DNA from: Salvator merianae
Lineage: Eukaryota > Chordata > Lepidosauria > Squamata > Teiidae
NCBI GenBank assembly: GCA_003586115.2
Contig: QVOM02000112.1
Location: 50,032,212-50,096,211, forward strand
Length of the DNA: 64,000 nucleotides
Direction: 5' to 3'
Positions 1-64,000 of the stretch are shown here, one piece after another. The number at the start of each line of letters is the position of its first letter. The first letter of the stretch is position 1. The notes under the pieces are model-generated. The model made no database searches. It saw only the letters and a program-made list of their open reading frames with translations, and was not told where the DNA came from. Made by a program: the position numbers and the translations under genes.

Positions 1-1944
1 TGGCAAAACAGAATCTTCAGGCTCCAACTTCCCCAAGTCAGTTACTGAGAGCTGTTTATAAACACATCTAGAAATAAAAGCACAATCACCTCAATCTGAC
101 ATTAACAATCCTGTGAGTTAACAGGGCACCTTGTGTTCTGGAGAACTATGAGCAGTGGTAGCTCAAATACAAGTGGTAAGAAAATGCTGTCTCTTAATAT
201 ATTGCATATTCACAACATTATTAATAATCCCTGCATGACAGTCCTGCAGATTAGATCAGGAAATCTGCTGTTTGAAAATGCCACTAAGAGTTCCTACAGT
301 ACATCTTTATGTAGTTTTCAAATATCATCTCTGAAAGACCCCAGAACCACAATTCACTGCTTTGGCCAGCCACTGTAACAAATATATGCTTCATCTATAC
401 CATCAATATTGGGCCTTCCTAGAGTGCCCCTGGGGCCCAGCCAGCAAACATGTCTGCCCCCACTGAGGTGGCAGGTAGCCCCCAAAGTGTAAAACCCACC
501 CTTTGCACAGAGCATGCTAAACAATCAGAGGATGGGTTTCACCCTCATTTGCCCCCACCCTTGCCATCCTTACAACAGTTATAAGGGTGATTTACTGGGG
601 TTGATTTCTACCTCGCATGATTTAGCACCAGATCAAAATGGCTGACTTCTGGGGCTATTTCTGGTCTGCTACTAAACATGCAAGAACCAGCCCTCTTGCC
701 AGATGGCCAGTTTGCCCTATGACTGAGTTTGAGCGACTGTTTTGGATGTTGGGTCAGAGAGTCAGAAAAGGAATGCTGCTGTTGTGTGACTCATTCAGTA
801 GCACCTATCCACCTGGGCAGGCAAGACTCCCTTCTGGGTACCCGTCAGCCTGGGCATCCAGACATCTGAGTGCCCCAGGGCCTGAGTGTTCAGACACTCC
901 CATTCCCTATTGGTCCCTGACCTGAGCCTCCCCAACCCCCAAATGAAGTGTCTTTAAATTACTCCCATACTGCTCTGGTCAGGGGGATTTGTCTTCTTCC
1001 CTATGTGGAGGCACAAAGGGGGAAGGAGGCAACTAAGGAGGCAAAATCCGCCTAGATTCACTGCATGGAGGACCAAAGATAACTGATTTCTAGTGGCATT
1101 TCTGGTCCTCCAAAGGGACTCCAGGAAGAGCTGTTGCTGCTACAAGTGGAACGTCTGCTCACAGCAGCATTCTGGGAGCTCCAGTGAAGCAAACAGCATG
1201 TGCCTGCCATTTTGGCCACTTTTGTGATGCCTCCAAGCCTCTTGCCCTGGATCCCACCCTTTTCACAATCTTATCAACCCATTATTTTTTTTAGTAAGAA
1301 CAATCATGATGGAATCTGTAAGCACAACAACCACACTGTGGAGGAGAGGGGGACCCTGCAATGTAGCTTTAACCCGTACATCTATTAAATTTAAAAACTA
1401 ACAGGATGGGGTGTTTGCTTTTTTAAAAAAGGGAAATAATTTGTGACAAATTCATTTATTTGTAGAATATCACTTTTGTAAAATTCCTTTAGAAGTAGAC
1501 TCACATTTCTATTTAACGATTTCTTGCCATTGCAAACAAAACCTTCAATCACGAGATCCAGCATTTAGCCAAATGATGGATGTCAAACATTAGTCATGCC
1601 TCCTGCACACTCCAGTGTTTTGGTACATCTCTGTTTGGTGGCGGATGCAGAGGAGGCTTTCTCAGCCCATTCAGGTAGACCTGTTCCATATGGACTTAGG
1701 TTTGGAGCACTGAAATAAAATAGTTCCCATCATTATCCCTAGAAGTTAATTAACTGTGACACTGGGAAAGGGACAGCCTCATGTGTCTTAGAAATTTATG
1801 AACAGAACTGTCACTTGCAAGGCTACACAGGTCACCCATAGGTGACTAGGAGATGGGGTCAAATTTCTAGCAGTTCATTATAAGATACTGGCTGTTTTTT
1901 TACACACCTTATTTTTAAAAAATGGTGGAGCCTTTTCATACTTA
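1..1944. other. Intergenic, no gene recognised
   Basis: Short scattered frames (for example 638-925) lack splice context or similarity I recognise. I see no transposon with clear ends here. Confidence 0.6.
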
Positions 1945-2061
1945 CTACAATAGAATGTTCTAACTAGCATGGTCCAGTCAGGACTACAATAGAATGTTCT
2001 AACTAGCATGGTCCAGTCAGGACTACAATAGAATGTTCTAACTAGCATGGTCCAGTCAGGA
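1945..2061. repeat. 39-bp tandem repeat, three copies
   Basis: Three perfect back-to-back copies of a unit beginning CTACAATAGAATGTTC start at 1945, 1984 and 2023. The array stops just before a family B transposon. Confidence 0.97.
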
Positions 2062-2074
2062 TCGGGTACTGTGA

Positions 2075-2496
2075 GGAGTGTTCGCACTTGTCAGTGCTGG
2101 AATGTTCCACAAGCTGACCAGCTGGGGAAGAAGTGCAAATGGGAGCACACTAGTTCAGAAACTGTGTCCCAAATGACTGCCAGGGTCTGGACTCCAAAGT
2201 TAAAACCTAGAGAGAGCTGGGTTCAAATTGTCAGACCGCACCTGTGTGGCCACGCAGTCCCCGCTCCGTCATCATTCCAAACCAGAAAGTGGTGCAAACG
2301 CACCAGTCCCTATCCTCACCTAATTGCGCTAGTCATCTTGGAAACTACAGCTTTCTTACCTTGAAGCTGGTGACCTTCCAGTGAGCTTCAGGTGGGCTTC
2401 AGTGAGTTTCCAGTCAGCTGGATCTGTTTGTAGGTGCGAATGCTCCATTCCAGAGAGTGACCTGGAACGTTCCACTCGCTAAGTGTGAGCAGGCCC
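2075..2496. mobile_element. Family B MITE (probable hAT-like)
   Basis: The left end reads GTGTTCGCACTTGTCAGTG and the right end CGCTAAGTGTGAGCAGGCCC, imperfect inverted termini. Just inside each end a GGAATGTTCCA / GGAACGTTCCA motif is repeated. There is no transposase frame, so it is non-autonomous. Confidence 0.65.
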
Positions 2497-3613
2497 ATTG
2501 TACCTGGAACTGCAAGGCTAAATTGTAACAGAAATCTTATAGACTGAACTCTATCCCAGGTCAGACATCCTGTACAGCTATTGATAATGAAGTTGGCCAT
2601 AGTTATATTTTTACATTTGTGCTGTTTTGAATTGTTTCTATTTGCTAATGGAATAACATTTATATTTGTATCTTTATTTTTCTATTCTAAAAAAACCCTT
2701 GATTAAAAATGCATGCATTTAAATACAAGCTGTTCCTAATTTGACCTTTACATACAAATTTGCAAGCAATTTCCAGCTGCACCATCAATGTTTGAGCACT
2801 GTTTTTGTTGGTGTATGAATTTTCATACATTATATACAACAGCTGTTCACATTTTTGTGGTGATAAACATTTGAGGAAAGCAAATTTTGGAGAACAGTCA
2901 TGTTTCCATTTATGCATTGGTTCAGGAAGTACAAATTTCATAGATATTGTCAAATAATAACAACAACAACAACAACAACAATAATAGTATGGCATACTGA
3001 GTACGATACCAAAAACCCTTAGTCAGCACTTAGAACATCTGCATATTGACAAAACCTCTCCTGGTCAACTGCAAAAGTCCACACTACTCAGATCCACACA
3101 TATCTTATGCCAATACATTGCATCATCCTAAATTCTTGAGAAGAGCCCGATGCAAAATGATGGTTAGCACCAGCTAAATAACTGGCAGCTGTGATATCAC
3201 ATTGATAATGATGATGATGATGATGATGATGATACTTTATATCATAGTCATTGGCCCACAATTAACAGAAGGACATATTAAAATTAAAGCCAAAATCAGT
3301 AATTGACCATATATAAGATTCATATGTATTAAAATGTGAAGCAAATTTCTTCCTTTATCTACTTCTCAGATATATCTATATTTCTCAGATACTGGGCCAA
3401 AAATGGGCATTAGTTCTTCTCTGTAGTAGACTTTTTCATGACAGTTCAGTGACTTTGATGGCTACAAATCTGAATTCTGTAGGGTTAACATACACATTCT
3501 GTTTTACTGGGATTTTCCTTGAGGCAGTTTCTAAAGTTTTCTTTTTTTTCCTCAGTAGCTATTTACTGTGCCTTTTATGACCATTAGCTTTTTGCTTTTT
3601 TCTTTCTTTCTTT

Positions 3614-3648
<35 letters not shown>

Positions 3649-4393
3649 GTTTTTTTTTGGCAAAGATGGATGCATTGAGAGTTTTTGGATATAAGCATGT
3701 TCTCACATATGTAAGAAATAGGTTGGCGCAATGGGAAATGGTTGAATAAACCAATAAAGTTGACAACTAATAGGTGCAGGCAGAAAAAAATATGAATGCT
3801 CTCTTATGAATAATCAACCCGGTTCACAGTTTGCTCAAGAATAACAGATTGGTGGTTACTAATGTGAAAGGGGTTACTAGTTTATTGGCGGCTTGTTCTG
3901 AGGACCGTGGGAAAATGACATGATGCTCTTTCGTTTAAAGGATGCAGTCAAGCACAACCATTGGCATGCTAGCTGTGGACGCCAAAGTGTTTGAAGGAAT
4001 GAGAAGGTGTGATTCATCACTTCTGCTCAAAGGGAAAGGCTTTTAATCTCTCACTCACACATAGGGCTTCACTACTGCAGTTTGAAATTCAGATGTGGAT
4101 GTTGAAATTATACTACACTCTGGTTCACTTTTTAAAAACTGTTGTTTCCAGTAAGGCACTTGTTATGCTAAGATCTGTGCTTGCTAGGTTTAATTTTGTC
4201 CCACCTATCATTTTGAAAATACTCAGCCTTGAATGCAAGTTCAGATTCTTTCCACAGGAGTGGTTTGCTTGCTGTGCCATAGATTTTCTGAAATCAGAGG
4301 CCAAATCTGAACAATTGTTTAGAGAGAGAGAGGGATGTGTGTGTGCATGTGTGTGTGTTTGTCCAACGGAGTACACTAGTCTTCACCAACTTT
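2497..4393. repeat. Intergenic with microsatellites (CAA)n, (GAT)n and (TTTC)n
   Basis: Simple repeats lie at about 2960-2981 (CAA), 3204-3233 (GAT/ATG) and 3594-3648 (TTTC), and a short TG/AG-rich run at 4320-4362. I see no gene in the rest. Confidence 0.85.
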
Positions 4394-4800
4394 GGCCCTT
4401 TCTGCACTCACCATTAATCTGGAACAAGCAGCCACAAAGTCCTCATTGGTCTGCACCTTTCTGAGGATCTGTGAGACCCTTCCCCGCACTGGTACACTCC
4501 ATCTACAAAGGACAGAGCATGATCCAGAGCAGGGCCCCCTGATCAGGATCACCAGTAGACCAGCAGGCCCTGATTCAGAACGCAGAGCTATGCAGAAGGC
4601 ATTCTTTCCATGTTCAGGACTATGAGGGGACCTGTTTGGTGGCACACCAAAGTGTGCTGCCAAAATGGGTTCCCCAGTGGCTCAGAGGCTAGAACCTTTC
4701 ATTCCTAGCCCTCAGAGGCCAGCCCTGAAGCTCACACAAGCTTCAGGGCCAGGCTGGGGACTGGTCTGGACCAACACCATCATGCAGATGGTGCTGTTCT
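4394..4800. mobile_element. Family A MITE (right end uncertain)
   Basis: It begins GGCCCTTTCTGCACTCACC and contains the family's typical interior (CAGAGCATGATCCAGAG, then a GCCAGCCCTGAAGCTC stretch). The right terminus is not clear. Confidence 0.5.
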
Positions 4801-5000
4801 AGATCATACCTTTCCAGACTCACTGGTTCAGACTACATACTTTTCAGTACAGAAAAACCCTTTGTACCTTCTGCACCAAGGGTTACATCCTTCATCAGTA
4901 CCAGCCAACATGTTGTGGAAGCCAAAAAATATCTGGAGAATGCTTTCCAGCTGAAAACATCCTCTGTAAAATGTAAAGTGTCTTCAGCAACTTCTGCCTG

Positions 5001-5110
5001 AACATAAGAACATAAGAGGACCCCTGCTGGATCTGGCCATGGCCCATCTAGTCCAGCATCTTGCTTCACACAGTGGTCCACCAATTGCTTCTGGCCATCC
5101 TCAAGCAGAA
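5001..5110 (-). mobile_element. Retroelement 3' tail, reverse orientation
   Basis: AACATAAGAACATAAGAGGA followed by CCATCTAGTCCAGCATC is the reverse of a tail also present at 30870-30955 and 43640-43745 (GATGCTGGACTAGATGGGC ... TCTTATGTTCTTAT). Such LINE/SINE tails are common in reptile genomes. Confidence 0.7.
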
Positions 5111-5970
5111 TAAAAAGGCAAAACCTTCACCTGCCTTTGACTCCACAGAAATGGCCTTTAGAGGCATCCTGGAGGCAGTACTTAGGCATCCATTCCAGTT
5201 GCCATTGACTAGGGAGAAAGCACTAGAACCGTAGCACCTTCCCCCTCCACACTAAATAGCACTACATTAATAGTGCTGTTCTTAATATGGATGTGTGCTG
5301 CTGACACGCTCCCCCTCCCCCATCAAGATAACAGATCATCTTTGATTTTGACAGTGGTGATTGAGAGCTCTTCAAACCTTTCTGCCAATAAAGCGCTATA
5401 ATAGTGCTTGTGCTGGCAAGGTGTGGGAAGTGTGCAGCATCTGTGCAGACACTTTGCTCTTCCTGCCCATGTTGGAGGGGCAATGTCAAGCAGACACTGC
5501 GCCCTCATATTTAAAGTGGCACAACGGCATTGTGCAGACCCCGCTCTATATTGTGTTGTTTTGGAATCTCTCCAGTGTGTCCTCATAGTATTTTTAATGC
5601 ATTTATTCCATCCTTGTACAAGGTAAACTTTTCTTGAATGGAAAGAAAAGGCTGCAAGGGGCAGTTGATAGTTATAATATTTTTATATACATATATACTG
5701 AGGAATGTAATTCTGGATTACAGATTTATTTTTATGAAAAAGAAAAGGGATAAAATATTATCAGCAAGAGCACAACAATGCACCAGCAATTGACATCAGA
5801 AGATTAAGAACAAAATCATAATAAGCAAATGGAACAATAATAATGAAATCTCAGCAGAAACTCAGTTCAGTAGGATATGTTCTCAGGGGATATCTGCATG
5901 GTCAAAAAGACATCAATGGAGCAGGCTGCAGAGTGAAGGATGCAGCTGACACAGGCTGTACCCAGTTTTA
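5111..5970. other. Intergenic; part of a low-copy repeat at 5380-5590
   Basis: About 5420-5560 (GCAGACACT ... GGCACAACGGCATTGTGCAGA) resembles 53630-53690 (GGCAGACACTGTACCCTCAG ... ATGGCACCATGCAGATTC), suggesting another MITE family. I see no gene. Confidence 0.4.
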
Positions 5971-6515
5971 GGCCCTTTCTGCACGAACCCTTAGCACAGT
6001 ATAGAAAAGGGTCTAGGGGGTTTCCTTCTGCATGCTGGTGCAGGATAAAGGAAGCCCACTCCCTCCTAGTATGCTCCATCTGCAGAGGATGGAGTGTACA
6101 ATTGGCTAAGGTGCCAAAATGGTATCCTAGTCTAGTTTTCCAGTAGACCTTAATTTTGAGGTCTACTGGCATACTAGCAGGTGGTATACCGGACCATGGA
6201 GAGGTGTGTAGATGGCATGCCTCTGTGGGCCAATATACCACAGGGGATATATTTCAGTGGTGCAACAGGGCATACCACTGAAATGGATCCTCCAGAAGCT
6301 CCAAAGATCAGGATCTTTCTTCCCTGACCTTTGGAGCTTTCAGAGGTCCTCCACACCAGCTCTGAAGCTGGCTTGAACTTTGGAGCTGGTGCATAACAGG
6401 CCATTCCAATGCAGACAGCCTTCTTCCACACCAGGAGCAGCTTTGGGTTGATTGCATATCCCAGTATGGTGGCCCACCCTGTAACAGGATATACCAGGCT
6501 AAGTGCAGAAGTGAA
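5971..6515. mobile_element. Family A MITE, about 545 bp
   Basis: The left end is GGCCCTTTCTGCACGAAC and the right end GGCTAAGTGCAGAAGTG. The two halves are themselves loosely inverted (GGTATACCGG, GGATATACCAGG). Confidence 0.65.
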
Positions 6516-7210
6516 GTTGAATTCAGTTTGAGGGATGAGAAAGATCACCTCTTTCCAAGCCGCTTTCTCGTACCCTGAAGTCAAATCTTTTACTTGTGAT
6601 GATAGAAAAACATTTACTGTTCATGGAAAATGGCATTTCTGTCACGGTGTAAGTCAATGGGTAATTCCTCCATTCTCTTCATTAGTTCCTCATTTCCTGG
6701 CACTCAGAGATGGACAGGGATCTTCTCACCTCTGCCACATCTGCCACTACAATAGGACACCACAGAATTGCCCAGTGCCAGGGACTGACAGCAAGGAGGG
6801 ACTGACTTACTCCTGCTGCTGTTTTTCACCAGTCAAGGACTGAGTGGACCTTTAAAACAAAAAACATTTTCTTCTTCTATTTTAGTACATGAGCCCTTAT
6901 CAGAAGGCTGAAAAATAAAAGGAGTTCTCCACCGTCTCCCATTGCACCACCTTTGGGGATATCTATCAATCCCAATGATCCTAGAGACTGACTGTAACCC
7001 CACAGCATCTGTGTTTTGCCTGAGTGCAAAACAGGGATTGTGAGTTTAGGAAAGTCCACATCTTTTCACCCAAGCAGGCTATTTTCATTTTGGTCTAGAT
7101 AGAACCCGAGGGAAGGTGGAGGTGGGATTGAAGCTGCAATTTTATGCCTCCTTAATCTGGCACTAAATAAAAAAAAACCTCCTCTGTGTCTCTTAAATGA
7201 GGAAGAGACT
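6516..7210. other. Intergenic, no gene recognised
   Basis: A 102-codon frame at 6535-6843 lacks splice sites, conserved motifs or a recognisable family, and begins close to the end of a MITE. Confidence 0.5.
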
Positions 7211-7690
7211 CCCTTTTCACACTTACCTTCAGTATCCCAGGCCAAGGCAGGACACCCTGGCCCAGGACATGCATCCCATCCCAAATTGAGATGGATTGCT
7301 TCTGGAATGGGACAGCCCTGGCCATCCTAGCTCCAAAGCTGGGTGGGCTCCAGAGCCAGTGCAGGAGCTTTTTGTATTTCCAAGGGGCTCGTTTTGCAAA
7401 TGGTTGCTGTTGCACCACTGAAGTGGGGCTCCCATATACCAGGACAGGGGGGCATGTGCCTTCCGTACACAGCCTGCTTTTCCCAGCAAGGGTCCTTAGC
7501 ATACCGGTTGATCCCGTCATCAAAGTTTATCGGTAGAGTGGAATAGGGTACCATTTTGGGCACCCTATCCCACTCTATGCTCCATCATGTGTGGACAGAG
7601 GATGCTATGAGGAGGTGGGGCTTCCTCTAGCCTGCACCAGCATGTGGTGGGGAAGCCCCTAGACCCTCTCATACCACAGGATAATGAAAA
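7211..7690. mobile_element. Family A MITE
   Basis: The left end CCCTTTTCACACTTACC and the interior GGCCAAGGCAGGACACC match the family. Several overlapping open frames here (7152-7563) are all inside the element. Confidence 0.5.
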
Positions 7691-9029
7691 GAACCACAGA
7701 AATTAGCCAATGGGAAGATCAAGATCTCACCAAGTCCCTGTTTCTGAAATCCCCACTCGTCAAATTTCTGAGAATTTAAAGAATTTTGGAAGTGACCCTG
7801 AATCCTGCTGCAACGGTTCCTTGAATTTCTTCAAAGGAAATATAGCTCCAAGTATCCTAATATGTAAAAGGTACAGCTATATTCCAAAAGCCCTGGGAAA
7901 AATGCAAATTCAAGACTTTTGGCTTGCATCTTAAAACTGCTTTCATAAGCACAACTTAATTACATTGAAAGAATTGGAGTGCAAATTAGCTTGTCAACAC
8001 CTGATCGAAAAAGGCTCCTAGTCGTACCTGGCAGAGAAGTTTTGCAAATGCTGCTTTTCACATTATTTTGTCTTTAGAAGCAGTTGTGCCAACCAAATGT
8101 TTCTTTGCAAACAGTTAATAAAGGTATGCTAATTCTTGCTACGTTCAAAGTCTGATGTCACCACTGCAGAGTTATTTAGCTTGTCTGATAGAGGCAGAGA
8201 TTGGTCCCAAGATTACAGGTACCTAAAACCCACTCAAGGCACTGAAAGGCACACTGGTGTACCATATCAACCAGTAAAATTGGTAAGCCCTTGGAAAATT
8301 CTGGACTGTCAGTCCTAAGATAAATATTGAGATACCAATCCTCTGTGTTTGCAGCACTTTCTTCTTGTGGCATCAGCTCAAGCTGCTGCAATCAATGACC
8401 CTTTCTGCACTGGAACAGAGACCTGTCATCCACATTCTGGTGCAAATGGCACCGGATGGTATACCAGGCAGCATGGCAGTGCCTCTCTTAGACCACCCCA
8501 TCATGCAGAAGGGAGGCTCCTAGTACACTTGCTGGTCTGATATGCCAACCAGTGTGGAATCATCCTTCAGAACACATCCATACCCTGACTCAAGCCAGTG
8601 TGGGAACATGTGGGTGCCCAAGGAAGGCACATGCATGTAAAGTCTGAAATACAGATCTCGTTGGCAAAATTCCAGATTAATTTCATTGTATTGGGAAAGC
8701 CACCCTCGGTTATTTTAATCACTCTAAAAATGCAAAGTAGCAGACTTCAGTTTATTCTAGCCTGCTGAAACCATTAGCGAAGTTGGGATGTTGATTGACT
8801 TATGATTTAGCAATACACCATACCAGAAAACAATATGACTGAGAGATTATGGGGCCTGCATCATAGCACAAGACGTAGCCTGCCTGCAGATGCCCATTGA
8901 AAAGGCCACCTGTGTGGCAGGAAACTCCAATTCTGCTGTAAAAGTGGGAGGTGTGATGGTGACATGGCCAGTGCCCCCTGGCCTCCAACGTTTCAAAGCT
9001 GTGTAATAAAAGATCTATTCATTCGTTTG
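7691..9029. mobile_element. Intergenic with a short family A MITE at about 8398-8640
   Basis: ACCCTTTCTGCACTGGAACAG at 8398 and GGTATACCAGGCAGCATGG inside mark the MITE. The flanks carry no recognisable gene. Confidence 0.5.
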
Positions 9030-9300
9030 TTTCATTTTGTCTGTATTTCTCTTCCATTCTGAAGGTCTCAGGGCAGTTTACAATGAAACCAATATAGAAC
9101 ACGCAGTTAAAAACTGAGCTCGCTAAAAATAACAGATAAGATTGCCTGAAAGGCAAGCTACCTCTTCAAACAAAGAAGTGCACCTTCACCATGCATCTGT
9201 GCATCTAAAAGCATGCAGTGATAGAGCTAGACGTACTTCAGTGGAAAGGCTACCACAGAAAAGGCCCTCTCGTGTGCTCTTGCACCTTTAACAATTGATA
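9030..9300 (-). mobile_element. LINE/SINE 3' tail, reverse orientation
   Basis: GGTCTCAGGGCAGTTTACAA followed by AAGGCTACCACAGAAAAGGC is the reverse of a reptile retroelement tail (paralogous pieces lie at 46355-46648 and 63325-63420). Confidence 0.6.
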
Positions 9301-9649
9301 GAGGTTGCACTGCCAAGCAAGTGTTGTAGGAGATGCTCCTTTAGATCATAGAGGCCAAGTTGCTCAGAGTTCTATAGGTCAAAAGAGGAAATTCAAGAGT
9401 GCTGCCTGTATCACAAGGTATACCAGTCGAAATTCCATCTTCTGTGGAAGGGAGGTATCTAATCACTTTGCTGAAATGTTCTCCCACTTTCAAGGTTGAT
9501 GGAAGGTGGGTTAAAACTTGGATGTAGCCAAAGCCTTTCAGCACGGGTTAACTAACTCAGTCTTAAGAGCAACTGGGAGGCAGGGATTTGGGACATAGGC
9601 CATAAGGCAGAAATAAAGCAGAAGTGAAGGGTGAGCCTAACTGAGGCCC

Positions 9650-9850
9650 AATCTGCACACGTGAAAAACGTTACTTGAAAGCGGCATAGAGGTAGTAGCA
9701 TGTGGGAACTAGTGATCCCATCCCACCTTTAGTCCACATGAAAGACATTTAAAAGTGCGTTGTTTGGCCTTTAATATAGAATAGAGGCACTAGTGTGTGA
9801 ATGCTACCACCTCTAAGCCAGTTTCTTTACTCTGTATGAATGCAGCCTGA
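9650..9850. mobile_element. Family C MITE
   Basis: CAATCTGCACACGTGAAAAA at the left and TGTATGAATGCAGCCTG at the right, with GGTAGTAGCATGTGG opposite GAATGCTACCACCTC inside, give an inverted-repeat structure shared with 52828-53050. Confidence 0.65.
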
Positions 9851-12800
9851 CTGCCCCTAGTCCCAATGCCCTTAAGTTGGTGCGGAGGAGTTGGTGTAAA
9901 AGATTGGAACTGGATCTCCAACAGAAATTGCTCAGCTATCCAGTCATAAACAGAACCCAACTAAAACTACTCATGCACAGAAAAAGCCAACTGAAGCAGA
10001 AAGTAATAGAAGAATGATGTGTAACTGCAGTAAGCAGCCTCCTAGTGACACAGATGTGAACACATATGCATCTCTTAAATAAGAGTCCACTGCCCTACAA
10101 GACAATTGTTCATACCATAAAGGATTTTTCTAAGGCACAACCAAAATCAATTCTCCTTGCAATTTTGCCCCATTAGATCTACTCCTTCCTTTTTAGACAG
10201 ACGAGAACAAGCACATACTCGTACTTACATGATGTGCACAAATGTTACACAATGGATCTGAATTAAGTGAAGACAAACATCATTCACTGTATCCTAGAAA
10301 CAGATTAAAAAAAAAAAAACTCAAGAGCTTTTAAAATGTTAGCAACTCGAGTAGGGCTAGGGAAACTGATTCCAGCACAATTTCAGAAAATAAAACAAAA
10401 AAACTCTTTCACCCAAATGGCAATCGGGTAGCAACTAAATAATGTTCAAACTGTTAAAATATTGGCTATTTTCACATCATGAAAACCCATAGATAATGGT
10501 TGACTCAGGACAGGCAGGTAACTCCTCCAGGTTTTCACTTCCAGGTTCTTGCTTAACTCAACATCTGAGCTAGAAACCAAGGCAGCTTCTGTATCATACA
10601 TTGTGGCACAGAGGACAGAGCTCACTTCAGGCCAATTGGCCCTAGAATGGGGCAAGGTGTCATGGAGTGCACCATCTGCAGGATGCCTGCCCCATCCCAG
10701 AGCTTTGGAGCAGGGAAACTAAAGTTCTATGAGTCTGAAGTTGCAGACCAAGGGGAATTCCATGTCACATCCAGAACTGGGCCATTTCCGGGGTCACAAA
10801 ATGGTGTCAGGCTCTGGAGCACAGCCTAATCCACTCCAGCCACTGTCCCTGTCTGCATGGTATCATCTGGAGCAGAATACAAGCTGAGAATATATGTGGG
10901 AACCACATTAAAGTGATCTCCCCCTGGAGATGTCCTGGGAACAGTTTTTGTGCCTGGAAGCAGGCACAGCCATGTAGAAGCGCCCCGTAATGTGAAATCT
11001 CAAGCTACTCTTGGTTCTCTGGATACAATATGAGCCAAACAAATCAGATTATCTGCTTCAGTTGGAGCCTAAAACAAGGACCCACTTTGGGAAGGAATAA
11101 AATGAAGACTATCGGAACACTCATTCACAGCAAACTATTAAGCTGCAATTTGCCATGAAATAAACATGGTCATATTAAGGAAGTCAGAACTCGCTTCTGT
11201 CCATTTAAACTTAGATATAGTTCCGAACAGCATCTGGGATAGACGAGAATGTTTGATTGGCTGAATTAGTGCTAGCTGTTTTCTTGGGATATGCTCAAAG
11301 GTTCAAGTACATGTCTTTTCCATTCAGTAGCTGTATCTGATATTGCTCAGCGTGCATTAGGTTTTGTTTTTGGGAAGCTACGGATCACACTGTCCAACAC
11401 TGACAACATCCTTCTCACTAAGCTGGTTCAAAACACACATATTTCCAAACTGTTTTTCAAGCTGTGACAGAAAACATAGAGGAAGTGAATGAAAGCTGTA
11501 GCAAATATTCAGGTCTTCTTCCTCCATCTGCAGATTCGATCTACACTTAGACTGCATTTCCACATCCTAAAAGGGGCACTTGTGGGGAACTGCACAGGGC
11601 CATGTCCATCAGGCTGGAGTCCACCTCAAAGGGGTAGCAAGTGTCCTCAGAAGTGTTCTCTGACCAGAGTGCAAAAACACACTCTGAGTGCAGGTAAGTT
11701 TCTGAGGGCACTCTGAGGCACTTGTCCTCTTCTGCCCACACCCCTGGAAAAGGAGAGCAGTGACAGTGATTTATTTGAGTTCTGGAGCTATTAAGGAATG
11801 GACAGAAAATGGCCAGGTGGAAGAATTCAAGGTCTACAAGCCCAGGAGATGTTGGGTGTGTGGAAGGTGTGCGTGCTGTACCCAGGGTGGATCTCATGCT
11901 CCAGTCCAATAGGAGGTTTGTTCACTACCATGGAGATGCAGCCTTAATGGTGGCACACACTTCTTTTAAAGAACAGTGATCAAGTTCTGCCTCATTCACA
12001 AAACAGGTGGTTTGGCTCCAGTGTTAAGAGTAGACATGATATAGGGCAAAATGTACTAAACCCTTTACTTTTAGGCTCGTGTGCACCTTTGTTTGACATG
12101 CCCAAGTAAGGCTACAAACTGTTGAATAATTCCCACAAGTCCAGCCTCTCTACCACAGCTAGATGAAAGTAGATCACAGGTAAACCCAGAGAAAATTAAG
12201 TGAGAAACTTACCTGCACCATATCCACAGGGGGGCTGCCATGAGCAGAGCCACATCACACTTGTACATGTGTGTTCACACATCAGTGCATGGTTGTACAA
12301 AGTCTCTACAAGCCTGCATGCTGATGTAGTAACAGTGATCACTGTGTGGATCTGGTACAGGTGAGTTCCCCACTTAATTTCTTTGGGGCTCACCTGTTTT
12401 TATCTACATCTAGTCATCATAGAAAAGCTGGACCTATGGTGGGAAGCATCCAACAGTCCATAGCCTCACTACATGGTTCAGACACCTTGAATAGAGGTTT
12501 GACACAATTCTACTTTCCTTCCATGGCGTCTTAATCTGTCACCTGCTGCTTAAATTCCCTTTTCCGCGGTGGAGCTCAGATACTGCAAATTAACTCTGGT
12601 TAGAGGAAAAATGTCATTCTTATCCACTGAAGAACATTTTGAGCAATTTATTCTTAAGCTTTGGAAAATCAAAATTTGGAACCTTCCGATAGCATCTGTT
12701 CAGTCTAACATAACATGTGATTTTGGGGGAAACAACAGCAAGGAAAAGAACACATCTCAAGGTGCTTTAGAATAAATGGCAACTGCTGCACCGTGTGACT

Positions 12801-14060
12801 CAGCACACAAAGCGGAGGTTGTTCCCGGTCCAAACTGGAAGATTCAGGCCAACAATTTAAAAATTGCCACAGCCCCATCCTGGCCTACCATCACTGCAGG
12901 GAACCAAAATTCCTCTGCTTTGATGTGGGAGCCTGGGGAAAAAAACTGAACTGGCATTCTGTAGTTGCAAAATGATGCAGGCTCCACACACTACCCAATA
13001 CAGTCCTGTGAACACTGTGGGATTTTACCCTTGTCTGGAGGCACCCTGAAGTACATTGGGTACATCTATGGGAGCTTAAGTGTGTGTGAGAGAGGCAAAG
13101 CATTAAATTTCTTCTCTTTTGTGCTGATGCCTTATTAGGTAGCTCCCACTTTTTTTAACTTTCAGTAAAAACAACAAGGCTACTTGAAAAACTGTAACCC
13201 AATTACCTTGAAAGCAAATTCATGAGGGCGAGTTTCCCAAGTACCTGAAAAGTAATGAGAGGCATTTCCTAATAGTTACATTTTAACCTGAGCTGGAGAC
13301 ATGGACAGATGCTTATAGGCCATTCAGAATTGGGTTATCAGAGTTCAAAACATCCCCCCCGCCAAAGAATACATTTGAGATATATGGCGAGGGGAAGAAT
13401 AGACAGCTTAAAGGCCAGGCTTGGCTACTAGACAAGAAACCATTTGTTTCCAAGTTTCATGATGAATCTGAACCTGAAAATGTCATTTAAAAATGCAAGC
13501 CACTGTTTTTGAGTCATTTGCCACTTTCGGTGGGTTTGCAGTCCTAAGATCCAAAACCAAACTGCACATTATAGGGTTTTTTGTCATTTGTACCATAAAA
13601 GAAGAGGTTAGACTAATACTGAAATACTCTCATACCAGTCTGGTATGTTGTAACTAGTATATTCTGCACTGTTTGGGTCCCTACATCTCAGAAAAGACAT
13701 TCAGAGCTTGATTTTTTAAAAAGGCAACCAAGAATAACAAAAGGGCTCAGGCAAACCTTATACAAAAGGAAATAAAATTTAGGGATGCTGTAGAGGAAGT
13801 GAATTTGGGTTACTACGCCCCCTTCACAAAACCCAGGATCTCACAATGAAGCCAAGAAGTGCAAGATTTAGGATGGATAAAGGAAAGAGCACACAGTGCA
13901 ATGATGCCCGTTATTATCACTACATGTACTGATGGGCACTGATCCAGGTGACTTCAGAAGATCACGCAAAGTCATGAGGGACTAGACTGGCTACTAGTCA
14001 TATTTGTTGCACATCATCTTCTTCTGTAGGTATTTCTGTCAGCAGTTGGTTGGTAATTGT
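9851..14060. other. Intergenic, gene-free; probable MITE remnants at 10640-10990 and 11560-11945
   Basis: About 4.2 kb without a supportable exon. The two remnant regions have family-like words (GCACCATCTGCAGGATG; TTTCCACATCCTAAAAGG ... ATGGAGATGCAGCC) but no certain ends. The remainder is ordinary AT-rich DNA. Confidence 0.45.
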
Positions 14061-14687
14061 GGCCCTTTCCATACTCACTCCTGCTGTTCCAGGGACAGGG
14101 CAAGATGCCCTGTGCCCAAACATCAATCTATATCACTCTGGAACAGGTTGCCACCAAAGCGGAATAGGAGTGTCCACACTCAGACGGCCCATCCCACTCC
14201 AGGCTCAGCTGCTGCCTCCAAAGAACCCTCTGAGGCAATGCAGAGACTCTGAAGGCCAGGAACGTTCATTCCCAGCCTTTGCAGTTTTGGGGAGGGCCCT
14301 TTTCGATAGTGCACCACGTCTGGCATCATTTCAGGCAGCACTTCCTGAAGCACTGCCAAACAAGATCCCCCATCAGATTCGGGCCTCTGGGGATATGCTG
14401 TCTGCATGCCTTCTGCAGTCTGAAATGCAGGCACTGGCCCAGTTGTGGATCTCTTTGAAGAGGTCCATCACTTCCTCCAATGTAGTCCAAGTATGTCAAG
14501 GTGGGGAGAGCCTATTGTGGCTTGTACTAGCATGCAAACAACATGTCCTTATTCCAGAATTTATCCTGAAATAATGTTAAGCGCCAATGGTCCTGTCCCG
14601 CTTCAGAAGCAAACCATCCATCTTGAGACGGGTTGCTTGTTGTGGGACACCCTGTCCTGGAAAAATGACACAAGTGAGAAAAGGCCC
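14061..14687. mobile_element. Family A MITE, about 630 bp
   Basis: The left end GGCCCTTTCCATACTCAC and the right end ACAAGTGAGAAAAGGCCC are inverted. The 174-codon frame at 14050-14574 lies within it and is not a gene. Confidence 0.65.
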
Positions 14688-14881
14688 AAAGACTCCTCAG
14701 AGGTCAAATCATCGGCTGAAAGTTTCCAGAGCTGCATTAAAGAAGGGCAGTCACATTTGCCAACTGAATGAAAGCAAAATGTTTTTATACAAGGAATAAC
14801 TGTAATCAGATTATGAAGTCCACAGGAATACACACACATGTGCACACACACAAATTAAATAAATCCTTTTTATTAAAACTA

Positions 14882-15024
14882 CTCTTCTTCTTCTCTTTCT
14901 TCTCTTTCTTCTTCTTCTTCTCCTTCTCCTTCTTCTTCTCCTTCTTCTTCTTCTTCTTCTTCTTCTTCTTCTCTTTCTTCTTCTTCTTCTTCTTCTCCTT
15001 CTCCTTCTCCTTCTCCTTCTCCTA
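14882..15024 (+). repeat. Polypyrimidine (CTT/CTC)n tract, about 140 bp
   Basis: An unbroken run of C and T in CTT and CTC units. Both strands show long low-complexity frames that are artefacts. Mirror symmetry makes triplex (H-DNA) formation possible. Confidence 0.95.
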
Positions 15025-16391
15025 CCTCTGGAAATTCATTAGTGATCATTTTATTTGCATGGTGACTTTGCATGGCTGAGGGCGGTTTTGAACTCTTGTT
15101 CCAAAATTTCAAACATTGTACTGCACTGTCTATTGTATACCTACGCTTGTAGCCTTTCTTGCATGCACAAATAGTGTAAAATGTAAGCATCTGCATGCAC
15201 ATACCTTGATAACTTAATCAAAAGAATTTCTCACAAATAATAAGAAACTATTTGCAATTCAATTCACAAATGATTTCATCATTTATCTTAACAAAACGAT
15301 TTTCTGTGTAAGGAAACATAATGCAGATGAATACATACTTTCAAGGCAATCCCTTCCCATATTCTCATCAAGATAAGTATTTGCTGCCCTCATGTGGTCC
15401 CATACTCCTTTTTTTTTTTTTAATGCTAACCATAGTTATGTTTAACTCATTCCAAAGGTTTAAAATAAATTGTAGAGATTGTAGAGAAATTCAGGCCACT
15501 CAATTATTCAGCTTCTGTATAGGAAAATATGTCTCCCAGCTCCTCGGACCTGCATGTATATTACATTTTAGATTTTTATGATGTATTTATTATACTTCCT
15601 TTTCATACTACAAAATCTAAGTGCTGGAGTACCAAACCCCTTTCTAAAAGCAGGGTACTGTATTTTGCATTTACACCCCTGCCTATCTTTCTAAGAATTC
15701 ATTGTCATGAATATAATTTTCCTCTCCACCTTACTTTCAAAACTCTGTGAGGTATATTACACCAGGAAGCATCGATGCAGAGTGTGCTTTGATGACTGGG
15801 TACAGATTTGAACTTGGATAATTCCACATCGGCCAGTATATTGGATGAGCAAGCATACTAGAAGTCTCTCTTCTACACACTGCTTCAGTTTAAGGCCCCA
15901 GATGGGATGTCTTCTAAGATTTGCAAAGGTAAAATGGGATGAAATACAATGGCCACTCCCAAAATTTAGAAGTTCCCAGAAAGGAGTAGACCCGATTAAG
16001 AGAAGGAACGGAAAACAATTCAATCTTCTTATGTTTCACTGGATTGTTGGTTCCCTTAACATTGAAAGAAATGATTTTTAGCTTAGATGTTTCCAGAGAG
16101 AAAGAGAAATACTAAAGACACTAGTAATATAACTACAACTTCTCTGGGTCACTATGGGAGTTAACAGAATAGAGGCTGGTTCTAAACACAAACAGTTTGA
16201 ACAAACCCACAAAAACCCTGTCTAGAGGAAAGGGAACCTCTTAGAGCCCTGAGAGACCCCAAAGAACATTATTCTACTTCCCTCAGAAGTGAACATTAGG
16301 AGTGAAAAAAAGCTAGACATCAAACTTTCATTATACTAGTGGGCTGATAAGCCATTTAAGTTGACAAAGTCTGTGTGAAAACCAAAACAAA
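15025..16391. other. Intergenic, no gene recognised
   Basis: AT-rich sequence with a poly-T run near 15410. No exon or bounded repeat is recognised. Confidence 0.5.
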
Positions 16392-16808
16392 GGGCCTGTG
16401 CTTCCACATTTTGCAGAGGCCCTAGCAATCTGGGAGTAGGTACAGCCACTCCCAATCACGAATAGCTGTGCAGCACAAAATTGTGCTCCACAGCTGTGCC
16501 GGGACCAGCTAGACTGCTCCCAATACACAGCATTCACACCTACTTCCTGGTGCAAACACTGCAAGTCATGCTGTGGCATGGCACGGCTGTGACTGCAGAA
16601 TCGCACGCCATGTCTCTGGTCATCATGGCAGGGGCCAGATGTTCCCCTGGCCACTGTCATGGCAGGGTGGCCAGCATTCGCACTGCGAGTACTGGAAGCC
16701 CATTTCTGGGATGTTACAGCCCTCACAGTGCTGATAGCCACTGCATTCCACTGGGACAGTTCCACTTTAGAATGTTCGGATTCAAACATTCCAAGGTGGA
16801 AAGTGCAA
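16392..16808. mobile_element. Family B MITE
   Basis: It begins GGGCCTGTGCTTCCACATTT and ends ACATTCCAAGGTGGAAAGTGC. The interior CACAGCTGTGCCGGGACCAG and TTCACACCTACTTCCTGG is shared with 21158-21597, 24679-24925 and 29828-30245. Open frames on both strands here are within the element. Confidence 0.7.
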
Positions 16809-17274
16809 AACAGCTCATAACCTCAGTGCTGCCTAAGTTAAGGGTGAACATTTGCAGCCTAATATGAAGAAACTTACCTAAGCATGTAGATGAATGTTCA
16901 AGAATACAAAAAAAGAAAAACCTTAGGGTCCTATACTCTATAAAAACACTTTCAAAATAAATGAACAATAATTATATAACAACACAACATGACTGTATAT
17001 TATAAAATGAGATGCCATCCAGGTCCCTCACTTTTAAGCTGGACAGTACATCTTGTAAAGTTATAAGATATATAGTTGCTAGCCAAAATGTGATGTGACC
17101 AGTGTGAGAGGAGTTGGACATATGCTCCTTTTAGACATATTATATAAATTAAATTATAGATAATTATAGATATATATAATACCATTGCAGCTCCTGCTAA
17201 TTATACCACACAAACTCATTATATGGAAAGCTATAGACTTAGGTTAGAATAGCCAATAACTTTCTATTGTTCAG

Positions 17275-19560
17275 TTCAGTTTAGTTTATTGATTAGTCTT
17301 TCAACCATATCAAATTTACAAATTAGAACATATAATCATAACATGTGTAAAATCATAATTCAAAAGAAGAGTAACGTAATTATCTATCCCCATCCCCGTT
17401 TCCCTATGCCACATTCTGATCAATGAATGATTTCCTAAATCGGACAGCCTTAACAAAAAATAGGGCTACCCTGTAAGTTATCTGAATGTTTTCTCCCCGA
17501 AGAAAATAAGTCAGTTTACTTTCTACATTGCAATGGTTTACCTTTTGTAAATGGGGGCCCAGAGAAGTTGTTCTAATTGAAGAATAGAGCTGACAAAAAA
17601 ACAGGTTATGGGAGAGATCTTCAACCGCTGGCATGCCACAAACACACAACCTTTCATTGTATGGCACCTGTTGGTACCTCCCCAGCTTCACCATGGAATC
17701 AAATAATTCAAAAACTTTCTATTGAATGAACTAATAATAACCAAACCATATGTTATATTATGGAATGAGGCAAAAGCTTGACCTCCCAGTCCTCACATTT
17801 AAATTTGTGTAGGTCCTGAGAGGCCAAGAAATAATAACTACAGTTTGATCCACTATAATTCAGTAAGGAGATAGAGGTCCTGGTCTCAAGCTTCATTAAA
17901 ATAAAAGTATATTAATTTAATTCATAATACTAATTATATGTCATTTCATTATAAATTCTATGGATTATATAATACATAAAATCAAAAAGGGTGTAAATTG
18001 GGTTATCACATTAGAATTCCTATAGAACATATACTATATAAGACCACTATGGTAAGCAGCAAGGATCAAGGCTAATTCATTAAAGCTCCTATGAATTACA
18101 AATTACTGTAAACCAGTGTATAAGAGCAAAGAATCAAAAGCATTTCATTAGTAAGAATCAAAGGATTTCATTATAATTACTATAAGATATATATTATATA
18201 AGCTCATTGTACTTAACATCAAGAATCAAAAGTAATTCACTATAACTCCACCAAATTACAAAATACATAAAGCCAATATACAACTGGTAGAGAATCATAA
18301 GCATTTCATTAAGTATCTAAAAATTATATGGTGTATGAATTCATTAAATCTGAAAAGGCAGAATGAAGAAAGATTTAACACTGCCATCTTGAGCTGTCAA
18401 AAGTGATAACAAAAAGGCTTAGAAGAACCTTAAATGCAATTCATCTAATCACTAAGAACAATGAACTGGAACCACTGAATCAAAGCATTGGGACAAATAT
18501 TTGTCCCAGTATCCAAAACAAGCTAGAATATATATTCAGCTAAAAGTATTGATTCCGAATTAGTAAATCAACAGTGCTCTTTAGAAAATAAGGCCAGAAT
18601 GGTGTTTTCTACAGAAGGTCTTTATTTCAGTCTTTGATCTTTTTGAAACCAACTTAAAGGTTCTGAAGTGAAGTGGGTGTTATTGGAGCACTGATCAGAT
18701 GTGGTCAACTTCAAAGGGGTAAGGCCCAAGTCTTGTAGAACTTGTTTCACCTCCTCCTCTGTTGATGCCTTCTAGGTCTTACTGTTTAATTGGTCTATTA
18801 CAACAGAAGGCAATATCCATCAGAATTTTACCCTAGCTGAGAATAAGGTAGAAGTTAGATGCCTGAGACATCTCCATTTTTGATGGTTTCAGAAGCTAAG
18901 TCCTGAAGGATTAGTATTTTAATACTTTCATAATATAATTCTGGTTTAGCACAGAGCACAATATAAATTCTGCTTTTGAGTGAGAATCATTTAAAAGCAA
19001 TGGTTATATCTCTTGGCCTTCCATCCTGATCCAGAGCAGTGCCCACACTATATTGGGTTTATCTATTTCCTCTTCCTTCTCTGCGATGTCAGGGAGGGTG
19101 TGAGCAAATCAAGACAATAAGAAGCAAGGTAAATTAGGAGCCTCCGTTTGTTCTCTAAAACCTTGAAAACAAATATTAACCCTTCATTTTCTGTTTTGTA
19201 AATCCATAAGCTGCTCAGTCAAATTAATGAATCCATCTTGTAAGGATTTTAGTAGAATTAGCAACTGCGGAATTCATGACTTTGGAGGCCTCTCGCTATG
19301 TTTCTGTCAATTTTGAAGGAGCTAACACCTTGAGTAAAGCCATCTCAGAATGGATCGATTCAAAAGAAGATTTTAAATCTGCCACTAAAGAGGACTCTAA
19401 GTACTCCAATTTTTCATCCAACAGCTTCAAGAAAGTGGAAGTGATCAGCTCAGCTTTAGCAGTCATGTGATTAGGGTTGGATCCAGCAGTTTCTGCCACA
19501 GCAGAACCTGCCTTAAACCATCTTAATAGTCTTCTTCCCCCCAAAGCCAACTGGCACTGG
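17275..19560 (-). pseudogene. Degenerate non-LTR retrotransposon (clade uncertain)
   Basis: On the minus strand, 17404-17694 encodes a Cys/His motif (CVCGMPAVEDLSHNLFFC) of the type found at the C-terminus of some LINE polyproteins. At 19296-19550 a frame rich in Leu, Glu and Lys (ITSTFLKLLDEKLEYLESSL) resembles a LINE ORF1 coiled coil. AATAAA in the reverse sense lies near 17290. The element is internally deleted; no reverse transcriptase core remains. Most of 17,700-19,250 has no preserved frame. The pairing of these two pieces into one element is inference. Confidence 0.4.
17990..18345. repeat. Diverged tandem repeat, about 165-bp period, two copies
   Basis: The words ATATACTATATAAG, AGCAAGGATCAA, GAATCAAAAGCATTTCATTA recur as ATATATTATATAAG, ATCAAGAATCAA, GAATCATAAGCATTTCATTA about 165-170 bp later. 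Confidence 0.6.
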
Positions 19561-21157
19561 CTCTTTATTTTATTAATTTTTGCTATTTTAACAGCTAATT
19601 AAAAGTGTAGGGAGAGACTCTGCAGTATGCCCAACCTGAATTTGCAAAAATTGTGAGGCTTCCCAGAACCTGGACTTCATAATTGAAAAATAACAGCTAA
19701 TCAACCCAGCAAAGTGCGGGACACCCACATTCCTATATGATCACGCATGCACGCTCTTCAATACCATTTCTTTTTTATTATTATTAACCTTAACATGCTA
19801 TTGGCTTTTTTTGACTGCAGATGCACATTCATTGAACTGTCTACCATTATTCCATGATCTCTTCGCTGATCAGTTAAAGCCAGCTTTGATCTCACTAGAG
19901 TAATTTTTCACTCCAATGTGCATTACTCTCATAGATGCCAGTCCCCCAATATACTTTTGTGGGGCTGTTCATGATCCCTTTCTAGCACTCAGAACAATTT
20001 GATGTCATCTGCAAGCTTGGCTATTTTGCTAGACACGCCTAAGTAATATCTCCACTTCGGGGTGGAGGCACCACAAATGGAGAAGGTGTTATAGAAAGAA
20101 GGCAACCTCCTCATCTCCATTTTGGAGCAAGGAGGTGCTGTGGAGTTACTCCTCCTCTTTGAGGAACCCACTTAAAATGGAGACAGGGCTCCAGTGGGCA
20201 CCTTCTTCAATCAGCAGAGGTGCCCCAGTTAGGTAACTGGAGAAAAATGTTTAAAAGCACTGGTCTCAGGACAGAAACTGTAGGAGACTGCACTTTTTAC
20301 ACTTTTTTCACTATGAGAAATTCCTACTCCTTCTTACTATTCCTTAGCCAGTTGCTTAGCCACTCTATAAGTGGACCTGCCTTTTATCCCATGATCGTTA
20401 AGCTTCCTGAGAAATCTTTGATAAGGGAATTTATCAAATGCTTTCTGAAAACCTAAGTAGACAATATCTCCTGCATCACCCTTATCCACCAGTTTATTGA
20501 TAGACTCAAAAAATTCTAGAAGATTAGTTACAGAAACCATGTTGGCTATCTCTGAGCAGGGCCTGTGCCTTCAAATGCTTGGTGATCCTATCCATAATGG
20601 TTTCCACTGTCTTTCCTAGAACAGATGCTAAGCTGACAGGTCTTTATTTCCTCAGGTCTCCCTTTGAGCCTTTTTTGAAAATTGGAATTACATTGCCATC
20701 TTCCAGTCCTCAACTATGCAAGCACTCTGGTGATAAGTTGCATATTTTTGGAATTCCACTATCTCTATTTTGAGCTCTTTAAGAACTCTTGGGTGGATTT
20801 CATCAGGTCCTGGTAATTTCTTGGTGCTTAATTTGTCAATAAGCAATAAACCCTACCACTTTTCTTGTCACCACTATTTCCTTCAGTTCATTTGACTCCT
20901 TTCCAAAGGACAGGAGTTCAGGTTCAGGGACCTGCCTCAGGTACTCTTCTGTGAAATTTGATACAAAGAATTACTTTAGCTTCTCTGCAATGTCTTTTTC
21001 TCCTCTCAGCACACCTTTGACACTCTCATGATCTAAGGGGCCAACTGCCTCCCTAGCTGGCTTCGTACTTCTAATATAGTTTTAAAATCTTTTATTATCT
21101 ATCTTTATGCTTTTTGCACCATGCTCCTCAAATTTCCTTTTAATTTCTCTCACTGGG

Positions 21158-21597
21158 CCTGTTCGCACTTAAGTGCTAGAGAACAGAGGACTAGTTTGCA
21201 CTTAAGTGCTGGTGAGCACAGTGCACCTGCATTTTGCAGAGGTTCTAGCAATCAGGAGCGTGTGCAGACGCTCCCAAATGCTACCAGCTTTGGACAACAA
21301 AATTGTAGCCCACAGCTGTACCAGGAGCAGCTGGACTGCTCCTAGTACACAGTGTTCACACCTACTTCCTGGAGCAAACGCTGCAGGCCGCGGTGTGGCT
21401 GTGGCTGTGGCTGTGCAGTCGCACAACACATTCCCAGTCACCATGGCAGTGGCCAGAAATTTCTGCAGCCGCTGTCATGGCAGGGTGACCAGCATTCACA
21501 CTGCGAGTGCTGGAAGCCTTTTTCCAGTGCAGGAACTATTCCACCTTGGAATATTTGGATTCCAACATTCCAAGGTGGAATGTGGGAAAAGGCCCAC
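21158..21597. mobile_element. Family B MITE inserted in the CR1-like LINE
   Basis: The left end is CTGGGCCTGTTCGCACTTAA and the right end GGAATGTGGGAAAAGGCCC. LINE sequence continues on both sides. Confidence 0.75.
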
Positions 21598-21821
21598 TGT
21601 CTCCTTCCATTTCTTTTGCCAAAGTTTATGTCCTCTCTTGTTTCCTTCACTAGGACAATCCTTTCACTTAAAAGATACTTTCTTGCCTTAATAGCTTCCC
21701 TGACAATGCCAGTTAACCATAGAGGCATCTTCTTGGCCCTGTAAGTTCTTTTATTATTTTTATGAATAAATTTTAACTGGACCTCTGTGATTGTGGTTTT
21801 AATTAACTGCCAAACTAGCTC

Positions 21822-22118
21822 CCAGACTGCAGCATTCGCACCTGCTTCCAGTTGTGAACACTGTGAGGCTGGGGTTGGGGCTGGGGTTGGGGCTGAGGCT
21901 GCACAGTCACACACCACAACCTGCTCACCATGCCAACAGCCAGACATTTCCATGGCCACTGTTGTGGTCAATAGACATGCATTCACACTACAAGGGCTGA
22001 AGGTCCAGGATAGAGTCATTCTAGCACTCACAGTGTGAATGGCCCCCACACCACTGGGTCTTGACCAGTTTTGAATGGTATAATTATACCATTCTAGCCT
22101 ACTCAGTGCAAAAAGGTC
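21822..22118. mobile_element. Family B MITE, left-truncated
   Basis: GCAGCATTCGCACCTGCTTCC to AGTGCAAAAAGGTCC matches the right two thirds of the family; a GGGGTTGGGGCTG microrepeat lies inside (21872-21895). Confidence 0.6.
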
Positions 22119-22159
22119 CAAAGTATACTTAATCCAAAGTAGGACCTCTCAAATTGCCA

Positions 22160-24304
22160 AGTTATACTTCCCGTTATGCATCAAAAAGAAACTTCAGATT
22201 TATCTCAAAAAGCCAGTAATGATATTAAAAATAAAAATATATATGATTTAAGTGTAGTTCAGGATCACTTCTAAATTTTCTTTTTTACAGTCCTTTTCTA
22301 CAGCTTTTCTGTGCTTTCCAAATTGATTACATCAATGTGAATTATGACAAAGGAACCAAGCACAAGACACTGACATTAGTTACGTTGGGTAAAATACACC
22401 CAAGGAAGATTTTGTGGGAAATGAAATGTTACAAAGCACAATGCATAGTAAATGGTTGTGTCACTAGAAGTTTTAATGTTGTAGTTCTCAAAATTACAGA
22501 CAGAACAGTCATTTTCCAATTGCCTGGAGGAGTTAGATACACTGGAAAGCCATTATAGGTACAATTAACGTCAGAAAAGAAAACCATAGCTGTAAAAGAA
22601 AAATATCTAAAGTGGTGATATTTTCTAGAATTCTCACCAGTTATGGCATCTGTACAAGCTAGGGACCATGTACCCAAAATACAGGCTATGGAGTATTATA
22701 TTATTTTAAATTTCTTGTCCATTGTTGCATTATTTCTCTAGATGTGGTTTGTTTCCCGCTCACATTCTGTTAGATAATTCTATTGTTAAGCTTAGTTTTG
22801 CTATTCTCAAATCAAAATTGATAGAGTGGGGGAATTAAATTTCTTGAGGGTACCATGCATAACAATTAAATCAAAATCAAGATGCTGGACTTGATGGGCT
22901 GTGGTCTTTCTTCCAAGAAAACCAAAACCTAACAACTTCTGATTTATTGGTTAATGCCTCTTTCTGGACATATTTCCTAAGCAAGGCTTTTATTCATTTG
23001 GTTAGTTTTACACAATAGATTGTAGTAGTAGTAGTAGTAGTAGTAGTCATTGTCATAGTAGTAGTAGTATTCAGAAGAATTCACAGTCACAGACTGGATC
23101 AAACTCAACAGTTCAAGTCCTAACCAAAGACTTAAGAGCCATTATGATACTAGAGAACAGAAATTATTATTCTTATACAATGTGGTATCACAGTTGCAGG
23201 TTCTTTAGCTAATGACGGCCTTTATTTTGCATCAAGTTCTTCCCAAGAACTTAAGATGCATAAGATGTGTGCGGATCCAAGCAGTATGGCCTTCTGCAGT
23301 TGACCAATGGAGATTTTGACATGCAGACGTTCTAAGGGCCAACCAAATGTTTTTGGTATGAAATCCAGTGTACCAATAACCACTGAAACCACAGCTGCTG
23401 GCTAGTGCCATAGTTTTTAATTTTGATCTTCAAATCATGATATTTTGTGATCTTCTCAAGTTCTTGGTCTTCTATTATTATTGTTATTGTTGTTATTGTT
23501 ATTACTACTATTGCTGTAAGAGAAAAGGCAGATTAAAATTGAGAAAGCACTAAACAATTCTGGGCATTTAATCAGTGAGGATGATTAATACAGAACAAAA
23601 AAGCTAGCTGAGTATTTAATCAGCAACATGATGTTGAATAGTGGTTTGCGTGACACCAGTATCTCAATATACTCCTAGACACAACCTAGGATCAAACTGA
23701 ACAGCATGTAAAACATTCCATACTTATTTTCTCCACTTGCCGTTTAATATTGAAAAAATTAAGTCTGAGCATTTCTTCTGTGCCAAAATAAATAGCTGAT
23801 TTGGAAATTCCACATTACCTTACAAGAAAGAAGAAATGCATCAGTTGTTTCTGTCTAGAACTAGGGATAACAAATTTATATATCACAGGTTACGTATCCA
23901 TTGTATGCTACATGTGATAAACATCTTTGAGAAATGATACAAGGCTTTTTTTAGATTCTATTTTTTTAAAAATGGACATGGATTCTGAGATCATGAATAA
24001 GCAGGAAATATTTCTAGTCCTTTGTTTAAAATGTACAATAATTCAAATATTTTGCATATCTTAATTTCTTATTTTAAATTGTGCTGTTCAATACATGCTT
24101 TATTAGTGCCAAACACCAGCTAAAATGAACACATCATGCAAGACTGATGCTAATAATAAAATAAAGTTAAAATAACAAAAAGAAAGGTTGGTTTTTAAAT
24201 TTTTATTAAAATAAGTTTGCTGTTCTTGTAATTACTAAAAAAAAAATAAAGATTTGTGATTACAGCCCACCAATTGTACAATTATCATGTTAACAACTGA
24301 AATG
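22160..24304. other. Intergenic with (TAG)n near 23022-23070
   Basis: A TAG trinucleotide run, interrupted once, and a short GTT/ATT run near 23470-23510. A retroelement-tail fragment (GATGCTGGACTTGATGGGC) lies at 22880. No gene is seen. Confidence 0.6.
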
Positions 24305-24535
24305 TCTACCATACTTGCTGCATCCACACATTTTTAAAAAGCAACTCAAAAACACCTTAGAGATGGTAGTGTATAGCCCTGGTGTTCTCATCCCATCTCT
24401 AATCCATCATCTTTAGCCTAAAATATTCATGAGCAGAGCGGGGACAGACTGGCATGTGAATGATCCCACCTGTGAACCATCTCTAACACCCTTCAGAGAT
24501 GCTTTTTTTTTTACTATGTGTGAACACAGCCTTAG
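24305..24535. mobile_element. Family C MITE
   Basis: The left side GCTGCATCCACACATTTTT mirrors the right side TATGTGTGAACACAGCC; ACACCTTAGAGATGG mirrors CCATCTCTAACACCC inside. Confidence 0.6.
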
Positions 24536-24678
24536 CCACTGATACTAACAATATCAATTTAATTACTTTATCATTGATACCAAAGGAGGACCAGAATGAG
24601 AATGTCAGATGCGTTGCTGTTGTGAAATCCTTCTTTCCGAGCCATTTCGGTGAAGGGACCTTTGTGTGAATCTCGGAG

Positions 24679-24925
24679 TCTGTTCGCACTTACCCAGTAG
24701 TGATCATGGAGACACGTACTGCTGAAGTGCATCTACACTCCACCACATCCGCAGCATCCGGGAGTGTCTGCAGACACTCCCAGATGCTACTAATTGTGGA
24801 CAGCTAAAACACTGTCCACAGCTGGACCAGGAGCAGCTGAATTGCTCCCAGTCAGCAGCATTCACACCTTCTTTCAGGGGCAAATGCTGCAAGGCAGCGA
24901 TGCAGCACAGCTGCACAGTCACTGA
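24679..24925. mobile_element. Family B MITE, right-truncated
   Basis: It starts GTCTGTTCGCACTTACCCAG; the interior CACAGCTGGACCAGGAGCAG and TTCACACCTTCTTTCAG are the family core. Confidence 0.6.
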
Positions 24926-27027
24926 TGGATATTTATGGAAGACCTGCCTGTCTTCTCCATTCCCCTTAGTCAAGATGGATCACCTGGTTGGTAGATGGTG
25001 GGAGCTGATGAACTCTCCGGACTGCTGTTTATATTCTGTTTCACCTGTTGGACTACAATTTGTCCTCCTCTACCTTCTGTCTGCTGTCTTCTTTCCCATG
25101 TGAGTATCAGCTAGAGATTAGAATAACAGCATTCACTAGGGAAGGAATCACATTATTTACTCTTTCTGCTATTTCCTTCACATACATGGTACTGGAGCAA
25201 TACAGGATCCGGCCATACTGTCTGTTGTGAATAACTCATGTTATTCTGGTAATTCGGCAGCAGGCCAAAAGAAGACATCAAGCATGAGACACCACACATG
25301 TGAAATGGTTCAAACATCTGGTTCAGCAGATACAGAAATACTGTATAACCAGATTTAAGAGGCCTAACCCTTTAACAAAGATACAGAAGTACCTACTGAT
25401 GACAAATTTTCCTAGCAAAGGAAGGAGGTTGGAGTTAACTGAGTATAAGATGAGTCGTATGCAATCTAGAAATGTCAGTGTATAGCTTCAATGCATGAGT
25501 TCAATAAGCTCACTTTCTAGCAAGTGTGAACATGTGATAACAGATGGTAATGTGTACTTTTCACAAATATAGGAATAAAAATGGAGCCTCCCTTGGGCAA
25601 GAAACACAAGAAAATCTGAGAAGTTCTTTTATGACAGATCAGCCAATGTATTTTATTTTATTTTGTCTCCATTTATCCCCAACCTACCACATATCCTACA
25701 AGGATACCACAAGGTATCCTAAGCCAACATTTGAAATCTGACTGGCAGCAGTTCTCCCAAGCTCCCGGCATAAGACATTCATCATCTGCAGTCCAATGAT
25801 TTAACAAAAAGGCTAAAAATCAAAACTAGGATCTTTCACATATGTAACCCATGATCATGTCTACTGCTAATCTAAGGGTGCTTCCACAAAGGGGTGGAGC
25901 AAACATTCTTCTAGGCCAGAGCACTTGCTCCAGCCCGGGGTGTAGAGGCATCTCATTCAAGCACACCCTGCCTCCTGGGAAATCAAAGCTGGGGAATCAA
26001 AGTTTTGAAGTTTCTGCCAGGAACCTGTTACGGGATATGCAAGAAACAGTCCCAGAATCTTGTGCTTGTCCTGAAATAAGGCCTGGCAGAATGTGGACTG
26101 GGTAGGTCACTCCTACCACTGTCATCCCTCTGCACAGCAGCAGCAAGAGTTTTCCCACTTTACAAAAAAAATTTGGGAATGGTTGATACCCTCGGAAGCA
26201 GGCTAGGGATGTGGTCACTGCACCCGGGGGGGGGGGCTTTCCACATGGCTTTTTCTAGCCGTACAGATGCAGCCTATGAGTCCTCCTTATACTTCAACCC
26301 TCCTCAGTAAAAGTGGAAAATTATGCAGTTTGTGGACTATCCAGTTCTTTTGTATCCTACTTGTCTTCATTCTCTGCAGCTTAGCACTGTTTGATATTCT
26401 CCTGATTTCTGCAGGGTTTTTTTTCCCCTGGGGAATGTCCTCAAATTCAAGAATTGTACCATTGCAAGGCAAAATCATGTCAGACCTGTAGGAACTGAAG
26501 ATGCACTGTAAACTGATTGAATGCTGTGTCTGACCACGCCCATAATTATATTTTTTGAGGTGCATACACATTCACTTGGCTGGGGTACAAAGATACTTTA
26601 TGTATACTTATCAGCTTTAAATGCTTTGTTCAGAACAAGTCAGGAGCTGGAGATGATAAATAATCTGACTGGGATGAGATATGTCATTTCTGAAGAGGCA
26701 TAGCAAATAACTCAGAATTGAAAGCCACTTACATACTCCACTGAATTCTCTTGTACTTTCTTATACATCATCCAAACAGTACAGAAAGGCAGAATAAATT
26801 TAACGTTTAATATTCACGAGATATGTTGTTAGGGAGAAAATAGGAAGTGCACTGGCTCTCCCCTAATCCCTGTATGCCATCGCTCATAGTTCCTATACAA
26901 AATGTCAGTTACTATACCTTTAAAAATTCAGATATTACTTGGATTTCAGGATTTCTATCAAAACTATGTAATACTGGAAGCTATTTTCAAAGTCAAAATA
27001 AAACAACCTCTCCAAAATTGGTAACAA
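24926..27027. other. Intergenic, no gene recognised
   Basis: Frames at 25851-26105 and 26267-26491 have no recognisable domain or splice context. A G-run lies at 26226-26236. The region about 25870-26270 (GGTGCTTCCACAAAGG ... TAGCCGTACAGATGCAGCC) may be another MITE. Confidence 0.45.
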
Positions 27028-27566
27028 AGGCTGTTGCTGGGATAGGATGAAGTGCCCCACCCCAGGATACACAACTCACCCAAGCTGGGATGAGTTGCTG
27101 CTGGAGCAAGATAAGGCCATCCACATTCAGACAACCAGTGTCCCTCCATGCCCAGCCACCACCTCCAAAGAGCCCTCAGAGGCAGTACTGGGGTTCTAAT
27201 GGATGGGAACTTTTTTCCCCAGCCTTTGGAATTTCCAGCCTGGCCAGTTTGGGGGCAGACCCACTTCTGACAGCACTTCCTGGAATGTTGCCAAAAAAAG
27301 GTCCCCCATGGTATGCCAGACTACAGAGATGTGCTGTCTGAACATCTCCAGGGCTCAATATACCATACCTGGGCTGGTTGTAGACCTTGTCATTGAGATC
27401 TACATACCAGATTAGGGTACCATCTAGGGTGCCCCAGCCCAGGTCACGTTACGTCCAATTTAGACCAGGCATGACATAAAGGCCTTGCCTTAGTATGCAC
27501 TGGTGTGCAGATAGTAGTCCTGTATTCCAGAATTTGATCCAGAACAGCTCCAACTGTGGAAACAGC
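27028..27566. mobile_element. Family A MITE
   Basis: GGCTGTTGCTGGGATAGG at the left and CAACTGTGGAAACAGCC at the right; the interior GCCCCAGCCCAGGTCACG and GTATGCCAGACTACAGAGATG match other copies. Confidence 0.5.
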
Positions 27567-28222
27567 CAAAGTCTTCAGTGTAAATTCTCTCTTAGAGCAA
27601 GGGAGATTAATGGGTGAGAAAGCAGGAAGTCAGCAGAATTTGAAAAATTACCCTGTAAGATATACTTTAGCAATGCTCTCCAAATACCTATTGTATTTAT
27701 TTATTTCATTATATTTGTATCCTGCCCTTGTCCATCACAAAGTGATTCAAGGTTTTCTAGAACTCATCAACAATAAAAATGCTTATTTCTGAACTCATTT
27801 TTTGGTCATTATATATATCCATGTGATTTTCCCTCATCTCATATATAAATGGCAATCCGTCTCTTAATGTTCTACCTGATCTGAACTGCAAAATCTGGAA
27901 AAACTAACATCAGAAGAATGGTAACCATAATCTTTACTTTAGTTTCCTGTTTCTTCCTATTAGTATGAACAAGTGATATCTTCAACAACAGCAGTCAATC
28001 ATTAACTGGTAGCCAAATAAGTATGCCAATCAAGTGATGGTTTTGCTCTGATCGGCCTTCTATTATAATTTTCTTCTTGAAGTTGAGGGTTTTTTTGTCT
28101 ATATCAGTGTTTATTTTGTATACTTATAAATTATATAATTTAAAAAACCCAGAGGGTAAAGAATGTGACACAACCATCAAGACCACCCTAACAGTTTTAG
28201 AAAGACCTATCCAACTAGTAAA
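27567..28222. other. Intergenic; LINE/SINE tail fragment (minus) at 27690-27770
   Basis: TTTATTTATTTCATTATATT followed by CCTGCCCTTGTCC is the reverse of a retroelement tail ending in AATAAA-like repeats. No gene is seen. Confidence 0.5.
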
Positions 28223-28668
28223 GTCCTTTCCACGCTTACAGTGTTCCAAGGCAAGCCTCTGAATTGTCACATTCAGATGGCCCATCCCACTCCAGTCCTC
28301 ACTGCTGCCCCTGAAGAGCCCTCAGAGGCAGCTGTGAGGCTCTGAAGACCAGAAATGAAAGTTCCCATCCTTTGGAGTTCCTGGGCTGAAAAGTCTGGGA
28401 GTAGACCCTCTTCCAGCAGGGCTTTTTGGAACCACACCAAAAAGAGTCCCCCATAGTATACCAAACAACAGGGGCATGCTATCTGCACATCTCTGTTGTC
28501 TGGTATATCAGAACTGGGATGGTTGTAAACTTCTTTAAAGAGATCTACACCTATACCAGGCTAGGATGCCAATTTTGGTACCCTAGCCCACTCCATACCT
28601 TGTCCAGTGAGGACAAAGCATGACCGGAGTAGGTGAGGCCTGTTCTGGAATAAGGGGCAGGAAAGGGC
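28223..28668. mobile_element. Family A MITE with a likely 8-bp target duplication
   Basis: The ends are GTCCTTTCCACGC and GGCAGGAAAGGGC. They are flanked by CTAGTAAA (28215-28222) and CTAGTAGT (28669-28676), a 6/8 match. An 8-bp duplication is the mark of hAT-superfamily insertion. Confidence 0.7.
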
Positions 28669-28814
28669 CTAGTAGTCTTTCAGCTATATCATACAGAGTT
28701 ATTGATTTACCCTGTGATTTGTTTGCATTTGGGATGATTTGAATTGTTTGGCAGTTGTTGTACTTCTCCGTTACTGTTTTAAAAATAAAAATGCATGTTT
28801 ACACATCTGACCAA

Positions 28815-28925
28815 ATGGGCTCAAGTGTGTATAAAAATGAAAATAAAAAAAAGTCAAGTGTGTATAAAAATGAAAAGAAAAAAAAAATGAAAAAAAAATG
28901 AAAAAAAAGAAAAGAAAAAAAAAAG
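28815..28925. repeat. A-rich low-complexity repeat
   Basis: CAAGTGTGTATAAAAATGAAAA occurs twice about 38 bp apart, followed by a run of AAAATG and AAAAGA units. Confidence 0.9.
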
Positions 28926-29569
28926 AATATGCTAATAGGCAAAATGGTTCCCCTCATAGAACCAGTAATGCCTAGGCTCATGTTCTACTTCAGCAAAAAT
29001 AAAAGCTTGGGAAACGTAATTATCTGAAGCTACAGCAGGACCAGTTTTGAAGTTGATGGATTTTATAGCCGTTGATCTTTGAAAGCATGAAAAACAGGAG
29101 AAACTGACAGTTTAAGGAGATTTTTTTTAATATAGCAATCTAGCCTAGTGACTAGTGACTCATGTAAGTCTGATTGTGAGGCTCGTACAGATCTAAAATC
29201 AAAGCAAAGAAAATGAGAAAGGCTTTCTGGAACAAATCACTTTTTAATCCTATGCAGGATTTTTCCAAGTAAAATGTGATTACATAATTTTAAAACACTC
29301 TTTGTGATGCCATGGTAATACCTTTGGTTACACATATATAGAAAAGGAAAATTAATTTAAATAATTGTAAATGAATGGGTCACTGGTACTTATTATTGCT
29401 GCTGGCTGCCCATTCCATGTTGAGTTGAGAGTTTTCTAACAACCAGGGAGACTGTGGCTGTTTAAATACTAAATGTTCTAGAAAGAAGTTAAATGGATTT
29501 TCTCTCATAGGTGTCCAAACAACTTGTCAGATATTAAGCACTACACACCATGATTTACATAAGATTTCC
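28926..29569. other. Intergenic, no gene recognised
   Basis: AT-rich sequence without a long frame or clear repeat boundary. Confidence 0.5.
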
Positions 29570-30310
29570 TGTCATGGAATAGGAGGACCGGTTCTATCCT
29601 GGATTGTTAACTGGCTAAAAGACAAGAAACAGGGAGTAGTAATAAATGGGTAATTGTCAGAATGAGGACCCCCAGGGTTCAGTATTGGGACCTGAAAAGC
29701 AGTGGGTAAGCATGAGATAGCAAAGTTTGCTGATGACACCAAATTGTTCAGAGTAATGGAAACTGAAAGAGATTGTGAAGAGCACCAGATTCCTCTTGAT
29801 GCTGGAGAAGTAGGCAACCAAGGACTTTTCCACACTTTAAGCTAGTGCATCCATAAAACACAGAACTCCACATTACCAGGAGCAGCCTAGAGCTGCTTCC
29901 GATCATGGCTAGCTGTGGAGCACTAAATTGTGCTTCACAACTTGACCAGGAGCAGCCATCCTGCTCCCAATCAAGTGCATTTGCACCTGCTTCTGGGTGC
30001 AAATGCACGGCTACGAGACATGACGCAGCTGCACCTGTGCCTGTGCAGTCATGCAATCACACCTGCACGTCCCTGTGTGATCAATGGCACTGCCAGTCAC
30101 TATTGCAGTAGGCAGATACTTCCCAGCCACTGTCATGGCAAAGTTTGGGAGCAGGTTACCAGCATTCACAGTGTGAATGCTGGTATCCTGCTGCTATTCT
30201 AGTCTATTCTAGCAGTGCAGATGGTGGAAAGTGCAAAAATGCCCCAAGTGGCAAGGGAACTTCAGCATTACTAAGTGCAAGGTGATGCACATTGTAAAAA
30301 AGCACCAAAT
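29570..30310 (+). pseudogene. CR1 LINE reverse-transcriptase fragment split by a MITE
   Basis: 29576-29827 encodes pieces of a CR1 polymerase, including AKFADDTKLF, the catalytic Asp-Asp motif, near 29717-29746. The family B MITE at 29828-30245 breaks it, and CR1 resumes at 30246 with AACTTCAGCATTACTAAGTG and GGTGATGCACATTGTA. Frameshifts are present. Confidence 0.8.
29828..30245. mobile_element. Family B MITE inside CR1
   Basis: Left GGACTTTTCCACACTTTAAG, right GGTGGAAAGTGCAAAAATGCC. CCAAG stands on both sides (ACCAAG before, CCAAGTGG after), consistent with a duplicated target; removing one copy restores CR1. Confidence 0.75.
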
Positions 30311-30397
30311 AAACTGAGGGATAATTCCCGGAACAAGCATCTGCCAAACACATGCTAGTGCAGACTACAGCAGGACCCACCTCCTTGTCATACTTTG

Positions 30398-30634
30398 GGC
30401 CTATTCACACTTAACAGTAGCAAGCATTGAGAATTGCGGGATCACACATGCACAATGGGTCTATCGGGCCCAACTGGGCCCTGCAGTGCCCCGATTGGGC
30501 CTGTGATGCCGGATCAGGGCAGGTGGCACCCAATTCAACCTTCCAAGGCCCAACCAGGCATGCACCAAATTGACTGGGGCATCGTGCAGCCCAATCGTGT
30601 AGTCTGTGCTAGCATAGTAAGTGCAGAAACGGCC
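30398..30634. mobile_element. Short family B-like MITE
   Basis: The left end GGGCCTATTCACACTTAACAG is the inverse of the right end ATAGTAAGTGCAGAAACGGCC; the interior differs from other B copies (GGGCCCAACTGGGCCC palindromic words). Confidence 0.65.
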
Positions 30635-31604
30635 TTTATCCACATTGGACAAAGCATAGATCAGGCTAGCCTAGTATAGCTGTAGACATCAATGTTGAGT
30701 CTGCTATCAGCCCAGGACCCATTTCAGTGGCAGTCTACTCTAAAAACATCCCAGCCAGAGATTCCAAAGGCCAGGAATGAAAGTTCCTGGCCTTCAGAGA
30801 CTCAGTGCTCCCACCAAGGGCTCTCCAGAAGCAGCAGCCAAGCACAGAGTGAAACAGGCCATCCAAATACTTGAGAATGCCCAGTGCAAGACAAGATGTT
30901 GGACTAGATGGGCTGCGGCCTGACCCAGCAGGGTTTTTCTTATCTTCTTATGTTCACCATTTACTATTCCATCTTAAACTGTATAATGTTTTGATCCAGC
31001 CTTGACCAGGGATGTATGTTTAAGGGTATAAAGCTGGTTGTATCAATGCGTAAACTAAATAAGGTAGAGAGCTGCTGAATTCAGCTGAACCTGACATAAG
31101 CAGCTTATAGAAATACATGCTGTTGACCCAGAACAAAAGCACAGACAAACCATACTGCTTAATGCACACCTGCCTTTCCATTCAGGGTACTCTGTATGTT
31201 TGCTAATAAAACAGGTACTGCCAAATTGCCATAAATCTCCCATCCTCCTTCTCATTTATATTTAAAAAAACACAAAAACCTTTGCAGCCTTACCCCTAAT
31301 ACTTCTCACCATTTAGGGGTCTGAGAAGAAATCATCAGAAAATGAAGCAACTGACTCATAAAATGAGTCAGAGTCTGCAGGAGTTCTTTTTAATGGAATT
31401 TTTCAACTAGATTGAACCATTATGCCAGACTTAGATATTATGCCTATTTCATTCTGTTAAGTTTGGCAGAAATCTACATCTGTGGCTAAAGGCCATGAAT
31501 TTGCAAAAAGGGCAAAAGAGAACTTTTTTTTTTCAGAACCTAATACTGCTGAAAAACGGGAAGTATTTCATTACTGTTCTATCTCTTTATTAAGAGATAT
31601 ATTA
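30635..31604. mobile_element. MITE fragment and retroelement tail, then unassigned DNA
   Basis: 30690-30870 resembles a family A interior. 30870-30955 is a plus-strand retroelement tail (GTTGGACTAGATGGGCTGCGG to TTATCTTCTTATGTT). I see nothing recognisable in 30960-31604. Confidence 0.55.
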
Positions 31605-33560
31605 TAGAATCATAGCACCTGTTCTCACTTTACAGCCTAGAATGACATAATAATATCATTCTAGGCTGTACAAGACCCCATGGTACAGTGGCCATCCACA
31701 CTGCAGGGACTTGAACAGCCCCATACTGGGCCTCCAGCACTCACAGTGTGGGTGACCAGCCCAGCTGCCATGACAGCAGCCACAACAACATCCGGCCATT
31801 GCCATGGCAATTGGGGATGTGACATGTGACTTCTAGGAATCTGGAAGAGGATGTAAATGCTGGTGACTGGGAGCAATCCAGCTGCACCCAGTCAAGTTGT
31901 AGACAACAATTTTGTTATCCAAGCTAGTAGCATCCAGGAGTGGCGGGAGATGCTCCTGGACGCTGCTACAGTGGGGCCATGCAGATGCACTTGTCCAGTG
32001 AACATCCAATTGGTCACTATCAGAAAGTGCGAACATGCCCATAGAGTTAGAAGGGACCTCCAAGGCCATCAAGTCTAACCTCCTGCTTAATGAAGTAATC
32101 ACTAAATCATCCCGGATAGTTGGCTAACCAGTCTCTGCTTGAAGATCTCCAGTGAAGGGGAACTTATAACTTCATAAGATAACTGATTGACAACTCCTAC
32201 TATTAGAAAGTTTTTTCTAATGTCTTAAGTTGTATCTCCTTCCCTGAAGTTTCATCTCATTGGTTCCAGTCCTGCCATCTGGGGCAAGTGAGAATAAGTC
32301 CAATTCCTCTATAGCATGACAGCCCAGATATCTGAAGACAGCTATCAAATTCCCCCCTCAGTCTTCTCTTCTGTAGGCTAAACAGATCTACTACTTTTAA
32401 GCATTCTTCAGAAGACTTAGTTTCCAGTTCTTTTACCATCTTGGTCAGTGTCCTCTGAATATGCTCCTGAGGCCTGACCAAGATAGAATAGAGTAGGATA
32501 ACTACCTCTCACGATCTACAATCTATGCTCCTCTTAATACATCCCAGGATAGTATTTGCCTTCTTTGTGGGTGAGTCACACTACTGGATCATGTTTAGCT
32601 CATGATCTACTATACACCCAAATCTTTTTCACAAATGTTCCTGCTAAGTGAGCTTTCTCCCATTCTGTATTTGTTCCTTTCATTTTTCCCTACCTAGATG
32701 CAGGGCTTTACATTTCTCCCCGTTAAATTTCATTTTGCTTGTTTCATCAAACTGTTCAAGTTTGACTAAATCTTTTTGAATCTTCTCCATCTCTTCCAAA
32801 GTATTAGCCACTCCTCCTACCTTTGTATCAACTGTGAATTTGATCAATGCACCCTCAACTTCATCATCCAGGTCACTTATAAAAATATTAAACAGTACCA
32901 GACCAAAGACTGGGCCCTGTGGAACCCCACTACAGACATTCATCCAGGGTGATATGAAGTCATTTATGACTACACTTTGTGTGCAATCATTGATCCAGTT
33001 ATGGATCCAATTAACATATATATCATCAATCCCGTATCTGATCGTCTTTTTAATCAGGATAGTAGGAGGAACTTCATTAAATGCCTTGCTGAGGTCAAGA
33101 TACATTATGTCCATGGCATTTTCTTGATCCATTCAGTTAGTGATTCTATCATAAAAGGAAATTAGATTAATCTGGCATGATTTATTTGTCACAAAACCAT
33201 ATTGGATCCCATTGATTAATGAATTTCTATTCAGGTACTCACAAATATACTATTTAATGATTTGCTATAGGACTTTGTCCAAGTATTGAGGTCAGGTACT
33301 CAAGCCTGTAATTTCCTGGGTCCTCCCTTTTTTCTTGTTTGAAGACAGGGAAAACATTTGCTGTTCTCCAGTCTTCCAGGAAGATTTTCAATGAATTCTC
33401 AACTAGTACAGCAAGTGGTTCCACAATTATTTCTATAAACTTCAACACCCTAGGTTGTAATTTATCTGGGCCTGGAGACTTGAGTCATTTAGTCTTGCTA
33501 AGCATTCCTAATCCTCAGTCCTCCTCTTCTCTCTGTGGCACAGCAATAATCAGCTGGAAT
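31605..33560 (-). pseudogene. CR1 LINE, 3' half, interrupted near its end
   Basis: The minus strand from about 33,560 encodes the pre-palm segment (WRTANVFPVFKQEKREDPGNYR), then MDIMYLDLSKAFNEVP and SGVPQGPVFGLVLFNIFISDL, typical CR1 reverse transcriptase. The catalytic FADD motif has decayed to FTVD (IKFTVDTKVGG), so the enzyme is dead. It continues into the CR1 3' region (reverse of GAGTTAGAAGGGACCTCCAA at 32044-32063), and its last bases (AGAATCATAG) lie beyond a family B MITE. Confidence 0.85.
31618..32040. mobile_element. Family B MITE inserted at the CR1 3' end
   Basis: Left ACCTGTTCTCACTTTACAGC, right TCAGAAAGTGCGAACATGCC. CATAG on both sides and the usual CR1 words (AATCATAG, then AGAGTTAGAAGG) allow the empty site to be read. 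Confidence 0.75.
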
Positions 33561-34437
33561 TTCATTTCCCATTTGAGCAAAAAAAGTAGTGAAATGAGAG
33601 TTCGGAAGATGTTGACCCTATACAATTGTAGCCTAGCTCATATATTTTCCAGATTGAGGACACCTCTATGTAATACACAGGAACTGGAAGAGGGAGCAGG
33701 AATCTTACAGTGCAAAAGCTGTGAATTGCCACATGGTTTTCACCACTATAAACTTGTCAGTATATCTAACATACAAGCAGAGTATGTTAAACTATAGAGT
33801 TTCAATAAGAAAACCCTTTTGTTTTGGAAAATAAGTAAAAAATATTTCATTTCCCCCTCTTGTCCTCCTTCCCTCTACCTGAGAGAATGCATTTTGCCAT
33901 GTCTCTGAAGGGATATATTTTTTCATGACCTTGTGACCTGAAAAGTCTTGCAATCAGTTTTTGGTTCTGAAGCTTAGCTAAACTCAACATTGTAAACACA
34001 TATTATATTGATATTACTGGGTTTACCTTATGCTATGTTCAAAGAACTTTTCTACTTTCTGTTTTGCACTTTGAATAAACCTTTTTGGATCTTTTTCCTT
34101 TGTAAACATACATGCATACTCATGTGTATGCATGTTTTTATCCATTCCACATCTTTCTGAGTGACCTCACAATCTAACAGTCTTATTCAAAGACAATCCT
34201 CATCAATGAAAATACTTTCATGCATGTATGTATATTTATTTGTATACAGCACTTTCCATAAAATGCTCAAGGTGGTTTACAACTTAACACTAAGAATAAA
34301 CAGAAATATGAAACCATGCACATAAATACAATATGGTACAACTCTAAATAATAATAAGATGATGGTGATGATGATTTATAATGCCCCTTTCACCAAAGGG
34401 TGGAACAACAAACATTTACAATCAACAGAGAAATAGT
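33561..34437. other. Intergenic; retroelement tail fragments at 34230-34400
   Basis: TGCTCAAGGTGGTTTACAAC and AATGCCCCTTTCACCAAAGG are tail-like words shared with 37795-37850. A 152-codon frame at 33339-33797 overlaps decayed CR1 and is not a gene. Confidence 0.5.
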
Positions 34438-34561
34438 TTTTGGTGAGGAGCTGGGGTGTTGATTTTATACATATATATACATATACATATACATATATAT
34501 AGATATATATATATATATATGACTATATGTATAAAATCAACACCCCAGTTCCTCACCAAAA
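34438..34561. repeat. Near-perfect palindrome with 38-bp arms and AT-rich loop
   Basis: The arms 34438-34475 and 34524-34561 match in 37 of 38 positions as inverted copies (TTTTGGTGAGGAGCTGGGGT against ACCCCAGTTCCTCACCAAAA). The 48-bp centre is an (AT)n-rich run. A cruciform or a hairpin transcript could form. Confidence 0.95.
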
Positions 34562-37500
34562 GCTTCAGAATACTCATAGTAATCATGATATATAAAATGC
34601 AGCAACAGTAGCATAGCATTCAAGTTTTGCCAAGAGTTTCCCTTTATATCCAAGAGTAAATCTGGAGCAGGTACTCACCAGGTCTGAGTTCTGTGAGGAG
34701 TATTCCCCTAGTAGAGGCAGCAAAGACAGTGAGGCACACTGGCAGGTCATAAGAAGCACAGCACAGTGACCAGCAGGGTGATGGTCTCATCTGGCTCCAA
34801 GATGCTCCAAGTGAAAGTGGAAGTATACAACATGACTATCACATCTCAACAATAAAGATAATAGAGAACAGTATAACAACATTATAGAGGGTTGGGATGA
34901 TACTTCACCCTGGAAGCAATTCATCAGTACAATGGCAACTTAGAAGTCAGGTGAGAAATTTTCCTATGCTGTTAGTCATTTTGGTGTGTGTATTTTCATA
35001 AAAACAGGAGAGACATTATCTACTTTTTTCAAGAAGAAAGATTACCCAACGATTTTGGTTGGCAGTGGCCATGTCTTCACATACCTGGAAAGTCATCTTG
35101 TTGGGCCATCTGAGGTAAAGAGCCTTGACTTTCTGAGGTGAAAGTTTTGACTGTCAGTAGCAGCTGGAGACGAGGCCATGAGAAACCACACGGAAGGCAG
35201 ATACTACAGCCCCAATGCCATCCAATGGCTAGCATCACGCCAAATGGAAATGTTACAGCACCTTACACATTCATGATGGAGCTGTAGGGAGGATGCTCTA
35301 GTAGAGGCACCAAGGCACCTCCACCTGCTGAAATGGAGACCCTGCTTTTATCTTCATTGGGGTGGTGGTATTTCTTTATGGCTAATATAGTTTGGTTTTA
35401 TCTCTGAGATTTCAACATTAAACTCTTCACTGGTTGAAAAATATGAATAACGATTATGATAACAATGGTGATAATGATGATGAAACAGTATGGTTATCAA
35501 TAAAGCCTTACTTTTGATGCATCCAACAGTATGGATCAATTAAAAATATTTTATTTTACGGAAAAAGAAAAAATAAAGTTCAACACCACATCACAATAAT
35601 TTTTACTTATAGGAACTTGCACGTTCCCTGTGCAGTACAGATATGCCTACATTAAGGATTTCTGCAATAAATCCATAAAATTCTCACTTAGAAGAATTAT
35701 CTTCTTACCCTCCAAAAACATTCTCCTTCAATCAATATAGCTTTTTTTTATTCTTTCAGGAATAAAATATAATTTTTTTATTCCTTCAGGAAAAAGAGTA
35801 ATCAGTGTTATGTTCATTCATTCATTCATTCATTCATAGCTTGGTTTGGCTGGAGCTTTGGTTGTGGGATACCAAGTTTGCAATAGTCTAGGTTTGCTTT
35901 CTGCGGTTTCTTACCAACTTTATAGCTTTATGGGTTAAGAAAACATTTACCGTCTAGACTGACCCACTTATGTGAATAAGCCTGGTTTGCCCTTTCCAAA
36001 CTACAGAAATAAGCAGCTCTACCCATCATCCTCAGGGAGCACTTAATGAAGTCTGAAACAGAGTTTAAGAATTGTCATGTCTGGATCCACATGAGATAAT
36101 GTTTTGGCTATGGAGATGTAGTAATTTACGCGAGTACATGATTCTTTTGTGGCTGTTGTTGAAAGGTTCAAGATTAAAACCGTTAAATGTCATGAGACGT
36201 CTGCTCATAGTGCTGGAATTTGACAGGATACAAGAGAAACACCCGTACAACAACTGTGAAACATTTTTAACAAAATTTAAATGACACAGTTAATGACGAG
36301 GTAAGAGATAAAGTGTGTAATGGCATTCATATTAGTATAGATGAGTGTACTTTAACTTGGTAGGAACAGTGTAAGCAAAGCAAAACATTTTCTTCAGCCC
36401 TTTCAAACAACCAAAAAACGTATTTGTTTTATTCTTTCTAAAAGACAAGAGTAAACCTCACTTGTGCTTGAGCACCATCTAGTGACATTTTACATAAAGT
36501 GCAAATACAAAAGCACTTCAATATGCTTTACACTGAAATCTACTGTACTCACACACTGGAAACAAGATTCCATCCAAATCCCAGTTTGACTACTTAGAAA
36601 GCAACCCAGTTGGTTAAAACTACTTCAGAGTCAATTTACTTCATGTTGGGTCATCAGAACTCTGCTTTGAAAAAGCTGAGACTTCTACTTGTTTATTTGC
36701 TATAACCATATGACAGATTTTGATGAAATTTGTAGGCATGGTAACATGCCATGAACACCTGCAGAATGTTAAATAAAAAAAGCCCAAGACAGATTGTACC
36801 ACAGATCTTCAATTAAAAAAAGAGAAAAGTATAGGAAACTACTGGTATTGTTTCTTTAGCAAAACTGGATGAAATCTGCAGGCTTCTGAGGACATAAATA
36901 TGGGCTAATTTTAATACTTATTCTCCTGCATGAGTAGCTAGGGAGATAATTTTAAAACAACATACTTACGTTCCTCTGTTTGCAGGGCATTTATGTGAAA
37001 ACAGCATACATCAATAAGGGTCTCCTAGGTAATGTGCATGCCAAATCTCAAAAGAACAGATGGAAAGGGCTTTATAAAGTTGATTTTACAGATAAGGAAA
37101 TTTATATGAGAATGTCATACTTCATTCAGGTATCCCTTAGTCAAACAAGCCTTTGACTCACTAAAGAATACTGTTGTTAGGAAACAGAGAACAGGAAAAG
37201 GAAATGATGTCACCTGTTTGAAAGCTAAAGTTACCAGAAGGCTACACCTCTCCCACTCCACTTTACTCTGCCTATCTGTGGAGAACTAGAGGATATGTAC
37301 GAGATAACCAAAATGAAATAATCCAGTTGTATCCAGTGGCATTTAAAAAAAAAAAAATCATTTTGATAGATGGAAAATCTAAGTGAGAAAGGAAAAAATT
37401 AGGAAAAGAATCCAAACCATAGATGTATTGTTTTACAGTACAATCCTATACATATTCTCTAATGAATTCAGTAGAAGAATTATCCATAGACAATGGTTGC

Positions 37501-37794
37501 CTATGGATGAGAGCCAAAAGGATGGTGTTGTAAGAACAAGATTTTAATTGGAAGTCGCTTTTGCTTCCCCAAACTGCATTTTGATCTGTGGCAGATCAGC
37601 ACTCTGCACAGGGAGATCAAGGGGGGAATTGTTTTGGAAAACCAAGTCAAGAGAGTGATGACACGGGGTGGAAAGAAGAACCAGCTAATGGTGGGCACTC
37701 CATGGCAGAGGAGAGAGGGTGGAATCCATGGAGAAATCCTCCATGGAGTGAGGGAAAGAGAGATGTGACATTGTTTGTCTCTTGATTGTATATG
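34562..37794. other. Intergenic, gene-free; (ATTC)n at 35813-35837
   Basis: About 3.2 kb with no exon I can support; frames at 36065-36284 have no recognised motif. A short local duplication (TTTATTCTTTCAGGAATAA / TTTATTCCTTCAGGAAAAA) lies at 35745-35795. Confidence 0.5.
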
Positions 37795-39302
37795 TTTGTT
37801 GTACCGCCCTTTGGTGAAAAGGGCATTATAAATAAACGTTATTATTATCAAAACCAGGGGGCATGCAAGGGGAAATGAGGTGACAGCTACAACTTTGTGC
37901 AATGAAGATGAAGCTAGATCATGAGACAGGGCTAGTAAATATAAGTAATTCTTTTCTCTGTTTACCTCCTCACTTATATACATTTACATGGGCATGGAGG
38001 AAGGCGGGGGGATGCCACTGCCCCACAGTATGCTGAGGTTGAGCAGACAGTGGAGGAGCCCCAGGATAAATGGTACCTGTGTCCTAACCTACCCACTTCC
38101 GTCGACAGCATTCTGGCCATCAAGGTGGCCCCCAAGAGGTTAAGAATGTGCTGAATTGCACATTCGCAAAGATTTTAGTTCTAACAAAAGAAAAAGGAAA
38201 AAGAAATAGGTGGAGACGTGGGGCAAAGGAGAAGGCAAGAGGCGATGTCACCATCTCTGTTGAATACTAACAGGCTCCACCATAGGCAAGCCTCAGCTTC
38301 AGTGCCCCCAGAAAGAATCTTTCTTTGGTGGTTGGGGACAGAGAACGCTGGCCATCCTCTCCCCAGAGAAGCCAAAACTTGACTAATAGAAGTGCATCCA
38401 ATCACAGGAGGAAGAGAGAGAACAGGATGGGTGGAGCAGAGTGGAAAAGGGTTCCCTGTCACCGGACTAAGGATGGGGAGACTGAAAAATGTGGACAAAG
38501 AAAGGCAAACTGAATGAGCACTATGATTCATGGGTGTGATCAAGCCGATATTGAACTCAAACCCCCGTTATGAAGAAAGATGGTTTATGCAGATAAGGTG
38601 TGACCAGTCTCTTAGTGACTGTCTGGCTGGGAAGATAGATTATTAAATATTTCCTTCCATTTGGAGAAGGCAGAACACAGTAAGGCAACAGGAACCTCGC
38701 CTAACTCTTTAGTTAAAGCTACCCTGTACTTCCTTGCCTAGGAATAATCCACCCACCTTCCTCCAGCCTGTCTGACCTGGATCCACAGTTGCTGTTGAAT
38801 CAGAGCAAGCATCAAGACCAACTGCAATGGAAAAACTGAGCTCATTCAGAAGGGTGTGTAATACCTTTTACAAATAATACAAAATGACAGAAACATCTGC
38901 AGTGAGAATATATTGAAAAGTTAAGTTGTGATAGGCATTAGACTATTTGTCAAACATAAATGTACTTTTTATACAACCAGAAGAGATTTGCATAGGAGAA
39001 GAGATGTTCTGTATGTGAAAAGGCAAAGTTTTAATGGTATTGTGACATTAAACAAGAAACGAGAAGCGTGGTCTGAAATCTACAAACCAAACACTAAAAA
39101 TGATAGTTGCCAGAAAATGTGCAAATTAGCAAACCATTGCATTCTTTTCTTACAGAAGCAGAGTTCTGCTTAGTATCTTCTAAGGAAGAATAGAGCCCAC
39201 ACATAGAGAGTGAAGTATCAGAAGACTAGGGCTGCCTCCAGACAGAATCTAAATATAATACTATTTAGTGATATTCTGAAAGAAAGCACTTCTGGAATAA
39301 TA
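37795..39302. other. Retroelement tail at 37795-37850, then unassigned DNA
   Basis: GTACCGCCCTTTGGTGAAAA then GGCATTATAAATAAACG is a SINE/LINE tail ending in ATT repeats. Overlapping frames near 38180-38540 are not recognisable as protein. Confidence 0.5.
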
Positions 39303-39793
39303 GGCCTGTTCGCACTTAAAAAATGGAACGTTCCAGGACGGTTGCCAATACAGAGCATACTCACCTGCAAATGGCTCCAGCTGGCCTGAAACTCACTGAA
39401 GCACACGCCGGAAACTGAGTAGCGCTGGACAAGAAAATTGTAGTCTGGAAGCTGAGTAGCATGATCAGGTGAGTTGCAAGAGGGGTGCGTTCACACCATT
39501 TCCATATTTAGAGCAGTGACAAGGTGGGGACTACACAGCCGTGCACGCGCCATCCAATGGTCCGAAGACAGTCATTGCTGGGTTCAAACTGTGGCACTCA
39601 GTCTGGGGTACGGACCCTGGCAGCCGTTCCGGGCACAGCGACTGCATTTGTGCACTCCTATTCGCACTACTCCCAGCACTTGCGGAGCATTCCAGCACTG
39701 ACGGGTGCGAACGCTTCTCACTGTTCCAAATGCTGACACAGCCTGAACCATGCTAATTGGAATGTCCACTATCATAAGTGTGAAAATGCCCAC
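39303..39793. mobile_element. Family B MITE
   Basis: GGCCTGTTCGCACTTAAAAA at the left; ATCATAAGTGTGAAAATGCCC at the right. CCAGCACTGACGGGTGCGAA inside matches the 2075-2496 copy in inverse orientation. Confidence 0.75.
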
Positions 39794-41749
39794 TCTCTAG
39801 TGGGCAAACAAAAGTGGGCAGACTTACTTGGTCTGGATGCTTGCCCCGCAACGTTGCAACGTATACACCCAGGTATTAAATACCTGCAAGTGTGCGATTA
39901 CCACCCCACACATATGCGTGGGTGCCATTTTAGGTGTGGTTTGGTCCCACATATGTTCATTGACCATTTCCAAAATGGTGGATCCTAGGAGCAAGTGTCC
40001 AGATCATGTAAGTCCTTTTACTTAAAAAAACAAGTTGATTTTCCCACAATGGTGTTACTGCAGAAAATCACTCCAACATCCCAGGGCTATATTGGGATTG
40101 CCATGGACACGTGTGGCAATCCCAACATAGCCCCAGGATAATCCCAGGTTTTACACCTCGTCTAGATGCAGCCTAGGCCAGTTCTTGAAAGGAATATGGG
40201 ATCAGACAGTTAGCCTAAGATGATAATGGAAAGAGTAAAGAATATTCATCAACCAAACAGTTTTCTAACATAGATTATGTGAGAATGTGGAATATATCAA
40301 GGCTAATTGTGTTCTAAAACAGTTGATTATTTTGGGAAAACTTTACAATAAACTGAAAGCTACAGTAACAAATTTAGAAAGACAGAGTGGTCCTTTACAT
40401 GGAACAGAGTGAGACAAAGATGTATCTGGCATCTTTTTAACAAAAGGAGACTAGGGACCACAGACTGTTAGGCAAGTTCCTCACTTAGTGGGTCTCGTTG
40501 CATGTAAGCGAGTGAATCTGAAAAGATCCAGGGCTGTTAGGAAGAACACCTGTTGGCATCTTCGGCACCATTATAGGACCCTTCATGGGTGAGCCCTGTA
40601 CATGTGGCAGTGCAGTAAAATGTTCTGCTAACCAACAGAATAGCTTTGCTATTGGCGTCCCAGAATTGTTAAAACTCTGGAAATGTATTAAACCACTGTT
40701 AGTACCTTGATGTGTTGTAGTATTCTTTCTGTCTGTTTTGGGCTGTGTCTGAAAATGTATGAACATTGTCTGAAAACTATGTACAGCATGTACAATGAAC
40801 TGGATAAGTTATATTTACAGTGTTACTGTGTAACATTCAGTAGATTAGATTTGAGAGCATGTTAATTCTAGATCCTTTCTCCAACTTCTTTTTTGCAGTC
40901 CACAGCAGAATCATTCCAGGAGGTGGTTATCCCACTCCAGGGCAACCGCAGCAGCAAAATAACGAGGACTTGTCTGACCAGAAAGCAACAGAACCACTCT
41001 AACTAGTAGGTGTGGAAAGACCCTTGGTTTCCACATTATCTAACCCAAAGGTGGGTTTTCTGGGTTCAATAAATTGGAAGGAAAATTGGTTGTTACTTTG
41101 CTGATGTATTCTCTGCCTCTGGAAACGGATTGAAGGTGGATTAAAATTTAAGAGATCTTAGGTTTACTTTTAAAATGTGTTGTCACATTAATACAGTAGA
41201 GGGCGTACTACCATCATCAGTCCACTCCTGATTCATATATTTGTGAGTTTCAATGACATGGAAGTATCTCACAAAATACTCCTGCTGAACTTAAATCTAT
41301 GTTATCTTCTGATCATATTTTTTTTCATAAATAAGGGAACAGAAGAACATTTGATATCTCTTTGCATTATTCCACAAGCAGCTTTCAATAAATAAAACAG
41401 ACAACAGACAAATTAAGCTCAGCCGTGTCTCTAAATAACACATGCTGCAAAATGCAGAATTATTCTTGGAACGTATATCAAAGCCTCTCTCTTCCAAAGT
41501 TTGAGAACACTGGAACAAAAAGGAGTGGGGAGAATAGTCTTCCATCTTAGTTCAGTGGTTATCTATGTTCCAGATTTTAAAATACTGAATTTGTGTTTTC
41601 TGCTGTTTGGATTTCAGACTGGGACAAAAATTGTATGTACCCTTGTAACAGTCTGGTCCCTGGAGGAGCTAACTCAGGAGAAACTTGGCCTCCCTGTCAG
41701 CCACCTCAGAGCAGCATTGGAGGCTTTGGTGCAATGCAGTGTAGGAGAT
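39794..41749. other. Intergenic, no gene recognised
   Basis: 40020-40175 (GGGATTGCCATGGACACGTG ... TCTAGATGCAGCC) is palindromic about CCATGGACACGTGTGGCAAT and probably another small MITE. No exon is seen. Confidence 0.45.
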
Positions 41750-42012
41750 ATCAAAACACTCCATCCCGGGAAAGCCCTTGGTCTCACCAGGGGTGACCCC
41801 AGGCATATGTAAAAAAAAAAAAAGCATCTCTGAGGCGGCTCAGAGACGGCTTCGAGGTGGGATTGTTCACACACCAGTCTGCCCCTCCCCTTTCTCATGA
41901 GCATTTTATGCTGGAAAAGGTGGATTAGAGAAGACTTGGGAACCCAAGGGCCACACACGGTCTCTGTGAGGCGCCTCCAATTCAGACTTTTGTTATGTCT
42001 GAATGCAGCCAT
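41750..42012. mobile_element. Family C MITE (left end uncertain)
   Basis: GCATCTCTGAGGCGGCTCAG, AGACGGCTTCGAGGTGGG and the right end TGTCTGAATGCAGCC resemble 52828-53050, including the poly-A run near the left end. Confidence 0.5.
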
Positions 42013-42824
42013 AGTCTGAGTTGCCATAAACTACTGTGAGCTTCCTTTGGTAACAGAGCAGGAGAAAATGTTAGTAAATATATTAAAGTTTCTTATCCTC
42101 ACCCCCATCCATACTTAGGAGTTTTCATTCAAGTCATTCAAATACCAGGTCTATATTCCAACTTGTCCTGAATTTCTCTATGATAAAAGTCACACTGAAA
42201 AAAATTTCCAAAGCCACAGGTTTTGGGGTGCTGAAATTTTGTAAGTTGTTTCTGGATTCACATCATTTTTGCATAAAAAAAAATTAAGCAAAATTGCAGA
42301 TGTTACATGTGGCCATTTCACCTATGGCTCACAATTCTTCTCAGCCACTCTTATTCATTCATAGAGAAAACTGAAACTGCTTAAAAGAGCAAACCTTATC
42401 TTACATTGGAGTTGAAGGCATCAAGCAAATTCTCTTGGGTGAAGAGAAATTTTTAACTCTCGCTGGATGAGAGTTGTCAGTCTTAAACTGGTTTCATTAC
42501 ATTTTCTTCCAAATAATGCCATGGAGGCCAGTTGTTGGATTAAGTATCACAGCTTATTTTTTCTCTTATGAGTACACCAACAACACATGGTATTAATGAA
42601 GCATGAGGTTACATAACGGCTTATTCACCCCCTCCTCACACACAAATGTAGGGTACATTTTTTTTACCCTGTTTGTTTACAAAAAAACAGGCCATCTCAA
42701 AAACCTTTCTCAGGCTGCAGACAGACAGGGGAGTAAGGCTATTTGGGGCCTCCTCCAGCCTGGTCACACCTTACCATGCCACCATTGCTGTCACCATGCC
42801 CTCCTGGTATAAGGTAAGTTGTGG
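42013..42824. other. Intergenic, no gene recognised
   Basis: AT-rich DNA leading to the G-rich tract. Confidence 0.5.
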
Positions 42825-43035
42825 CAGGGATAGCAGGGGTGCTCAGGGGGTGGCGGGAGGTGGCAGAGACATTGGGGGGGTTGGAGACAGTCACAGTAGC
42901 AGAGGGAAGTGGGGGACAGGAGATGGCAGGAGTGGGGTGGCAGGAGATGGCTGCAGCAGTGGACATCTGGGACGTGGGGGATGGTGGGAGGCGGCAGGAG
43001 GCAGTGGGGGGTATCAGGAGGGTGGCAGGAAACAG
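42825..43035 (+). repeat. G-rich, purine-biased tract with G-quadruplex potential
   Basis: Runs of three to seven G separated by short spacers (GGGGGTGGCGGGAGG, GGGGGGGTTGG, GTGGGGGATGGTGGGAGG) extend over 200 bp. Loosely repeated GGTGGCAGGAG units suggest a degenerate minisatellite. It lies about 0.7 kb before the CpG island. Confidence 0.8.
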
Positions 43036-43639
43036 CCTGGCTGGTTCTGTTTCTTGGTAAAAAAAACACCTCAGTACTAGGATTATTCAAATTTAGAATA
43101 ATCCCATTCCAGGCAGGAAAGCCCTCGGAAAAAATGGTAATACAATTTAGCGTCTGGTTTCTGAGGACTTAAGCCGGCCTCCATCTTCAGAAAGCCTGGC
43201 CCATTCAGTTTTTAATGTGTTCTAAGTGATGTGTTTACTCTGTTTTTACCTTTGCTTTTCATGCTCAGCAAACTGCTTTGATTTTTTTTTTAATGGAAAG
43301 CAGTATTAAAATGTCTTAAATAAATAACTGGTCTCCTCTGCATGTGCTATCCACATTACCTCAGACAACCGACTGGAAATGCATCTGCGAATATGGAGGT
43401 AGTACAGGGCATATATAGGGCGTGGTTCTGTTTGTTATGAAAGGGGAATAGGAAAAAAGTGTAGCACAAGAGGACAGATACACACAGGCAGGTGTAGCTT
43501 TGAGGACATGTGTATCAATGACTACTAGAATGGATGCCTAGGTACTGCCTCCAGGTTGGAGAGACAGGGAGGTGGGATGCCTTTGAAGGCTACTTGCAGG
43601 GAGTCAAGAGCAGGTGAAGGTATTTCCCTTGTCTTCTGC

Positions 43640-43745
43640 TTGAGAATGCCCAGAAGCAATTGGAGGGTCACTGTGTGAGACGGGATGCTGGACAAGATGG
43701 GTTGTGGCCTGATTCAACCAGGTTTCTCTTATGTTCTTATCCAAC
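43640..43745 (+). mobile_element. Retroelement 3' tail abutting the DNMT3L CpG island
   Basis: GCTTGAGAATGCCCAGAAGC, GATGCTGGACAAGATGGGTT and TCTCTTATGTTCTTAT are the plus-strand form of the tail seen at 5001-5110. Confidence 0.75.
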
Positions 43746-44420
43746 CGGGCAGCGAGGGGGCCAGCAGGGAACCCCAGAATACACGAAAGCGCGATATTCC
43801 TGCATTTCCACAACCACCGTCTGCTCTCTGCGTCCTCCTTCGTCGTTCTCACGGGTGGTTTCTCTCGATCCAGCGGCAGACGGGAGGCGCAGCAGAAGCG
43901 CGGCAATGATTGACGGCACGCGAAGGCGGAGGCAGCAGAATCTGACCGACCGCTCCTATTAGCATCTCTTATCTGCAGCTCCGGTGCGATAGTCAGCCAC
44001 GTGCCGGCTTCTCTTGTGTCTTGTGAGGAGCCCCGTTGCCAAGGCAACGCAGCTTCGACGGAACTCGGCCCCTCTGTTTTAGCTTGCCAAAACGCCGAAG
44101 GTCCAGAAAACAGCTGCGCTCCCACCCGCCGCTTCCCCGTTTTATTCGTCTCCTTCTGTTCGGGTAAATACGGTACGCGTCTTCCATGGTAGGCGGAGCT
44201 TGTTTTTCATCTGTGCAAAAAGTTAATTCATGGATCTCTTGCAGGAATTTTTCTGTCTTCTGGTTTCGCGTCTTCTCATCCCACTGCAACATCCCGGGAG
44301 AGCCGCCCGGGACGCGCCCTAAAAGCTCTTCGGAGCTTTGCGTTGATTTCATGGCCCAAGAAAATCCGCTTGTCGTGCTGGACAGCGACTCAGACGAGCA
44401 TGGAAGTCCCTGGCAGACAA
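43745..44420 (+). promoter_or_regulatory. DNMT3L: CpG-rich promoter and 5' end of DNMT3L
   Basis: The sequence changes sharply from CpG-poor to CpG-dense just after a retroelement tail that ends near 43745. CG dinucleotides are frequent up to exon 1, which is unlike anything else in the window. This is what a CpG-island promoter looks like. The transcription start cannot be fixed from sequence; a possible donor (GGGTAAAT near 44163) and a possible acceptor (CTTGCAG near 44244) leave room for a spliced 5' UTR. Long antisense frames here are a by-product of high GC. Confidence 0.7.
44351..44420 (+). CDS. DNMT3L: DNMT3L exon 1, start codon and first SIM-like motif
   Basis: The exon gives residues 1-23 and one base of codon 24. 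The start is the ATG at 44351, with G at +4 but a weak -3 base; the donor is ACAA|GTAAGT. The peptide carries PLVVLDSDSDEH at residues 6-17: a V-V-L core followed by alternating Asp and Ser, a close match to acidic, potentially CK2-phosphorylated SUMO-interacting motifs. An in-frame ATG at 44186 would add 55 residues; I prefer the downstream start because the added residues look like translated UTR and place Cys and Trp without a recognisable pattern. The intron is phase 1. No homologous N-terminus is obvious in mammalian DNMT3L beyond a short hydrophobic-acidic block, so the assignment rests on frame, splice sites and position in the CpG island. Confidence 0.72.
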
Positions 44421-47400
44421 GTAAGTGAGAGATGCCCCTGGGCATAGCATCTCCTATTACTTTGTAGCAGCCCTTGAAGAATTAAATGCCACGGCACGTG
44501 GAGGCACCTGATTCCAACCTGCCTGTCCTAACAAAATCAATCGAGGCACATGGGTTACATCCAGACTAACTGCGTGTCTACTCAGAAGTAAGCCCCACTG
44601 AGTTCAGTAGGGCTCATTCTCAGGAATGTGAGTAGGATGGAGTTTAAGTCATGAGCAGCCCAGCAGGACTTAAAATGTGGCTGACTCCTGCATTGATTTT
44701 CTAGGGATGGGAGTATAAGTTCAACCACTTTTGATTGAATTCAAACCATGAATTGAAACACTGACATGACTACAGTTTAATAGAATAATGAAATCTTGTG
44801 TGCACCTGATTGCCTCTGTCCCCAGGGTGAAATCAATACGGCAGTCATGAATACGGACACACAAAACTGAGTGCAGTAGAGTAAAATGTTTAACAGCTCC
44901 ATCCTAAACAGAGTATCTGAATCTAGGAGAACTTTCCCATTTGCTATTCACAGTAGCTGGACCGAGGGATTTACCTCCCTTTTTATTAAAAATGCAGGAA
45001 TTGCTCTCTGCCAGAAAAATCCAGCTGTTTCATAACCCTTGTTAATATGGTCATGTTAATATGACCAATCAGTGTTTGAGTAGGAAGCAGAGGTACATTG
45101 ACACGGGCTCTTCCAACAAAATGCTGCAACCAATGTTCACAGAGAGGGAGATGTCACAGGAAGACATCCTCTCTAGCAAATTCCATGCAGTATATGAAGA
45201 CTCCATATACTAGGTCAGGGAGTCCTTGCTTGTCCAGTCACAAGTCAATAGAATGTATAAGTTTTGTATAGAATGTGTCACTGCTGTAGCTAAGAACTGG
45301 AAGTTGACTGATGTAACTAAAAGGGCTCAGATGAAGACCTGGGAAATTATAGGCCTGTCAGCCTAACATCTGTTCCAAGGAAGAGAGTGGAAACTATTAT
45401 CCAGATAAAATCGCCAAATATTTAAAAGCACAAGTCAGCTTGCTCTAGTGTAGCAACATGTCTTCTAGAAGGTGAAGTCCTATCTGACTAAGCATCTACA
45501 ATTTTGGAGGTAAACATGTGGATAAAGATGATCCAGCAGACCGTTAACTACTTGGACTTTCAAATAGCTATTGATAAAGTCCCTCACCAAAGATGCCTCT
45601 CCCATGAGAGGGTGACCAAAACAGGCAAGAATCCAGACTGAAACAGGTCAAAGTCATTGGTTTCTTCCAAGAGTAACTACAACTGCATTGTCACCACCTC
45701 TTTTAGTTAATATCTTGCCCCCAGAAAAGCACATTTGTGATTCTCTGCAGTGGCTGAAATATACCTGAGTCCAGGAAGACTTTCAGAAATAGACAAATGT
45801 TACCTTTTTCCAAGATGGACAGTAGCCCACTATCCTACAACCTGGATTCATCCAGTCCCCAGAACTAGCTCTGATTTGTCTAGATGGGCAACAATGGGAA
45901 GGGAACTGCTGTAGGCCAGACAATTACAATCATCTTGTCCTCAACATCAGGCTTCCACCATTGAAAAACCTTTGTGGCTATCCTTGTAGCTATTGCAGAC
46001 ATATAAACGGAAGAAAGTGCAACAGCCAGGCCAGAGAGTGATACCCTGCCTTTCACCTATGTTATAATAAAATAAAACTTAGAATCTAATTTTATTTCCG
46101 AATTAAATTTTAATACCTTGTTCCTCTCTTCTGTTTAGTTCTCCTTTTTCAGTCTTAAGTGTTTTTATTATCCTATTTTATCTTTCACCATTTTATTGTT
46201 TTTTGTATTGTATTTTGGTGTTTGTCTTGTATACTATAGTGGAGAGCAGTGTAGAAATTCTATAAATAAATAAATATTACAGACCTGGAAGATCACTGAT
46301 ATCTTCTGAAGAGGTGCTGCTGTAGGTACCACAGATTAGTGAACATCATTTTACAGAGGCCTGCAGCAGGGCCTTCTCCGTGTTGATGCCTAACTTCTGG
46401 AGTGCTCTGCCTTCTGAAGTTCATGAGGCAGCCATGTAATGTCCCTTAGGTGCCCACTAAAGACTTACCTCTTCACCCAAGCGTTCCCAATGTGAATGTT
46501 TTCCTATTCCACCCAGTTTTTAATACTGTTTTTAAAAACTAGTTTTTAATGTTATAAATAGTTTAAAATTTGCTTTTGTCTTCATATTGTTACACTACTT
46601 GAGGATTTGAAGAAGTATGTAAAGGTTCTTAAATAAATAAATAACACATTGAATGAACAAATAAATTTATTACAGTCTCAGACCACAAGTATAAATAACA
46701 TGTTGAAATAAGTTCAGTCTGCAGAGTATACAGGCTGGAATATTTCACTTAGGCTATTTTCCAGGCCATTCAACTTTGCCAGATTATTTTAAATGGCCTG
46801 TGTAGCCCTCAGTTTTCTTATTTGTTTCTCTCTCCCTTTTTTTTCAGGATTAACTTCCAAGGGCAGACATTTTCCTGACATCATTTCTGTCAGTTCTGAT
46901 GAAGAAATGTCTGCTACAAGTGCTGTAACACTAAAAACAAGTAATTATTTTAAGAGCAGTTTAAAAATTAAGAGTGGTACATACATACACACACCAAGAG
47001 CACAATTCTGATGGAAGCGTTAAGGGCAAAACCACAGTGGAATTGTGACCCTCAGAAGGTCATAGGCAGCCTCCACATGGAGATGAGAGTATGGCAGTAG
47101 GCAGGTGGGAGGATGGGGGTCTTACCCTCAGAAGCATTGAAGCTAGGGAATGAAAGTTACCTGACCTCAATGTTTCTGGCCAGGGCCATGAAGGCTGCCT
47201 CTAGACAGCAAGAGGCAATGCAGGATCTAAACAAGATCCCACGGTGGCACGGTGGCGTAGACGCCTAAGGCACTGATCTTTCAATAGGAGGATCAGAGTT
47301 TGAGGCCCTTGTCTGCCGTGTAGAGGGGATGAGTGCCCTCTACTGACCTCTAGCTCCAGTCAACCTAGCTGTTCGAAAGCAAGTAATTGCAAGTAGATAA

Positions 47401-50400
47401 ATAGGGAGCATCACATTGCGTGATGCGGAAGATAGATGTAAGCCTTCAGGCAAAAAATAACCTTGTAAGCCGCTTTGAGTCAGCTTCGGCCAAGAAAAGC
47501 GGGGTATAAAAACCAAGTTCTTCTTCTTCTTCTTCTTCTTGACCTTTGTCACCCAGGCACAAGGAGCAACCCCTGGCTTACCTTCATGTCTGACCAGTAG
47601 CTTCCAGGTTTGGACCAACTGGGGCTACTGGAAGCCCGCCAAGCACCCACCCACTTCCTTTTGTTGTATTCTGCACATTTGGCTGCCTTCCAATAGCCCC
47701 ATTTGTGTCCATTGTGTAAGCTGCTCCACCGACGTAAAGGTAAGGAGGGATATTCTGGGAATCCTGGCATTAGTGCTGGGTTTTGCCTACTAGCGGCAAT
47801 CAGCATCTATTTGGACTGCCTTGGGTATCTCTAGCATTCTCAATATAATGCCAAGAGGATTGTGGTTTTTACCTTGCATCTGGAAGCAGCCTTAGTGAAG
47901 CCCAGAAAATGACCGGGGAAGTTGGCCATTTTCTGCACTTTGCTAAAGGGCCACTGGCAGACCAGACGATAGGTACATTACTGCAGCTGCCACCATCCAT
48001 TCACACAGCCACAATGAGGTGGGAGGATGGTAGAAGCTCTCTCTCCATGCTCTGCATGAAAAGTTCCGCTGACAGCACTTTCTGGCCCTTGATGATGGCC
48101 AGTGGGTGTAAGATCATGTGATCCCATGCTCTTTGGGCTTTCCCATGGTGCCATAAATTTGGTCCCTAATATCTCCAAGAAGTGACAAAAGAGGACTCTG
48201 AAGCACCACTACAGATCAGTATGATTAATGTTGAACTAGGTGGATCAATGGTCTGCTATAGTATAAAGCAAACCACTTAAGAGCATGTACTCTTAAGATG
48301 GTGTAAGGTCATCAGTAGGATTTATCAATAAAATGTGCTTTCTCAAAGATAATTTCCATGAGCAAAGCTTCAGTGAAAGACAAATACAGGATTGATTCTT
48401 CTAGCCCTTTACAAGTAAAACCGAGCACATTCACTGCATTTCAGGATTAGTTCTCTGTAATTTCTCTTTTAGATAAAATATAGTGGAATAGAACTGATTC
48501 CCATTTATAAACATGCAATTCAGTAGGGCTCACTTGAATTTCTGTATGCATGGCTGCGGTGCACCTCTGTGCAGTGAGGACCTCAGCATGGACACATACA
48601 TGACCCTCTTTTAGATAAAATATAGTGGAATAGAACTGATTCCCATTTATAAACATGTAATTCAGTACGGCTCACTTGAATTTCTGTATGCATGGCTGCA
48701 GTGCACCTCTGTGCAGTGAGGACCTCAGCATGGACACATACATGACCATACATGACCCATGGCATGAGTCCCTGGTACATCCCTTCCCACCAGAGGCCAG
48801 TGGGCTGCCTTCTTAAGGCTGAAGTAACAATACAGGACAGTCATAGGTCTGGACAGTTATGCCCAGTACTCATGCCATTCCTACACACTGCCTCCACTAG
48901 TGCACTCACTAAAGATACAGAACCACCAGAAGCAACCTGAAAATACCCACTATCAGGCCCATCATTTGAAGTAGCAGCTGCTACAGATGGGCGAAAGTTG
49001 AGTGTTGAGGGTAGGAAAGGGCCTAGCTTAGACCAACCCAGTGCTTCCTTCTCCATTGTTTTAGGCTGTGGTCTTTGCTGAGTGTTTAGGTAGGCTGGGC
49101 AGCTGTTGCTACTACCTTCTACCCCACAGAACATGTGAGGGCAAGAAGAACCCCCAGTTCCTTCCAAACTGTACCAAGAGTAGCCTGGACACCAATGTTT
49201 ATTCAGGTATCAAGCCTGGAGGAATCTTTTGAGGCTCCCAACAACCAGCAGGAGAACCCCAATCCTGTCCGGAATATGTTTCACTGCCCCTGGCCGGCAG
49301 CATACATATGACTATTAGTTGTGGAAGTCATATGCTTTCCCAGACCTGTCACAATTGTCCACCAATTTCAATGGGCGTCTCCACTAGCAGTAACTATGCA
49401 TCAAGCTCTCCTGACTATTCCATATTGCCAAACCATTTTACTCAGCATTGTATGGTTAAGCCATGTGGACCACATCCCACAGTACCCTAATGCATTCTTC
49501 TCATTCTCTCTCTTAGCTTTGTCATTTGAGGACAGAAGCTTTCCTGATATCATTTCTGTCAGTTCTGCGGAAGAATCAAAGCTTGCAAGATCCAGTACAA
49601 GTAATGATATTTTCAAGCAAAATTTAAAAGTTAGGTAACCGTAGCAACAAGATGTTCCCATAGTGCAGCTGAACATAAGTCCCTTTGGGAGTCTTAACAG
49701 AAGGATCATAACTTAGTAGTACAGCATCTGTGGTTTATGCAGATTGCCACAGGTTCGGTTCTTGGCATTTCTAGGTAAGACTAGTAGGATCTCTTCTGCC
49801 AGTCTTCATATACAACATTGACATAGATGGGCCACAAGACTCAAGAGTTAAACAGTGAATAGTGCTGGGATTTGTAGCTGTCATACATACCATATAGACT
49901 AGAACTCACATTCTACCTACCCACACAATTTTTCACTTAGACCCAGCTAGGCTGTTGGTTTTCAAAATCACAATTTTCACAGTCCCCAAATGAGATTATT
50001 CCAAAGCATCCACACTGATTTGCATTGAGAGGCCAATTCCGCATTCAAATCAATGTAGTTTTCAGGTGAGCAGATCAACTCAGTGCAGATTGATGAAGAT
50101 TTTGGTGGAAAACTGCACAATAACAAATAAAGGGGAGGTTGGAAATCACAATGGGTTATAATTTGTCAGTGCCACAATGGTGAAACTGTGCTGTCAGAAA
50201 CTGTGTAACTGTCATTTCACTGTTAGGTCATTATTTTTGAGAGGTGGAACACTCTTCTGCTGTAGCCCTCAAACAAAGCTACAGTTACAGTGAAATAACC
50301 AGCATCAGGAATATTCCCTTTGCAACTTTCATATTTTTATGTTCACTTTCCTGGTGCCATGAGCAGTATTCGACAGCAAATAAAATAGACAAAAGATCAG

Positions 50401-53400
50401 TGGCTGCACGTTTTGGAAATGTTATCTATGCTACAAAGGAGTGCAGAACCACAACAAGGATCATGGCAGAGGTATTCTTTACAGGATTTTTGTGAACAAT
50501 TCTTCTCTATCACTCTCCTTCGCAGTGATATCACTCTGCAATAGTTCTGCTGCACTTTCCCTAAGTTCTGTGGAAGAAGAAACAGTTCCTGCAGTCATTC
50601 CAAGATCAAGCAGAGGTAATTCTGTTTTCAGGAGGAATTAAGTACCCTTAAGGAATTTTTCAGCATGGTCAAATAAATACACACTGAAACTAACTATCAT
50701 TTAATCTTTTGTCTTCCTTTAACTGAGGTCAGAGAAGTGTTGTGATCTTCACAATAAGCCTAGGGCAGTGGCATCATCCACATGTTAGTTTCCAGCTGAC
50801 CTCTAGTGAGCCAGGAAGCAGACAGAACAATGGCTGTACTTCAGATGCAACCACCTGCCACCCCAGTTGATAAACTGCTTTAATGGTGCCCTGATGACCC
50901 AGAAGACTTCCAAGCTGGCCTTTGGTCAGTGAGGGAGCTTGTCTCTGTGAGCAGTGTTCCACTCACAGAGATAATCTGGGATGAGGGGACTCATCTCTCT
51001 GAGCAGAGATAATCTGCCTCTTCGCTGGCTCCTTCATTGAGTAGTTCTGTCCTGCAAAGGGCTTTATCTGGATGGAGCTAATGACTAGGGTTGTCCACGA
51101 ACTGAAATGTAGTGCTTCAGTCTGAATCAAACCAAACTACCCTCGGTTTGGTTCAAAGTGGTTTTTTTCAAACAACAGGGTGGTTCAGTTCACATGTGAA
51201 CCAAAAAAAACATAGCGAACCACCTTGGTTTGCTTGATTCATTAGACCACTTCTTGGTTTGGGTTCAGTTCAAACCAGGTTTTTCAAACAGGGTGATCCG
51301 TTTCGCATGAACCATGCGAACACCCCAGTTCACTGTGAACAGTGAGTCAGCCAAACCAGTTTGCTACCTCTTTACTAATGACTTGACTGGTGGCTCAAAA
51401 TAAACTAAACAGCAATATGGGTTGTGGTTAAAGTGCTGGTGTTTCCAAAGTCAAGCTGATTACTTCATCTTCCTGGTCCTGGAATCAGTTACAGACATTC
51501 CTTAGGTTCAGTCACAGCTTCCTTGCTGGGAGTTCTAGTGCCTAAGAGACAAACAAAAGTGTTTTCTGCATGGCCATTGCAGTGTATGGGATGCTTCTGA
51601 GAAAACTCCAGAAATGAACATCATTCTCTAATTTGTGTATAGACATAATATATGGATCATGGGTGGCAGCCAAAATCATACGCAATATAAAGGTCTGCCT
51701 AAACCTGCAGGAATCAAGCGATTTACCTTGCTGCATTGTGTTAATATCCTTATAGTTCAACTTTAAGCATCTGAAGTGTAAACTTCTTAATTTAGCAAGC
51801 AGTACTTCTTAATTCAGCAAGCAGTACATGTGTATGGTATAGAAATGTAGAACTTTTGGCCCCTGCATATTGTTGCAGTTCCTAGAATCTTGCTTAACTG
51901 AGATGAGCAATTTAAGGGAGTGATTTTAAATAAATAATTTAAATTATTCTTATTATTAAAGGTACAGTTATAGTGCTGGCCACGATAGCACCTGTATCCT
52001 GATTCCTGTTTGGCCAGGAAAATAGGGCAGTCCCGTCTGAAAAGAATAACAGGAAAAAAGTAATTAAACTAGCATTCCCTTAGGATGTCCACCCCATCCA
52101 ATCCACAACACCTTCAACATGCTCCAGTTCCAGGGTCATTGTCTGCCCAGTGGTTGTGGGCAGAAATTTAGTGGCTTCAAAACAGCTGCTATGGAAGTAC
52201 AGACTAACTTATGCCCACAGAAACTATTCTATTTGCAGTACCTTCTCTTGGTTTAGGTGTTTCTGTTTATTCTATTATGATCTCAGGCCACTGTAGGGCA
52301 TTTTAGCATTCCACTGTAAATCATTTAAGCAGAGATGCAGTCTTTGCACACATACTTGAGTAAAGGCCTACTGAACCACTGAAAATTCTGTGTAACTTGC
52401 AAAGGATTAGACATTTAAGATCTACATAGGGGTTTTTGTTGTTGTTGTTATTGTTACTCCACGTTGAATTTCAGCGGTGTCCACTAGCAATGTGCCAAAC
52501 CGCAGTTCACTGAAGTTCAAACTGCAGTTGGAGGTCTGGGACTTCATGTGGCAACTGCAGCTCTCTGTTGCACCTTTAGATGATGCCCAAGGAATCCTGG
52601 GAGCCGGGAATGTACCTACTTCCAAAAGTGTGGCTGCTACTACCACTGGGACTCCTCAAGGGTTGGACAAAGGTGCCATGGAGAGCTGGGGCTATCAGGT
52701 AAATCACCTGATACTCCCAGGCTTCTAACTGCAGTTTCTGCTTCAACAAACTGCAGTTTGGCATGTCTCTAGAGCCCATACAATCTAATCATAAGCTCTC
52801 TTCACTACAGGCTTTTACTAAGACATAGGCTGCATCTACACACAGTAAAAAAAAAAAAAAGGTGGCTTAAAAGCTACTTCGAGGTGGTAGCATCTGCACA
52901 CTAATGCCTCTAGTCCACATGAAAGGCCAGAAAATGCACTTGTAAAGGCCATTAATGTGGGTAGAAGTGGGCTGAGAACATTTGTGTCCACATGCTATCG
53001 CCTCTAAGCTGCTTCCAGTCCACTTTTTTGTGTTTGTAAATGTAGCCATAGGATGAATGTGGATAAGAGGGTGAGGGCTCTTTAAGGAAAGTGCCGGCCC
53101 CCTTTCACCTTAAAGTGAAGCAGTTTGTTTGCATTTTAAGTTGAATTGTCCATCTGTTCAGGCAAATGGCACAAGGGCTTTCCTCGCCGCCATTCAACAA
53201 GCGATTGCCTCCCCAGTGGATCAGATGTCGCATTACATCCAATCCTAGGGTGGATGGAAAACCCTCCTCCACTCTCATCCAGAGGGAAAACCCTCATCCC
53301 CTTACTGCAACTGGCTGTGCAGTGCCATCCGATCCAGTATGGCAGGGGAGCAAGCTTCCCTTGCCCATTCAACGGTGGTACCATTTGACAGGCAAGGAGA

Positions 53401-56400
53401 CGGGCTTCACTCACGTACTGTACTGAAGGAGGAATCCCTTCATTGAAATAGAAGGTGAGGCAAGGGTTATGTCCTTGAAAACAGAAAACCACAGTGATGA
53501 GGTTCACAGGGCTCTATGAACCTTTCAACGCACTCTGGTGTTAAAGCCCCACAACAAGCACTCGTAGTAGCGTAATAAAAGAAGACTATGGTGTCTGTTT
53601 TTTCTCCATTTTTGACAGTGCAATGAAGGTGCAGTGTCAGGCAGACACTGTACCCTCAGTGCACCATAATGGCACCATGCAGATTCAGCTATAGTTTCTT
53701 ATTTGTAGTTTTGCTCCACAAACAAGTATATTAAATGTCTTCTTCATTTCACCCATACAGTTATTGGGAGTTACAGTACTGAGGTGACCTCTGTAAGTTC
53801 CATTGAAGAATGGAACACACCAAAGTCAAGCAAAGGTAATTTCCTTTTCAGGAGCAATTAAAGCAGCCATCTGGATAAAGACTTGTCATATTACATGGTG
53901 AGGGCACACCATGGGGCAAGGACAGTCTAGACTTTCCCCACACTCTTTCTGTTGTTGTTGTCACTGGCAGCATGGTTAGTTGATGCTGTAGAGGGGAAAA
54001 TGTCCTGACATGCTCTAGAGCTGCTGACCAGATGGGCACAGCACCCAAGTAAGGGCATCTTAGAGCACTCAGCGGCTATGGGTGGAGGGAGAAGAAGAAG
54101 AATGAGGTCAGGGAGACTGAGTTAGCAGTTCCCCCTATGCTCCATGTTTTGGTTTTGACTTTGGAATTGCTGGAGAAGAATTTCAAAAACTAGTGGGAAC
54201 AGACTTTAAAACAGATGTTTGATATGGCTGAACATAGGCTGGACACAGGCTGAAAACTGACCAAATTATCCCTTCAGATGACTCTAAATAAAACATAGTG
54301 AAGTTCCATTTCATCTTAAGCTGCACAGTGTGCAGTAAGAACCAAACCTTTCATTACTTTCACACAGATACATGAACCAACTGAAGCTGCATCCAAACTT
54401 TGCTTACTTATTCCACTATATTTGGATATTCCAGAACAAAGCATGGATATTGAGGAATATCCATGCTTTATTCAGGCATATCCAAATATAATGGATAAGT
54501 AAATGGCATCTGAATACAGCTACAGACAGAGGCTGTGACCCTTTCTGCATACTATTCAATTTCCTGCATTGTGCTGGACCAATCCTGGCTGAGACCAAGT
54601 GATCTAGCCCAGGATCAGCTGGGCAGCCGGCAGCTGCACCAGAGGCAGTCCAACCTGTCCCAAATTCAGACGCTAGGAACAAAAGTCTGGCTTGGCTAGT
54701 TTAGCCAGGCATCCAGAAGTAGCCCACTTCCAGAGCAGCTCTCAGATGCCAAATGAAAAGTCTCCTTGGCTCCAGTAGGCCAGATCAGCTGCTCGTGTTC
54801 CATCCGCACACAAGCAGCTAATCTGGTATACCACACTACAACACTCCGTAGACTGCTTACAAGCAGTCTACTGGTGATAAGGGTTACAGCACCATTTTCA
54901 CGCCACATCCCAATCCAATGCCTCATGCAGGTACAGCGTTATACCAGGAGACATTGCCTCCCAGTAGACCAATGTGGAAGACAATGTGTCTCACAATAAA
55001 GACTTAGAGTAGGCATGTATAGGTTTGGTCTCTTAGCATTTCACAGCACAGAATAATTCCATAGAATAACCATAGAAACAGTTCTTGAAATAATTTTGAA
55101 TGCTCCTGGTGTCATTTGTTTATATATAATGAAAATTTCTAAATTCTGATATAATACAGGAGCTAAATGTATATTTTGATCAACTTAGAGAGACGTGAGA
55201 AGTATCTGGATTTTTTTTCTTTCTTTTAGGAAATATTGCATATCACATAAACTATGAACAGAAGAATATTGAAGGTGGGTTTTATTTATTTGTTGTTAGT
55301 GTTACTACAGCTTTTACAGATACTGTTATTGCTATAATTGTGTCCAATGACCAATCAGGCACCAATGCAGAGTTGGTCAGTCAGATCAATCCATTTAAAA
55401 CTGTTTTCTTGAGCAACAGATTTTTCAAAAATAATTTATATACACATACTAGATACACATATTTACCTTAAAAAATTACACATATCCTGTTATTCCAGAA
55501 GAGATGCTTCCTCTGTGATAGCATTTCAGAAATCTGAATGCAAGGCAAATGTGAAGAATGGTAATCCTGAATACATCATATTTAGGACTGATCAATTGAA
55601 ATGTATACTTCAAATGAAATGTTAAATGACAGCCCTAAATACAGTGGTAAGAACAGTAAGAACAGCAGATGGCGATGATGGTGTACTAATAAACCATTTA
55701 GCCCAATAAATAATCAGTTCCTTTTACTGTATCTATGGCCATTTATTTACAGGATTGTGCTTTCGTTTCTAGATCTGGTCACTAGGGCAGAACAGGTGTG
55801 TTTTTTTTAAAAAGATGGGTTTGCTTGGATCTCCAATTGTAGCAATAAAGGCTTTGGGCAATTCCATTCTTGATGGTATACCGGTCCAGTAAATGTACTA
55901 GGACTTCCTTCCCACATGCTGGTGCAGTCTAAGGGAAGCCCCGTCCCCTGTTATGATGCTCTGTTTGCACATGACAAAGCATAGACCAGATAAGGAGGCC
56001 CAAAATGGTGGGCTGGGCTGCTCGACCAGTAGACCTCTTTAAAAAGATCTACCATCGTTCTAGGGGATGGCACACTGGACCATGAAGGTATGCAGACGGC
56101 ACACATTTCTGGTCTGGTATACCAATGGACTCATTGCACTGGAGTAACAAGGCATGCTGCCACAGTGGGACCCCCAGGCCTTCAGAGCTTTTTTGGGGGG
56201 GGCATACCAACTTCAAAGCTGCTGTGAACTTCAGAGCTGGCATGGGGGGCTGGCACGGAACAAGCTGTCCCAATACATTTGGCCTTGTTTCACGTTAGGA
56301 GCATCCATCCTATCGAGGTCTGGTCTACTTGATCCAGAGTAATGAAAACAAGTGCAGAAAGAACCTTTGTTCACGGTTTGCTTTGCTGGAGCAGGATCAT

Positions 56401-59400
56401 GTTTAGAGCATCCAACAACATGTGTTATTGAGTTCAACAGAACACCATTTTTGGTTTGGTATAGTGGAAGAAATCAATTTGGTCCTGTCTATTTCCTTCC
56501 CCGCCACTCACTATCCATTCTGAAGTTAAACACACTGAGAATCTTTTGACCAAGTATAAGACCTTGTGCGTACATATTGCTCTGCTCACAGATCTCTGAA
56601 TTTGGAGAACTCAGTACTTCATAGGGTGGAGCAGCCCAGAATTATTTCATGAAAATATATGGAGCTTGGACTGCATTAACTTTTTGCTTAAAATCATACC
56701 AACGTTTTAAGAACTGCTGCTTTTATTTCCAAGCTATTAAAAATACATACATATGTATTTAGTGTTGCATGGTTTGTCACATCTCTGCATAATTGGTGTG
56801 GTGGGAAGTTTCAGTAGAATAGATTGTCTGAATTAATGAGATGGATTCTCTGTCTGTTTCAAGTCTCTTTCAGACTTATCTCAGATGACAGAATACCAAA
56901 TAAATTCAGTTCAACAATAAGTTTCTAGTGTGGATAGTGTGGGGCCTCTTTAACCCTTGTAATTGAATGGCTTAATGATTTCCATATCTACAAAAGCACA
57001 TGTTTGACCATCAATTTTAAAAACTGAATCCGAGTTTTTCAGATAATGATAAGGCATGGACCATAGAAATGAGTATTCTTGCCTTAAAAAAACCTGGAAA
57101 TTTCTGGTTGTAAAAAAATGTGCACTGTTCTTGTTTATATGAAAGAAAGTTACAACCCTTAGCCAAGGGAATTTTTTACTCTTCTTATGATTTGTTCAAA
57201 CAGAAAATAAAGGAAATTATAGAGAAAAATAGTGATTTTGTTTTCCATATGCTTTATTTTTATTTAACAGTATGTATTGTTTTGTGTAGTATTTGAACAA
57301 CTAATAAAGCATAATGTTTTTTAAAATTCCCAGGATTCTGAAAATTAAGCATTGTGTAAAATTAGTGTTTTCTGTCTTTTGTAGAAATCTGCATATGCTG
57401 CGGAAGTCTGGCAATTCACACCCAGCACCCTTTGTTTCACGGAGGAATATGTGCTCCATGTACAGTGAGTAACGGATCAGGGTTTTCACATACTCTACAC
57501 ATCTATGGCAGCCTTGGCACAGAAGCAAGAAATAAACGTTGAAGGGATGGGAGCACAGGTCCTACCCCAGAGGTGGGTGGCACACTATTCACTCGCCCTC
57601 GCAAAGCATGAAGCCAGGAACAAAGGTTCCCCAGATTTGAAGTTGCCTTCTGGGGTCATTTAATGAAGTACAGGAATGGCGCTGGAAGTTGGCCACTTTC
57701 TGCTTCTCACTTAATGGCCCGAGGCAGATGGCACAGCAAATAACTTGCAAATACTACTGCCATGCATCCACATGGTGACAATAGGGAGGAGGGCAAATGC
57801 CCTCAGTTGTTTTTTGTACTCTGCACAAAGGGTGCCTCTGAGGATGTTTGCCACCCTCCAGCAGCAGAATTTACTCACCATACCCCTCCGGCTTTTCCAC
57901 AGCACCTTTTTCACTCTGTGTAAATCCTGCCTGTGTTGAACTCTTTTTTCCTTCCATGTTATATTTGTTAGGCTTACCATATTCGATGGAGGCAACTTTT
58001 GTCCCATAATGATCAGAGATGCTAACCTCGGGAATTGCAAAGCCATTTGTGAGTGCTGCCCTCTGCATTCCAGGAACTTGGCAGATATTATTAGTGGTAG
58101 CTTTGTTGGTGGTGATACCCATTGGTCCAACTCGTGGCAGTGCAGGAGTAGCCAGTCGCCCTGTTAAATTATAAATACTGTGCATATTTTGGTCCAAACA
58201 AGGAAGTCGTTTTTTTAAAGAGAAAATTAAGAAAAATATCAATTTAAAAGATTAATGTATTATCAGACAACGTTACTGAAACAATAGTGCACCTATCTGA
58301 GAAATGCCAGAAGTATCTGCTTCAGTACTGCTGCTGCTATTATTATTATTATTATTATTAATTTTATTTCCACTCAGTAATTGGTTTCACTTACACTTCA
58401 GTAGCAAGTTTTGTCACAAGAAATGTAAGGTTTTTTCTTTTTGATTCACAATTTTTCTTGTAATAGTATAAAGGAGAATTGTTTCCTGGATCACTGATGC
58501 ATATTTACCTTAAACTGCTTTTAAGGTTCCTTAGGTATTATTATTGTTGCTGCTGCTACAACTTTTACTTAGCTTACTTTTAAAAAAAAAAATTAAAAAA
58601 ACTAAAAATATTTAAATAGATAACCTTTTTCAACAAGATACGCTAGCACTGGGCTATCAGCATATGTTTATACATTCCATTTTCACCCTCTCAAAACGAT
58701 TGTCAGTATTCAGTGCTTTCAGTAAACTTTTTAGAGTACTGTCCATGCCTGCTTGATATTAATTTCAATTTCCTTTTATTTTTAAAGGAAAGTTTGTTAG
58801 AGAGATTCTTCCTCTGTGAAGATGATGGTTTCCAAGCAATCTGTACAATCTGCTGTTGGGGCAATTCCCTTATGATGTGTGATGACCCAAAATGTCACAG
58901 GTGACACATAGCTAATCCTACAAGTAGATGTTCTAGACCAAAATTAGCTTACAGAAGGTTGGCTCCCGTTATTGTTATCCAGCCAATGATCACGGATGAT
59001 ACAATCTATTGACCAAAAATATCCACAGGGTATGCAAGTTCAAAGTAGCATTTTTGTACAATTTAAGTGCATGGAGCTTGATTCAGTGAGTGTTGAAACA
59101 AAACTCTGCTCAAAGTTTGTATAAAATATGTACATTCACTGTACTAACACACTATTGTGTTAAGAGTTTGCGGTACTTGTAGAGTAACATATGCCCAATA
59201 CATATATTCTATACTGGGGGAAGCTTCCTATGTCATATTCCATATGTATTGTGATTAACAGATGGCTGATAACCATAACTTTAAGAAGTAAGCAAGTGTT
59301 GCATAAAAAGTTGGAAGTGGTCTCTGGGTACCTTCTCCATTACAGATGTCCTAAAGTGAGGCAGACATTTTCTTGCTCAGGTAGCTGGTGTCCAAAGCAA

Positions 59401-62400
59401 GGTATTTCTCTGAGGCACACAAAAAAGCAGTACCAAAAAAGTCACCAGGGCTGCACTCACACCAGACTTCTATAATCCAGATTTTCTCCACATTAAGTGT
59501 GAGTCCCCGATCGGCTTGTTCACACACACACAAAATAATGCTCATCCATGCTGGTTTTTCTGTTTATACTTTAGTTCTCAGTCCTCTCCCAGCTTTTCTG
59601 CCAGTCTTGAAGAGTGACTCTGTCTGGTCCCTTCTTCTCTTCATAATTCCTGTCTTATTCCTAGCCTTCTTGCGTGCATATCCAGTTCTCCACTGACTCC
59701 TTTTCCTTTTGCTGCCAGCCAGGTGGAAGAAGCAACCTGGATCAAAATGGCATTTTTGCAAAGATACAGCTATTGTTTCCATTTTTGTTCACAAAAGACT
59801 TAAATACATTGTTTTTATTTGCTTTTTGAAAATCTACTATGATAATGAGCAATAGATCATTAAAGATGCAGAAACTACAAATATGATTACAAGAAAACTG
59901 TACACAGTTGTGACAATTCTGATAAGATCTTCATGGAATCTTAAGATTGCCATGGGATCACTCTGGATTCAGTCTCAGGATGTTTTGTTTTGGATGCACA
60001 AATGCTTTTAAAATCTGTTTTTATTTTGTTTTCTTTTTAAGAAACAGTCTGTATGTTTACCCCCCCTAAAACTGCATGACATTGGTAAGCATGTAACCCT
60101 TTCAAAGGGGATGAATACTATTGAAGCTTTTAAGAACGTTGTGAAGTTTTTCCTGTTTTTCTTGTATATCTCAATTGCCATGATTCCTTTTAGACAACCC
60201 TGGTTTAGCCTGGAACAATACTGAAGTATCCTATTTCAGCTCTAGCAAACAATTGGTCTTTCCAGAGATATCTGATTCATCTCAGGATTTGTTGAAATTC
60301 AGTTCTGATTACAGTCCTTAGTATAAAGTGTAACTGAAGGGTATTAGGAGAAGTAAGGAAGTATGAGCCACGATTTCTTCTATTTTTATGCTATCCAAAG
60401 TATAATTCTCAAACCAAGAACCTACTTTACTTTTTACTTTACTTTAATTTCAATTTCTGCCCCGCCCTATACCGAGGGGCCCCAGGGCGGCTTACAAAAA
60501 CATACCAAAAACAATTACAATAAAAACACCATAAAAATATTAGAATACTTCATAAAACATACAGAAAGCTTACAAAGCTTATAAAAACTATTACTTATTT
60601 CTCACAGTAGCAAAATCATCACATATCAAAAGTACGTGTGTCTTCAACAGGTACTTATATTGGAAGTTCTACTAGATTTACCCTCCCTTTGCATGATATC
60701 CAAAGCTACTTTGGTTGTGTGTGTAGTAAGAGAAATGTTAACGTGAATCTATTTGGATTTTTTTCAAATAACTGTGGGGAAAAGTGGCTCACATCCTCAA
60801 TAAATCCCATTTTTAATTTATGTAGGTGTTTTTGTGATGAATGTGTGGATTCCCTGATAAGCCCTGGATTTTCAGAGGAGATTAAAAAAACAGATCCTTG
60901 GATATGTTTCATGTGTGTGCCACTGGACGTGCATGGATTATTAAAAAGGAAGGTGAACTGGAATGTTGAATTGAAGCGTTTCTATGATCAAGAATCTGTA
61001 AGGAAAAATAGACTTGACTTTTACAAATGGAAAAAAGTTTGAAGTATTGCTTATTTTGTATTAAGTGACTTCATTTCTTATGGGATGTATTACACAGCAT
61101 TAGATTCTATTATTTCTTGATAAGGTGCCAGTCAGTAGTTTTTTTGTCTGTTGAAAGCTTGTTGATAGAAATTTGTTAGAAAAAGAACTAAATTAAAATA
61201 CGTGTTCCATTTCTAGCAGGCAGAACACTTCAGTAAATGAACTATAGCACAGCTGCTTGGAAAGCATTAAAAAAAATCAGCAGCTCCTTGTAGAGTAGCA
61301 TAAACATGCAGCTCACTTCTATCAGAGACTACTTAATTGCAATTTCTCAAAAGATACAGTTTTATTAGATGCCACAGTGTGGAACCCAATCAAAATTACA
61401 GCTGGGTTCCCTGACAGAAAAGTCCAAGTAGTTTATATTGATTAGCAACAATGGCTTGTTGCTTTAATAACGGGGGTTCACAAGCCGCAGGAAAGGGCAA
61501 TCGCTGGCTGCAAAACTATGCCCCTCCCTGGACAGGTCTTCCAGCGGTCACTGTGGAGGCCCCACGGCCAGTGATCGCCCCTTCCTGTGGCTTGCGAACC
61601 CTCATTCTTAAAGCGACGAGCCGTCGCTGTTGGTTAGTCCAACATATACCACGTATTCAACACAATGTAGAAACTTCTAACATAGAAAAAAAATAACATA
61701 AATTTCTTTGTAACAGCTTCTAACTTACTGACCTGCAAACTTTATTAATTCGCATCCTTTATCCAGAACTGAAAACATCCTTTGTTTTACAAATAGCAGA
61801 GATCCTACTTTGCTGGCATTTCTGCATTTGACAGGGCTAGGACAAGTTGGTCCAGCTAATCTGTTCCCACTGGAAAGGTTGCTAGCTGGAGCAGTCCAGC
61901 GGTCCCACAACAGGCTCTGTGCTGTGCCACTTTGAAGCTCACATGAGTGGAGCCTGCTGTGAGGACTCCAATGGCCAGGACCTAAAGGAACAATTTGGTG
62001 CACCACCAAAATGGGTCCCCCTGCTAAACTGGCCCATAGAGGTGTGCACCCTTTTGCACGCCTCCCTGGGCTGGTTCACTTGTGAGTAGACTCACAGTAG
62101 ACCTTTTTTTAAAGTCTGGTAGTGTGGAAGAGAGAGGCCTAGAAGGAGTCTAGGCTTCACACTATACTGGGTTACCAGTGGCCCTTTCTGCACTGGGCCT
62201 TATTTCAGATTATATCCTGGAATAAGAGCTTGCGTTCCACATGCTAGAGCAGATTACAGAAGGCCCCAGGCAGGTTCTGTGGTAGTTTGCTCCAACATGC
62301 AGACAGCTGTCCTCTATTCTGGGATATAACCTGGAATAACGCCCAGTGCAGAAGGGGCCAGTAAGTGTGGAAAGGCCCAAAGAGATTTACTACTGTAACT

Positions 62401-64000
62401 TGCACACTTTCAAATTGTGGTACTGGAAAAGTCTTTTGAGAGTCCCTTGAACAGCAAGGAGATCAAATCAGTCAATACTAGAGGAAATCAATCTTGTCTG
62501 TTCATTGAAAGGGCAAATACTGAAGCTGAAGCTCAAATACTCTGGACAAATAATGAGAAGACAGAACTGATTGGAAAAGACCCTGATGCTGGGGAAGATT
62601 GAAGACAAAATGATAAAGGGATGCCAGAGAATGAGATGGACAGAGTCATGGAAGCAACAAACATGAACTTGGGCAGATTCCAGGAGGCAGTAGAGGACAG
62701 CTATGCTATAGTCCCGGGGTCACAAAGAGTCAGAAACTACTGAACAATAACAACAAGCATCCTTGCAGCTATTTTTAACTTCATTGCAGAGTTCCAGTGA
62801 TTTAGCATTTTTTCTGAATCATCATTCCCCTTTTTGTTACTCTCTTTTTATAATTATTTCTTCATCCTGCATGGAATTTCTACACCACATCTAATTCCTA
62901 CAGAAAATGAAGTAGAAGAAAGTAGAAAGACAATTCTGAGAGATCACTGCCGGCCGGCCGGCCTTATTAGACAAGTGATCTGACATGAAATAAAGCAGTT
63001 TCTGAAGTAGTACAGAAATACTTAGAAACAAGGCACTGTATTTACATGTCACATCAGATGACCATTGGTCACCCCTAGAACAGGGGACTTATGCCTACTC
63101 CCTGTCCCAAACCAGCTTGTTGCCCCTGTGGGGGACAGGACTTCCTAACGTAAGTGTGGGATTCCCAGTTTTAAGGGTACCCTGTCCTGTCTATTCAAAT
63201 AGCAGTCACACAATGCAAAACTGACCAGGTTGGCCAGCAATTGCAAATAGCCAACAAGCAGTACCACTGCCAGGCCTCAAGCTGAGTTGGGCAATAGCTA
63301 TTTCAATAGATTCCTTGGGTAGGCAAAGTATTTATTATTTGCCTTTTTATCCCACCCTATACCCGAAGGTCTCAGGGCAGGTTACAACATTAAAAACCAA
63401 TATAAAATGAACATACTAAAACAATACTAGTGTCTGAAAATGGGGGTAGTACCCCTGAGAGCCCCCCTCATCCCCGCAGCCGCAGCCAGCTGGATACATG
63501 TAAACAGGCCCAGAATATCTAAGTCTTTTGTCTGAGAAACCAGGCAGTAAATGCAAGTGATCAGCCCTCCATGCATGAAATAGTTAGAAAAAGGATCATC
63601 ATAATTAGCTTCCCCACATGTGAGCCCTAGACCAAACAAGATTTTGATAGCCAGATTTCTTGGTATCCCCAAGTCCACTCTCTCAATATCCCTAATACAG
63701 CCCAGAACTGACTGCCAATGCTAGCCAGTTGCAGAGAAACGGTACCTCCACACTGGCAGCAGGTCAGAGATCAACATCATCCAACTCCCTGTTAGCCACT
63801 GCATTTAAGAGCAGTGTGCATTACATCAGAAAGCGTGCATTAAAATTCTTTGAGATCATGCATAAACTAGCAAAAATTATATAATAATATTATACAGAAA
63901 GAGCTAATCCATGTGCTTTTCATGTCTTTTTCTCTTTTAGAATCATCACCAAATATATCAGCCTTTGCAATCATGGGAGAAAAAACCAATCTGTGTTATT
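44351..64000 (+). CDS. DNMT3L: DNMT3L gene, exons 1-10 (3' part beyond window)
   Basis: This is a spliced gene; its coding exons are 44351-44420, 46848-46940, 49517-49600, 50526-50615, 53761-53835, 55230-55274, 57385-57464, 58788-58900, 60826-60997 and 63941-64000 (cut by the window). They join in one frame to 882 nt, 294 codons. Residues 1-137 are a novel-looking N-terminus with five SUMO-interacting-motif-like blocks. Residues about 138-274 are the ADD domain (GATA-like zinc finger plus PHD finger). Residue 275 onward enters the methyltransferase-like domain. DNMT3L lacks catalysis; in mammals it binds DNMT3A/B, reads unmodified H3K4 and promotes de novo methylation of germline transposons and imprints. 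The motifs HTQHPLF and GGICAPC are those I recall from mammalian DNMT3L, not DNMT3A/B, and no PWWP exon precedes the ADD exons. The N-terminus is about 100 residues longer than in human DNMT3L. Expression and exact transcript ends are unknown. Confidence 0.92.
45250..45680 (+). pseudogene. CR1 LINE fragment in DNMT3L intron 1
   Basis: GGGAAATTATAGGCCTGTCA encodes GNYRPVSLTS, the conserved start of CR1 palm, and TGATAAAGTCCCTCACCAAA encodes DKVPHQR downstream. Stops and gaps break the frame. Confidence 0.75.
46355..46648 (+). mobile_element. LINE-type 3' tail in intron 1
   Basis: CAGGGCCTTCTCCGTGTTGA, GGAGTGCTCTGCCTTCTGAA and AGACTTACCTCTTCACCC are words of a reptile retroelement 3' region; it ends in AATAAATAAATAA, 200 bp before exon 2. 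Confidence 0.65.
46848..46940 (+). CDS. DNMT3L: DNMT3L exon 2, SIM-like repeat module
   Basis: The exon is 93 nt, symmetric phase 1-1, giving residues 24-54. A strong pyrimidine tract ends in TTTTTTTTCAG and the donor is ACAA|GTAATT. It encodes FPDIISVSSDEE (residues 32-43), where Ile-Ile-Ser-Val is followed by Ser-Ser and three acids, fitting a phospho-dependent SUMO-interacting motif. The same module recurs in exon 3, and the first 40 intron bases after both exons are alike, so the two exons are duplicates. I see no match to a named domain. Confidence 0.8.
47030..48170. mobile_element. Family D MITE-like repeat carrying a SINE
   Basis: 47085-47240 and 47900-48060 are similar to 57540-57860 (GGAAGTTGGCCATTTTCTGC against GGAAGTTGGCCACTTTCTGC). 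Terminal boundaries are unclear. The SINE at 47251-47540 sits inside it. Confidence 0.45.
47251..47540 (+). mobile_element. tRNA-derived SINE, Sauria-like body
   Basis: An A box (TGGCGTAGACG, full match to the pol III consensus) starts at 47252 and a B-box-like AGTTTGAGGCC at 47297-47307. The middle contains GTTCGAAAGCAAGTAATTGC and AAGTAGATAAATAGG, words I associate with Sauria SINEs. The 3' part GTAAGCCGCTTTGAGTC ... GCGGGGTATAAAAACC is a LINE-type tail, and (TTC)n at 47517-47540 ends it. It is not a functional tRNA gene: no cloverleaf beyond the 5' part. Confidence 0.8.
48464..48747. repeat. 142-bp tandem duplication in intron 2
   Basis: Copies 48464-48605 and 48606-48747 differ at about three positions, so the duplication is recent. 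The peptides seen in reverse frames simply repeat. Confidence 0.97.
49517..49600 (+). CDS. DNMT3L: DNMT3L exon 3, SIM-like repeat module (duplicate of exon 2)
   Basis: The exon is 84 nt, phase 1-1, residues 55-82, acceptor CTCTCTTAG and donor ACAA|GTAATG. FPDIISVSSAEE (residues 63-74) differs from exon 2's core by one residue (Asp to Ala), and basic or small residues follow before the donor. The nucleotide match continues from exon into the downstream intron. The conserved reading frame and near-identical core argue for retained function rather than decay, although selection cannot be measured here. Confidence 0.8.
50526..50615 (+). CDS. DNMT3L: DNMT3L exon 4, diverged SIM-like module
   Basis: The exon is 90 nt, phase 1-1, residues 83-112, acceptor TCCTTCGCAG and donor AGAG|GTAATT. 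It carries LSLSSVEEE at residues 93-101, where the hydrophobic core is Leu-Ser-Leu rather than Ile-Ile-Ser-Val, and it ends in an Arg/Ser-rich segment (PRSSR). Exons 4 and 5 form a second related pair: both end in SS(R/K), both split the last codon after G, and their downstream introns share GTAATT followed closely by TTTTCAGGA. The SIM resemblance is weaker here than in exons 1-3. Confidence 0.75.
51085..51370. repeat. GGTTCA/TGAACC-rich palindromic repeat in intron 4
   Basis: GGTTCAGTTCACATGTGAACC and AAACCAGTTTGC-like words occur in both orientations across the segment. This is probably a decayed MITE related to 52483-52773. Confidence 0.55.
52483..52773. mobile_element. Palindromic MITE (family E) with inverted arms of about 60 bp
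   Basis: The left arm CTAGCAATGTGCCAAACCGC ... AACTGCAGTTGGAGGTCTGG is the inverse of the right arm, ending AACTGCAGTTTGGCATGTCT. No coding capacity. Confidence 0.75.
52828..53050. mobile_element. Family C MITE
   Basis: GGCTGCATCTACACACAGTA with a poly-A run at the left; TTTGTAAATGTAGCC at the right; GGTGGTAGCATCTGCACAC mirrors GTCCACATGCTATCGCC. Confidence 0.7.
53761..53835 (+). CDS. DNMT3L: DNMT3L exon 5, diverged SIM-like module
   Basis: The exon is 75 nt, phase 1-1, residues 113-137, acceptor CACCCATACAG and donor AAAG|GTAATT. VTSVSSIEEWNTP (residues 121-133) keeps the Val-Ser-Ser-x-Glu-Glu pattern seen in exons 2-4. The exon ends PKSSK, parallel to PRSSR in exon 4. Exon and downstream intron similarity to exon 4 supports duplication. 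Confidence 0.76.
54531..54960. mobile_element. Family A-like MITE in intron 5 (ends uncertain)
   Basis: ACCCTTTCTGCATACTATTC at the left and words such as GGTATACCACACTAC inside. The right end is not clear. Confidence 0.4.
55230..55274 (+). CDS. DNMT3L: DNMT3L exon 6, linker into the ADD domain
   Basis: The exon is 45 nt, phase 1-1, residues 138-152, acceptor TTCTTTTAG and donor GAAG|GTGGGT. It encodes NIAYHINYEQKNIE, which lines up with the segment I recall as LIAYEVKANQRNIE in human DNMT3L just before the first zinc finger. NIE directly before the ICICC cluster is shared across the DNMT3 family. This exon anchors the repeat-bearing N-terminus to the conserved ADD exons. Confidence 0.87.
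55848..56370. mobile_element. Family A MITE in intron 6
   Basis: GATGGTATACCGGTCCAGTA near the left and AAGTGCAGAAAGAACC at the right, with CCTTCCCACATGCTGGTGCA inside, as in the 5971 copy. Confidence 0.6.
57385..57464 (+). CDS. DNMT3L: DNMT3L exon 7, GATA-like zinc finger of the ADD domain
   Basis: The exon is 80 nt, residues 153-179, acceptor TTTTGTAG and donor TACA|GTGAGT; it enters in phase 1 and leaves in phase 0. It reads EICICCGSLAIHTQHPLF followed by HGGICAPC. Cysteines at 155, 157/158, 175 and 178 supply the first zinc site. HTQHPLF and ICAPC are the DNMT3L version; DNMT3A has LEHPLF and MCQNC at these places. This is the strongest single piece of evidence for DNMT3L identity. Confidence 0.96.
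57535..57900. mobile_element. Family D MITE-like repeat in intron 7
   Basis: Similar to 47085-47240 plus 47900-48060 (GGAAGTTGGCCACTTTCTGC, ATCCACATGGTGACAATAGG). It lies immediately left of the antisense exon candidate. Confidence 0.5.
57978..58160 (-). other. Unrecognised exon-like open segment antisense in DNMT3L intron 7
   Basis: On the minus strand a 183-nt open segment is bounded by AATTTAACAG and ATATG|GTAAGC, both valid splice signals, and is symmetric phase 1-1 (61 codons). The frame stays open for 123 codons overall. It encodes a protein-like peptide including TPALPRVGPMG, TNNICQVPGMQ and ALTNGFAIPEVSISDHYG. I do not recognise the family. It could be an exon of an unseen minus-strand gene, a stranded duplicate of an exon from elsewhere, or chance. 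The acceptor's pyrimidine tract is weak, and repeats lie just to its left. Confidence 0.3.
58336..58362. repeat. (ATT)n microsatellite
   Basis: CTATTATTATTATTATTATT run in intron 7. Confidence 0.95.
58788..58900 (+). CDS. DNMT3L: DNMT3L exon 8, H3K4-reading part of the PHD finger
   Basis: The exon is 113 nt, residues 180-216 plus two bases, acceptor TTTTTAAAG and donor ACAG|GTGACA. FLCEDDGFQ (187-195) aligns without gaps with human FLYDDDGYQ. Asp192 corresponds to human Asp90, which contacts the H3K4 ammonium; the first acid of the triplet is Glu instead of Asp. CTICCWGNSLMMC (198-210) and the Cys at 215 keep the PHD zinc ligands. Met208-Met209 replace human Leu106-Ile107, a conservative change near the H3 tail groove. 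Reading of unmethylated H3K4 is therefore likely retained. Confidence 0.96.
58901..60431. other. DNMT3L intron 8, first part; nothing recognised
   Basis: Frames near 59388-59696 lack splice sites and known motifs. About 59440-59530 contains MITE-like words (CCACATTAAGTGTGAGTCCCC). Confidence 0.45.
60432..60580 (-). mobile_element. LINE/SINE 3' tail, reverse, 250 bp before exon 9
   Basis: TTCTGCCCCGCCCTATACCG then GGGGCCCCAGGGCGGCTTAC is the reverse of a retroelement tail (GTAAGCCGCCCTGGGGCCCC). Confidence 0.7.
60826..60997 (+). CDS. DNMT3L: DNMT3L exon 9, end of the PHD finger and C-terminal helix of ADD
   Basis: The exon is 172 nt, residues 217-274, acceptor TTTATGTAG and donor TCT|GTAAGG, leaving in phase 0. 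It reads CFCDECVDSLISPG, then TDPWICFMC with the last zinc cysteines (244, 247), then a basic helix GLLKRKVNW and ELKRFYDQES. Human DNMT3L ends the same exon with LKAFYDRES. Asp-Pro-Trp before ICFMC is closer to DNMT3A's EDPWNCYMC than to human DNMT3L, suggesting an ancestral state kept in reptiles. Confidence 0.96.
61445..61634. mobile_element. Palindromic MITE flanked by TA
   Basis: The left arm GGCTTGTTGCTTTAATAACG ... CACAAGCCGCAGGAAAGGG is the inverse of the right arm, CCCCTTCCTGTGGCTTGCGAA ... AAAGCGACGAGCC. TA stands at 61443-61444 and 61635-61636, as expected for Tc1/mariner-type insertion. Essentially the whole element can fold back on itself. Confidence 0.75.
61800..62378. mobile_element. 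Family A MITE interrupted by a second, smaller MITE
   Basis: The outer element's right end AGTAAGTGTGGAAAGGCCC (62360-62378) lies beyond the inner element; GGTTCACTTGTGAGTAGACTC and similar words are in its body. Its left end is approximate. Confidence 0.5.
62180..62359. mobile_element. Complete 180-bp MITE with 19-bp inverted ends
   Basis: GGCCCTTTCTGCACTGGGC (62180-62198) and GCCCAGTGCAGAAGGGGCC (62341-62359) match in 18 of 19 positions inverted. This is the clearest family A end pair in the window. Confidence 0.85.
62420..62760 (+). mobile_element. BovB (RTE) LINE 3' end
   Basis: AAGTCTTTTGAGAGTCCCTTG, AACAGCAAGGAGATCAAATC, AAAAGACCCTGATGCTGGGG, GATGGACAGAGTCATGGAAG and GGGGTCACAAAGAGTCAGAA follow the order of the BovB 3' region known from squamates and ruminants. 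It ends in AACAATAACAACAA. The frame is broken. Confidence 0.88.
62951..62964. repeat. (GGCC)n short palindromic run
   Basis: GCCGGCCGGCCGGCC in otherwise AT-rich intron 9. Confidence 0.9.
63325..63425 (-). mobile_element. LINE/SINE 3' tail, reverse, in intron 9
   Basis: ATCCCACCCTATACCCGAAG then GGTCTCAGGGCAGGTTACAA, as at 9030 and 60432 in the same orientation. Confidence 0.65.
63941..64000 (+). CDS. DNMT3L: DNMT3L exon 10 (partial), start of the methyltransferase-like domain
   Basis: After TCTTTTAG the frame gives residues 275-294 and is cut by the window edge. The segment SWEKKPICVI aligns without gaps with VWRRQPVRVL of human DNMT3L, the first strand of the Rossmann-like fold, at the same distance (11 residues) from the exon start. 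The donor, the remaining methyltransferase-like exons and the DNMT3A-binding surface lie outside the window. Confidence 0.87.

What the first reader, a model, noticed from the sequence alone, without database searches (positions are those of the whole stretch)
44351..53835. Reptile DNMT3L N-terminus looks like a tandem array of SUMO-interacting motifs
Seen: exons 1-5 each encode one block of hydrophobic core plus Ser plus acids: VVLDSDSDE, DIISVSSDEE, DIISVSSAEE, LSLSSVEEE, VTSVSSIEE. Known: SUMO-interacting motifs have a 3-4 residue Val/Ile/Leu core next to acidic or phosphorylatable Ser residues, and tandem copies bind poly-SUMO or multi-SUMO targets. Inferred: this DNMT3L may be drawn to SUMO-rich silencing complexes at transposons by avidity. 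The fit is strong in exons 1-3 and weaker in 4-5. Human DNMT3L as I recall it has one short VILVGSSE block in its N-terminus, which might be the single-copy relic. I know of no description of this array.
Basis: partly seen in the sequence, partly recalled or inferred. Interest (0 to 1): 0.9.

Follow-up and report, generated by a model that had tools for sequence, protein, structure and literature searches.

The report
Repeated SUMO-docking-like motifs in reptile DNMT3L
A squamate (lizard or snake) DNMT3L gene carries a string of short protein motifs, multiplied by copying one small exon, that look like docking sites for the small tag SUMO; a single-copy version sits at the same place in most of the mammal versions compared, so it may be an overlooked way of guiding DNA methylation to silenced transposons.

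Summary
Exons 1-5 (44351-53835) are DNMT3L coding exons: they end in phase 1, join in frame to exon 6 and the ADD domain, and match annotated DNMT3L of other squamates. Exons 2-5 are tandem copies of one symmetric exon; exon 1 is not a copy of them. Exons 1-3 fit the published SUMO-interacting-motif (SIM) consensus (LVVL-DSDSD, IISV-SSDEE, IISV-SSAEE). Exons 4 and 5 have each lost one core residue (ALSL, VTSV) but keep S-S-x-E-E. The motif is not a reptile oddity: one core lies just before the ADD domain in 6 of 6 marsupial, 53 of 69 eutherian and 2 of 4 turtle/crocodile rows. In 18 other squamates the internal unit occurs 1-3 times; here 4 times. Strict SIM density in squamate N-termini is about 19 times that of the rest of the same proteins. 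Best explanation: a disordered, probably phospho-tunable SUMO-reading tail that helps bring DNMT3L to SUMOylated silencing complexes such as TRIM28. SUMO binding is untested here, and copies that lost the core kept the Ser/Glu part, which keeps a non-SUMO rival alive. No description was seen in the papers searched.

The parts
43741..44340 (+). CpG-rich stretch in front of exon 1, the likely promoter
   Evidence: GC 0.57, CpG observed/expected 1.05 against 0.20 for the window
44351..44420 (+). DNMT3L exon 1: start codon and block NPLVVLDSDSDE (intact SIM core LVVL)
   Evidence: Donor gtaagt, end phase 1; strict SIM hit; aligned to Pogona MAQEQPAVVVLLDTDSE, though weakly (E 4.1); exon-1 core strict in 17 of 21 species
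46848..46940 (+). DNMT3L exon 2, repeat copy 1: FPDIISVSSDEE (intact core IISV)
   Evidence: profile E 2.5e-6; Zootoca E 0.001
49517..49600 (+). DNMT3L exon 3, repeat copy 2: FPDIISVSSAEE (intact core IISV); closest duplicate of exon 2
   Evidence: Exon 2 against 3 z 16.7; 85% over 47 nt; profile E 5.7e-11
50526..50615 (+). DNMT3L exon 4, repeat copy 3: AALSLSSVEEE (core broken: ALSL)
   Evidence: Elgaria tblastn E 0.001; 3' intron flank similar to exon 5's, z 6.4; profile weak, E 3.1; not a strict hit
53761..53835 (+). DNMT3L exon 5, repeat copy 4: EVTSVSSIEE (core broken: VTSV)
   Evidence: Elgaria tblastn E 8.6e-4; profile E 1.6e-7; not a strict hit
55230..55274 (+). DNMT3L exon 6: NIAYHINYEQKNIE, start of the ADD module
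   Evidence: Phases fit exons 5 and 7; Zootoca reads NIAYEVNFKERNIE; Pfam match extends over it
57385..57464 (+). DNMT3L exon 7: GATA-like zinc finger of ADD
   Evidence: PF17980; 85-89% to DNMT3L over 26-27 residues
58788..58900 (+). DNMT3L exon 8: PHD finger part of ADD
60826..60997 (+). DNMT3L exon 9: rest of the PHD finger and what follows it
   Evidence: PF21255; 76% to Elgaria
63941..64000 (+). DNMT3L exon 10, cut by the window end; matches to the rest of the gene lie in the next 15 kb

Best explanation
The N-terminus of DNMT3L is a disordered tail carrying SUMO-interacting motifs: a hydrophobic strand ([VI]-[VI]-x-[VIL]) followed by phosphorylatable serines and acids, of the kind known in DAXX and PML. 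It most likely works as an added chromatin address: the ADD domain reads unmethylated H3K4, the MTase-like half holds DNMT3A/B, and the tail docks weakly on SUMO carried by silencing complexes (TRIM28/KAP1 first, also PRC1.6 or PML bodies), so that de novo methylation follows SUMO-marked repression. CK2-type phosphorylation of S-S-x-E-E would raise affinity. In squamates the exon encoding the motif was tandemly duplicated; here there are four copies plus the exon-1 motif, three of the five with intact cores. SHOWN: exons, duplication, orthology, conservation, fit to the consensus, predicted disorder in a relative. INFERRED: SUMO binding, phosphorylation, partner, role in transposon silencing.
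For: Exons, phases and orthologue matches; matches to the MTase-like exons downstream. Consensus hhXh/hXhh with h = I, V, L, flanked by D/E/phospho-Ser, DAXX SIM IIVLSDSD, PML core VVVI (PMC8616421, passages); exons 1-3 match it. Strict hits: squamate N-termini 41 in 1,435 aa (2.86 per 100) against 8 in 5,218 aa (0.15) in the rest of the same 15 proteins; DNMT3A/B N-termini 3 hits in the 12 of 14 rows that could be read (about 3,265 aa), none within the last 140 residues before ADD. Core at the ADD-proximal place in 53 of 69 eutherian, 6 of 6 marsupial, 8 of 16 squamate, 2 of 4 turtle/crocodile and 1 of 2 amphibian rows, 21 residues before the anchor in all 6 marsupial rows, in 50 of the 53 eutherian rows and in the salamander-like row (which corrects). 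In 69 eutherian rows the motif columns average about 3.4 bits against 2.3 and 2.5 on either side (worked out). Residues 1-117 of Pogona DNMT3L have pLDDT below 50. Context: SETDB1 binds auto-SUMOylated TRIM28 through a SIM, and DNMT3L enhances DNMT3A-SETDB1 binding (PMC13108219, passages); DNMT3L interacts with TRIM28 (PMC12958612, passages); [quoted passage not shown]
Against: No SUMO-binding measurement and no complex model. Two of five cores are broken here; across 21 species 10 of 39 internal units are not strict, and all 10 keep S-x-E, including four snakes, which a pure SIM does not explain. SIM consensus is degenerate: shuffles of the window's own N-terminus reach three hits 2.75% of the time, and single rows are often not beyond shuffles (squamate 12 of 16, marsupial 3 of 6, eutherian 15 of 69, turtle/crocodile 0 of 4, amphibian 0 of 2 beyond 5%). 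Of 10 muroid rodent rows 9 lack the four-residue core (DVVLED type). A search of PDB sequences with exon 1 found no known SIM peptide (short query, little power). The disorder prediction comes from a model of low overall confidence (mean pLDDT 59).
Confidence: 0.55

Rival explanations
1. The conserved part is a CK2-type phospho-acceptor cluster (S-S-x-E-E) that sets charge, stability or binding to another phospho-reader; the hydrophobic residues are secondary and SUMO is not the partner.
For: All 10 units with a broken core keep S-x-E, for example [DE]IST-[ST]SVEE in Crotalus, Pantherophis, Naja and Candoia. In 38 aligned units the second Ser (35) and first Glu (37) are the steadiest acceptor-side residues.
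Against: As a class the core is about as steady: aliphatic V/I/L in 31, 36 and 34 of 38 at its three positions, while the first Ser (29) and second Glu (28) are looser; and the units were picked with a pattern that favours Ser/Glu. Mammals vary the serine side (GSSE, DSSE, EDSKE) while most eutherian rows keep the core. Exon 1 has a long aliphatic core in 17 of 21 species.
Confidence: 0.2
2. The motif is a strand-forming docking site for one folded partner other than SUMO (for example a piRNA-pathway or HDAC-complex subunit).
For: The pattern is tighter than a generic SIM: D-[VI]-I-S-[VL]-S-S-x-E-E, with the third core residue Ser in 35 of 38 units. The piRNA pathway recruits DNMT3L and involves further factors such as C19ORF84 (PMC7618676, passage).
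Against: Tightness partly reflects common descent of duplicated exons. Mammal forms (DVISLDSSE, DVILVGSSE, DVIVVGSSE) vary at the third core position and beside the core.
Confidence: 0.15
3. The multiplicity is neutral: one ancestral motif matters, and symmetric phase 1-1 exons were copied and lost without effect in a disordered tail.
For: Copy number ranges from 1 to 4 internal units while strict cores in the whole N-terminus number 1-3 in all 21 species; 10 of 39 units are broken.
Against: The exon-1 core is strict in 17 of 21 species and an intact internal unit is present in 20 of 21. In this window exons 2 and 3 keep the core (1 amino-acid difference in 12 codons) while 5 of the 6 codons just upstream changed; but nucleotides are conserved too, so recent copying or splicing constraint could also do that.
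Confidence: 0.4
4. Exons 2-5 are gene-prediction artefacts or skipped in mRNA.
For: No transcript was seen; several annotated models skip units or exon 6 (Anolis isoform P0007, Candoia P0016, Tiliqua P0008).
Against: Annotated proteins of 18 other squamates contain at least one such unit, splice signals and phases fit, and the unit is shared with a turtle and a crocodile. These annotations may lean on one another.
Confidence: 0.05

Closest known systems
SUMO-interacting motifs of DAXX (IIVLSDSD) and PML (VVVI plus Ser/acid)
   Same: Four-residue aliphatic core followed at once by serines and acids, phosphorylatable in both; exon 1 (LVVL-DSDSD) is nearly the DAXX pattern.
   Different: In DNMT3L the internal motif is an exon-sized, tandemly duplicated unit with a nearly fixed Ser inside the core; SUMO binding has not been shown.
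Multi-SIM readers (ZMYM2; RNF4 recalled)
   Same: Several SIM-like cores in one protein, linked to repression of germline genes and transposons (ZMYM2, PMC10415128).
   Different: DNMT3L is the DNA-methylation adaptor itself; only 1-3 strict cores per protein in 21 species, with copies made by exon duplication.
Mammalian DNMT3L
   Same: Same gene and ADD domain; one motif (DVILVGSSE, DVISLDSSE) just before the ADD module.
   Different: Single internal copy in most eutherian rows (marsupials have a second core, IVVV-LDEE, upstream); 9 of 10 muroid rows have a shortened or broken core.
SETDB1 N-terminal SIM
   Same: A SIM that brings a silencing enzyme to auto-SUMOylated TRIM28 (PMC13108219).
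   Different: SETDB1's SIM is established in the literature; DNMT3L's is a prediction from sequence.

Membership tests
DNMT3L | ADD domain of DNMT3 type | tested here: met
   PF17980 4.5e-22 and PF21255 4.1e-22; nearest PDB sequences are DNMT3L
DNMT3L | No PWWP domain before ADD | tested here: met
   No PWWP match in the 294-residue model
DNMT3L | MTase-like half without the catalytic PC motif | tested here: met
   Exon downstream of the window reads FGSTPP, as do the three squamate DNMT3L queries; the DNMT3A motif with PC is recalled
DNMT3L | Groups with DNMT3L of squamates in a tree | tested here: met
   ADD tree of 25 rows: inside squamates (100/100), 75% identical to Elgaria; place inside squamates unresolved; no DNMT3A/B rows were in the tree
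SUMO-interacting motif | Core of four residues, hhXh or hXhh, h = V/I/L | tested here: met
   Exons 1, 2, 3
SUMO-interacting motif | Same core in exons 4 and 5 | tested here: not met
   ALSL and VTSV
SUMO-interacting motif | Adjacent acids or phosphorylatable serines | tested here: met
   All five blocks: DSDSD, SSDEE, SSAEE, SSVEE, SSIEE (read from the translation)
SUMO-interacting motif | Exposed, disordered setting | tested here: met
   AlphaFold2 of Pogona DNMT3L: residues 1-117 pLDDT below 50, whole model mean 59; not the window's own protein
SUMO-interacting motif | Binds the groove of SUMO, lost on core mutation | not testable with these tools
   No complex prediction or assay available
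Tandem exon duplication | Copies similar in exon and intron flank, symmetric phase | tested here: met
   Exons 2-5: exon 2/3 z 16.7, 3' flank 4/5 z 6.4, 2/3 z 3.5; other exon pairs among 2-5 z 1.8 to 3.3; exon 1 not similar (z at most 1.8)

The most novel reading that the evidence does not exclude
DNMT3L is a SUMO reader in most tetrapods that have it: an ancestral SIM next to the ADD domain lets the methylation adaptor read 'unmethylated H3K4 plus SUMO' together, giving SUMO-based silencing (KRAB/TRIM28, PRC1.6, germline complexes) a direct hand-over to de novo DNA methylation; squamates increased the number of copies by exon duplication, and muroid rodents, where DNMT3L has mostly been studied (recalled), have the weakest form.
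Probability: 0.3. Interest if true: 0.85.

Novelty: new variant of a known kind. Interest (0 to 1): 0.58.

Why it matters
How de novo methylation is led to the right transposons is a long-standing question, and DNMT3L is a key adaptor in it. A conserved SUMO-docking tail would give a short, mutable, testable address and would link two silencing systems that act at the same places. It also makes a sharp prediction in primates: the 8-9 residues around DVILVGSSE, upstream of the folded domains, should bind SUMO.

Tried and rejected
Wrong exon 6 (55504-55560) in my first gene model, used in the first protein search, Pfam and PDB searches; replaced by 55230-55274 after comparison with orthologues. 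Exon 1 as a fifth copy: rejected, no DNA similarity. A missed further repeat exon: none found; the next profile hits have E above 1. The motif inherited from DNMT3A/B: no strict hit within the last 140 residues before ADD in 12 readable rows, some with shorter N-termini (2 of 14 rows had no anchor). A SIM peptide match in PDB by sequence: none. RNA family matches in the window: none at gathering score. A DNMT3L retrocopy in the same genome that would prove splicing: the search did not complete. Kao et al. 2014 on DNMT3L-TRIM28 could not be read. The exon 2/3 comparison in one species cannot separate protein selection from recent copying, so it is not used as proof.

Corrections made on checking: one search gave 56 of 69 eutherian and 9 of 16 squamate rows with the core; one search printed each hit and showed that three eutherian (P0055, P0076, P0079) and one squamate (P0015) hits lie elsewhere, so the counts are 53 and 8.

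Rows left out of counts: of 161 proteins found (one search listed the best 120 of 169), 15 DNMT3A/B-type rows were set aside; of 147 DNMT3L rows (window included) 39 had no readable anchor and 11 had under 28 residues upstream, leaving 97. Some rows are isoforms or fused gene models, and 90% clustering hides species. The per-row shuffle counts look anywhere in the last 130 residues and include hits away from the motif site. The 21-species unit table was cut by hand and includes rows the anchor had dropped. Its column counts were made on 38 units picked by a permissive motif pattern, so they lean towards the motif.
Full report
WHAT IS THERE. The window holds the 5' part of a DNMT3L gene on the + strand. 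Ten exons were placed (44351 to the window end), with splice signals and matching phases, giving 294 residues. The ADD domain is clear (PF17980 4.5e-22, PF21255 4.1e-22), and the nearest PDB sequences are DNMT3L. The next stretches of the same contig carry tblastn matches to the remainder (Zootoca residues 214-417 of 418), in order, out to 78836 in window coordinates, with FGSTPP in place of a catalytic PC motif; these exons were not assembled. In an ADD tree of 25 rows the gene lies among squamates (100/100), nearest Elgaria at 75% identity, unresolved beyond that. DNMT3L in reptiles is already known: PMC7814119 reports it in many reptiles, and PMC7618676 throughout tetrapods except birds, frogs and platypus (passages).

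THE REPEAT. Exons 2-5 are 93, 84, 90 and 75 nt, all phase 1 to phase 1, so any number can be added or lost without breaking the frame. Exon 2 and exon 3 are close duplicates (z 16.7 against shuffles; 85% over 47 nt), and the intron start after exon 4 resembles that after exon 5 (z 6.4); other pairs are weaker, and exon 1 resembles none. A profile of 19 units from other species found exons 3, 5 and 2 as the top three of 2,852 six-frame pieces and placed exon 4 only sixth (E 3.1); Elgaria DNMT3L supports exon 4 separately (E 0.001).

COMPARISON. Three protein searches gave 161 proteins. Hand-cut units of 21 species (19 squamates with the window, a turtle, a crocodile): exon 1 carries a strict core in 17 of 21 (Zootoca, turtle and crocodile have a three-residue VVL or LVL; the Rhineura model lacks exon 1). 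Internal units number 4 in the window, 3 in Pogona and Sceloporus, 1-2 in the others. Of 39 internal units 29 have a strict core. Strict cores per protein are 1-3 in all 21, and the window has 3: more copies have not meant more intact cores.

At the place just before the ADD module the core is present in 53 of 69 eutherian rows (DVILVGSSE type), 6 of 6 marsupial rows (DVISLDSSE type), 2 of 4 turtle/crocodile rows (the other two models lack the unit), 8 of 16 squamate rows and 1 of 2 amphibian rows (correcting). In mammals the spacing is almost fixed: the core starts 21 residues before the IAYEV anchor in 50 of the 53 eutherian rows with it, in all 6 marsupials, and also in the salamander-like contig P0099 (SDVVLVEVS). 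Two caecilian rows read NVMFVDSS and DVLFVGTS. So the site probably predates amniotes, on little evidence. Of the 16 eutherian rows without the strict core, 9 are muroid rodents (DVVLED type; 9 of the 10 muroid rows examined; which rows are muroid is my knowledge).

IS IT MORE THAN CHANCE? Strict SIM pattern (hhXh or hXhh with three of five D/E/S beside it, one at least acidic): window 3 hits against 0.63 in shuffles, reached by 2.75% of 400; squamates mean 2.75 against 0.59, 12 of 16 rows beyond 5%; eutherians 1.09 against 0.22, 15 of 69; marsupials 2.5 against 0.84, 3 of 6; turtle/crocodile 0.75 against 0.27, 0 of 4; amphibians 1.0 against 0.4, 0 of 2. Rows are related, so these are not independent. 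As controls, squamate N-termini hold 41 hits in 1,435 residues, the rest of the same 15 proteins (folded, of other composition) 8 in 5,218, and DNMT3A/B N-termini 3 in 12 readable rows, none near the ADD domain. Single-protein statistics are modest; the survival of the same core at the same spacing is the stronger argument.

DOES IT FIT A SIM? The published consensus is a four-residue core hXhh or hhXh with acids or phosphoserines on one side; DAXX has IIVLSDSD, phosphorylated by casein kinase II with up to 30-fold gain for SUMO1 (PMC8616421, passages). CK2 is named as a kinase for several SIMs and the motif is described as loose (PMC12751080, passages). Exons 1-3 fit; exons 4-5 do not fit strictly. 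AlphaFold2 leaves residues 1-117 of Pogona DNMT3L below pLDDT 50 (whole-model mean 59), as a linear motif needs.

MECHANISM. Most likely the tail adds a SUMO address to DNMT3L. SETDB1 binds the SUMOylated bromodomain of TRIM28 by its SIM, and DNMT3L enhances DNMT3A-SETDB1 binding (PMC13108219). DNMT3L interacts with TRIM28 to recruit HDAC1, SETDB1 and DNMT3A (PMC12958612). ZMYM2 binds SUMO2 by SIMs, sits at TRIM28 and PRC1.6 sites and is needed for transposon methylation; [quoted passage not shown] The passages I read in these papers mention no SIM in DNMT3L. Against a pure SIM reading: all 10 units with a broken core keep S-x-E, including the last unit of four snakes, although as a class core and acceptor positions are about equally steady across the 38 units aligned.

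NOVELTY. Searches for DNMT3L with reptile (28 papers, 27 listed), with 'SUMO-interacting motif' (8), with TRIM28 and SUMO (33, 25 listed), with N-terminal, SUMO and lizard (3), with squamate (1), with N-terminal/disordered terms (3), and DNMT3 with 'SUMO-interacting motif' and de novo methylation (2) gave no listed title or abstract opening, and no passage I read, that describes such a motif in DNMT3L (passages in PMC9254654, PMC7618676, PMC7814119, PMC10415128, PMC7472088, PMC12958612, PMC13108219, PMC6316769). The library holds open-licence papers only, so this is not proof of absence. I rate it a new variant of a known kind: a SIM-like array, in a protein not known for one, made by exon duplication.

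Noticed in passing
48464-48747: A 142-base unit is present twice head to tail (98% alike) inside intron 2, between exons 2 and 3.
   Followed up: no
32680-33129 (-): A piece of a reverse transcriptase (RVT_1, 1.9e-12), probably an old LINE fragment.
   Followed up: partly
14879-15095: A long simple tract that reads as poly-Ser/Leu on one strand and poly-Glu on the other and gives weak spurious hits to the Ser-rich repeat units.
   Followed up: no
47219-47520: Looks like a squamate SINE with a short TTC tract at its end, in intron 2; recognised by eye and from memory, not by a call.
   Followed up: no
P0124 (Pantherophis guttatus model): The snake gene model fuses DNMT3L with an Ig-domain protein, ICOSLG-like by my recollection; its tail gave no match in the window or in the 15 kb after this gene.
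   Followed up: partly
marsupial and eutherian DNMT3L N-termini (P0026-P0031, P0036 and others): A second SIM-like core lies about 10 residues upstream of the conserved one: EIVVVLDEE or EIVVVLEEE in the six marsupial rows, EIILDPEAE in several eutherian rows.
   Followed up: partly
mammal DNMT3L rows: The core keeps an almost fixed distance of 21 residues to the IAYEV anchor, which suggests that the spacer length to the ADD domain matters.
   Followed up: partly
P0146 (lungfish DNMT3B-like): Its N-terminus contains FIDLVEEEDS, another SIM-like stretch outside DNMT3L.
   Followed up: no
55230-55274: Exon 6 reads IAYHI where most of the relatives printed read I-x-[YH]-E-[VI].
   Followed up: no
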